Assembly (NCBI GenBank): GCA_903813345.2
Contig: CAIIXF020000001.1
Span: forward strand, 8,373,098 to 8,437,097
DNA length: 64,000 nt
Origin: Owenia fusiformis
Lineage: Eukaryota > Annelida > Polychaeta > Sabellida > Oweniidae
Direction of reading: 5' to 3'
Below the pieces are notes generated by a model, which was not told the DNA's origin, searched no databases, and saw nothing but the letters and a program-made list of their open reading frames with translations. Shown piece by piece: positions 1 to 64,000 of this stretch. Each line of letters begins with the position of its first letter. Position 1 is the stretch's first letter. Both the position numbers and the translations under genes were made by a program.

Positions 1-315
1 TTATAGGCATCAGATAAGAGTGGAGATAGACTCAGGTGACCTATTTATAGGCATCAGATAAGAGTGGAGATAGACTCAGGTGACCTATTTATAGGCATCA
101 GATAAGAGTGGAGATAGACTCAGGTGACCTATTTATAGGCATCAGATAAGAGTGGAGATAGACTCAGGTGACCTATTTATAGGCATCATTTATGAGCAGA
201 GATAGACTCGGGTGACCTATTTATAGGCATCATTTATGAGCAGAGATAGACTCGGGTGACCTATTTATAGGCATCATTAATAAGCAGAGATAGACCCGGG
301 TGACCTATTCATAGG
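1..315. repeat. 44-bp minisatellite, about 7 copies
   Basis: A 44-bp unit starting TTATAGGCATCAGATAAG is repeated head to tail from base 1, so the array probably continues outside the window. The first four units are essentially identical. Later units change the segment after GGCATC (CATTTATGAGCAGAG, then CATTAATAAGCAGAG) and decay near 315. No coding function is apparent. Confidence 0.95.
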
Positions 316-2054
316 CACCAAACAATAGTTCTTGCAATCACATCACTTTTCTTATATGAAGATAATTCTCATTCAATAAATGCATATACTATATGGGAAA
401 ATTATTTCTTCTTACATAATGCAAGAGATGTGGTGATGTCCCCAGATATTTTTGCAACATGTTTCAAATATTTTTTTGCAAAAAACATCTCAATATTTCA
501 TTCTTTGACAGGCAGACAGAATTTAATAGGGTGGCTTAGCCTTTACCAAAATCAATGATGAGATAAAAACCTACAAAGGATTTGAATTCAAACTTGGACC
601 TCTCAGATTAAAGTATAGAGTACCTCATCCACTGCAGTGGATTCGCTAGAATTTCTCACAACAGGCTAAATAACTGAAAACAACAGGCAAAATAATGGAA
701 ATCATAAATTTAACAGGGAAAAGTTGAAAAGCCCCTAAAAACAATAGCTGATTTTGTGAAAACAACTGTTGAAAATCGCCTGTTGCCTGCTGCTAATGAA
801 ACCCCTGCACTGTATAATATATTTAGGTTGTATACAATTGGTGAGGGCCTTGATTTTAATATTATCGATAGCGATAATTTCAGTTTTATCATGGGCTTTC
901 ATTCTTTCAAGAGAGCTTTCATCAAAACGATCGCTTTTTAGTATAGCTAAAACATTTTTGAAATTCGGTTATTTTACTACAAACACAGGCCCCTAGTGAA
1001 CTAGGTGAAAAACAATGAACTAAAGCTGAAAGATCGCAATGTTCGCTACTTTGTTCAATTCCGGAAATCTCCAAGGGGCTGCAAATGGCAAATGTTTTAG
1101 ATTTAGATTTTATAACCTCAGAATGCTGCCTTCAGTGTCGTGTTTGGCTGAGTTCCACAATGTAACCTACAGTAGTAGTAGTCCAATGGATGACATAGAA
1201 CAAACTGGTAAGTAGACACATGGTAACATCATATCATTTCGTTATTTTAACCATATGAACTGGTTACCAGAATAAGGGATTTGACTCTATATTACGATTT
1301 GAACATGAAAACTCACCAAAATGTTTCGAATATTCATCATGGTTTGCCATTACTAGGTTAGTATGTATCCAACAGACCGAATGTATTATTATATTGAATA
1401 TTTATTCAGACGAAGGATACAGTCTAATTACTAGGTATTGATCGTGAATATACCCCGGGTGAAATGTTGACTTTGTTTACAGTTTATAGAAGGCGTGAAT
1501 ACAGTCATGTTCGAATACCTGGTAATGCTAATTTCATGTGTGCCCTGTAGGTTGAAACATATATAATCCATACTCAAATATTATCGCTAATAGATCTAGC
1601 GAAGTTTATAATTGATAAAAGTGATTTTCCACATGAACAATGGTCACATCAGCTGGAGGTCCATCATATTAGTTCTTGTCATCTAATCCCTGGAACCAAT
1701 CATTGAAGTTTTAAAAGCAGTGGGCTATTCTCTTCACCTCTCCTACCATAGGGAGATTAGACCAGAGAAAGCAATGCAATGAAATCTCCATGGTGGGCGA
1801 TAATAGATAAAAATAGTAAAATACTACTCACTAATTCAGTGGTTGGCCTATATTTTGTTATAAATTCAGGGGGAATTGTTTCCTCTGGTGTCCATAGTCG
1901 CCTGTTGTCGACAGGCATTGTCACAATAATTTTACTTTCCTGAAATAATGTGAATTTGTCTACTTTTGAATATTTTTAACTTTGTAAAACGCTCCCGGAT
2001 GTAGGTCAATTAACAAATGTGGTACGAAAGAACAATTATAACCAGATACGATAT
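316..2054. other. Intergenic; old dispersed repeat and one possible exon
   Basis: No convincing gene. About 1285-1560 is an inverted, diverged copy of sequence in a UNC-45 intron near 45055-45270 (shared words include TTCGAACATGACT and AAACTGTAAACAAAG on opposite strands), so it is a dispersed repeat. At 1039-1209 a short open frame beginning MFATLFNSGNLQ ends at a good splice donor (G|GTAAGT near 1210). It could be a first coding exon, but no partner exon was found. Confidence 0.5.
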
Positions 2055-2468
2055 TGTAACAAAATTTTGAATTTTTTATTTTTTATTTAGTGCTGTGTAC
2101 TCGCTATTGTACATTTATTACACTTGATTTGTGTTTCCCATGTGAGATCATTAAGATCGTAACGTGTAGCAATGTTTGCAGTACTTTAGTTGTAGTTACA
2201 GGGGTGAAATAGCGTTTTCATGACTTCGAATTGGGATTTAATTTATGTTGATCGGGTAGTCGATCGGGTACTTTAAATGGAGGTCACTTTTTGGAATTTA
2301 CTTCCTGCTTCTTATTCTATCGAACCGAAGTAAAACTAGAGTAAGTAGCGATCAATTACTGTTAGATTTATTAAGTTCCAATTATTATCTTGTTGTGTGA
2401 GCAATATTAAAGCGGAATATGGCGTCAATAACTTGTTATTTAACTTTGAAATCTTGTTCGTAAAGTGA

Positions 2469-2491
2469 TGACGTCACCAAGCCTATAAAAG
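2469..2491 (+). promoter_or_regulatory. LTR promoter: CRE palindrome plus TATA box
   Basis: A perfect CRE, TGACGTCA, at 2469-2476 lies 7 bp upstream of TATAAAAG at 2484-2491. The pair recurs at 10222-10244 in the other LTR. Both motifs are seen directly. That they form the element's promoter, controlled by CREB/ATF factors, is inferred from position and family knowledge. Initiation would be expected around 2510-2520. Confidence 0.75.
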
Positions 2492-2739
2492 TATTTCGCC
2501 GATGTAAACTCGGCAGATTACAGCAAGCTTTTGACTGGGACAGAGCTCCGTTCGAAATATTTTGTGATTTCTAACAATTTTGATTTTGTTGGACTTTGAC
2601 ATTTTCTGTACATGATAACTTCGACTTAGAATGTTTCTGACTGGCACTTGGGAATATTCTCTGACTTTGTTTCTGTTCACATGTACCTGGCTGTAGACGA
2701 ATCTACTTGAGGTTAAACTTGGACAAAATCAATTTTGTT

Positions 2740-3480
2740 GGACTTATGCCTTTTATCTGTAGATGATAACTTAGACTTGGGATATTTTCATACTTTGAAA
2801 TATTCTTTGACTTTGTTTCGTGATACATCTACCTAGTAGGACTTATGCATTTTAGCTGTAGATGATAACCTAGACTTGGAATATTTTCATACTTTGAAAT
2901 ATTCTTTGACTTTTTTCTGTGATACATCTACCTGGAGTTGGAGTTGTACATTTTTCTGTAGATGATAACTTGGACTTAGAATATTTTAATCAATTTTTAA
3001 TATTCTTTGACTTTGTTCTGTGATACATCTACCTAGTTGGACTTATACATTTTTCTGTAGATGATAACTTGGACTTAGAATATTTTAATCATTTTTAATA
3101 TTCTTTGACTTTGTTCTGTGATACATCTACCTGGAGTTGGACTTGTACATTTTTCTGTAGATGCTAACTTGGACTTAGAATATTTTAATCATTTTCAATA
3201 TTCTTTGACTTTGTTCTGTGATACATCTACCTGAAGTTGGACTTGTATATTTTGCTGTGGATGCTAACTTGGACTTCGAATATTTTAATCATTTTTAATA
3301 TTCTTTGACTTTGTTCTGTGATACATCTACCGGGAGTTGGAGTTGTACATTTTGCTGTAGATGCTAACTTGGACTTAGAATATTTTAATCATTTTAAATA
3401 TTCTTTGACTTTGTTCTGTGATACATCTACCTGGAGTTAGACTTATACATTTTAGTCGTTTATACTAACTTGGACTTAGA
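2740..3480 (+). repeat. ~100-bp tandem repeats in 5' LTR
   Basis: About seven diverged copies of a roughly 100-bp unit containing CTGTAGATGATAACTTGGAC, AATATTCTTTGACTTTG and GTGATACATCTACCTGG. The matching array in the 3' LTR (about 10493-11335) has one more unit. This is the only length difference found between the LTRs. Confidence 0.9.
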
Positions 3481-3589
3481 GTATTTCTTACTCACACTTT
3501 GAAATATTCTTCGACTTTGTTCTATTTGAAGTTTGACTTAGATAATTTATTGTGAAACTTCCTCACTGAAGACGTTCCAGTTGACTTTG

Positions 3590-6265
3590 TCGAACGGACT
3601 CACTGAGGCTGGGTCTTTATTTCAGCGACTGTCGAACGGACTTCCTGTAGAAGAGGATCCATTGGACTTACCCAGAGGAGGCTACCTGAGGGAGAAGAGG
3701 ATCCACTGGACTTAGCTGAAGAGGCTACCTGAGGGAGAAGAGGATCCATTGGACTTAGCCAGAGGAGGCTACCTGAGGGAGAAGAGGATCCACTGGACTT
3801 AGCTGAAGAGGCTACCTGAGGGAGAAGACGTTCCAGTTGACTTTGTCGAACGGACTCACTGAGGCTGGGTCTTTATTTCAGCGACTTTGTCGAACGGACT
3901 TCCTTAGGAAGAGGATCCATTGGACTTAGCCAGAGGCTACCTGAGGGAGAAAAGGATCCATTGGACTAAGCCAGAGGAGGCTACCTGAGGGAGAAGAGGA
4001 TCCACTGGACTTAGCTGAAGAGGCTACCTGAGGGAGAAGAGGATCCATTGGACTTAGCCAGAGGAGGCTACCTGAGGGAGAAGAGGATCCATTGGACTTA
4101 GCTGAAGAGGCTACCTGAGGGAGAAGACGTTCCAGTTGACTTTGTCGAACGGACTCACTGAGGCTGGGTCTTTATTTTAGCGACTTTGTCGAACGGACTT
4201 CCTGAGGAAGGTGATCCATTGGACTTACCCAGAGGAGGCTACCTGAGGGAGAAGAGGATCCACTGGACTTAGCTGAAGAGGCTACCTGAGGGAGAAGAGG
4301 ATCCATTGGACTTAGCCGGAGGAGGCTACCTGAGGGAGAAGAGGATCCATTGGACTTCACCGGAAGAGGCTACCTGAGGGAGACGTTCCAGTTGACTTTG
4401 TCGAACGGACTCACTGAGGCTGGGTCTTTATTTTAGCGACTTTGTCGAACGGACTTCCTGAGGAAGGTGATCCATTGGACTTACCCAGAAGAGGCTACCT
4501 GAGGGAGAAGAGGATCCATTGGACTTAGCCAGAGGAGGCTACCTGAGGGAGAAGACGTTCCAATTGACTTTGTCGAACGGACTCACTGAGGCTGGGTCTT
4601 TATTTTAGCGACTTTGTCGAACGGACTTCCTGAGGAAGGTGATCCATTGGACTTACCCAGAGGAGGCTACCTGAGGGAGAAGAGGATCCACTGGACTTAG
4701 CTGAAGAGGCTACCTGAGGGAGAAGAAGATCCATTGGACTTACCCAGAGGAGGCTACCTGAGGGAGAAGAGGATCCATTGGACTTAGCCAGAGGCTACCT
4801 GAGGGAGAAGAGGATCCATTGGACTTAGCCAGAGGAGGCTACCTGAGGGAGAAGAGGATCCATTGGACTTAGCTGAAGAGGCTACCTGAGGGAGAAGACG
4901 TTCCAGTTGACTTTGTCGAACGGACTCACTGAGGCTGGGTCTTTATTTTAGCGACTTTGTCGAACGGACTTCCTGAGGAAGGTGATCCATTGGACTTACC
5001 CAGAGGAGGCTACCTGAGGGAGAAGAGGATCCACTGGACTTAGCTGAAGAGGCTACCTGAGGGAGAAGAGGATCCATTGGACTTAGCCGGAGGAGGCTAC
5101 CTGAGGGAGAAGAGGATCCATTGGACTTCACCGGAAGAGGCTACCTGAGGGAGACGTTCCAGTTGACTTTGTCGAACGGACTCACTGAGGCTGGGTCTTT
5201 ATTTTAGCGACTTTGTCGAACGGACTTCCTGAGGAAGGTGATCCATTGGACTTACCCAGAAGAGGCTACCTGAGGGAGAAGAGGATCCATTGGACTTAGC
5301 CAGAGGAGGCTACCTGAGGGAGAAGACGTTCCAGTTGACTTTGTCAAACGGACTCACTGAGGCTGGGTCTTTATTTTAGCGACTTTGTCGAACGGACTTC
5401 CTGAGGAAGGTGATCCATTGGACTTACCCAGAGGAGGCTACCTGAGGGAGAAGAGGATCCACTGGACTTAGCTGAAGAGGCTACCTGAGGGAGAAGAAGA
5501 TCCATTGGACTTACCCAGAGGAGGCTACCTGAGGGAGAAGACGTTCCATTGGACTTAGCCGGAGGAGGCTACCTGAGGGAGAAGAGGGTCCATTGGACTT
5601 CACTGGAAGAGGCTACCTGAGGGAGACGTTCCAGTTGACTTTGTCGAACGGACTCACTGAGGCTGGGTCTTTATTTTAGCGACTTTGTCGAACGGACTTC
5701 CTGAGGAAGGTGATCCATTGGACTTAGCCAGAGGAGGCTACCTGAGGGAGAAGAGGATCCACTGGACTTAGCTGAAGAGGCTACCTGAGGGAGAAGAGGA
5801 TCCATTGGACTTAGCCAGAGGAGGCTACCTGAGGGAGAAGACGTTCCAGTTGACTTTGTCGAACGGACTCACTGAGGCTGGGTCTTTATTTCAGCGACTT
5901 TGTCGAACGGACTTCCTGAGGAAGGTGATCCATTGGACTAAGCCGGAAGAGGCTACCTGAGGGAGAAGAGGATCTATTGGACTAAGCCGGAGGAGGCTAC
6001 CTGAGGGAGAAGAGGATCCACTGGACTAAGCCGGAAGAGGCTACCTGAGGGAGAAGACGTTCCAATTGACTTTGTCGAACGGACTTCCTGAGGAAGGTGA
6101 TCCATTGGACTTAGCCGGAGGAGGCTACCTGAGGGAGAAGAGGATCTATTGGACTTAGCCGGAGCAGGCTACCTGAGGGAGAAGAGGATCCACTAGACTT
6201 AGCCGGAGGAGGCTACCTGAGGGAGAAGAGGATACACTGGACTTAGCCGGAGGAGGCTACCTGCA
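3590..6265 (+). repeat. Higher-order tandem array in 5' LTR
   Basis: Some 2.7 kb of short units of about 40 bp (GAGGCTACCTGAGGGAGAAG, then GAGGATCCATTGGACTTAGC) are punctuated by a longer segment with GACGTTCCAGTTGACTTTG, GTCGAACGGACTCACTGAGG and TGGGTCTTTATTTTAGCGAC. Blocks repeat as larger units; 4172-4360 and 4943-5131 are identical, giving a 771-bp higher-order period in part of the array. The same array fills about 11440-14120 in the 3' LTR. The minus strand stays open for short stretches only because the units are regular. Confidence 0.93.
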
Positions 6266-6502
6266 CGAGACAAGATACTGGTCCTTGTATGGAACTGGAT
6301 GTTCTTTTCATCGCTTTGATTGTGTGACTTCAATCCAATCCCACAATTGATGTTTATATGTATAGACTCACAGTGAATAATAATAACAATAACAACAACA
6401 ACAACGAACATTGGTTCTATTCAAGTTTATTGCAAGGACATTTTGCTATTTGATGTACACAATTTTGGGCCTACAGACGCCACAATATATCGTTTGTTGT
6501 GT

Positions 6503-6508
6503 AATAAA
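6503..6508 (+). terminator. LTR poly(A) signal AATAAA
   Basis: AATAAA is followed by a GT-rich stretch (TGTTCTGTTGAATCTTTGGTG, in part). The copy that would act in the 3' LTR is at 14356-14361. It lies about 127 bp before the LTR end, which would leave a short U5. Confidence 0.6.
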
Positions 6509-6636
6509 TATAATTGAATGTTCTGTTGAATCTTTGGTGCAAACACATTTAACGTGTGTCACGTAACCCACAAGGTATACAGAGGTCTATTAGTCCACAC
6601 TACCATAATATCCACAAAAGGGCCTAACTGTTACAC

Positions 6637-6654
6637 TGGCGGCAGCGGTGGGAT
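6637..6654 (+). other. Primer-binding site, tRNA-Leu type
   Basis: TGGCGGCAGCGGTGGGAT starts one base after the 5' LTR. From memory of animal tRNA-Leu(AAG), whose 3' end reads ATCCCACCGCTGCCA plus CCA, this is complementary at 17 of 18 positions. The position, TGG start and match all fit a minus-strand primer site. Confidence 0.8.
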
Positions 6655-6698
6655 TGATATTGTTTCCAAAGACGAACCAGAACTAGAGAATTTACAAG

Positions 6699-9371
6699 AT
6701 GGAACCAGAGATAAGTGGATTACCTGGCAGAGCAAGCACAGGCTATTGGACGGGAGGAGACTTAGGAGATATGGAAACTCCATCCAACCCCATGAGAAGG
6801 AATAGAAGAAATCCTCCCCCGAGACCACGATTTCCATTGACATCAACTATAATTAGTAGGCCGTCGGAAAAAGCTCAGATAGCCGAAGAGATGAGAGAAC
6901 TAACCATGATAGAAGGACAGCTTAAAGGGAAGATGTCTGTACTAGGTGATATTGCTGATACCCAGCAGAAACAGCTGAATGCCATAACGACAACTCAGCA
7001 GATACAGACCAGTAGTATGTCCCAAATAGTGGAACACCTTGCAGAGAGCAAGAATATTCAACAAGACAGCGAGGAAAAGCATGAAAGGCGACTACAAGAG
7101 ATTGTGGGAATACAAGAACGCCGCTTACAAGGGATGCAACATCGCATGGAATCTTTCCAGAAGACTATTTGTGATTCTATTGACAAGTTGCACTCTACTT
7201 TGACCGTTCCTCAAGTTCAGCGCGAAGCCATTTCGAGGTCACAGACCTATAAAGACGTTGGGTACTCTTCAGAGTTTGATGAGAAACCTATGCCAGATCC
7301 TGCAGAGAAATCTCAAAGGCGACCATTCAGATCACCTACAATGCCAATGAGTCACGGTCAAGATTTAGAAGATGCTAATAATCCTGAGTCACTGGCTCCT
7401 CAACGGAAGCGACCATGGCCGTTACGAAGGCAAGACAGAGTCTTTGTGCCGCATCAAGACCAGACAGACCATAGAGAACCTACAGATCCAACTAAGATAT
7501 TTGATAAGCCAGATGAAGTGAATCGTTCGAGAAGATGGGATGCTTATAAAGAGTTTAGGAGCCAAAGAGAAAGAGATGGACATCTACCTAGAAGTGGTGA
7601 TCAGACAGCACCATCTCTGGCTGAGAGAATTGAAGAAGATAACAAATTCTCGGATTTTTATGCCCCTGAACCGAAGATGTCGAAAGATACTAATATACCT
7701 GGTGTTTCTACAGATTTCCTGAAGATGTTCAACAACTTCTGTGATAAGTTGTCTCAAGATGACAGGTCCAAGTCCAAGAGTCGAATTAAGCCTGACACTT
7801 TTAATGGAACCACTCCATGGCAAGAGTATCGAGCTTACTTTGAAATTTGCTGTAAAGCCAATAGATGGACTTCAGAGGAGAAGAATGAGTACCTGGCCAC
7901 AAGTCTGCGAGGTCCAGCTCAGCAGATTGTGTTGGAGTTGGAAGAGGGATACACCTATGAGCAGTTGATCCTAGCTTTGGAGAAGAGGTTTGGGCCTGGA
8001 GGTAAGGCTGAGTTATATGAAGCTGAACTCGTCAGCAGAATAAGAAAACCAAAAGAGTCTCTTGAGGCATTGGGCCAGGACATTCGAAGGCTAACAGCAT
8101 TGGCATACCCTGAGATGAGTAGATCAGCCCAAGACCGCCTAGCCAGACGTAGCTTTGAACAAGCTATAATAGAAGAAGACATACGCAGAGCGATCCACGC
8201 AAAAGAATGTACAACTCTGGATAAGGCGATAGAAATTGCTCTGAAGGAAGAGTCCTACTTAGAGTCTGAACGGATTCGGAAAGGACAAAAGCCAAAGTAC
8301 AGTAGAGTGAGTGCGGTGCAAGAAAAAGAGAGTGAGTTCAAGCAGATTACCCAGCTGATAGAGAATATCCAGAAAAGTATGCAAGTGGAATGCAGCAAGA
8401 ACTTAGAGAAGATAGCGGAGTTAGTGGAACAACAGAAGAAGCCTAAGTCGGAATCAGGGGCAAACCGAATTAGAAAAGTGGAGTGTTTCTACTGCCATAA
8501 ATTAGGACATGTTATTGCCAACTGTTACACTAGAAAATGTGCAGAAAAAATCAAGGAAGCTAAAGAGAGGCAGAGTCAAGTTGCTACAGTAAGGTTCCAA
8601 TCGCTACAAGGGAAGGATGTCAAATCTTCCAGAGATACTAAGAGGATAGTGGCTTCTGGAAAAGTTTGTGACATGAATGTTGATTTCCTTGTAGACTCGG
8701 GTGCAGTTAGTAGTATATTGAGTTTACGGATCTACAGAGAGATCCCTGAAGACGTAAGACCCGAGCTTGAGCCACAAAAGAGGATCATTTTGCAAGCTGG
8801 CGGAGAACCTTTAGCTGTTGCAGGTGTTATACACGTTGACGTACACATAGATGATCATAAACAAAATTTAGAAGTATTCGTGGCTGACATTGAGTTTGAT
8901 GGAATTCTCGGTAGCGACTATTTAGCAGCTTCAAGGGCAATATTGGACTATGGCAAATGTTCAATGACTTTTGGACCAGAGAGTCCTAGTGCTGCTCAGA
9001 TAGTTAGAGATACCAAACCGTCAACCAATCTGAAGAGTGAAACCCAGAACAAGCAGATTCTTGGAAAAAGAGCAGCCAACCCTTCAGAGAAAGTGACTCA
9101 TCGACCAATAGCATCCAAGAGGAGGACCTTGGATTTACCAGATGGTCACCCGTTTCATGAGCAGCGATATGACAGAGACAGGAGATTGAACAAAGTCCCT
9201 GGACACCGAGATAACGACCAAAGTACTTCGAGTCATGAAGGCATGCCAAGTACTTATCAAGTGAAGGTGCCTTTGGCTAGAATATATCGAGGAAGATATC
9301 AGAGGCCTCGGCAGAGGAGCGAGATAGATGATAACTGGAGGAAGGGTTCCTGGAACCAAAGAGCAACTTAG
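6699..9371 (+). CDS. gag-pr: Gag-protease polyprotein of the giant-LTR element
   Basis: An uninterrupted 890-residue frame starting 64 bp after the 5' LTR. Order: basic Pro-rich N terminus; a long predicted coiled coil (about residues 55-170, rich in Q/E/K); a polar linker; a retrotransposon capsid-like helical domain (about 364-530, including FNGTTPWQEYRAYFE and LEKRFGPGGKAELYEAEL); a CCHC zinc knuckle, CX2CX4HX4C, at 596-609; and a retropepsin-like protease with catalytic DSG at 666-668 and a GILGSD motif at 735-740. The remainder is a basic, low-complexity tail. The frame ends 436 bp before the 3' LTR and no pol frame follows. The intact reading frame implies recent selection or recent origin. 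It should form particles and process itself but cannot reverse transcribe. The first ATG in frame was chosen as the start. Confidence 0.92.
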   Translation: MEPEISGLPGRASTGYWTGGDLGDMETPSNPMRRNRRNPPPRPRFPLTSTIISRPSEKAQIAEEMRELTMIEGQLKGKMSVLGDIADTQQKQLNAITTTQQIQTSSMSQIVEHLAESKNIQQDSEEKHERRLQEIVGIQERRLQGMQHRMESFQKTICDSIDKLHSTLTVPQVQREAISRSQTYKDVGYSSEFDEKPMPDPAEKSQRRPFRSPTMPMSHGQDLEDANNPESLAPQRKRPWPLRRQDRVFVPHQDQTDHREPTDPTKIFDKPDEVNRSRRWDAYKEFRSQRERDGHLPRSGDQTAPSLAERIEEDNKFSDFYAPEPKMSKDTNIPGVSTDFLKMFNNFCDKLSQDDRSKSKSRIKPDTFNGTTPWQEYRAYFEICCKANRWTSEEKNEYLATSLRGPAQQIVLELEEGYTYEQLILALEKRFGPGGKAELYEAELVSRIRKPKESLEALGQDIRRLTALAYPEMSRSAQDRLARRSFEQAIIEEDIRRAIHAKECTTLDKAIEIALKEESYLESERIRKGQKPKYSRVSAVQEKESEFKQITQLIENIQKSMQVECSKNLEKIAELVEQQKKPKSESGANRIRKVECFYCHKLGHVIANCYTRKCAEKIKEAKERQSQVATVRFQSLQGKDVKSSRDTKRIVASGKVCDMNVDFLVDSGAVSSILSLRIYREIPEDVRPELEPQKRIILQAGGEPLAVAGVIHVDVHIDDHKQNLEVFVADIEFDGILGSDYLAASRAILDYGKCSMTFGPESPSAAQIVRDTKPSTNLKSETQNKQILGKRAANPSEKVTHRPIASKRRTLDLPDGHPFHEQRYDRDRRLNKVPGHRDNDQSTSSHEGMPSTYQVKVPLARIYRGRYQRPRQRSEIDDNWRKGSWNQRAT

Positions 9372-9807
9372 CAGCAGAGTTGTGAGTTAGACATTTTATA
9401 GCTAACTTGTTTGTTAGAGACTTGAAATCGCAAGTCACCCTTAGCCGGAAGTTGCAATTCTTTTGAAAATAGAAGTTTGCATTTCATGTAGTTAGAAATT
9501 TTTGTTTTGGACATTTAACAGTTTTAGGAAACCATAAGATAATGTGTCCAGGATTTTAAAATCTTACATGTACATTGTTTTAGCAATTAGTATTGTTGGT
9601 TTGTACAAATTTTGTAAAGTTTGTTTTTGTAAATTATAGTTAGATTTTCGTGTACATAGTGAGACATTTTGTAAGTTGTACTAGCAACTAGTTGCAAACA
9701 ATTGTACAGTTGTATTTCGTTAAGATAGCTAAGTCAGCAAAATTTTGTTATTTTTTTTGTACTTTAAGCTTGGTGTTGTAAACACCAAATTCATTGGATT
9801 GGAGGAG
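9372..9807 (+). other. Noncoding 3' interior and polypurine tract
   Basis: About 430 bp of T-rich sequence without a substantial open frame, ending in GGATTGGAGGAG (9796-9807) immediately before the 3' LTR TGTAAC. The terminal GGAGGAG is a plausible plus-strand primer (polypurine tract). No remnant of reverse transcriptase or integrase was seen. Confidence 0.75.
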
Positions 9808-12800
9808 TGTAACAAAATTTTGAATTTTTTATTTTTTATTTAGTGCTGTGTACTCGCTATTGTACATTTATTACACTTGATTTGTGTTTCCCATGTGAGA
9901 TCATTAAGATCGTAACGTGTAGCAATGTTTGCAGTACTTTAGTTGTAGTTACAGGGGTGAAATAGCGTTTTCATGACTTCGAATTGGGATTTAATTTATG
10001 TTGATCAGGTAGTCGATCGGGTACTTTAAATGGAGGTCACTTTTTGGAATTTACTTCCTGCTTCTTATTCTATCGAACCGAAGTAAAACTAGAGTAAGTA
10101 GCGATCAATTACTGTTAGATTTATTAAGTTCCAATTATTATCTTGTTGTGTGAGCAATATTAAAGCGGAATATGGCGTCAATAACTTGTTATTTAACTTT
10201 GAAATCTTGTTCGTAAAGTGATGACGTCACCAAGCCTATAAAAGTATTTCGCCGATGTAAACTCGGCAGATTACAGCAAGCTTTTGACTGGGACAGAGCT
10301 CCGTTCGAAATATTTTGTGATTTCTAACAATTTTGATTTTGTTGGACTTTGACATTTTCTGTACATGATAACTTCGACTTAGAATGTTTCTGACTGGCAC
10401 TTGGGAATATTCTCTGACTTTGTTTCTGTTCACATGTACCTGGCTGTAGACGAATCTACTTGAGGTTAAACTTGGACAAAATCAATTTTGTTGGACTTAT
10501 GCCTTTTATCTGTAGATGATAACTTAGACTTGGGATATTTTCATACTTTGAAATATTCTTTGACTTTGTTTCGTGATACATCTACCTAGTAGGACTTATG
10601 CATTTTAGCTGTAGATGATAACCTAGACTTGGAATATTTTCATACTTTGAAATATTCTTTGACTTTTTTCTGTGATACATCTACCTGGAGTTGGAGTTGT
10701 ACATTTTTCTGTAGATGATAACTTAGACTTGGAATATTTTCATACTTCGAAATATTCTTTGACTTTGTTCTGTGATACATCTACCTGGAGTTGGACTTGT
10801 ACATTTTGCTGTAGATGATAACTTGGACTTAGAATATTTTAATCAATTTTTAATATTCTTTGACTTTGTTCTGTGATACATCTACCTAGTTGGACTTATA
10901 CATTTTTCTGTAGATGATAACTTGGACTTAGAATATTTTAATCATTTTTAATATTCTTTGACTTTGTTCTGTGATACATCTACCTGGAGTTGGACTTGTA
11001 CATTTTTCTGTAGATGCTAACTTGGACTTAGAATATTTTAATCATTTTCAATATTCTTTGACTTTGTTCTGTGATACATCTACCTGAAGTTGGACTTGTA
11101 TATTTTGCTGTGGATGCTAACTTGGACTTCGAATATTTTAATCATTTTTAATATTCTTTGACTTTGTTCTGTGATACATCTACCGGGAGTTGGAGTTGTA
11201 CATTTTGCTGTAGATGCTAACTTGGACTTAGAATATTTTAATCATTTTAAATATTCTTTGACTTTGTTCTGTGATACATCTACCTGGAGTTAGACTTATA
11301 CATTTTAGTCGTTTATACTAACTTGGACTTAGAGTATTTCTTACTCACACTTTGAAATATTCTTCGACTTTGTTCTATTTGAAGTTTGACTTAGATAATT
11401 TATTGTGAAACTTCCTCACTGAAGACGTTCCAGTTGACTTTGTCGAACGGACTCACTGAGGCTGGGTCTTTATTTCAGCGACTGTCGAACGGACTTCCTG
11501 TAGAAGAGGATCCATTGGACTTACCCAGAGGAGGCTACCTGAGGGAGAAGAGGATCCACTGGACTTAGCTGAAGAGGCTACCTGAGGGAGAAGAGGATCC
11601 ATTGGACTTAGCCAGAGGAGGCTACCTGAGGGAGAAGAGGATCCACTGGACTTAGCTGAAGAGGCTACCTGAGGGAGAAGACGTTCCAGTTGACTTTGTC
11701 GAACGGACTCACTGAGGCTGGGTCTTTATTTCAGCGACTTTGTCGAACGGACTTCCTTAGGAAGAGGATCCATTGGACTTAGCCAGAGGCTACCTGAGGG
11801 AGAAAAGGATCCATTGGACTAAGCCAGAGGAGGCTACCTGAGGGAGAAGAGGATCCACTGGACTTAGCTGAAGAGGCTACCTGAGGGAGAAGAGGATCCA
11901 TTGGACTTAGCCAGAGGAGGCTACCTGAGGGAGAAGAGGATCCATTGGACTTAGCTGAAGAGGCTACCTGAGGGAGAAGACGTTCCAGTTGACTTTGTCG
12001 AACGGACTCACTGAGGCTGGGTCTTTATTTTAGCGACTTTGTCGAACGGACTTCCTGAGGAAGGTGATCCATTGGACTTACCCAGAGGAGGCTACCTGAG
12101 GGAGAAGAGGATCCACTGGACTTAGCTGAAGAGGCTACCTGAGGGAGAAGAGGATCCATTGGACTTAGCCGGAGGAGGCTACCTGAGGGAGAAGAGGATC
12201 CATTGGACTTCACCGGAAGAGGCTACCTGAGGGAGACGTTCCAGTTGACTTTGTCGAACGGACTCACTGAGGCTGGGTCTTTATTTTAGCGACTTTGTCG
12301 AACGGACTTCCTGAGGAAGGTGATCCATTGGACTTACCCAGAAGAGGCTACCTGAGGGAGAAGAGGATCCATTGGACTTAGCCAGAGGAGGCTACCTGAG
12401 GGAGAAGACGTTCCAATTGACTTTGTCGAACGGACTCACTGAGGCTGGGTCTTTATTTTAGCGACTTTGTCGAACGGACTTCCTGAGGAAGGTGATCCAT
12501 TGGACTTACCCAGAGGAGGCTACCTGAGGGAGAAGAGGATCCACTGGACTTAGCTGAAGAGGCTACCTGAGGGAGAAGAAGATCCATTGGACTTACCCAG
12601 AGGAGGCTACCTGAGGGAGAAGAGGATCCATTGGACTTAGCCAGAGGCTACCTGAGGGAGAAGAGGATCCATTGGACTTAGCCAGAGGAGGCTACCTGAG
12701 GGAGAAGAGGATCCATTGGACTTAGCTGAAGAGGCTACCTGAGGGAGAAGACGTTCCAGTTGACTTTGTCGAACGGACTCACTGAGGCTGGGTCTTTATT

Positions 12801-14488
12801 TTAGCGACTTTGTCGAACGGACTTCCTGAGGAAGGTGATCCATTGGACTTACCCAGAGGAGGCTACCTGAGGGAGAAGAGGATCCACTGGACTTAGCTGA
12901 AGAGGCTACCTGAGGGAGAAGAGGATCCATTGGACTTAGCCGGAGGAGGCTACCTGAGGGAGAAGAGGATCCATTGGACTTCACCGGAAGAGGCTACCTG
13001 AGGGAGACGTTCCAGTTGACTTTGTCGAACGGACTCACTGAGGCTGGGTCTTTATTTTAGCGACTTTGTCGAACGGACTTCCTGAGGAAGGTGATCCATT
13101 GGACTTACCCAGAAGAGGCTACCTGAGGGAGAAGAGGATCCATTGGACTTAGCCAGAGGAGGCTACCTGAGGGAGAAGACGTTCCAGTTGACTTTGTCAA
13201 ACGGACTCACTGAGGCTGGGTCTTTATTTTAGCGACTTTGTCGAACGGACTTCCTGAGGAAGGTGATCCATTGGACTTACCCAGAGGAGGCTACCTGAGG
13301 GAGAAGAGGATCCACTGGACTTAGCTGAAGAGGCTACCTGAGGGAGAAGAAGATCCATTGGACTTACCCAGAGGAGGCTACCTGAGGGAGAAGACGTTCC
13401 ATTGGACTTAGCCGGAGGAGGCTACCTGAGGGAGAAGAGGGTCCATTGGACTTCACTGGAAGAGGCTACCTGAGGGAGACGTTCCAGTTGACTTTGTCGA
13501 ACGGACTCACTGAGGCTGGGTCTTTATTTTAGCGACTTTGTCGAACGGACTTCCTGAGGAAGGTGATCCATTGGACTTAGCCAGAGGAGGCTACCTGAGG
13601 GAGAAGAGGATCCACTGGACTTAGCTGAAGAGGCTACCTGAGGGAGAAGAGGATCCATTGGACTTAGCCAGAGGAGGCTACCTGAGGGAGAAGACGTTCC
13701 AGTTGACTTTGTCGAACGGACTCACTGAGGCTGGGTCTTTATTTCAGCGACTTTGTCGAACGGACTTCCTGAGGAAGGTGATCCATTGGACTAAGCCGGA
13801 AGAGGCTACCTGAGGGAGAAGAGGATCTATTGGACTAAGCCGGAGGAGGCTACCTGAGGGAGAAGAGGATCCACTGGACTAAGCCGGAAGAGGCTACCTG
13901 AGGGAGAAGACGTTCCAATTGACTTTGTCGAACGGACTTCCTGAGGAAGGTGATCCATTGGACTTAGCCGGAGGAGGCTACCTGAGGGAGAAGAGGATCT
14001 ATTGGACTTAGCCGGAGCAGGCTACCTGAGGGAGAAGAGGATCCACTAGACTTAGCCGGAGGAGGCTACCTGAGGGAGAAGAGGATACACTGGACTTAGC
14101 CGGAGGAGGCTACCTGCACGAGACAAGATACTGGTCCTTGTATGGAACTGGATGTTCTTTTCATCGCTTTGATTGTGTGACTTCAATCCAATCCCACAAT
14201 TGATGTTTATATGTATAGACTCACAGTGAATAATAATAACAATAACAACAACAACAACGAACATTGGTTCTATTCAAGTTTATTGCAAGGACATTTTGCT
14301 ATTTGATGTACACAATTTTGGGCCTACAGACGCCACAATATATCGTTTGTTGTGTAATAAATATAATTGAATGTTCTGTTGAATCTTTGGTGCAAACACA
14401 TTTAACGTGTGTCACGTAACCCACAAGGTATACAGAGGTCTATTAGTCCACACTACCATAATATCCACAAAAGGGCCTAACTGTTACA
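9808..14488 (+). repeat. 3' LTR, 4681 bp
   Basis: Direct copy of 2055-6635 with the same order of parts. It contains one extra 100-bp unit in the first array (about 10723-10822) and A at 10007 where the 5' LTR has G. CRE at 10222-10229, TATAAAAG at 10237-10244, AATAAA at 14356-14361. It ends GTTACA, followed by ATAT, the target duplication. Confidence 0.95.
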
Positions 14489-15128
14489 ATATATTCATAT
14501 ATGTTGGTTACGATATCAACAGCTCATTGAAATTTAAAGAAATCAAAAGTAATCTCTGATACTTCTAAAAAATTTAATTTAAACTATATTATCCAATGAT
14601 GCAAATAATCGTGACGTAGGATTCGAGTTTGTGTATATCACTTTAGTGTCACAAGGATTAAAGGAAACTTGGTGCAGGTAGCTCGAAGTGGAGTTTTGCT
14701 ATCTCTTATGTTTCTGCTATTTAGGTTATTTATTAACCTTATGAGTAAGTATTTTTATTATTAACATTGCAACTAAAGTAAATTATTAATGATTGTTGAA
14801 ATCTAAAAGTTTATATTTCACTTGAAAATTTGATTTATTGTGAGGGAAGATGTCACAGTCAGAACTCATACTTTCTAAAAACAGAAAAGGTCTACACCCA
14901 GAAATATGAATCATTTGGAAAATTAACACAGTCCTTATTAAATTGAATAATACAAACTGATGACAGGGACGTGAAAAGTTGTTTATGTGCCACACCCACT
15001 CTCTTTGGAATGTGGCCATGCCGTGAGGGAGGTTTACGCGGTCACGGAAATTATAGTACAGTTGGGGACAAAAATAAATGACAGGTCGATTTTCGATCAC
15101 CATTTCCTAATTATGGTGGTCTGAAAGC

Positions 15129-15599
15129 TAGTGTTGTCGCGATTAATCGATACATCGCGATATACATCGCCAAAGCTGGTTCTGGCGATGCAACGATGTC
15201 TGAAACAAAACATCGATGTTTTTGAAAAAAATAAATTTGCTAAAAATCGCCCTTTCTTATCTTATTTTGACGCAAATTGCTTACCTTTTTTCATGTCTGA
15301 TTACATTTTCCAATGTTTTCTGATATTCTTTCGCTTTATAACTGTTTTAGCTAGTCGAAATGAACCATTAATCTAAAAGAAATTACTTTACTTTCATTTC
15401 ACCGTTACTAGAAGTTCCCGGATGTACCACCGTACTCTTATTAATTTGTTCTGTTCGGTATTTTAGTGCATTAGCGTTCGGTATTTTAGTGCACTTTTCT
15501 CGAACTTTTTCTCGATGTACATCGCGATGTGCATCGATGTTTACTACTGAAAATTGCCGATGTATCGATGTACGATTATGCCACATCGCGACAACACTA
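15129..15599. mobile_element. hAT-like MITE, 471 bp
   Basis: Perfect 14-bp terminal inverted repeats TAGTGTTGTCGCGA (15129-15142) and its complement (15586-15599), flanked by an exact 8-bp duplication CTGAAAGC (15121-15128 and 15600-15607). An 8-bp duplication and TAGTG ends are typical of the hAT superfamily. Subterminal regions are full of short palindromic words such as CATCGCGATG and CATCGATG, possible transposase-binding sites. No transposase frame is present, so it is non-autonomous. Confidence 0.9.
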
Positions 15600-16799
15600 C
15601 TGAAAGCCCATAATTTCCAATATTGTCTAGATATATATCCCTTAAAATTTGTATATTTTACATTTTGTATAATCTCATCCACTGATGTATGGCCTCTTGT
15701 AAATTCTCTTATTTTTAACATGGGAAATCCTCACTTCAGCAAATCCACCTGTCATTTATTTATGTCCCCAACTGTATTTAACTTTTTGTCAAAACCAAGA
15801 CATCAGTGATTTGAGATTCCATAAACCCGAACAGGTTGCAAACAATGGCAAGCAAATCATTGAATTGAATAATATTACCTCTACTACCTCTATATAATAT
15901 TTATCTCCTGATAGATACCATATAAAGTAAAACAAGTGTTTGAATTACCCCCATGCTAGTGTTCGGAATTACCCCCTAAAAAATCTCCTGTTTGGATTTA
16001 CCCCCCTAAAACACATTGTAGTTAAAGTGGTATAACCCAGATTTTTTGACAATTTATAGGAATTTTTTTCTGTAAATGCATTTTACAGCACCTAATTCAC
16101 ATAACATATTTAAAATTATTCTACAGATGTGCTGTACAGCCAAGCTAACTACATTTTTTGATGGGGGTGTTTGGAAATAGACGTATTGACTCTATATATA
16201 TGCAGCTTATATGCAACTTCGCACTAGAGTATGCATGATATATTTCTCATGAATTTGAGTTCATATTTCGATTAGTGAAGTAGGGTTATTCTCTGTCAAT
16301 TCGCAATTTTGTTTCAATTTTTATGATAAGTTCTTATTAGGAAAGAATAAATCATGTGCGCGAAATGACTGGTTTAAACATGGGCTTTTAATTAGAAATT
16401 TGAAAGCCCATGGTTTAAAATGATCACAATCCGCATGCACGCGCGTGCCATGTTTTTCCAGTCCTTTTTATTGGGCCCTTTATTGTTCTATGGGAATTTG
16501 TATTTTTTGGTACGAGATAAATCTTTACCCGTGAATCATTACTAGTATGTCCACGGGATGTCATCGCCTGATTTGGTCAATGTTAGGGAGCAGGTCGTTT
16601 TTACAATAAATTTCAATATTTTCACACAAAATATTTTTTTACTGAAAAACTGCTCATTCGCAGAGAAAATGTACTAGCACATGCAATGACAATGTCAATC
16701 ACGCTTCTGTACTAAATTCGGCGGAAGTCTTTTATAATCTAATACGAAGTTACTAAAAGAGGCGCGAACGCCCTACACTCAAAATGATCGTTTTTCCAT

Positions 16800-18025
16800 T
16801 ATAACTTTTTAACGTAATTTAACGAAGGCTTCTAATTATTATCCAAGATAGTCTAAATACCGATTAAAATATTTCTTACTTCAAACAGATACGCCGTCTT
16901 TTATTCAATTTTTTAAAAAATAATAAAAAATAACTCTTGTCAATGTTAGGGAGCAGTCAATGTTAGGGAGCAAAATGATTTTATCAGAATATTAAAAATG
17001 TAGCAAATGGCCATTTAAAATATGTATGGCATTTATAAACTGAACAATTTTGTTTGTATGATTATTTGATACCCTTTGGGGAGGAAAGCGTTAAAATTGT
17101 AAGAAAATCATTGAAAAGGTTATTTTGCATTTTTTATTTTCAGCTAAATCCTGTTTACGTTCGTTTTAGAAATATTTAGATGCGAACCATTCCTTCTTTA
17201 TTCGTTGACCTCTAACTGTAAATGAATGGATGTATCGTTATATACACTTTTTGATGATGTCATCAGTTCACAATCCTAAATTGTGGATGATAAATTATCT
17301 GAACTGATATATAGGCTTGAGAAATCTCCGACATCCTTCAGTTCTATGATTTGATATTTTCCTAGTATTAAAGTAAGAGAGTTAGTCTCGCACTTATCTT
17401 TACGACCGGGTATCACCTGATAGCTGGCACAAACGCTATGAAGGGCTCATTGCGCAGTTACATGTATGATAGTAGATTTTTACACGTATACTTCAATTTG
17501 TCAATACTCAGACAATGCAGTATATAACCGATCTCTGTTATATGTGTACCACTTGCTAATGATACTCTAAAGCCCGGTATACACCAATGGGACAAGTTGG
17601 GACCTCCATAGACTTAACATGGCGTGGGACCTAGTGGGACCTTTTGGGATTTTGCCCCATGAAGTCCGTGGGAATCAATGGGACTCCGTCGGATTTCGCC
17701 CCACTGCATTGTTTGCTCCGCCACATTGATCATACTTATTTTTTATTATTTAAAAAAATTAAAGAAAGGTGTACCTGTTTGAAGTAAAAAATATTTCAAT
17801 ATGTACTGAGATTATCCATGATAATAATTAACTTTCCTTCGTCAAAAATCTTTGAGAGTCCATTTTCTGCAGATAACAAAAATGCAAAACAATTTTTTTT
17901 ATCGATTTTGTTAAATTTTGTTAAGGCAAGGGGTTTAAAATAATCATTCAAACAATATTGTTTAGTTTATAAATGCCATACATATTTTAAATGGCCATTT
18001 GCTACATTTTTAATATTCTGATGTT
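16800..18025. repeat. Pair of inverted homologous segments in kept order
   Basis: Segment 16800-16970 resembles the reverse complement of about 17700-17860 (shared TTACTTCAAACAG, AATAATAAAAAATAA and the TCAATG..GGAGC word). Segment 16980-17090 resembles the reverse complement of about 17935-18025 (ATGTAGCAAATGGCCATTTA, TATGGCATTTATAAACT). Each block is inverted but the block order is unchanged, so this is not one simple palindrome. More likely two elements of one family were inserted and rearranged. Confidence 0.6.
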
Positions 18026-19184
18026 GGTGAGTTGAGTAACATAAACCAAAAAGGCTAAAAACAGTTATCATACACTCCTTTGTATGTTGAAGGACAATTT
18101 GAAAATGATTGATTTTGGTGTATAGCAGGTTGGGCATGTCTTCTGATTGGGGGAGAATGCTGGCTGGTCGGGTTATAATCTGCAGTAATTCAAAATTTAA
18201 GCCAGGGTAAATAATAGATTTTTTCAACCAGCAAATTGACCTTCAAAGAACTCGAGCATGTATGATTCATTAAACTAATTTTGTAACTAATCATTTTAAT
18301 TGATAGCTATGGAATTCCAGTAAACTTAAAATTGCAAAATAAAATCATATAACAACAGCTACATTTTTAGGGATCTCATAGCACCAAAAATTGGAAAACA
18401 TTTTCAAAACAATTTCAAAATCTTTGAATTATGAAATAGCAGAACCACATGTCTAAATTCTTATTTTATGCCTTAATGGATATTCTAAATGTGGTTTAGA
18501 AATAAATAACAAGTATCATTCACTTTCAGTTTTATCAACATTTGCATAGTTGTGTGAGTTCACTATATTTATGTCGCAGGTTTATTTTGTGGTGAAATAA
18601 TTGCTTTTTATAAGAGGGAGTGTATTGATCAGCAGTTATGCTGTATTCATTCACTTTTTCACACAGTATGTTTAAATTTTGTTTAATATTTTGCCTCATG
18701 GTTCACTCTTTTAGTTTTTAACTATAATAGACAGGCAATGGTAATTGAAATATATACGAGTATTCAGATATGTTGACATAAACATCTGAGTTTATTAATG
18801 TAGAAGCCTCATTCATTTGTTTACAGTTATCATATTTTATCTAATGATATGACAACTTTTATGTTTCAGATTAGGCTATTAACCTGCGTTAATCCCACAA
18901 GTGGACAATCAACTTAGACAATGGAACAATGAACATAGTGTAAAACACTTCACTTCAACGGAGAATCAAGTACCTGCACTCCCATATTCTAGAAATTCAT
19001 ATTCATTTCAACTTTTGAAGTTTGGATTTCAATGTAAATACAAGTGACACCATTGCTGTTTCATAGAAATGGAAACACATGGCGTGTTAACCTATGATTC
19101 ATTCACTTCAACAAATGCATGGATCTATATGTGAGATTTGAAATTGGATTTTACGTTTTCTGTTTTTCCACATGATATTTGAAG

Positions 19185-22100
19185 ATGGAGGCAGGTACAG
19201 GAGAAATAGATGATCTTGCCGCTCTTAGTAGTCTCAGCGAACCCCTTCTCCTAGATGAGATAAGGATAAGATACAGCAAAGATATAATATACGTGAGTTA
19301 CAATAATCTGTTTGTATTTGTGGGATATATACATGTTTAGGGAGATCGTTGTATATAAATGTATAATGTATAAGTGTTTCACATTAAGTAGATGTTAAGG
19401 AAATATATAGTTGTATTTTGTATTCCTTATTTAGATGTGATTGCATGGCATATTGCTAATATTGACCATAGGATACAGTCAAGCCTGTGTATTTGGGATA
19501 ACCGTTCTCCCAACACAGGTTTTACTGGAGTGTTATAGCAAGTTATAGCAAAGTTATTTTCATTGAATAATCATCTTGAAGGAACATGATTTAATCCTGA
19601 TGCACTATTGATTTACATAATTCATGGGAAGGGGCAGACGGGAATACTAATTTGAACAATAATGAAAATAATTGAAAAAATTATTTTCTCCCAAAACAGG
19701 TTTTACTGTAGTGTTTAAACAAGTTATAGCAAAGTTATTTTCACTGAATAATCATCTTGAAGGAATATGATTTAATCCGTATTTATTTACATAGTTCATG
19801 GAAGGGGAAGGGAATTTTATTGTCATTTAGAGGTGTTAGATGGGATTTACTTCAATTTGCTTTACTCAATCATTTTATTTTAATTTGAATATGAAGAGAA
19901 TTTGTATTTAAAAAGAAATCCTGAAGGATCACAATTTTTAGGACTGAGTGAATTTCAAACTACAGTACATGTAGTCAAATTGACATCATGCTTTGAGATC
20001 ACCTAATAAACCAGAAATTGCATGAAGGGCGTTGTTTTTAAAAAGTTGTATCAGGTTAGATAAAAGCATTTCCCTATGATTCTATTTTTATGATTATTTA
20101 TGTGACGTTTGATGTAGCTTTGAGGGTTTATACTGCCCTTTATCACCATTACATCCAAAAATTATCAAAAAACAAATTTGGTTAGATGCAATTACAGAAA
20201 ACAGTGTTAGCCAGGATTCATAAATTGTGCCGTATTGCCTTTGCTATTTCTTCACATTGCAGTTATTGTTGTGATTTGTGACTTTGATAACCAATGCTTT
20301 ACATTTTGCATGTTGTTTCTGCATGGCTTTTTGACTTTTGTGTATTCTAGACCTACATTGGTGACATTCTAGTCGCAGTCAACCCATATAAACGACTGCC
20401 TATATATGGGCCAGAAATTTCTGAGAAATACAGCAATATTAAAGTAAGACAGCATCATTTGCCCCATCTCTATGCTATATCTGATCAAGCCTACCAGAAG
20501 CTATGCAAGACAGGGGCAAGTCAGTGTTGTGTGGTCAGCGGGGAGTCTGGTGCAGGTAAATGGGACAAGGTTTAAATTATGTACTGTAAAACCTGTAATA
20601 AGTGAGCTTGAGAAATATTTGAATTTAGATATCGTAAACAGCTTACTATACAGGTATGTACATTCAAAACATATTACTGTACAGTGTACTTTGATAAAAC
20701 TAAATTGTCTGTTTTATAGATTGACCCATGTTTTTCATTTTGAATGATTGATACCTTCAGATTAGTAATAGTGTAAATACTTAAGTAGTAATTTCACCCT
20801 TGCATGGTTTTATCTAATACTTTATTGTGAGTTCTATATTAAGGTAGCTTGCCTTGAATGTTTATATCAATTGTTCAGCAAAAACTTATCATTATGACAG
20901 AGGGGTTAATATTGATGGAGAAGATGAGTTTAAAATATTATTTTGAAAGTCTGAATTGAGATGAAAAGCAGTTTAGATCATCTACATTTCCGCATTTAAT
21001 GTCTCGGGATTAAGAAACATCAAGGGTTCCATCAAATCTAAAAAATGTAGAAACAAATATATATATTTTTTTAATATGCTTTGAATGGCCAAACTGACCA
21101 GAGGAAGTACAATAACACAACATAAATCGTCCACTCCTCTTATTCAAGGATCTGGATCTGATTTAATGTTATTGAAGTCAATATCATATTTGGAAGACAA
21201 AGACTTAGAAAATCAGAATTTTATTCAATCATTTGCTGAAGAGTTGTCAAAAGTCATGTTGTTATTATCAATATATTTTCGGGTTATTTTCTCAGGAAAT
21301 GTTGAATATGCCACTATGAAACAATTTATCGGACCACATTTTCAATATATTCCAAATTACAGGTAAAACTGAAAGTACAAAACTCCTAGTGAAACACATT
21401 GTGAATACACTATGCAACCAGAAGGACACCAGCCTCCATGAACAGATTGTAGAGGTAATTAAACCACACTAGATATTACATGTTCTCTGGCATTGATATT
21501 CTTCAATACTTCCCTAGCCATTCTGTTAAATTAAATTGTTGCATTAAAATGTGGTTAATTGTTGTTTAGGGGCGGGGTCAAAATATCAATGTTCATATGG
21601 AGACGAAAGTAATTTCGTTTGGACAACAACCCCCTCACCCCCCCTCTAGACGAAAGCTTAGGTCACTTCAAAAAAACATTGATTTTCAGTGACTGTCAAT
21701 TGATTTGGAACCCGGGTTATTATTACGGTGAATTAACACACGTTCGCAATTTAAAGGCAGAATCAGATCTATAGGGGGAGACAAAATTACAAGCAACGTG
21801 CATAATTGACCTACCAATCTATTCCTTACAATCTCAAATACAATATCTCCCAAAAGATTCACAATATGCTATAAATTGGCGAACTTATTAATGATTCAAA
21901 GTGCAAAAATGGATGAAAAATGTTTAAATTCTCCCAAATAATAAGAATGGTAACCATTCTTATAGAAAAATAATACATTATTGTAAAAATCTTTTGTTTT
22001 CCTTGAATAAAGTATGTACTTTTGTGATTTTTAGAAAATAGACATGACAAGGAATGACATGAGCCAAAAATATTCTAAACTTGAAACAATTTTTTGTTTA

Positions 22101-25100
22101 GCCTGCTCGCTATCTCTGATTCTCTCTTTAACTGCATTGAACTCTTCAAAAGGAGGAGGGAAAAGTACGGAATTTATTTGAAAAATGATCAAATTATCGT
22201 CTTTATCTACCAATATTTTGGACATATCACACAAAAAAGCTCACGAACTATTGAAAACAAGCCTTTTTATCAGAACATAGCGCCAGAAAAAGTGGGTAAG
22301 TCCGATTATTTTTTGTATATCAGATCCGAATTATTGATGTTTTTTTTGGTCAACGAAAGTGCCCAAAAACCCCCTCCCCCCCTCGCGAAAGTACTTTCGT
22401 CTCCATATGAACATCGATATTTTGACCCCGCCCCTTAGTAAGTTAATTACTTCAGCATAAAAAATGAAGACAAATAAATAGAAATAGGTTCTGATTTATC
22501 AAGATATAATAATAACAAAACCTTTTTTGTAGGTGAACCCTCTTTTGGAGGCATTTGGTAATGCACGTACTGTTATGAATGATAACTCAAGTAGATTCGG
22601 CAAGTTCATTGAGCTGAAGTTTACACCCGGGGGAGAGGTCATTGGAGGTATGTGATTATGCAACAGTGTAGAATTTGTATATCAATTTTTACTGCCAACT
22701 TTATTAAATGCAGTGTCAGGTTATTTAGTATTTTTGTTACCAACAAAAATATTTTATCCCAAACAATTTCTGTTAATTGATAATCAGTAATTAAATGTTC
22801 TTTTGCCATAAGAGAGTTTTTGCAGCCATGGGGATGTATAAATGTATGCACCATATATTGTACGTACAATATTATGATGACCTTTCAGCCAGGATAGATG
22901 ACTACCTACTGGAGAAGTCACGTGTAGTCCACCAGGGTCCTGGAGAAAGAAACTTCCATGTGTTTTACTACATGTTTGCTGGAATGTCCAAAAAAGAATT
23001 GAACGATCTTCTCTTAGGGAAGCCTGAGAAACATAGGTACATTTTATTCTCCTACTTGGGGGAGGACCTTACCATTTGAAGAAAATAGGCTTTATATATA
23101 TCCAAGGGAAAATGTTATGGGTATAAATGAAAATCAAGTATTTTGTTGTAATAGTTTAAAATGTGCTTTATGTGTTAACAGCTAATGTGCTTTCATAGTG
23201 CCTGATTAAAAACATTTGTCTCATTTTTAAGAAAATTATACCACTTTTGATAAATAGAAAAGTGATAACATTCTCTATGAACGCATACAGCACTTTAGGT
23301 TATTGTTTTATTTGTAGGTTCCTGAAGCCGCGGGATGGAAGTGCAGTTTACACATCTGAGTTAGATTTCTTCTATAACAAAGACATGTATAGAAAGCTGA
23401 CTGAGATAATGGAACTAGTTGGTTTCACAGAACAAGACCGCAAAATGATCTTTGCACTCCTGGCTGCCATATTGTATGTGGGCGATATCCAGTTTGAGAA
23501 GGATCCTGACACTGATGGGGTTTACATTGTAGATGAATATCCCCTTGATGTCGGTAAGTTAACTTTACTATCATGTATCCATGCTCATGATATACAGGCC
23601 CGTCAGATGGGGGGGTGCGATGGGTGCGACCGCACCCCCCTTTGACACCTCCCCCAAAAAAATTAAATTTTTTTTTTTTTAAATATTGAAAAATATTTTT
23701 TTGTACTTTTTTTTCATCATCTCATACACTTTTAAAGTGCCCAGAAAGCATCAAATAACATCTTAAAATTGTAAAATTTTCTACAGGGAGTGGGCCACCC
23801 CTCACACCCCCCTCAATACAATGGAAAAGTTCTGAATTTATTTTATGTATTGTCTCAGACACTTTTAAAGTGCCCAAGTGCCCACACATCATCACATAGC
23901 TCCTTGATATAGTCAATGTTTCTGGGGGACTAACACTTGCTCCCCTTCGTGATCCCCATCCCACCTCCCTCTGGCACCCTCGCCCCCCTTGACACCCCTC
24001 CAAAAAATTGAAAAAATTGTGATTTTCTCAATTTTTTAATTCACTCATACACTTTGAAAGTGCCCAGAGAGCACTAAATAGCATTTTAAAATTGTAAAAT
24101 TTTCTAGGGGGAGTGGGCCACCCCTCACACCCCAAAAAACAATTGAAAAGTTCTGAATTTATTTTATGTATCATCTCAGACACATGTAAAGTGCCCAGAC
24201 ATCATCAAATAGCTCCTTGATATAGTCAATGATTCTGGGAGACTAACACTTACTCGCCCTCTTGCATCCCCATCCCACCTCCCCCTTTGACATCCCCCAA
24301 AATATTGTGACTTTTTCAAATTTTTTATCGAGTCATACACTTCGAACGTGCCCAGGAAGCACCAAATAGCATCTTAAAATTGTAAAATTTTCCAGGGAAG
24401 TAGGCCACCCCTCACATCCCCAACAAAACAATTGACAAAAATTCTTAATTTATTTCATGCATTGTCTCAGACACTTTTAAAATGCCAAGACTTCATCAAA
24501 TAGCACCTTGATATGGTCAATGTTTCTGGGGGCAGATATGGGGACACACACTTGCTCCCCCTCTGGCACCCTAATCCCACTTCCCCTCTGGCATCCCCTT
24601 TGACACCCCCTAAAATTGAAAAAATGTAATTGTTTTTCAATTTTTTTTTCGATTGACTCATACACTTTAAAAGTGCCCAGAAGCACCAAATATCATCTTA
24701 AAATTGCAAAATTTTCTGGAAGAGTTGGCCACCCCTCACACTCCCCACAAAACAAAAAACAATTGAGAAAATTCTGAATTTCATGTATTGTCTCAGACAT
24801 TTTTAAAGTGCCCAGACATCATCAAATGGCACCTTGATATGGTCATTGTTTCTTGGGGCAACCCCTTGCTCCCCCTCTGGCACTCCAACCCACTTCACTC
24901 TCTCATTCTCTTTGACATCCCCAAAAATAATTTGAAAAAAAATTCACATTTTATTGACTCATTCACTTTAAAAGTGCCCAGAAAGCACCAAATGGCATCT
25001 CAAAAGTGTAAAATTTTCTAGGGGGAGTGGGTCACTCCTCAAAAGTTTGGAAGTTGCATTTGTTAATTTTAAACACTTTAAGAGTGCCTAAAAGTCACCA

Positions 25101-28100
25101 AGTGACATAATGAAATCATAAAAAACATAAAAATTTCTGGCAGCCCACTCCAAAAACTAAAGCATTCATTTACTCAAACACATTAAAAGTGCTCAGAATT
25201 AACCAGACAGCATCTTGAATTAGTAAAATTTTCCTTGCTGCCCCCCTAAGAAGAAATTGATTGAAAAAATCTGAATTTCTTATCAATAGATTCTATTCCA
25301 ATTAAAACACCTTGAAAGGGTCCAGAAATCACTAAATGTGATCTTGAACTGGTAAAAGTTCTAGTAAGCTTACACCCTCCCCCTATTCTAGTGTTTCTCC
25401 AAATTTCTCATACAATATTAAATATTGTAATATTAATATTATATTTAGTCTTAAAACAATACGTAAACAATAAAATACTACAAAATATAGGGAGTAACCG
25501 ACCCCCCCCCCCTTTTGACTTACGCAATTTGATTTACGCGGCAAAAAAATTGACAATTTTATTTTCTCTTTAGTTAAAACCGCACCCCCCTTGGAGAAAA
25601 GTGTCTTACGGGCCTGATATATTAGATATCAGAACAGAAAGACAGTGAGGATTCTACCAGTTGATATCCTCACTGTACTTCAGGGTTACGGCACGATCAG
25701 TTTTTTTATAGTTTAAAAATTATTCAAGTTGATACATATCAATTTTTAGAACTAGTCACTTGATCATGCATTTTTAACACTGAGCATGGTAATGACTTAT
25801 CCTTGCCAAATCATGCATATTGTATTTCAATATGTTTTGTTTCTATTTCAGTTGCCGATCTACTAGGGCTATACCCAGAGGAGCTAGCGAGGATATTGAT
25901 ATCAAATCTTGCCATAATTAGAGGTAGGTTTTCCTGTTTGGAAGTATGGGAGTAAATTTAATGATTAAAAGGATAATACAAAATTGTTTGCTGTTTCTGA
26001 GCTGCATGCTGATGACACTATGAAGGATTTCCCATTTAAATTGTAGTGGTGCAATGTTGTCAGAAGAATTGTATACAAAAAAAAGTTGCTTACATAATGT
26101 CTTGAATCAGTAGTTTATAATTTGTATAAACGTCATAGCGTCTATATCAAAATGTAAGCAGGCTCATATTGTGATAACCCTGTGGATATATTACTGTGAC
26201 AGTTTGTTTTGAACTGTTTATATTTGAAGTAGAATGATATTGATTTAATACATGAAAATGATATTGAGATGTGTCTGCTGGTGTCTGTATAGTCATTTTA
26301 ACCAGTTAGGTCTCAAACCTTCAAAATGACTACTTGTGATGTTACAATTATATTTATATGAGATGTCCACTACTGAACACACTTTAATTTGTTGTAATTC
26401 TAGGAGAAAGGATAGTCAGTATGAAGAATCTCTACCAAGCCAGTGATGGCCGTGACGCACTTGCCAAATCCTTATATGGTCGTCTTTTTGACTGGATCGT
26501 CAGGCAGATAAATATTAAATTGAAACCTGAGCATGCTGCAAGGTATGGAAGCATTTTGATTTGTCATTATTGTCAATATAAGCCTAACTTGTCATTGTGT
26601 TATGTTATATGTTTAAGTACAATAAGTTTAGGAAATATTCAAAGTATACGAAACTGTATTTAGATTTGAAATGTATATTCATTTTGTTCAGCTGGACAGA
26701 ATCTTGTTTCATGAAATTATGATTATTTGTATGAACTTCATGCATTAAAACTTCAATTTTTAAATTTCAGTGCTTCAGCACAGATAGGCATTCTAGACAT
26801 AGCTGGATTTGAGAACTTTCCCCATAACAGCTTTGAGCAACTGTGTATTAATGTTGCCAATGAACAGCTGCAGTTTTATTTCAACCAACACATCTTCACA
26901 TGGGAGCTGGATGAGTATGCTAAAGAAGGAGTCAAGGGAGAAAAGATTAAGTTTGTCAATAACCGCCCACTTCTGGATTTATTTCTAGAGGTAAGTTAGG
27001 TTTTTTTCTATATAGCATGGGTTTCCCGGCAAAGTACCAATGCATTATGGGTAATGAGGTTATGTACTCCGTAATATTGGTGTATATCTGAGAAAATATT
27101 TATGAAGTATGGAAGAAGGAGCTGTTAGATTGTGTTACTTTGTGTGTTATATCATAGTTTGGGATATCGGAATCTTGAGCTATGACTAATTGAGCTTTTG
27201 GGTGTTTTTTGCTGCACATTGTCATCCTTGCACTACATTTAGTCAAATCAGGGAAGATGGTTTTTGTATTAAACTAAGTGGCACTTGTGCTCACATACTA
27301 ACAATATTTGCTCAACCTGGCCGAACAGTAAAGACTGGATATCTCGTGTGATTTTAAATTGAAACTACAGCGTCCTGACCAATGTCTGTGGTGGTGAATT
27401 AGGATGTTAATTATGATTTAATTTTTTCTGATGATGAAGTATACAGAACAAAAACTTAAACAAATGAAATAAAGTATTTCAGAATTTTATTCAGAAATAA
27501 AAAAAGTTAAATAAAAAAATTCACTAGCAGTTTCTCGGTTGAATGTTAGCCCATAAGAAATGATGTGAGATTTGAATGTCCATTGCTTGAAATGCTAGAA
27601 GTTCAGTGACCTTGAATCTAATATGGATGATATGGTTGTATGTCAGGCTTAGTGCCTCTTTGTGACACAGACACCTGCGTATTCATCAAAGACAAGTCCG
27701 TAAGGGCAGGGACGGGCAAGGGCTTTTCCAGAGGCATCACACTGCCAGAAACAGCTTTCGTCAGAGTGCTTGAAGTGGAATTTCTGGGCAGGGGCCTGGT
27801 ATGCGTTGTAGCTATTGTGCCTGTTGTAGCTATCATGTCCGTAGCTTGGCTGGGCAACGTATGTCTCAGCTGGGTAGTAGCTCTTGGGGCATGTGAAGTA
27901 GCTCTGGTAGGTGGTGGCACATTTCTTGCAAGTGTTGTACATGTAGGAGCCGTATCCATAGCTAGTACAGTGGCTGTAGCTGGTGGTCTCATAAGAGCTG
28001 TAGCTGCTGTGGCTGTTGTAGCTTGGGGCTTTGTAGCTGTCTTGACTCTTGTAGCTTGGGGCTTTGTAGCTCTCTTGACTCTTGTAGCTTGGGGCTTTGT

Positions 28101-31100
28101 AGCTGTCTTGACTCTTGTAGCTTGGGGCTTTGTAGCTGTCATGTCTGTTGTAGTGGTAGGTTTCCTTGTAGTAGCCATCATTCCTCTGGTAGGGGTTGGT
28201 GGGGTACTTGGGGTCATATGATTCACTGGAATTAAAGAAATTAAATCTTTTAGAAGTGGATGATTTAAAAAATAAGGTTTTTCATAGAATTGGGAATAAA
28301 TATGGGGAAGCCTTGCAGAAGGATTGGTGGCCTAGCAATGGTAATGGTTATTTCAGTCACCTTGCTGAACAAATAAGATATAGAACATAAATTGATAAGT
28401 TGTTTATTTGAAATAAAAGTAGATTTAAAGGCTGTATGTTATAAGTTTAACTACTGAATTGTTGATTTACTTGGATAGTTTAAGCTTCGAGTGATCCTGG
28501 CAGCCAATTCAAATATTCATTAATTTGAATTACACCTATAAAGATATTCTTCAGATTAATATTTTTATAAAGCAATATCGGATAAATGTTACATTACAAA
28601 TGTCCCTTTTCATCAGTTCATGATAATTTAATTGTGTAAAAGAGGCATTCTCTCACATTTAATTGCATTCTTTTACTCTCATTATTCTTGTGTGGCAGTT
28701 GATTAAGTGCATTTTAACTTTGTAAATTTGATAGTGCCCTGAAGTGACTTTTATAATGCTACAATATAATGGCACCACTCTGTAACCTCTGATCTCCAAG
28801 TGTCACTATTTTGTGCATAGAATATATTTTTATTCATACTGTCATTCTCATAGACCTGTCAGTATGCATATGATAAATTATGTGGCAAGTGGAATGCAAA
28901 AATGTCTGATGACTTTTTTATTTAGTACCTTCATTACAAATAAGTTTGTTTATTTCTCTGTCAGATCCATAACCAAATGGATTTTGTTAAAAACCTGAAT
29001 TCCAAAACATATGGGAAGGATTTAAGCTTTATTTTTTTAAATGTTGCATCAATGGTATTTCATTTAAAATATGGTTGACATGGTTGTCTGTTTTTCATAA
29101 AAGTTCAAGTGGAACTTCATTATTTGAGATAAAAATTCTTTATAGCTACATATATGAAATCTTCCTATGTTAAAAAAAATAATTAAATAAAAAAGATTGT
29201 AAAATCAAATTCACCATACAATAATGACCAGCTTAAATATTGATGCTTGAAAAAGATAAAACCCAAATTGAAACAAAAGTTACTATACAATAAAATACAT
29301 ATTACTTACGTGGCATATTCACTGGCCATTGCCACGGCAACGCATCCCAACAAAGCTACAAGTACAGTCTGCATGTTGATTGTCTGTGTTGTCAAGCTAA
29401 GATAGATTGATATTTTCTGGAGAGCTCATTTGGCTTTTATACCCTAATCTAACTACCCAGGTGTTACCACAGGCTGAATATGTGACCAGAATAGTTTTGA
29501 TCATTTAATTAAAAATAAGTCAAGTCACATACAATACTGTACACATAAGTATTTTCTCAGTTTACAATTTACATTTTTATATATTCAAAGGAAATTTTGA
29601 CTTTAGTTCTGTCTAATATATTTGGTGCATATATTATTGCTATAAACACTATTGTATTTTATAGAAAGTATAATAGTTCTAGAAATAGTATAATAGTTCT
29701 AGAAATAAGAAAAATATATGTTAGCAATAATGGATAACAATCAAGGTTACAGTTGTGAACTCTAGGTTTAAGCTATGTGTTCATTTTTCAGAATAGTACT
29801 ACGGGGGAATATTTTGAATATATTCTCTCTAAAATGTCAAGAAGAGTCGAAATTACATTTCATCGGTGTTTGGACTTTATTTCCATGCATTTATCGTCAT
29901 GTTCTCCGATTAGTGAGAGTTTTAGAACAGGAAATCTTTGAATTCTTCGTTTTATTACATAACAACTTCTCGAAGTATCAATTACATGCAATTAATATGA
30001 TTTGAATTAAGTGATGTGACATGTGTTATGCCCAGGGACATCACCTGTGCTCATTATTGTGCAGACTTGTGTAGTGAGCGCTCAGAGAAAATCTTCATTA
30101 CCTTGTTTTATCTGATATTGCGTACAAATGGGAAGGAAAACATGTGCATTAATGTTTAAGATAAATACAGGAGTATTAGGCTGTTTTAGGGGTCCTTGTG
30201 TTTGCTCTGTATAGAGCTATCACTTCAACAATACCACTCTCTCATTTCTCTCGTGTGCTGTTTAACCTCATGAAATGGTGCTGATTAGACATCAAATGTC
30301 CCTATACTGTATATACATGAACATTTCATTAAAAAATATTTCAGAGGTTTTTCTATCAAAAATCATATTTTAGGTTTTGAATGGATAAACAATAAAAGAG
30401 GTTGAAAAACTTGAGACTGGTTTCTCTTGCAAAACAATCATGTCCCTAATTGCCAGACATGCCAAGCACTGCAATTCTAAAAACTCTGAATGTCTTACCT
30501 ATGTTTACCCCATGTTTATGAATCCATTTGCAATCATGTATTATTTTGGTATTTCAGAAACCATTGGGTTTGTTCTCCTTACTGGATGAGGAGAGTAAGT
30601 TCCCCAAGGGATCAGAGCAGTCACTGTTAGAGAAGCTTCAGAAACACCTGGGCAAGAAGCAAGCATTTAAAGCATCTCGCTCAAGCCATGATCTGAGGTT
30701 TACCATAGAGCATTATGCAGGAGAGGTGGGTGTTTCATATGTTTGATGTAAACTGTATAATGTATACTTGTGGTGCCAATGGTCTTTAAATATGCAATTT
30801 TATATTTACAAATCGCATAGATTTCTTTTGTTTTACCATTATATTGTCTTCGGTATTTTTGTTTAACCATTAGTGAACAGTTGCCTTCAGTACTTACTTA
30901 TCTCAAAGAACAATTTTTATTTTTCAGATACATAATGAATCTTTGGATGTAGACAGGAAAACCTTAGGTCATAAGATCAACCCCAATACAATATTTCAAT
31001 ATTATAAAACACCATTTTGACCTATCAGTCTATAATTGATACACTTTGACCTCAAGTTTATTGCGACCATAAATTAGCAACTACATTCCAGCCATATCCG

Positions 31101-34100
31101 GCATTTGAATTTTATGATTATTTTGAAATTCATCAATTTCAAAAATTATTATTCTTGCAAAATATATTTCAATTTCAGGTGAATTATGACATGCATGCTT
31201 TCCTGGAGAAGAATCGTGACACACTAGGGGTGAATATAGTTGAGTGTATGCAGAATAGTGACAGTCAGATCGTAGCTGATTTATTTACTCCAAATGGATC
31301 ATTTGAAACCAAGTAAGACATGATTTTAGATTTCCAGGTTTTAGATTTAAAAAGTTTTTACAAAAATTAGCTAAATTGTGACAAGTGAATGATTTTATGT
31401 CTTTTACTTATTTTTTAATAATAAATAATACATTTTTTTCAAAAGATAAGATTTATCTTTGTCACAATTAATACTTCTTAATATACATACTGTTTTAAAT
31501 TCAAAAATAATTTTATTGTGAAAACAAAATTCACCTTGTATTTATATATTTGTATGGTTGTGTGTATTATTTGTAGCAACAATTCAATGCAGAGAACTAG
31601 AAAGTCAGTGCTCTACTGTAAAGCTCCAGATCCAAAACGGTTTGAAAGTTTGTCAAGAAAAGCAGCAAAAAAATTGCTCAAAGAAAAGTAAGTTTTAATT
31701 TCAACTGCTTATTAGACGAGTACATATTCTGCCAAGATGTTTTATTAGTTATTTTATTGGTGAATGGTGAATAGGGCCATGTTGCTACTTTATATCACCA
31801 GCATTCCTGGTGGTTATAAAGTCTTCAGATCACATTCTTTAAGGAGAATATGAAAGTCAGATTGTATTTTGAAAAAAACTGAACAATATATTTTTAAGAA
31901 TACAACACAACCCCAAAAATTTGGATTTAGAAAACTGCACAACCCAAGAAATTTGGATTTCAAATAATCAATTTTGTAGAAATCCCAATAGTATGCATTG
32001 GGGGGAGGGCTACAATATTTGTATCCAAAACTTAACCTAGCATATTATGTTTATACTGAATAATGTAATGAGTTTGTATTTTAGAGCTAAGCATTCCGGT
32101 GCACCTGATTCAGCAGTACAGAAAACAGTCAGTGCCTATTTCACAGTAAGTAAAACTTTAACATTTGTTTAATGAAAATTATTGTCTATATTGTATAGTG
32201 TTATTAATTCAGTACTACAGGCCTTGTTGTAGAGAAAGCTCATAGTGTAAATTCACTTTATTATTAGGCTTTAACTTTTTTAATAACTACTTTATTGCTT
32301 CTTGTAGAGTTCCCTGACTGAACTGATGAGGAAATTGCTGGAAGCTGAGCCACAGTTTATTAGGTCAGTTCATGTATATACAACTTGTATATCGCCAGAA
32401 ATACAGACTGCTGGACTTATTCAGTTTTAGTTCACACCATGGATCAAATTTTTTTGTTTTATGCACAACAGTGAATTTAGTAGTTTCTTCTTGGGATATG
32501 TGTTTTATTTTTGTAACATTTAGAGTATTTAGTTGATCTTTATCTTGAATGAAGAAGTAAAAATGTATGAATATGTTTTGTTATTTATTAATATATTTTT
32601 AGGTGTATAAAACCAAACACTGATCAAAGACCAAACATATTTGACTCCCGAATAATCCTCCAACAGTTGCGTTACACTGGGGTTCTAGAAACAGTGAGGA
32701 TTAGACGGATGGGCTTCCCTACACGCTTGCCTCTGGAGGTGTTTGTAAAGCGCTACAGAATTATTGCATTTTCTTTCACTGGTCACGTGGAGCCCTCACA
32801 CGGCAACTGTCGCAGAATCATAAACAAAGCGAACCTTCACAATTGTGAGATTGGAAAGAATAAGGTGAGCTTTATAATGACATATTGCCAGTGATACTAC
32901 AGTGAAACCTGTATAATCTGAACAGTTCTGAATGCCGATGGGACCAGTCAAAAGTATTTGGATTAGCAGGTATTCACATTTCAAGGTTTTTTATAGGTCA
33001 ATGGAAGATAAGAAATTTGGTACCAAGCAAAAGTGTTCACATTGAGAAGTAATCGAATTAGATACATGTTTGGATATACAGGTTTCATTGTATTATGTAA
33101 TCACAGGCCTGTTATAAGTGCTAGACCAGGATGTTTATTCTGAATCTAGTACTATATATACAGAGATAATCTTTGTACTTTCACATAAACATACCACTTG
33201 ACTGTGCAATACAGTATCTTGTTGTGTTGTAATAATTCTTGGAACCCTTCTAAGATAGCACTTTGTCCTGGCAAACTTAGATAGTTTAACTGCTAAAGAC
33301 GTTATTGTATCACCACGCTTGTTAATAATAGAAACACCTTGATAAATGGTTTTAAATCAATTACCACTTCATACATTGGAAATGATAGTATTTGTGTGAT
33401 AAGGAGGGAACTTCAGCTTTCTTAGAAAATCTCATCCATTCTATGATATGTAAACATTTTATCTCATATAATTATCAACAATTGTGAAAGAATGAAGTTA
33501 ATTTTGTTTGAGGTGGGTAATGAGTGAGGAGTGCTAATTATTTAATACTCAAGTGAAGGACATATCAACATTTTTAAATTTCTCTATATGAGGGGAGGGG
33601 AGCAAACCATAAAAAATTCATTTCTCCACAACTGTTGATTAATGGACACAATCCCTAAAATAAAGTATGTTTAATCTCTGTTATTTTCTTGGAATTTTAC
33701 AGGTGTTCCTGAAATACTGGCACAATGAGCAACTTGACCTTTGTCTGGACAGGGTCATTAAAGACATTGTATTTGTGCAGTCATATGTGAGGGGATTCCT
33801 GGCTAGGAAACGTATAAAAGTTATCTTAGCTAACGTGCACAGGTCGAAGAGTCTGTTGTCAACATTCATGGTGATGTTATCTCAGGATACAGAGAGGTTG
33901 TTTTATACAATGAATTCACAAAGAGAGCATGATGCAGCGAGACATGAACGAGAGGTAACGATTGCAGCTTTTCTTTATTTTTAAACGTACATGTTCAGTA
34001 AATATATATATCTTTTATTGACTCTTAGAATGTCATGGTATGACACATTAGTCAGTCTCATTAAACGTGAGTAAGTGGAACACCTTTTGTACCTCTAAAA

Positions 34101-37100
34101 AGTGTTCCTCTTGGAGATGTTCCACTTCCAGTTACATTTAAAATTAAGTCAGGATTTGATTCCTTGATGCACATGAAAAATAGAAAATTTGTATAAGTAC
34201 CTTTTTATTGATAGGTCATAGGACTCTGAAAAGTGTTTCACATATTGATCTTAAAGATGTGTTTCACTTGACAGAATTTTACTGAGCATTTTCATTTCGT
34301 TACAATATTACAGAATCACATGTTTAAGATCTGACAAATGGCATGCAATTTTGTTCTTTAGGTTGAAAGACAGCAAGAAGAGGAAAGACAGGCTGAGGTG
34401 AAACGTCGTCAACGAGGTCAATTCCGTTATGGCCTAGACACACCCAGAGACTCCATCTATCACTTAGGCCAGCAAGTACCAAACTATAAAGCCCCAGAGG
34501 AACCTCTTGCTGACTACACAATAGACCCTAAAAGAGCCACTAAACCAAATGGTTTTATTAAGAAGCCAACATCTGGTTATGATGGCTATGAAAGACCTGT
34601 TGTGAAACAGAATATAAAACGAAAACCAACAAAGCATGATCCAAAGTAAGACACTGATTTTGACTGAAATATAGTCACATTCATATTCTGCCTCTTTTTT
34701 GTATAGTTAGTTTTCTAACCATTTTATCTAATTTCCATGTCGTCAGCCCCCTATTTAGATGTCTTTGTATATCCTTAATATTAAGAATAAGATTTTCCTG
34801 TGTTTCCAGCCACCAATATTTCAGTCATGACACACTTCAATCTAATGCTGGGACAGCCATCTATAATGAAAGTGAATTTGAATACAGTGAATTTGGGCAT
34901 TACAGTAGGGGAAAGGTGGCGCTACCCATTGCACACTTGGCAAATAAACCAAAGCGACTGTCAAATGTTGACTTTTATGATGTAAGTTTCTTTTTTATCA
35001 AATATACATGTACAGTATTGTAATCGATTTTCAAGGTATCATCTTACCCATAATAGAACTCAGCTAATTCTATGTTTTATTTCATTATCTCTAAATGTTC
35101 ATTCTCCATCTTTAATCAGCAGATCGAAATGAGTAGATAATGCTATCATTATTAAAACATATTTTGTTTGTTTGCCAGGATATACTGCATGAGGCCATCG
35201 ATAAATATGGTGAGCTAAGTAGAGATATCTGGAGCAAGATCCTATATGTTGAGAAAGATGCAATACTTGCCAAGTTCTACGTGAATGAAACTGAAGTGCT
35301 AATAGATGGCAGTGATGTACAATATACCGGTGACACGTGAGTATACAAAACGACTTATTGGTTAATTTGGAACACAAAGATTTGGGGACATTATCACATT
35401 ATGTTTGAAATGTGTTTGGGTTTGTGGGTCCATAATTCAAACAAAAATAGATATGACAATCTGATTGAATTGTTACTTTATATGTGTTTAATAATTGATT
35501 GTATGTAAAACAAAAACATGAAGAGAAAAATGGTTGACCACATGAATTACATATTGTTGTTTTTAGGATTGGACTTGGATCCATTGACAATCCAAACAGA
35601 GATGAAAAAAGTAAAAAGATCAGGGACTTTATAGGAAGAGTAAGTAAAATGATAGTTCAATCACATGTACAATGGATTCTGATTAAGTGACTGCTTGCTT
35701 ACCAGCCAGAAGTTTTCAAATTGAGAGGTTTCCACAATATTGTGCTACTAAGTTGACAAAAGGCCTTCACTGGCTGGAACTGTCTGTTGACCTTGCTGTA
35801 GGGTAAATATGCCAGTTCTTCAACTTGGTCAAAAATGGGGAGAACTGTTCTACCTTTATTGATCATGGTTCCATGATAGTGTAGTATGACCATGAAATAT
35901 AGGATTTGGACCAAGAGGTTATGCCCAGCTTCAAAGGTGGTAGATAGAGAAATACAAAAAAACTTTTAAGAGCTTTAGTTGAAATAGTCAATGGAACCTC
36001 CAAAAAATGTTGCCATAAAAATCCTCACATTTTAAGGTGTTCATCCTGTAGAGTTACAGTAAAACCTGTATATTCAAAAACCTCTCAATATGGTCACTTT
36101 TTCCCAATATTGTTATCTCCCATTGACTCACATATTAAGAAACATTGAATGGAAAAGCATGCATCCAAACTCATGGCCTCTCTTAATGGTGTTTTGATTA
36201 GACACAGTTTTCTTCTATTTTCCTTTTGAGGGGCATTTGATGAAATGAGCAACAAGTAGTTTTATTTGAAATGCTACAAATCATTTTGATATGTTCTATA
36301 TTTTAGGGACTGATTCTGAAACATGATAATGATGGGAGCATTTGGGCCACGAGGATCTGTAAAAATGATATTATTGTGAAGGGCTATGAGAATCCAGCTC
36401 AACACAGTCTCTCGGAGGAAGTTGTACTAGAGATGGGGAGACTGCCCATGAATAAACCAGTGAAGGTACATACTAGACCTTTAGGTCACACATCCTGCAG
36501 TGGATTTGAAAGTCCACAGTAGTGTATGCTAACTTGCTGTACATTTCTGTAATTTATAAAGTATACATAATTTGAAAAGCAAATCTGTAACATTCCACAT
36601 CATTGCTTGAACTCCAAACTTACAATATTTACATTCTTAATGTGTCCTCCATTGTTAGGTGTTTGACATGAAAGAGTTCAAAAGTCATATGGCCCTCGAG
36701 ATGTCAACGAACCAACCAAGGTCACATCGTCTACAACGACAGGCAATTGTTGCCATCAGTTTTGTGCGTAACACTATCGAAGATTTACAGACTCCATGTT
36801 GGATTTGCATTGTCAATTTTGCTGCATTAGATGCTTTGGAGAATGAAAAAGGTAATGTATTTATTGCACTCCATATGGAAATATCAATAATGTAGAGATC
36901 AGTTACATTAAGTTGTTTTGTCGTTAGCTTCCATATGTCCAGAAATCATTTTGCTGGATTTGAACCTGTGTTCTGCTATTTTTGAATAACCTGTGTTTTG
37001 AATGACTTTACTTATCAGCAGATACCAAGGAAAGACCAATTTGTGCAAGAATACTTGGCAGTAAACTGAGAAGAGTTTCACTGCGTCTGACATTAATTCA

Positions 37101-38321
37101 GCCATATATTCATATACAAACTGTCACAACCAAACCAACAAGCATCTAATCTTTGCTCCTTACCTCCCTACTAGATAGTACACTTTATAATTTCAGTATT
37201 GATGGAGGTACAGAATCTCTCCCATCTGAATCTTAACCGCCCTCAGTCCTCAACTTCACAGAGTAGTCACTCTCAGGATCCACCCCCACAGAGACACAGG
37301 TCCTATGCATACAGGGACTCGCCACAGAGGAGCTCACGTCATCAACGCAATGAACTCAGAAAGCAGGGAAAAGTAGTTGGGGATCATGATGAGTACAGTT
37401 GGCATGAAAAATATTATGGTAGGTCATAATTGATGCCTTGATGGAATATTTATTTTGGTAAATATTTTTGTTAGTAAAGTGCAATTAATCCTAATGAATT
37501 GGTTTTGATCAATACAAACATGCTCTACTTCAAATCGAAATAATGGAAACCCATCTCATCTGTTTTGAGGGTTAAAACTTTATCTTTGGAATAATCTGGG
37601 TACACCAACAACAAAAAAACAACTTAAAAACATCTTGGCTTAACAATCTCAAGATCAGGATACAGGATATATCACTAACTTACGTATCTCCCTAAAGCTC
37701 TACTGGGCATAAGATATTGCGTTTTATTGGAGGTTACAATCTTCACATTTTGTCCTATTTATTATCTGCTCTTGAGGATATATTATCTAATGACTGCAAA
37801 TGTGCTGGAATTTGCCTTGATGAATTCTTATTCTAATACTGAACATGTATAAAATTATCTTATTGAGATATTTGTGTTTAGATTCACCCATGCCTCGCAG
37901 GAGCTTCAAGATGAAGAACTCAAAGATAGAAGAGGAACATGAAGAAGACAGAGCAAGTTACTACAAGGGACCTGGTAATACTTAAGTTTATGATTTTCCA
38001 TATGGCCATTTAATTTCATGAAAAAATATCACTTGATAACTTGTATACCAGTTGTCAGATTTGGTACAAATGTTATGTGCCATCAGCTGCCTTGTTATTT
38101 CTGTCACATAGTCTAGTTCTGATGAAGTATTCCAAAAAACATTTTTTAATTTGTACTTTTATTATGTAATTGCAGATTTTGTGGATTCCCTTGTGCAGGA
38201 TAGACGGCCCTTTAGTTATACAGAGCCATCTGTTGTGCCCCAGGGAAATGCATATGGCAACAAATATAACCCTATCAGAGTAAATTCATCTCCACGCAAG
38301 AACTGGGCCAAGTTTAAATAG
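19185..38321 (+). CDS. Unconventional myosin with MH2-like tail
   Basis: Actin-based motor, 1292 residues. Coding exons: 19185-19292, 20351-20555, 21363-21454, 22533-22647, 22889-23036, 23318-23553, 25852-25923, 26404-26542, 26771-26990, 30558-30725, 31179-31312, 31577-31687, 32085-32145, 32308-32363, 32603-32864, 33703-33954, 34362-34645, 34810-34981, 35179-35336, 35567-35639, 36307-36465, 36659-36851, 37197-37418, 37882-37974, 38176-38321. All junctions are GT-AG and in phase. Motor 1-712: P-loop GESGAGKT (100-107), switch [11 protein letters not shown] (151-160), switch II DIAGFE (381-386). It starts directly with the motor, without a kinase or SH3-like domain. One IQ motif (about 730-748), then a short charged helix. 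Residues about 960-1139 align with SMAD MH2: [45 protein letters not shown]. The rest is polar and Arg/Ser-rich, ending KNWAKFK. The motor looks closest to class III, but the class is not settled. Confidence 0.9.
21569..22434. mobile_element. Harbinger-like MITE in myosin intron 3
   Basis: Long, nearly perfect terminal inverted repeats: left GGGGCGGGGTCAAAATATC, continuing through CATATGGAGACGAAAGTA; right end is its complement with two mismatches over about 45 bp. TTA lies on both outer sides, fitting the TWA target of PIF/Harbinger elements. 866 bp with no transposase frame; a non-autonomous copy. Confidence 0.82.
23595..25616. mobile_element. 2-kb TIR element with internal tandem units, myosin intron 6
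   Basis: Ends CAGGCCCGTCAGA and the complement of CAGGCCCGTAAGA, each followed inward by GGGGGGTGCG. ATATA flanks both sides and may be a target duplication. The interior holds five or six diverged units of about 290-300 bp. Each has CACTTTAAAAGTGCCCAGA, TCTTAAAATTGTAAAATTTT and GAGTGGGCCACCCCTCAC, so each unit may itself have two related halves. No transposase frame. A similar start (CAGGCCCGTAGCC) occurs at 63243. Superfamily not assigned. Confidence 0.75.
27486..27491 (-). terminator. Poly(A) signal of the nested gene
   Basis: AATAAA on the minus strand, about 160 nt after the TAA stop codon. It would end the transcript well inside the myosin intron. Confidence 0.6.
27649..29374 (-). CDS. 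Secreted Tyr-rich repeat protein, chitin-binding type; nested gene
   Basis: Two exons on the opposite strand inside myosin intron 9: 29310-29374 (65 nt) and 27649-28225 (577 nt), joined at GT-AG in phase, giving 213 residues. Residues 1-18 are a signal peptide ([18 protein letters not shown]). Residues 51-94 are four copies of an 11-residue unit, [11 protein letters not shown] with small changes. Tyr is about one residue in six over the protein. The C terminus has several cysteines, and about 176-209 (CFWQC...[14 protein letters not shown]) matches the second half of a peritrophin-A/CBM14 chitin-binding domain; the first half is poor. A TATA box and a poly(A) signal frame the gene. The Tyr/Lys/Pro repeat resembles DOPA-type adhesive or sclerotised matrix proteins. 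A role in shell, periostracum, byssus or mucus matrix is inference. Confidence 0.85.
29434..29441 (-). promoter_or_regulatory. TATA box of the nested Tyr-rich gene
   Basis: TATAAAAG on the minus strand, 60 bp upstream of the ATG at 29374. A start about 25-30 bp downstream would give a 5' UTR of roughly 30 nt. Supports the nested gene having its own promoter. Confidence 0.7.
32900..33090. mobile_element. Small TA-target MITE in myosin intron 15
   Basis: Ends CAGTGAAACCTGTATA and the complement of CAATGAAACCTGTATA, with TA on each outer side (32898-32899, 33091-33092). 191 bp, noncoding. The CAGTNAAACCTGTATA end also appears singly near 36057, and as a close inverted pair (CAGTCAAGCCTGTGTAT... 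ACACAGGTTTTACTG) at about 19478-19530, so the family is repeated here. Ends and TA duplication fit a Tc1/mariner- or pogo-like family. Confidence 0.72.
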
Positions 38322-41309
38322 ATAATAAAACATGCTTTCAAGGCGACTCAAATATGCAGTTTGGAACTAGATCTTCCAGAGATTTTTAACTTGAAACATT
38401 TTAATTGTTTCAATATAGCAATTCCATGACATAAACATTTCTCCAGGGTGAATATACATGCCACTTCAATCTAAATGAACTTGTAGAACTCTGGTGAGAT
38501 ACGATTGGTCTATTGACCAATGTATATTGGAAAGTAACCATAACTAATGTGTTCTAACAGGGTGACACAGTATTATGTACTACATGTATTTATAAATGTT
38601 GTCTCACGTCAACTGGCACCAATGATATATGTCAAACACAATACAACATTTACTCTAAACAAAACCTTTATGTAACTAATAATATACTGATGGTATTATA
38701 TGCTTTCAGAAGTAAGCCAGCAATCCATGTGTAATGAGAAAATGTGCAAATACTTCTATGTGAGTTTAAAATGTATTCAATAGATGTAAATAAGATGTTT
38801 CACTGTATTTCAATGCTTGTTAAATATTAATATTGTGTTTACTCTGATGCATGTACATTATTTGAACATTTTCCTGAAAATATTTATATACAGATATAAA
38901 ATGATATTTAGGTCATAGTTGTAGACAGTGTAATGTATTTTTTGTTTTATTTAAGAGCAAATATAGCTCCATCTATGTTGTTTATGTACTCTGTGTATAT
39001 TTTATATGAGAGCAAAGAGAGTTCCATGTTTTTTTTTGGTCTTAAAGTTTTAAGGTGAAAGGGAGGATGCAAGCATTTTGACTGCCATCATTTATGAGAT
39101 GTCACAGCAACAAGTGGTGACATATTGTTATAGTCTTCAACTTTTTTGTTGCAGCATTTGAAATTTGGTGTCTGTAACAAATGGCAGGTGGTGTCATTCT
39201 GCATGTTTTTGCCTTGTAATAATTCTATTTCATCAATGTACCATTCCTGTAGTTGCATCATGACCTTTATATGTATTATTATTAAAATGGTGTAAATTAT
39301 CCTCTTGATCAACATAGAAATCATGTTAATGTTAAGATAAAATATTAGATCAGGCAATATTAAATGTGTTATTTATGAATAAGAATGTGGCCATACATAT
39401 CTTTTATATTTCCGTTTTGATATCATTTGGAGGCTGGACCTCATGTGATCTTGTGATATTCCAATGTGTTGATTTCGATGTTTGCCTTTGTTATGTTCAT
39501 TGTCAGTTATTATGTAAGTTATGTATGTTGTGGTTCATATATGATTTTTATAAATGGTAGCAATGAACAGTGTATGTGTGGTTAACTTCATTTAAAATAT
39601 GACTGATCCATTAACGGGTATTCAACTTTGTTTTGTTTTTAACACACATTTATCACATTTGTCAGGAACTTGATGTTGTGCAGTTTTGTAAGCTATAAAT
39701 CCATTTTGAGACATACACTGCTGATACTTGTAGGTACAATTTTGATTGTGTAAAATACTTGTATTACAATTTATACATTCATGATTTCATAACCATTTTT
39801 AAGTCACCAACATGAAGTGGTGTCATATTGTTATAGCAACTGTTTTTGTAACTGATGTTCGTTGTAAGAGTCAGTATTTGACATAACAAATGGTTACAGT
39901 TTTCTTATTGCAACCATTTTGCTGAGTTGCTAATTTGCAATTACGAACCCTATGTGAACTAATAATAAAAAGTAATATTCAAACACAATTTTATGAACTG
40001 TACTGTACAATGAAATATACACATGTTAAAGTAATGATATATGATGTTTTGTTATACATGTTATACTTTGAAAGAAGAGTGGGGAGACATTGTTTCAGTG
40101 ACCGAAGTCTCAGGTCTGTTCCTTCAGTTAAGAGAATCAAAAACAGCTCTTCCAAAGAACCGGTCTTAAACTAGCTTGTTACACTATTACCTTTTTCAAG
40201 ATGCCATATTAAGAATTCAACAAATAGTATAATATAAAATAAAACACAAAAAAAAATTTGCTTCTTAGAAGTTTTTTTATTTTTAGAAAAATTGTTTTTT
40301 GTATACACACAGTTGTATAAAATGTTTGAGGGGTAAAATATCACTTCTTAATGATCAGTGACAAACAATTTGGGAATAGATTGTCAGCTTTCTAAATGAA
40401 AACACTAGGGGAGTTATTGCACTCGTATTACATGTTAATTCACAAACAAACAGTGATTATATTACTATATATAACATTATGATTTGGAGTACTTCATTTA
40501 TACATGTACATTGTACACTGAACCATTAGTAGAGATAAGAGGAGGAAAATTCTGTAAATGAACAACAATTTGTCAAGATTGAATGATATTCTGTCAAGTA
40601 GAGCACATAATTTAAAAATCTTGATGGTTAATTTCATTGGACGTAGGCCACGATGAGTCATAGTAAAATTAATAACTGAATTCAGTTCAGCTTTGATGGT
40701 CTTAAAATGTAAAAAAATTAATTTCATATATCTTGCATGGGTGCTACCTTACAAACCTGAAATATTTTTTGTTGAATCTTTAATATTTTTATCCAATGTA
40801 AAACTTCCATTAATATTACACATCCCTGATCACGACAATGTTCCCTCTATTCCTTGGCCTTGGTGCAAAATTCAATTATTATTTAAACATGGACAAAATA
40901 CATATAACGCAAACTGCCAAAAGAGATCTGAACTCCAATTGTTCAGTTTATAGTAAAATGTAAGTGATCCATCATAAGCACAATAAATCCCTTTTCAATG
41001 TGATAGCTCACACACAAATAAATAGATATAACATTACTAATGTACATGATATTCATCCGTTCATATTCATTCATTGTAAAAGCGTATATCTGAAAACAGA
41101 CATTGTCACATTAACATTAAACAGGCACATATGGCTTCCTCTTTACACTATAAATAATTGAGGGTGACATCCGCTTTGATGTTATCAATACATGGCATTG
41201 TTATTCTGGTAAATCAATGTTGGGTTTTATCACACCTCTATCAAACTATTTTTGTTTATTTGCACTCAGATCATTCTCAGATCGCTCACTTTTTGTGTTT
41301 GCATCCTTT
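38322..41309. other. Convergent intergenic region, myosin and UNC-45 3' ends
   Basis: No open frame looks coding. AATAAA occurs just after the myosin stop (38324-38329) and at other places, so the true 3' end is uncertain; a long 3' UTR is possible. A 23-bp word of the form AAGTGGTGNCATATTGTTATAG occurs near 39111 and near 39814. On the minus strand an AATAAA complement at 41255-41260 lies about 50 nt after the UNC-45 stop. Confidence 0.5.
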
Positions 41310-44300
41310 TCAGCTTTCAGACTGCTCATTAGTTTTTGCTTCATTATCAGCTTGCTTTATTGTTTCTGGTTCATTTTTGTTTGTATTTGCTTCCTTCTCA
41401 GCTTCCTCTAACTCCGCTAGTTCATCTTCATCAAGTTCATGAATTCTAGCTCCAGGGATTTTACCTGGAATATCAGAGTCTTCTTCCTGGATTCCATCTA
41501 GTTTTGCATCCTCTTCTTCCTCTTGTTTCAGCCTCGCCTCAGCAACAGCTTTTTCAATTTCACGTCTACGTTTAGATTCTCGCACCTTTTTCTTGGCTTC
41601 AGTTTTAGCTGACTCACCAGCATCTGTTCGTTTAACAAGTTCATATTCCACAGCTTTTTCAAGACATGCTTCTGCACATTCTTTAGCTTGTGCCCTCTCT
41701 GGTTCCTGTAGACATGTGATAGCCAGAACAACCTGCAATACAATCAACATTTTGCCAAATGAAATCTGGGTCGGAAGACTTTAGATCTAAAATCTAAGTT
41801 CAACGAAGTTATTATGAGCTGTCTGACAATTTAAGTTAACCAGTGCTTTCTCAGAGAGAATTATCCAATCACCCGTGTTTGGTAACATATGACCTTGACC
41901 TCCTATGATCTCTCCATAGACCTTCTAGGGACACTGCATGATGTAGATATGCTTGCTGATATCCTCATTTTCTCAGAACTCAAGTTGATCGAATCTCAAC
42001 AAGTAGATTATGTGACATTGGGCTTGCTTTTTAGCTGCTTGTTAGCTCTAATTAGCATGTTTGTTGATCCAAGGTTATTATTGCTTTATAGTAAGAAAAT
42101 GTTTTTTTTTGAAACTTACCTCAAACATTGAGCTCTCCACCACTTTGAGCGCTAATTCCTTGGAGTGTTCAAATACGTTCATTATGGTGTAGAGTCCCCT
42201 GTGTTGTATGTCAGCATCCTCATTGGCACATACAACTTGGAATATCTCACACCATGATTTAACCTAAAACAGTTTTAATGCAATGTAGCAAACTACAAAA
42301 CAATGGAATTAAAAAAATGCAGATGATGCCTAACAGAGATGTCTCTTAAAATCATTAAAAAAAGTTTAACATCATTTTTGATTTAATAAAAAAAAATCAA
42401 TATACCACTTTTAGTGATATTCAAGAACCCACATCTGTCTCCTCATACGCCTCTTTAACATGATCTATCAACTAACCTGCAGGATTTTCTCACAGATGAC
42501 TTTCTCCCGTGACAACATTGCCAGAGCCCCAGATGCAGCCTTGGCCAGCTTCATGTCATCCACTCCACTGTATAGCACCAGCAACTTAACCCTGTCATTT
42601 TCCCCCAGGTAGAGATTAAATACCTGTAAATGGCAGATTTGTTACCAGGTATATACAATGTCTATTGAGTGACCTATTACTGTTAGAAAGACAATGACCA
42701 AATCATTAAAACGCTGAAACTTTTCTTCACTTCTGAAGAATTTGAGCATTAATAGGATTGGAATATTTATTGGTTTTTGTTTCATAGATACTAATGTATT
42801 CATGTCCGGCTTAGATTTTTAAATAATAAATTAACTTATTCAAACAATTTACAAGATCATTATTTCTCTTATTGGAAGAACTATAATAATTTGAATGACT
42901 GATCTGAAATATACTTTTTATTTTAGCTTACATGTATTTATTAACTATTGATTGAGAATGATAGTTGTGAAATCAATGGAAAGTCATTTGCCTACCTCCT
43001 CAGTGAGAATCATATTGCACATGCACTCAGTGGCAGCCCTACGTATCATCTCATGTTCCTCATACATATAGCCCTCTATTGTGGCCACTCCCCCCTCAGA
43101 CACAATACGTTTCCTGGCTGTATCATTCAGTGATGCGATGTTTGTGAGACACATGAGAGCCTCAAAGTTCTGCAGGCCCTGGTTGTCTGGGTGGAGGAGA
43201 TGTATCATAGGACGGACAACCTCAACACACTACAGGAGAAAAATAACATGTTTTTGTTATGCAACAATAGATTACTGTTTTCACTATAAATGTTGCATGT
43301 AACTATATGTAAGCAATAGTTTACTACCTATATGTGCCAAATGTGCCTTTATAAATACTCGGGTGAGTAAATATATTAAATAGAAATACTAAAAGGAGTG
43401 AGTCTGACCCAAGGGTCCATATGAAGAAATAGGGATATATATCAATGAATTGCACACTAGATGTACTTACCCTCTGTCCAGGGAAGGCTATATCAGGGTT
43501 CATTGTGATGCCAATCTTAGCAAGACTCTGGGCAGCTAGGATCTTCCCTACATCTGTTCCCTCCAGAGACAGATTGATCAGGGCCTAAAAATACAATTGC
43601 TGAATATCAGCTTCCAGGGAACACGATTGCATGTATAAAACATAGAAGAACCATAATTTGTAAAGAAAATTTAGAGAATTTATCTTATCGCTTCATTCGT
43701 GTAGGATATAAATTCGGCTTATGTCATATGTGCAACTGTAAATCGTATAGGACCAATTTGTGAATTCTGTTTGCTGATGTTTTATTTCTCTATGTTTGTC
43801 TATATTTTTACTATGAAACCATTATTCATATTCTAGAGACTTCCTACCTTGACTGCTCCTTGTTGAACTAACAGACCTCTGTTCTCTTCATAGTATGAAA
43901 CTGCCAGGAAGGCACGTGACAACAACTCCTTGGAACTAGCACTGTCTGTTTTACTAAGAGCCACAAGTGCATTCCCTATGCCTGCCTTCACTAGTTTTGC
44001 AACACGCTTATCAACATACTCGGATTTGTCCTACAAAATAAAAGACAATGTACATCTACATGTATTGCATCAAATCTTCAATTAAAACTGCAACCATTTG
44101 TTTTTAAAGAAAGATAATATCATAGCTTAGCTAGCTGTTTCGATCAAATTTTCCAAAAGAGGTACATACTGGTGCATGCAATTCAGATGATATTTTAAAT
44201 TTTCCCAGCAATGGATGAATTTTTGGAAATTTTTTACTGAGTGTATCATGAACAAGTCTGCAAAATATAGACGATATGTCACAAATTATTCTAGTATTGT

Positions 44301-47300
44301 CAAATTTAATACAGTATGTCAAAATATCCTATATCAATGAAAATGTCACTTATCCAAAAAAGTGAGCCACTTTTTGACAAGTATTTTCTAAGCAAATAAT
44401 TAACCAAATTCAAAATGAATTTTTTACAAAGTGGACAAAGAGTATCATCAGCAATTCTTATAAATATGAAAGAGATCAGTTACATATCATGCGAGTGCAA
44501 ATTCAAAACATTACCTTTTCGTGTTCCTCTGGTACATGTTGTTTGGCATACTTGGCAAGTTCCAACATCTCTGGCATAATATCCTGTTTGTCATAGCTGT
44601 TTGTACAGTTGACAAACACTTGGGCTGCTGGGTAGAGGATTCCTTTATCAGAATGCTATAGAAGAGATCAACATAAAGTACATTAACAGAAATGCATCAA
44701 TGCGATGCTTTCAAAATAAGCTCAAATTTCAGAAACTCAGCTCTGACATCCTTTTAAAGCAGATGCCTATTATAAGTAGATACTAACCTATAATAGTATC
44801 AATAACATGAATAGAACATGAAATCTAGAGGTGGAATATATCCAGCTGATGTATCATTATCGTACCTTTGCAAGATCCATGAGAGAATGTAGAGCAGGAG
44901 TGTCATCCACTAGGTCTTCCTTGACATCTGCATCCAAGGTAAGGTATGCAAGGCCCTCTGTGGCCCACTTACGCAGATCAACATCTTTACTGGGATTCTT
45001 TAAGTATCTAAACAAAACAACATCATGTTCACTATACTGTACATTTCTATTATGTATTGGTTATTCGAACATGACTATATTCACGCCGTCTATAAACTGT
45101 AAACAAAGCCAATATTTCAGCTGGGTTATATTCAAGATCAATAACCCAATTAACACGTGTAATGTGTGATGTCATAATGGTGGGTCATAGTAATGGCGAT
45201 CCATGATGAATATTCGAAACAATTTGGTGAGTTTTCATGTTCGAATCATAATATAGACCTCAGAGCAGGGGTAATATCGTCGAATACACCCCTTGGGGCT
45301 AGGCACAAAAGCTTTCGAACCCCTCACTCCCTTCGGTCGTTCGGGGTACAGAAAACGTTTGTACCTAGCCCTGCAGGGTGTATTCGACGATATAACCCCT
45401 GCTTTTCGGTCTATATTTCTTTATTCAAATATTATACGTGATGTCACAATAGCTAGAACAATTGATTTTCTGGTCTATAATGGAGTATGTATGACTGCTA
45501 AAATTCATAAATCCAATAAGTTGTGTTTCTTGTCTGTTTACCATATTAGAATCGTAACAAAGACCTCGATTTTGGGTCATATTTGGGTCATATATCACAC
45601 CATGAATCATAAAATCTCAGCCTTTACTAATTAAATATGAAAAATCCAATATAGAGTCAATTACAGGATGTTATTGTACACAATTTTTCAATTCTAGGTT
45701 TAAACAGATATGATAGATAAATTTCCAGGATAGACAAAGCGTATATACAACTCCTTAAATGCAGAGTTGCAACCCATCTCCTTAAATGCAGAGTTGCAAC
45801 CCATCGATGTTGTTAAAAGTTACTAGCCATGTGTTTCTAGTCCTTAGGATTCATCCAATTTATGGAACTCAATTCAGTTTAAGAATTTTTTAAATATCAT
45901 TACCAAGATTTATTCAAAAAATTATATTACTCACTTTCTACAAGCTTTTGCTAGTGTCGTATTGGATCCATCTGCAAATGACCTCATACTGACATCAGTG
46001 CCCCCTATTGAGCCTAGCTTACACAATCCCTGTAAAACACATATAAGATGTTTACATAATCAAGAAACCTGTTCTAACATGTTCTAAGAGATTGTTAAAC
46101 TCTTATGATCCTGGTTCTATTATTTTGCAATTCTTACTGATCAATAACGATCATAAAATTCAAGAAAAATTGAAGAAAAATATCATGTATTTAATGGTCC
46201 CTTTTCCAGAAGCTTGAAAATCTTTCATATAACTTACCACAAGGGCTCTGACTTTGATTGTTTCATTTTCCGTCTGATAGAGTTTCTTGAGAATCGGGAC
46301 AGCCTGTTTAATTATACCACTGGACTTCTGCTTCTTGGAGGTTGAGTGAACCATTGCTTCTATGGCAACTTTCTGCAAAACAAAATATGATTTATGTACG
46401 ACAGTGTCATGATTGGCATCATTTTTATATATAAGGTAGGCTTATTTGAATCAGTTTAATTTGGATCATACAAATAGCCTTGGATACTGATACCATACAC
46501 TACTAGGCCTAAAATCCACTCCACTTGACCTACCTAAAATTAGTGGTGGTATAAGATTTAAACAGTAGTATCACAAAACACAATCCATTTAAAACTACAT
46601 GTGCCTTACAGAATGGTCTAAAATGGTCTAAATATGTACCTGGAAAAGTGTGTTTTCAGAGCCTGCCATGGCTAGCATTATCTCTAGTACCCCCTCTCTA
46701 CTGAGGATATGGTTCCCTATGTCGAATGGTCCCTGAAGAAGAGCTGTTACTGCTTTCACTGCCTCAACTTGTGACTCTATGTTCTTATCTGTAAAGTTAT
46801 CTCTGAAACAACAAGCTTGATATTACTAATACTGTTAACTAAAATATACTGTACATGCATATAATATTGAGATTTGTGATAATTCACATAAAATACATAC
46901 TTAGTACAACAGGGCATACTAAGCATGTAATCCGCCAGAACCCACGGATGATTCAAAAAGGTATTCGTGACATTGAGAGATGAGTCAATCTATGTGTAGA
47001 GAAATGGTGGTCATGTGAAGGGGTATAGAATATAATCTTTCACTTACGTAAAATAGGCATCAACTTTTTCTCTGTATATTTCTCTCTCTTTGTCTGCCAG
47101 CATATCATCATAGAGTTTCTGCAATGCTACGGATGCGTGCATCTGTGAGTTGTCGGTCACTGGCATAGTTTTGTATTCCTTAATACAACCAGCAATCTCC
47201 ATAAGCTTATAGAGACCCTCAGTGTACTCGATGAATGTACGGGTCCATCCAACACCTCCTTGACGCGCCACAAATTTGATAAGAATTTCAAGTAAGGAGT

Positions 47301-49500
47301 CACGCCCACATCCAGATATCTTGCTACTGGTTAAAATACCAATAATAGCATTGAAGATTTCATTTATCATCTTTTGCTCCTCATCCTCTGAAACAGATAT
47401 CAATCAGTATGCATATTTTAAACTTAACGAAGACAGGATTTTCAAATGTAACTCAAAAAGAATGTCACGTCACATACCCATTTTGAATGCTTTAAATGGT
47501 CTAAGATGTCTGTCAACCTTCTTCTTGCGCTCATGGGCTTCTTTCTCCTCATTGTACTTGCTCACTCCACTGATAGATTTGATGAGGTTCTGTAGAAAGT
47601 AGGCCCCTGCTGTGGAAATATCTTCATCAGGCACACCAATTCCCAACAGAATCTTTTGCATCCCTAACTTGGTCAATATCTCAATGGACTGAAAGAAACA
47701 AAAGTTCATTGTGCATTGTGATAAAAATCTACAATATTTACGCTTTTATTTTCCACTGTACTATTGGGTGGGTTTCACATTTTTACAAACTCAAAAGTTC
47801 TTATTTTACATTCTTTGATATTTATTATTTTAGATTGATATAACTTTCAAATTCCAATCACCAAGGCAATTTTACACACATGAATAAATGCACTGATTAA
47901 AAATTGAATATCAGACTTAAATTTTCCTAGAGCTCACTTCAGGTTCTGATCACATTATGCATGCTGTGCTTATTTCGAAGATTTTAATACGGATTCCACT
48001 TTCTGACAAAGGACTGCACTTTTAATCAAGTGACTCAATCAGAAGCATTTCTCAACTAGATCTCAAGCTCTCTGGGACAAATGAGAACTTGATAATCATT
48101 AAAACCTCTATTGGAATATCAGAATCCAAACTGGCGAGCACAGCCAATTTAAGATACATTGCCAATATAGGTCATGTTGCTGAGGTGTTGTCAAATTTTC
48201 ATATTGGGTTCACTTACTCTTTCTTTGTTCTCCTTAGTAAGACACTGAAGTACCCTAACAGCAGCTAAAGCCAAGGATTTGTCCTTTATACTCAATAGTT
48301 CTATGATCTTGGGAATACCACCAGCTTTTACTATCTTCTCAGCACCTGATTCCTCTCTAGCAAGAACTATCAGGTTATTAGCAGCCTACAATTGTAAAGT
48401 GTAGTGATGTACAGTAAATGATAGAATGTTTGAAGAAATTAGTGATAATTTAGTTTTGGTATAAACAGACCAATCTGCACTTTTTTCCTTTACTACACTA
48501 AAGACAGATTGTAAGCACAGAGAAAATAATACTTTGTTTGCATCATGCTGATGACATATTTATTTCATATGATGAAGTATTTACAAGATGTGAAAATTTT
48601 GATTATGATTGCATTCTGGTATACATGTTTCCAATTATCAAAATAGTATTTTCAGTAGTTATACAAAGTTCAGTATTGACAAGGTAACCTAATCAGTTAA
48701 TTTCATAGACAGTAATACATATTACAAGTAATATTATCCCAGTATAAAGGTTTGATGGCATTAAGCTACTGGCAAACAGCTTCCTTACTTGTATTCGTTT
48801 TTCATTATCTCCTGACGAGTGGTTAAAGACGAGATCAAACATTTGAGATACTTTGCTGTCAAGGCTCGCAACTTTTGAAGTCTTCTGTTGAATGACCATT
48901 GTGAGTTGACGTAAGATTGGTTGAATTGCAGCATTCTTAGGGTCTACATTGAGTAGCTGTCTGGCATCTTTGTACGCATCTTCATACTTTTCTAGGTGTT
49001 GGTATGCTTGACAGCGTCTGAACAGAGCTTTTGGGTCATTTGGAGATATCTCTAACGCTGAAAGTAGAAAGTCATTAGAGAATCTAAATAAGATGTATTG
49101 TATCTAGACAACAAACTCTCCTTTCTCACTTAAGGGAGAAACTTTCCTATCCATAGCCTTCAACTTTAGAAAAAACATAGCTTCTCCCTTGAGGGGAGCC
49201 ATAACAGTTTCTCATATAACATACCCACTTGTCAAATGTAGTAACATTTAATAATTGAATGAAAAATTGTACATGTACATTAAAATGCTTGCTTTTACCT
49301 GAAGTTGTATCCTCTATAGCTGCACTGTATTTCTCAAGTTTCAAGTGACAGGCAGCTTTGTTCTTGAAATATGTTGCCTTTTCTTTGTCACCTTCTTCAC
49401 TCAAAGATAAGGCCTTTGCGTAGCAAGTCAGGGCATCCTCATATTTGCCCTGCTTGAAATATGTGTTCCCTTCCTCCTTCAACTCCTTTGGTTCTGGCAT
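41310..49500 (-). CDS. unc45: UNC-45 myosin co-chaperone (TPR + UCS)
   Basis: Hsp90-linked chaperone that folds myosin motor domains in the cytosol. 1036 residues from 16 coding exons: 49500-49299, 49057-48789, 48385-48218, 47688-47478, 47387-47048, 46802-46640, 46372-46238, 46029-45935, 45007-44866, 44655-44515, 44030-43848, 43584-43471, 43229-42996, 42623-42477, 42263-42120, 41732-41310. All GT-AG and in phase. It starts [20 protein letters not shown]; three TPR repeats fill about 1-115, followed by the central and UCS armadillo-like repeats to about 932. The ATG exon begins only 6 nt after an acceptor (49506), so noncoding 5' exons lie upstream. Known UNC-45 proteins are about 930-960 residues. 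Here about 100 extra charged residues follow, a Lys/Arg/Glu helix and then an acidic tail ending NEQSES. Convergent with the myosin gene. Confidence 0.94.
45252..45416. repeat. Hairpin-forming inverted repeat in UNC-45 intron 8
   Basis: Left arm (AATATAGACC, AGCAGGGGTAATATCGTCGA, ATACACCCCTTGGGGCTAGG) pairs with a right arm ending TCGGTCTATATT over about 55 bp with few mismatches; the loop is about 50 bp. It sits beside the dispersed repeat that also occurs, inverted, at about 1285-1560. Confidence 0.8.
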
Positions 49501-49899
49501 TTTTATCTGAAAGTCATGAAATGCATAAGTTAATCTCATTCTTACAGTGGATGGTGCATTTAGTGTTAAAGTACAGCAAAGAATAAAACTTGTGATTTGT
49601 TAGAAGTAGACTTTCACTTACAGTAGAAATGTCCATTTGCTTGTTCTGAAGGGGATGATACATACATTTACTAGCAAAATCATTGGCAGATAACCTTAAT
49701 AAAAACTCAACGATTATCATGAAATGAAGTCAGAACTTACTGTTGGGCTTCTCAGGAAATAGGCATGACATGGGAAGCCAAATATATTGTAAAGTTAAAA
49801 TTCTTTAGAGGAGCTTTAACTTGTCTTTTTGCACCTTTAAAGGCACTTCTGTATGGAAGTTTCCTTGGTTTGGATATTCATATTGAATAATTTACACAA

Positions 49900-50635
49900 A
49901 GGAGTGATATCGATATGGTGAACCTTTTGGACACACATTTCTCTTAAACCAGTAATCAAAACATTCTGAAAATGTTACACATCGTCAATTTAATGGTCAT
50001 CTTTTGGATGGTAACACTATAATTTAAAATATATATAAATACTTTTTTCTATATCGTTTTAGAAAACACTTCAGACACTCCTTTTGTTATTGGTATCATA
50101 TGTTCGGAATGAAATGAAACATCTATCCGAACCTCATTGGAACAAAACGACATAAACACGACGTGTTTAGGTCTCTCAATATTGTAATTGTACAAAGGAA
50201 AGTTTGGTTGATTTTAAAAAAGAAATCTTGTTAATGAAATAAAAGGTTTATCTTAATTTCTATCTATTTTGGGGGGTTTTGTTTTAAGTTTTTGCATACT
50301 TTTTGTTAAATCAACCAAACTTTCTTTTGTATAACTACAATATTAAGAGGTATAAGGAAATGTTGTATATGCTATTTTGTTCCAACAAGGTTCGGAAAGA
50401 CATTTTATTTCATTCCCAAGAATTGGTAGAAAGGAACAAAAAACAATTGCACTAAAAAAACAAAAAATGTTAAAAAAAACAGCTATATAAAATATATATA
50501 AATAATTTTTGCATAAATTGTTGCCAATCAGTCAACATTACATAAAGGACTGTGTTTTTTTACAGAATGTTTTCAATAATTGGTTTAAGAGAAAAACATT
50601 GTTGAATTCAGTTCACCATATCGATACCTATCCTT
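49900..50635. repeat. Foldback element, ~730-bp imperfect palindrome
   Basis: The left half (outer word TATCGATATGGTGAAC near 49909, inner AAGTTTGGTTGATTT near 50200) is the reverse complement of the right half (inner AAATCAACCAAACTTTC near 50310, outer GTTCACCATATCGATA near 50611), with roughly one mismatch in five. The centre is near 50265. No coding frame. Ends and target duplication not resolved. Confidence 0.8.
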
Positions 50636-51504
50636 TATAATGTAGAAAATATAATCTCAATCTCCATTAAAGTTTAGTGATCTGCCCATTTTAGTAGCAG
50701 GTAAAATATTTTCTGTACAATATGTTAGAAAGGATAATTCATTTTCCATGATATTCTAGCATGGGGTTTTATAGGGGGATATATTGTGAGAATCTACTTG
50801 AACTAGAAATAACATGTTTAAGAAATTAGTATGGAGATTTCAAATCGCTTTGAAAAAATCAACATTTGATGTACTTGTATATTTCTTAGTTTTGCAAAGA
50901 AATCTATAAAAACAAAAAATTCAGTGATTCCTTTTTTATACACATCAGGCACGTAACCAGGCGTACGCAAGGGTACGCAGTTGCGTACACCCTAAATGAT
51001 GGAGCAAAATAATAAATTGTTATAAAAAATAAAAAAAGTAAAGCAAAATATTTTGTTTCATGATCTTTTCTGGACTACCTCTCTTCAAGACTCCTGACAA
51101 GTACCATTTTTCCATTCTGGTTGCATCACAAACAACGTATACAATAATAAATAGTTATCACTTACCAGCGCAATAATTAGATATTACACTTTATCACATA
51201 CTATGTAAAATTCCAGTAATCTGATTGGTTGGTTACCATGTGAGTTTTCCCGTCTCACACGGCCGTCTCACACGTTACTAGAGGCAACCAGTGATGACGT
51301 TTCATATTTTAAAAGAAAACAGTATGACGTCATATTACTTCACAAGAAAGTATGAATGCAACGGTATGACGTCATATTATTTCAAAGCGAAATTTCAAAA
51401 CACACAAAAATGGTAATAGTTACCGTGAGTACAGAGTACTGAACTGAGTCATACTGTCCAAATCAAAATGCTTCATTATTCCTAGACATGTGATAAAATC
51501 GTCA

Positions 51505-51641
51505 TCACACGTTTCAGCTTATGTGATACAGGAAATATTCCACTCGGGTAACAATGTATCACCACTCAAGCTTCGCTTTCGTGGATGATACAGTATTACC
51601 TTTCGTGGAATATTTCCTGTATCACATGCTGAAACGTGTGA
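51505..51641. repeat. 137-bp near-perfect palindrome
   Basis: Arms of about 38 bp: left starts TCACACGTTTCAGC and continues GTGATACAGGAAATATTCCA; right is its complement ending GCTGAAACGTGTGA. The inner part also pairs (AATGTATCACCAC with GTGGATGATACAGT), leaving a loop of only about 15 bp around CAAGCTTCGCTT. It could form a long RNA or DNA hairpin. Confidence 0.85.
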
Positions 51642-51957
51642 TAACTGATAGTATAGCATACTTACCTGGATATTACTATGATTCACTGTGATGATTTTCA
51701 CATCCATTTCATTGATAGTAAAACTGAAGTCGATTATGATTGTCTGCTTTTGTCAATTGTAAAAGTTGTGAGTCAGTTCAAACAAGAAACAACAAAGATC
51801 AGCTGATCGACAAATCAATCGAATCCATGCATTTTCGCATGGAGAGTAATTAGGTGAGGAGCTAGTGAAGTTAGCTAACTGGAGGAAATAACAAGTAGTG
51901 TTTTGGGTAAAACAGGTAGCAAATCGCTACCTTAGCAATGCTAATTTCCAGGCCTGA

Positions 51958-52810
51958 CTATCACACTAAACTAGTTCTCACTACATTCTCAAAAACGGTC
52001 TTAAACTGTGTACGAACTGATTCGATGTACTAAGAACCATTTAGAGTCTATTTACAAACTTCATACGCGAATGGGTAGGTTCTCCGGAACTCAGAGCATG
52101 TTCAAATTTTCTGATGGTCGTCACATACTGTAAATAGAACAGATAACAACGTACTTAAGACAAATTGGACGTACTACGAACGGAACTGTTGTATGTACTT
52201 AAACCCGAGTAGGGACGTTTTTAGAACGAAATTAATTGTTCGAAGATGAATTGAGAATGAGGTAGAACTAATTGCAAACAGGTCTAAACTGATTACGGAT
52301 GTAGAAAGACTGCATATGAACATGTCTATTGAATCCCCATGATATGAACACATCAAAGGAGTTGCCATTACATTCTTAAAAACATTGCCGAACTATTCAA
52401 ACGGAATGAACGTAGCTGCAACTTTCTATTTACAAACTTCATGGACGTGCTCGAATGAAGAAGGTGATTTAGAATTTTGAATCATTTCAAAATTTGATGG
52501 TGACCATGCTGTTCTTTGATTAGATTGTGCATAGCACCCATGGATTGTGTGACAATGTACTTCAAATGAGATGACCTACTAGACTAGGAACGTAATTGCA
52601 GCACTTCGACCCTACAAGGGACGAATTGATCAGGCCTATCAATTGCAGAACGTGTACATACTGACATGGTACGACCTGAATGTACTGCGAATAAAATAAA
52701 CGTATTGAAGATTGTTTATGAAAGAAGAACCATATTTCCCCAGATTTAGCCTGTTTTACAGCTTTTTATATGACTGGAAAGAAAGGTTGAGAACTAGTTT
52801 GGTGTGATAG
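51958..52810. mobile_element. Diverged copy of dimeric CTATCACAC element
   Basis: Starts CTATCACACTAAACTAGTTC and ends with GAACTAGTTTGGTGTGATAG, 853 bp, homologous along its length to 54774-55571 but more diverged. The second half-unit restarts near 52327 (TTGAATCCCCATGATATG, then CAAAGGAGTTGCCATTACAT). No protein frame. Confidence 0.82.
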
Positions 52811-53244
52811 GTGGGTTAGGTCTAAAATCAAAAAATTCCGGGGGCAGCCGATTGCCCCCAAACACCCTAATTTTACTAGGCCTTCGGCCTCGCGTACCTG
52901 CTATCAAAATCCTGGTTACGCCGCTACATTTTACAAAACAAATCTTCTTGCCAGTCTTTTATAGGTTCATTACTGCACTCTTTGTGCAAAACTGAAAGAC
53001 TTACCTTATCGTCGAGATGTGCTTTTTTCATAGCATCTCTTTGTTATAACACAGACAAATCTTTGAAATAATCTTACCTTCATATCAGTGCTTATAGTAA
53101 AGTTGATTCCCTAAATCATGAAACTGTCACTTTGCACTTCTTCAGTGCGAGTTCAGTCCCAACTACAAATCTACAACTTGTTTCAAATAAAGATATAGGC
53201 CCAAACTCCAATATTGTATCCAAGATATGAATATTGCAGTATAG

Positions 53245-53269
53245 TTTCTAGAGTCATCTAGAAACTTCT
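53245..53269 (-). promoter_or_regulatory. Candidate heat-shock element upstream of UNC-45
   Basis: Read on the minus strand, five consecutive pentamers are AGAAG TTTCT AGATG ACTCT AGAAA: the alternating nGAAn/nTTCn array bound by HSF, with three perfect and two one-mismatch units. About 155 bp further along the minus strand a donor (GAAG|GTAAGA, near 53089) could end a noncoding first exon that splices to the UNC-45 ATG exon at 49506. The link to UNC-45 is inference from strand and absence of another gene. Confidence 0.55.
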
Positions 53270-53684
53270 GGCACATAAATATTCACATACAACCAATCAA
53301 GGTGCTATTTTTACACTGGCTTAGTTCAGCTGGGGAAATAAGATCCGATTCACAGGCATTTGGGTTATTTTTAGACCAAGGGTTTATCGATACCACGCCG
53401 TGTTATCGGATTAGATTTCTCTTTTTGAATACATCCTATGCAATCTATAAATACTTAAAAGACAAAATTTATACTTACTGTATTGATAAATTGCTTTAAA
53501 GGTAGATAATTTCAACGAGAAATGATGAAGAAAGTTTAAAACTTTTTTCGGTTTTGGGCATCTGCACGATGGCGTTTAATCCTCAAATGTGATTGGCTGA
53601 TATTTGGCATTTAAACGAAAGCGAAAGTAGGTCCCCATTTATAAAAAAAATCGGTCCCAGTGAATATTTTCCTGGTTTGCATAA

Positions 53685-54179
53685 ATAAGGGCTATGTACT
53701 CGGAGGTTTTGGATATGGAGTTTATCCAGAGGGATATATGTATATCTCACGAGGGATAAACCCGGGGATAAACCATAGTCAGCACCATCTATCTAATATC
53801 ATTTAGTCTAATAAGAATATTGAAGACAGTGCTCACTGTGGAATAAACCCCATTGCCAAAATGACCGTACATAACCGCTTTATCCTATACACTGTTGAGT
53901 TTTCTAAACAAAAGTTTTTCACATTTTTTCAAAATTTATTTACAATTTGTCTTTTTTAACTTCTATTTTTCAAAGCGGGAAGATATGCCCTGGAGTGGGA
54001 GATATGGCGGGAGATATGAAGGTTGGAAACCTCAAAATCAGGATACGGGATATATCTTACCAACTTATCTTCCTAAAACTCTACTTGACATAAGTACATT
54101 TCGGTGGTCCCTCAGCTAGATATGCATATATCCCTCTGGATAAACCCATATCCAAAACTTCCCAGTGCACAGCCCTTAT
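53685..54179. mobile_element. TIR element (~495 bp), second fragment in myosin intron 23
   Basis: Left end ATAAGGGCTATGTACTCGG with TTTTGGATATGGAGTTTATC and CAGAGGGATATATG; right end is the complement, ending CACAGCCCTTAT. Arms of about 60 bp. A TA or AT duplication fits. The internal part 54030-54095 (AATCAGGATACGGGATATAT, CTTCCTAAAACTCTACTTGA) is homologous to about 37645-37705 in the myosin gene, a second, partial copy. Confidence 0.75.
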
Positions 54180-54409
54180 GTATCTACAGCCGTGACCCCG
54201 TCTGCGTAATTACAATTCATGCGAATTATGTCACCATAATGATAAAAAGATGAGGACGGGATTTCGGACCTTCTTCCCCTAGGATAGATGTACATGTAAG
54301 ATGTAAATGTATTCATGGGAGGCAATATGGAGTATATTTTTACAGGAATATATTTTCAATTATCTTTTTGGAACAATTTTTTTGTCCCATTGACATGGTA
54401 GTATTATAT

Positions 54410-55870
54410 ATAGCTGGCAATAAATTCAGTGGTTTTATTAGAACAATATTTTCCTTCGAGTGTTGTCCCCACGATAGTTAAAAATCCAACTCTTAAACAC
54501 TATGGATTAGGACCTCACCTTGTCAGTTCTTTTAAAAATGCCTAGGCTTATTTTGTAAAAAGAGGATCTTATTTTGCTCAGTTTGAATATATCAAACGTT
54601 TCATCTCCAATATATTTAAAACAACTTCTGAAAATGCGTATGGGATGGGGATTGAAATGCGATAAAGTTAAAAACCACACATCCCATGTTATTTTCCCAT
54701 AGGTAAAACATCCATTGTTTTTAGCATAATTTTGGTCATCGAAATTTGATCTTCAAAACTAGATCTTACCCTACTATCACACCAAACTAGTTCTCACTAC
54801 GTTCTCGAAAACGGGCTTCAACTGTGTACGAACGGACTGGACCTACTAAGAACCGTTTGGGATCTATTTACAAACTTCATCGAACGTACTCGAACGGGTA
54901 GGTCCTCTAGAACTTAGACAATGCTCAAAATGTACTCGTGGTCGTCACGTTCTACAATTAGAACGAGTGACAACGTACTAACGACGAGCTGGACGTACTA
55001 CGAACGGAACCGTCGTACTTCAATCCTAAAAGGGACGTTTTAACAACGAGTTGAACTGTCTGAGGACGTGTTGAGAACGAGGTAGAACTAATTGCAAACG
55101 GGTTTAAACTGATTAAGAACGTATTTAACACTGCTTATGAACGAGTTAGCAAAAATATAGCTATCACACCAAACAAGTTGCCACTGCGTTCTTCAAAACT
55201 GGTTTGAAACTGTGTGCGAATGGAATGAACGTAGCTGCAACTTTCTAAGGTCTATTTACGAACTTTATGAACGTTCTCAGACGGGAATGTGATTTTAGAA
55301 TTTTGAGTCGATTCAAAGTTCGATGGCGACCATGCCGTTCTGTAATCAGGTCATGTTGACCTTCTAGACTAAGGGACGCGTTCTACGACGTTGTACACCG
55401 ACGTGGTGCGACCTGAACGAACTGCGAACGAGATGGACGTATTGAAGACTGTTTAAGGACGAAGAAGCTAATTATTTCAGACATATTTCCCGACCACAGC
55501 CAGATTGAGCCCGTTTTACGACGTTTTCGTAGGACTGGCAAGAACGGGTAAGAACTAGTTTGGTGTGATAGGGGGGTAAAGTCTCAATACCATTCTTCTT
55601 TTGAAGTAGTTTAAGACCGTATTGAATAATTTTGTCATGCAATAAAAATTGAAAAAGAACATCTCTTTTGGGTAAATAGGTTCAACATTTTGAAAAAATG
55701 TTGACATGGAGTCCCTATTCATAATTTCTTCGAATTATTCGATTGATATTTTTATTATCCTTGAGAATTTACTTGAAAGATAATATATTGTGTTAATGAG
55801 AAATGTCATATTTAAATTGAAAAAGCACTCATGGTGACAGATATGACCGTCTAAAAGCACTTGCCATACT
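54410..55870. mobile_element. DNA element copy A, interrupted by dimeric element
   Basis: 54410-54773 plus 55572-55870 together match, in reverse orientation, the two parts at 60385-60776 and 61961-62175 (shared words: GCATAATTTTGGTCATCGAA, CATGTTATTTTCCCATA, GTTCAACATTTTGAAAAAAT). The ends are mutually inverted (AGAACAATATTTTCCTTC against GAAAGATAATATATTGTG). About 660 bp of its own sequence, without a frame; the 798-bp element at 54774 was inserted later. Confidence 0.75.
54774..55571. mobile_element. Dimeric TIR element CTATCACACC, 798 bp
   Basis: Perfect terminal inverted repeats of 21 bp, beginning CTATCACACCAAACTAGTTC. TTACCC just outside the left end and GGGTAA just outside the right may extend them. 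It is built of two head-to-tail half-units: the start motif recurs inside at about 55164 (CTATCACACCAAACAAGTTG), followed by matching downstream text. The sequence is unusually rich in ACGAAC, GAACG and CGTAC words for this AT-rich region. No open frame; a second copy is at 51958-52810. Confidence 0.85.
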
Positions 55871-56513
55871 ACACCTGGTCCTTTTATGTATGTTCCAATG
55901 ATCAATCAAGCCCGTTCGAAGTGTGATCGTTGGGGGCGACCGCCTCCCAGATTTTTAGAGATTTGTATTTAATTATGCAAATGTGGCAAATGCGGATATG
56001 CCCAAAATGTGCCGGAGAGGGTCTAATTTTTCTGTTGCATGCAGACGCCCCTCCTTGCGTCACTCTGCACTGTTGACGCTTTGCGTGGCGTCCCCCTCTT
56101 CAGCTCTTGGGAAATTCTTGAGATGAGCCTGTCAATCATGCCAATATTAAACACATAAGTTGAAAGCCCTGAATTCATTCATGAAATTGAAACGTATAGA
56201 ATTGTTGTAATTCAGAAAGTGCACTGATTTTTGAAATGCTAAATGTTCCTTGACTACATTCGAACTCAATTTTCACATTCACCGTTGATAAAACGTCTGA
56301 AAATATAACCTATTTCTGCTAATTTTTGGTGAGACAGTCACTAAACAACGTTCTTATAAAATACAAAATATAGAAATGACAATGGGTTTTGCAAGTCCGT
56401 TTTGTAAGTGACAGAAAATTCAGAGAGAGAGGATGCATTTCAAACTGGGCAGACTAAATGATTATCTGGACCATTATGATATAAATGTGCTAAACACATG
56501 ATTTGCATATACA

Positions 56514-57230
56514 GGGTGTCCTGAAAGTATAGGACCCTCCCCTTAGACAGACATATACCAATGCCTCCAATGCCATATATCAGTTTAAAGCTTATACAAA
56601 TTAAAATTGATTTGCCAAGTATCATGGTTCAACTCACAAATGGGAAATAGTTACAGGCATTTCAAAATGACCGCGGGTTGTTTGTAGAATGAATCGGATG
56701 AGTTTTTTCCATGTATTTCGCTTGTGATATAAACCAAAACAACCCAATAAGGTGTGTATTATTAATGATTAACTTTCCCATTATCTCAAAATCTGCTTTG
56801 TACTGTACCATTGGCTTACTATGGGAAATTTCTCAAAGAGAAAATTGTAGGGATTAAGGAATGGGCACCACTTACACAATTTGAGAAATTATTGGCAGGC
56901 ATGAAACCAGCATTTATATTATTCAAAGGTTTTCGTAATCAATGATCCCGAGCACTTTGAAGTTTGGATAATAAAAATACCTTGGTGTTATCCATAGATA
57001 ATCCTTGAAAATGAGAAATATGTATTTTGGGGATTATCTGGTGCAATTTTATAGTCAATATAATGTTTTAAAGTGTATTGATGTTTTTTAGATGAAAAAC
57101 ACACGCAAAATGCATGAAAAAACTCCCCCGATTCATTCTACAAACAACTCACAGTTTTTTAGTTTTTGACCATTTAAGTTCTTTTTATATATGATCTTAA
57201 ATGCCGTTCAAACAGGGGTGTAGCATTTTG
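56514..57230. repeat. Inverted-repeat element, unassigned
   Basis: Arms 56676-56718 (GGTTGTTTGTAGAATGAATC, then TTTTTTCCATGTATTT) and 57108-57150 (its complement) are about 85 percent alike, separated by about 390 bp. ACAGGGTGTCCTGAAAGTAT at 56514 looks like a mariner-type end, but a matching right end was not found, so outer limits are uncertain. Confidence 0.55.
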
Positions 57231-57544
57231 TAACGCTCATAAAACCTTTTTAAGGCATTTTAGAAGAGTTTCCTTGGAGTATCTGCCCTCGTCGTCCTCT
57301 TTTTCCAACTCAATATACATCTTTGACGACAGCCCCCATATTTTCAGTCAAATACAAAACATGCTCTGATATTAGACATTCATTTTTTCATTTATTTGAA
57401 AGCTTGAGTTACAACTACTATTGAGTGTGATGGTTATCTGGTTATACGTATCCATTGCCCGTGATGTCTTTACAATACTGAAATCATTAACAGAGCTTTT
57501 ATTTTATTTATCCTCCCTTCTTAATTCTCTTGTTTAAACAGTTA

Positions 57545-60343
57545 CTACAATGGTTTTATCTGTGCTGCAACTACGAAGTCATCTTCCACCTTTGTGAAGT
57601 ATGCTTTCCCCTCATATTCAAAGTTCTTGGCAGGAACTCTAACAATTGTCTTCCATCCAAACTCTAATTCAGCTAGTGCCTGCAAATAGGAAGCAAAAAA
57701 ACATATCATAGATCAATTACTAAGTTCACATTTCACGACCCAGCAAAGGAAGTTGACTTACAGCTGGTTCACTCTAGACAACATAATATCAAACGATTCA
57801 AAAGATCCCAAAGTTAGCTGTCCTTAATTTGAATGTATTACTTACTATAGTCACGGGGTGTGTGTTGACTGTTATAAGACCAGTGTATCCCAAACTCCTT
57901 GCAACCCGCATTGTTTCCACCTCGAGCATATGTATCAGTCGGATATTCTCAGCATCAGAAACGTATTTTGCAGTGGCCACCGAACCTGACCATAGCCACT
58001 TACCACCAAGCTCAGCAATTACCTTCCTTGCTGGTTCCTCAGCTTGCATTACCAAAGCAGCTATAGGATACAGTAATTCTGGTTCAACTGCAACTTCGTA
58101 GTCGAGTTCAGAGCTGAGTAGCATTCCAGCAGCAACAACTTTACCAGTGACTCTGTTTACGACTCCCATGGAAATATTATCTTGTTCCAAAATTGGCCAG
58201 AATGTTTTCAAGTGATGCATGTATTGCTCAAATGTACATCCAACATCAATGATTAGCAAATCTTTTCTAATGAAGGCATCGGAGAGAACGACCATCGCTT
58301 GTTCTTTATAGTTGGCATCTGTACAGATGTTGACTAATTCATATGTATCAGTATCTATGACAGACGCTGTGGCATTGTTGTCTTTCTTTTGCCTCAATTT
58401 TTCAATTAGATCCTGAAGACTGGATGAGCCTAGAAAATCTGCAACCGTTAGCAAGACTCCTTTCGATTTCATATCAGCTATTGTGTACATAGCGTTTGCT
58501 GATGTCCCTCCATTCTGAAAGAAATCTTTTGTGATTATGAGGTTGGCCACGGGAACTTCGATGATCTTTGCAACAGACTCCAATACATTCATACCAAACA
58601 GTCTTGTTTGTATTGGTTTAGTATCGTATTGCTTTCTACGACTGTTGTTTCATTAAACTTGTTTTCATACATCGCCTTCAATGCCATTCGGTCAATTTTC
58701 CCGGCAATTGCTTGAATAGGAAATTTGTCAATCTTCTCAAAGTGCGGCATCATGTAGGTTGGAAGATATTGTGAGCAGAATTCAGAAACTGATTCAACGC
58801 TGGCTTCTCTTTCCGGCATAGCAGTGTAGAAAGTTACTAACGTTATCATACCACTGACAGAGTTATGCACTATAGTTATGGCCTGATCAACCCCAGGGTG
58901 ACTCTGCATGACACTTTCAATTTCTAAAATATTTACTCTGTATCCCCGGATTTTCACCTGAAAATCTCTTCGACCTTGGTAAAATATCCTCCCATCGACT
59001 ATCTTAGCAAAATCTCCCACTCTGAACAGAAATTCATGGCCTTCGCTTGGTAGGATTGTATTTTTGACAAACATGTTCATTCTGCTTATTTCAGTATAGC
59101 CAGTTGTTAAGCAACCTCCACTGCAGAGCACTTCCCCAGTCTCACCCTTTGGTACTGGCTGTAAGTTCTCATCAACGATATACACATTCGAATTGTATGT
59201 TGGGACTCCAATAGACATAATGTTGTCATTCATTTTTTTCTCAGCATCTTCCAACGATGAAAAAATATCGATGGTAGTATCACCCGCTGTCTCCGTGGAG
59301 CCATAACCGTTAATGAGGGTGTGCCCATCAGAGAAATAACTGAAGAAATCTCGAACGAGAACAGTTGATACAACCTCACCTCCGAGGATGATAAATTTGA
59401 GATGGGACAGGCGATTTTTGATTGGATGCATATTGAGACAGACCAACATATTTCGCAAAAGGACCGGAACACAGGCTAGTCTAGTGATGTTATATTGCTC
59501 AATTGCTTTGATCAACATCTCGGGATCTTGTTTCATTGCCCTTGGCAAAATAATCAAGGGTCGTCCCTTCAGTAACCATGTGTACATTTCCCTAATTGAA
59601 TCCACAAACAACAAGTCTAACAAGGCACATCCAGTCTCATCTTGTTTGAATGGGGTTTTATCCCAGTAGTAATTGATTATGTTCAGCTGACTGGCATGGG
59701 TCAGCTTCACTCCTTTAGGGGTGCCGGTGCTTCCCGAGGTGAACAGTGTGCAAATCAGTGGATTTTCCCCCGTAAGACCACTCTTCATCAGGGCAAAATC
59801 AGCATCAGTCAAGTTGGTATCTTCAACAGTTGTACAAGAGTCAGCTTCAATTTCATCAAGTATCGAGTCTATGTTTAACACAGGGACTGCTTGGATGGTC
59901 GGATTGTTAGCATTAGATCCACATGCAAATATGCAAATCGGTTTGCATTCATCCATTATGTACTGCAAACGTTTTGGAGGAAAGACAGAACTCATAGGGG
60001 CATATGCACTTCCAAGTTTCAGTATGCTCATCAAAGCGATCACTCGTCTTGCACTGGGTTCCATAAACACGGATATTGTTTTGTCGGGGGAATTCAATGC
60101 ATCTATACCGTTATCCACCATTCGTTTCAGTACAATTCGAGCAACCATATTTGCCCTTTTGTTGAGCCGTCCAAAGGTCAGAGTTTCCTCCCCAAATTGG
60201 ACAGCCATTTGATTTTCAATTGGTTCCATTCCATTTGATGTATCAATTGTGCCTTTAACAGTGTTTTCAAATACTTTATGAATGAAGTCACCGCCGTTAT
60301 CATTCTCCTCTCCCCTAAGAATACTAAGTGGTCGTTCAGACAT
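57545..60343 (-). CDS. ebony-like: Ebony-like NRPS (A-PCP-amine domain), frame broken
   Basis: Relative of insect Ebony, which activates beta-alanine and couples it to biogenic amines. Part 1, 60343-58589: MSERPLSIL starts right after an acceptor; 584-residue adenylation domain with TSGSTGTPKG (202-211), NGYGSTE (345-351), VGD (442-444), GRRDFQVKIRGYR and catalytic Lys in AGKIDR (549). Part 2, 58592-57846 then exon 57679-57545 (GT-AG, phase 0): PCP with NGGTS, phosphopantetheine Ser 31, then an Ebony-type amine-selecting GNAT-like domain ending AAQIKPL. Together about 877 residues, the size of Ebony. The two frames overlap as ATGA: stop TGA of part 1 (58591-58589) overlaps ATG of part 2 (58592-58590). 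Either a frameshift (mutation or assembly error) or two separately translated proteins. The substrate is inferred from family only. Confidence 0.85.
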
Positions 60344-60776
60344 CTGCAAACATAAGAATGGCATATGCACTGTTTGAACTTAAAGTATAAAGTGGGCATA
60401 AACACAGTGGTTTTTATTAAAACAATATGTTTTCTTTCAAGTGAAGTACCCATGATGATAAAAATATCAATTGAACAATTCGAAAAATTTTGAATAGGGA
60501 CCCCATGACAACATTTTTTCAAAATATTGAACCTATTTAATCAAAAGAGAATCTTCCTTTTCTGATTTTTATTGCATGAAAAGATTATTCAACAAGGGGT
60601 CTAAAACATCCTCAAAAATATAAAGGTAATTGAGAGTCTAGTTTTGAAGTTATCAATTTTCGATGACCAAAATTATGCTGAAAACAATGGATAGCACGAG
60701 TTTTCCCTATGGGAAAAAATAACATGGGATATGTGGTTTTAACTTTAATGCATTTCAATACCCATCCCCTTTTCAA

Positions 60777-60785
60777 AAATTGTTA

Positions 60786-60826
<41 letters not shown>

Positions 60827-61960
60827 TCAAGTAATAATTTAATACAATTCAAGTACAAGCTTCATTAAATACAAGTAGTTCTTTCATATAGATATATGTA
60901 CTATGTATATAAATCATTTTTAAATAGTAATAATAACAATTATTACATGATCTTACTGACTCCATTCACACCCATTCATTACATTCGTGCATGCATTCAT
61001 TCACCCACTATTCATACATTGACTATGACACAAATTTGTAAAATAAGAATTTATTTGTGTATTCATAAAAGTCTATATAAAGCATGTATGTCTACACCCT
61101 TTTGATCAAGCAGCTTAACACTGTTCAAATATATTCTCAGATAATTGGAAAATTTGAAAAAGTAAGGTAATTCTTTTTCTAAAAAAGATTTGTGTATGAC
61201 ATATTTCATAATTAATATGCACAGATTTAGTTCTGCACCTTTTTCTATATTCCCGATAATACCTAATAAAATATCATTTTCAGTTAGATTTAATTCTTTA
61301 TTTAGTTTTAGTTTCCACCATTCAATAAATTGCTTCCATATATCTTTTGTTATTCTACACTTTACCAGCATGTGCTCCATGGTATGAGTATCATCACACC
61401 ATGGACATTTGTCTGTCTGTGAAATGTTCATCATTTTTAATTTACGGTTGCACACTAGTGTATTCGTAAGTATTTTGTACTGAAAGCTCCATATTTTAGT
61501 TTCATATGTAACCTTTTTTGCAAGTGTATAATAGTATTTCATGTCATTTTCATTTACATTGTTATTTTGTATCCACTTTGTTAGTGATGTGGGTTTCTCG
61601 ATTTCTTTTTCAAGGATTTTGTTGTAAATAGCTTTACACGACAATTGACTAGGGTTAGGAACATTTTTCTTTGAGGGGTTGTTTTTCAATATGCAATTTT
61701 TAAGAGTTTTCCATTTTTTGGGAATAGCACTGAGTATGCTGGCATACTTTAAAAAGTCTATAGGAATGTTGAATTTTCGTTCAAGTTCTGTCAGGGATAA
61801 ATAGTTATTATCTCTGTCTAGGATGTCATAAATTGTTGCAATACCTGCTTGATGCCATGTTTTATAGTACACCATTTTATTATTGACTAGAATGTTTTTA
61901 TTATTCCATATAACTTCATCTTTAACATCATTCCAATTATTGACATCAAATTGTTAATAT
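60777..61960 (-). mobile_element. 5'-truncated LINE with poly(A) and 13-bp TSD
   Basis: On the minus strand the insertion runs from 61947 to a run of 36 A (plus-strand T, 60789-60824). A 13-bp duplication AAATTGTTAATAT is at 60777-60789 and 61948-61960. All hallmarks of target-primed reverse transcription with 5' truncation. Its site is inside DNA element B, so it is younger than that element. Confidence 0.93.
61063..61947 (-). pseudogene. LINE ORF2 C-terminal fragment (zf-RVT)
   Basis: Open from the truncation point (FDVNNWNDVKDEVIWNN) to the stop at 61063, about 293 residues. It holds the zinc-binding domain found after reverse transcriptase in many LINEs: CPWCDDTHTMEHMLVKC, followed by IWKQFIEWW. 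The polymerase and endonuclease are lost. The pattern IWNN.NI...YYKTWHQAGI resembles Tx1/L1-type elements; clade uncertain. The undamaged frame and intact target duplication suggest a fairly recent insertion. Confidence 0.85.
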
Positions 61961-62175
61961 AGTGTAGAGGAGATTTTTGATATGTTTAAATTGAGAAAAA
62001 CAAGATCCTCTCTTAAGAAATGAGCCTAACATTTTTTTAAAGTGCCAAGGTGGGGTCCTAATCAATAATTTTTCAAAGAGTTAATTTGATATTTTACTAT
62101 CATGGGGACTTAACTTGAAAGAAAACATTGTATTGATGGCCAGAAATTACTCATGGTGAAAGATATGACCATCTA

Positions 62176-64000
62176 AAATGACATGGACCTTTCTATTTTA
62201 TTATTCCTTTAGTCTGTGAAAATGACATGGCGGTCACATCATTTTTCTTTGCGAAATTAAAACCTAACTTGAAAACGCAACTCTGCGGAGAAGCAAATCC
62301 CACCTAAGAAAGCATATCTATTAAATGGCTTGTAATGTTGTACATTATATGGTAGAAATAACCTAGGAAATCATAGAATCGTTTTTCTGTTGGAAAAGTT
62401 TACGGCCCATGTGACTAAATTGAGTGACTATCAAGATCAAATCTCTTTGTAAGTAGATGGCTTATTACCATAAGGAATTGGTATATAAAATTTGGAACAA
62501 ATCTGGTAACTGGTTACTGGCTCTGAGTTATCACAAAAAAATCATAATTTTCCTGAGAAATGGTAGCCATTTTGAATTCAGTATTTCTTCATGACCATGG
62601 TCCTATGCCAATAACCATATTCTGCGTAACACAAGCCTCTACGTCAACGCGGGCACACGAACGAATGAATGAACGGACGGGCGGCTTGTCTATATCCCTA
62701 CGAACTCCGTTCGGTGGGATAAAGATAAGCAATCAAATGACCACGATACACTATAATTTGGAAAATACATTCAAATTTTACATACAAAACTATGCTATTG
62801 TATATTTCAGATAAACTAGTTGTAAACATGTGGCTTTAACTTCTAAGGCGGGTTTCAGCAATGAGAATTTTCACGAGTAAAATATCTCAGTAAAAGCACC
62901 AAAATACAAGTGGTCATGCATTCTATTAGCCAAAACACAAGCAAGACAATATAAACAAACGATCCAAAATATGAAAATGTTCCATATAATATGCCACCGC
63001 GGTCCTTTGTTTATTAATTGAGGTTTGATTGACGTACAGCAAGAACATTGAAAGGAATATTCGGATTGTAGTATAAAAGTGACTCACCCTTTCAAAGTTT
63101 ATTCTCATGAATCCAAACTTTTCAAAATCAGCTTTAAATGAAATAATCGCAAGACAATGTACAAAGTTCAAGGTAGTGCTTGACAATATCATATGTACAT
63201 ATACAAGTATTACGTAATGTATATGATAAAGGTGTACACTGCAGGCCCGTAGCCGGGAGGTGGAGAAGCTGGTCCAGAAATTTGAAATAAAAATCTGCTC
63301 CATCAAGCTGGACTGAAATATTAAGCATTTACGTATTTTATAATACCATTAATACTTGAGTTATAGTGAAAACATATATAAATAATATGTCACCATTTTA
63401 AAGTTAAAAAAAAGAGACGTAGCCTTGCCCAAATCGGTATTTATATTTATCATACATTTTTTCAAGTAAATTAATGATTGAGGACTGGACAAAGTTTTTA
63501 GTTGTTGCCTAACGGGAGTTAATATTTTCTGCCCTGTTTCACTACTTACTAGAAATTCTTAAGCCCATAAAACTGGAAAAGACTTGCATAAACATATGAC
63601 AGAATTAATCTCCTCATGGTAATTGTCAAAGTAAAAGGTTACTTACTTGGATTCAGCTTAATAAAGATGTAAAGACGGGGAAAGCAGTGGTGAAGCTCTC
63701 AGCAGTTCGTACGGAGGTTAGCATGTTAGATAACGCTATTATAATTACCCTTCTTCCTGGCTTCTGATTGGTTGACCTACTTCCGAAAGTTCTGGCGGTC
63801 AGTTTGAAAGTTTTAAAACTAGCGCAGAAGACTACTCATTGACCTTATCAAAATTTTCTCTATATTAACCCATTATAGATTACAATGGTTATTCTTTTAA
63901 TTATTCTTAAGGTTATTTTATTTCCATATTTGAATCATTTAACATACGATGATACATGAATACATGAATATGGAGAAACAGGCCTACGTTTGCACATTAT
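62176..64000. other. Intergenic end region; possible promoter and first exon of the Ebony-like gene
   Basis: No coding gene seen. Minus-strand donor CCAA|GTAAGT at 63647-63646 could end a noncoding first exon spliced to the acceptor at 60344, with a CCAAT box (63771-63767, minus) about 120 bp upstream of the donor. CAGGCCCGTAGCCGGG at 63243 resembles the end of the element at 23595. 62640-62720 (a CGAACGAATGAATGAACGG-like patch) looks like part of a repeat. Confidence 0.4.

Follow-up and report, generated by a model that had tools for sequence, protein, structure and literature searches.

A predicted gene of the annelid Owenia fusiformis joins a complete myosin motor to an MH2 domain whose closest relative found is Drosophila Expansion, and among the genome matches listed its nearest motor relatives are of the type of the chitin synthase myosins of class 36. 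Both kinships are well supported by sequence comparison. We read the gene product as an actin motor that would carry a chitin-export cofactor domain, i.e. a class-80-like MH2 myosin with an N-alpha-MH2 of the Expansion/Rebuf family, and we regard the chances of this reading as evenly balanced. The gene lies in a window of 64,000 nucleotides (the whole stretch of DNA that was analysed), and its parts and neighbours are listed in Table 1.

The predicted gene model joins 25 exons. All 24 introns are of the GT-AG type with compatible phases, the reading frame holds a single, terminal stop, and the predicted product has 1292 amino acids; a possible small additional exon near position 37018 is omitted from the model. 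The motor is complete (residues 9-713, Pfam PF00063, E 1.5e-212) and retains what we take to be the P-loop (100-107), switch I (151-160), switch II (381-386, DIAGFE) and the TEDS position (E327). It is followed by a single weak IQ motif at approximately residues 731-748, which with 16.8 bits stays below the Pfam cut-off of 20.3. The Pfam MH2 match (94.9 bits, where the cut-off is 25; E 8.4e-27) covers positions 2-172 of the 174 in the profile, and the domain is not terminal in the protein. In the whole-protein Pfam scan neither the linker nor the C-terminal tail gave a match, and both the chitin synthase domain expected of class 36 and the MH1 DNA-binding domain expected of a Smad were absent. 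The MH2 domain is divided among four exons, and it was overlooked by an exon-by-exon Pfam search of the genome (E 0.001), which returned nine MH2 matches, none of them inside the window. The sequence-only reading had claimed an MH2-like domain in the tail of a myosin, spread over four exons and spliced in frame with the motor. This part stands: its coordinates agree with the gene model, the domain is found by Pfam and, through matches to Expansion and Smads, by phmmer against PDB, all six motifs quoted for it occur in the predicted protein and appear in order in the alignment, and in-frame splicing to the motor exons is predicted from the introns and the single stop.

Table 1. Features of the MH2 myosin gene and its neighbours in the window.
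Feature	Position in window	Strand	Basis
MH2 myosin gene, 25 exons	19185..38321	+	predicted gene model
Exons 1-16: myosin motor and one weak IQ motif	19185..33954	+	Pfam, gene model
Exons 17-18: charged stretch, then linker	34362..34981	+	gene model; no Pfam match
Exons 19-22: Expansion-type N-alpha-MH2 (N-alpha segment 948-961, MH2 962-1127)	35179..36851	+	Pfam, phmmer, alignment
Exons 23-25: 153-residue C-terminal tail after MH2	37197..38321	+	gene model; no Pfam match
Terminal stop	38319..38321	+	reading frame
Nested antisense gene in intron 9	27649..29374 (exons 29374-29310 and ~28225-27649, acceptor uncertain)	-	CBM_14 match
Repeat-rich stretch in two copies	~2055..13885
gag-like ORF, 894 aa	6687..9368
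UNC-45-like exons	~47044..49599	-	TPR repeats, PDB match
AMP-binding and PP-binding domains	57801..60379	-	domain matches

The top PDB match of the MH2 domain in the phmmer search was Drosophila Expansion (4r9p; E 4.8e-33, 117.9 bits), over 191 residues that include the N-terminal helix segment, and the identity to Expansion is 34%; the top Smad match was Drosophila Mad (E 1.6e-9, 41.2 bits). The Expansion match starts 12-15 residues ahead of the Smad matches, within the helix to which the N-alpha-MH2 owes its name. The 14-residue N-alpha segment, picked from the same Expansion alignment that was then scored, obtained a score of 24, which among 1278 windows of the myosin is reached by the segment itself only and was equalled in one of 20000 shuffles. 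The L3 loop carries the same six-residue gap as Expansion in comparison with five out of six Smads covering the loop, and an unrooted tree of eight sequences, two of the Smads being partial, separates the window domain and Expansion from the six Smads with 100/100 support. The reported loop length is 11 residues in Expansion versus 17 in Smads, and the N-terminal helix of Expansion covers the Smad trimer interface, where it would clash with a Smad trimer (PMC4388265). By its N-terminal helix segment and short L3, both judged from sequence, the window domain is an Expansion-type N-alpha-MH2, a name which could mean just non-Smad as one relative represents the entire Expansion family here. Expansion and Rebuf differ from the window protein in that they have no motor, carry their MH2 at the N-terminus and possess a CM2 motif outside of it. 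Smads share the Pfam family and the aligned motifs, but the window protein lacks their long L3, their C-terminal SxS and their MH1, and it has the additional N-terminal segment. The MH2 domain alone scores 26.8 bits for Pfam IRF-3, narrowly below the cut-off of 27, which fits a wider SMAD/FHA fold.

Elsewhere in the genome, exons of four Smad-like genes were found (1/5-, 2/3-, 4- and 6/7-like by reading). No intron common to the window MH2 and these Smads at the same place and phase was seen among the visible sites; the closest approach is in the Smad1/5-like gene, where an intron lies one base away. Queries with the MH2 of the window and of Expansion found no second N-alpha-MH2 gene in the genome, a missed match being different from a proven absence. 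The candidate at C3:17685445 (E 1.07) was set aside, as it reads like what we take to be an interferon-regulatory-factor domain. Two hits in Smad exons (E 2.37 and E 2.47) were taken as Smads, and C7:7867841 (E 2.68), which contains stops, was taken as noise.

For the motor, 65 of 210 candidates in the genome were scored, resulting in at least 18 myosin clusters besides that of the window, of which 14 were fetched in part; three of these 14 had fewer than 290 aligned columns and were excluded from the tree. In this tree of partial, stitched sequences, which comprises the window motor, 11 genome motors and human MYO7A and MYO15 and is without class III or XVI reference, the window motor forms a clade (SH-aLRT 97.2, UFBoot 93) with two motors on C10, one at 21.60 Mb and one at 25.52 Mb. 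Each of the two lies approximately 13-15 kb upstream of a chitin synthase exon on the same strand. Because the chitin synthase Pfam model also matches in four of 14 control genomes, all bacterial, these exons were read directly, and both frames encode WGTRE and QRRRW, the latter of which we take to be a chitin synthase motif. The WGTRE motif has been described for Kkv (PMC9894549). The two pairs of motor and synthase have the layout of class 36, each pair probably representing one gene. No MH2 match was obtained near either motor in the genome searches.

In a strict count, which takes a site only if the homologous GT marks the end of the aligned exon, the two class-36-type motors share seven of 12 and five of seven testable introns with the window motor, followed on the next branches by C10_19 (3/5), C7_30 (4/9) and C4_24 (2/8), while the remaining six motors share 0/10 (a class VII-like gene), 1/4, 0/6, 1/7, 0/8 and 0/8. 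When any GT at the homologous base is accepted, the numbers rise to 10/12 and 6/7 for the pair, to 4/5, 5/9 and 4/8 for the next branches, and read 1/10, 1/4, 1/6, 2/7, 3/8 and 1/8 for the other six. Intron sharing marks a wider group, since C10_19, C7_30 and C4_24 share introns too. Within this group, C10_19 has a higher raw identity to the window motor, measured over fewer columns (57.7% of 319 against 54.6% of 515). Class-36 myosins resemble the window protein in having the closest motors among the genome matches listed and common intron positions, but differ in their tail, which is a chitin synthase. The III-like nature of the window motor rests on the published papers, our own tree being without a class III reference, and visual inspection of the listed ORFs of at least 60 amino acids upstream of the motor revealed no kinase of the kind known from class III. 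Among the other myosin loci of the genome, C9:37986009-37994334 precedes a muscle-myosin-like gene and matches one and the same stretch of the motor (Pfam within 18-84) at least 12 times in tandem, which may reflect a large array of mutually exclusive exons.

The architecture of motor plus MH2 is already catalogued, and the window gene is a further MH2 myosin, of the lophotrochozoan type. Such proteins have been on record since 2014, when III-like MH2 myosins were reported from the choanoflagellate Salpingoeca rosetta and the sponge Oscarella carmela, and it was suggested that MH2 arose first on myosins (Sebe-Pedros 2014, PMC3942036); by description, they also have a III-like motor with a C-terminal MH2. 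Kollmar and Muhlhausen (2017, PMC5583752) named class 80 for MH2 myosins limited to Ambulacraria. The lophotrochozoan MH2 myosins are polyphyletic orphans, with motors that group with or beside class 36, the chitin synthase myosins (PMC5583752). Class 80 and these orphans are like the window protein in their motor and in an MH2 in the C-terminal region, and the orphans also in the place of their motors with or beside class 36. Among the animals compared in PMC4595640, myosin-headed chitin synthases occur in lophotrochozoans only. The accessible text of PMC3942036 and PMC5583752 gives no function for MH2 myosins, and that of PMC5583752 no link to Expansion.

Chitin deposition in Drosophila depends on Expansion and Rebuf jointly with the chitin synthase Kkv (PMC4305360). 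When the N-alpha-MH2 is removed, extracellular chitin is not formed and chitin builds up intracellularly, and the domain was suggested to recruit partners which enable the translocation of the polymer by Kkv; by itself, the fly MH2 is not at the membrane, it is dispensable for apical localisation, and the accessible text names no partner (PMC9894549). Because the window protein has an Expansion-type tail and is next of kin to motors of the synthase-bearing kind, an actin motor serving chitin export is the simplest reading. The motor would move on or dock to actin, such as that at the cell apex or in microvilli, and the protein would bind the chitin synthase complex, with the N-alpha-MH2 acting by analogy to Drosophila as an accessory module of the synthase that lets new chitin leave the cell. 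The MH2 myosin may serve chitin export in trans, whereas class-36 proteins carry the synthase in cis. The largest doubt on this chitin function, which is suggested by analogy, comes from Ambulacraria, which have class-80 myosins: the deuterostome carriers of type II chitin synthases named in PMC3942024 are Branchiostoma, Ciona, Danio and Xenopus, and its main text mentions neither echinoderms nor hemichordates, nor Strongylocentrotus or Saccoglossus.

The most serious competitor keeps the protein family but treats the N-alpha-MH2 as a general-purpose adaptor for other apical or filopodial cargo, such as receptor signalling complexes, Expansion having acquired its chitin role later, in Ecdysozoa. 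We hold this to be quite possible, if somewhat short of an even chance. MH2 myosins of choanoflagellates, sponges and Ambulacraria (PMC3942036, PMC5583752) would suit such an adaptor, as would the many different tails borne by myosin III-like proteins (PMC3942036) and the reported role of Expansion in the control of receptor tyrosine kinase signalling (cited in PMC4388265). However, the closest motors among the genome matches listed sit upstream of chitin synthase exons, and those N-alpha-MH2 proteins which have been dissected act with chitin synthase (PMC9894549, PMC4305360). The adjoining suspicion that motor and MH2 are adjacent genes, united by an artefact of the gene model, could draw on the linker without known domain and on the fusion being known from a predicted model. 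We consider it very improbable: the canonical introns with their compatible phases speak against it, and the same architecture has been published from other animals (PMC3942036, PMC5583752). The fusion was accepted on account of the frame, the splice sites, the common strand and these published relatives.

The membership in the MH2 family common to Smads and the Pfam match (E 8.4e-27) would agree with a reading in which the domain is Smad-like, binds phosphoserine or Smads and links the motor to TGF-beta signalling. Nevertheless, we reject this reading as improbable, because the L3 loop is six residues shorter than in Smads, the terminal SxS is missing, the N-alpha segment is conserved and the domain is far nearer to Expansion, in which the same features accompany the absence of a reported part in TGF-beta signalling (PMC4388265); moreover, the genome has separate exons for its Smad-like genes. 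The sequence-only reading had gone further in this direction than its correctly recognised domain allows. Neither phosphoserine binding nor oligomerisation is implied by an MH2 of this kind, the proposed TGF-beta connection loses its support with Expansion as the closest relative found, and the remark that no named myosin class came to mind is superseded by class 80 and the orphans of the same architecture (PMC5583752).

If the actin motor with a chitin-export cofactor domain is the right reading, the link to Expansion gives MH2 myosins a testable function and offers an origin for Expansion and Rebuf, which may, by a further inference, be MH2-myosin tails that lost their motor. It suggests that animals coupled actin motors to chitin export twice, via a cofactor domain and via direct fusion to the synthase. 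A bolder version, which we hold to be rather unlikely, sees in MH2 myosins the motor part that the Expansion/Rebuf chitin-export machinery lacks: an ancient actin motor with the cofactor domain of the chitin synthase, whose sister motor was later fused to chitin synthase by lophotrochozoans (class 36) and of which Ecdysozoa kept the tail only. In that case, polysaccharide secretion might have been the task of the earliest MH2, which Smads took over for TGF-beta signalling afterwards, and the kinship with Expansion bears on the role of MH2 before Smads. Our literature searches, which left most subscription papers outside, found no paper connecting MH2 myosins with Expansion, though one may exist elsewhere; the word myosin is absent from the main texts of PMC4388265, PMC9894549 and PMC4305360.

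Several neighbours of the gene deserve mention. The antisense gene nested in intron 9 encodes a putative signal peptide, Ser/Tyr/Lys repeats and a chitin-binding CBM_14 domain (E 7.2e-5, 23.3 bits against a cut-off of 22.1). Its position is possibly due to chance, and while notable under the chitin reading, it was treated as a neighbour and not as a member of the system. Downstream of the MH2 myosin and on the opposite strand lie UNC-45-like exons with TPR repeats, one ORF of which matches UNC-45 in PDB (E 3.6e-11); UNC-45 is a myosin chaperone. Further on, an AMP-binding domain (E 3.3e-61) is followed in another frame by a PP-binding carrier domain (E 5.1e-5), a layout of adenylation and carrier domains that recalls Ebony, a cuticle-tanning enzyme. 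Near the start of the window, the two copies of the repeat-rich stretch are located approximately 7.8 kb apart, are 100% identical in parts and flank the gag-like ORF, in which an aspartyl protease match remains slightly below the Pfam cut-off. This arrangement suggests either a tandem duplication or a retroelement whose terminal repeats are very long.
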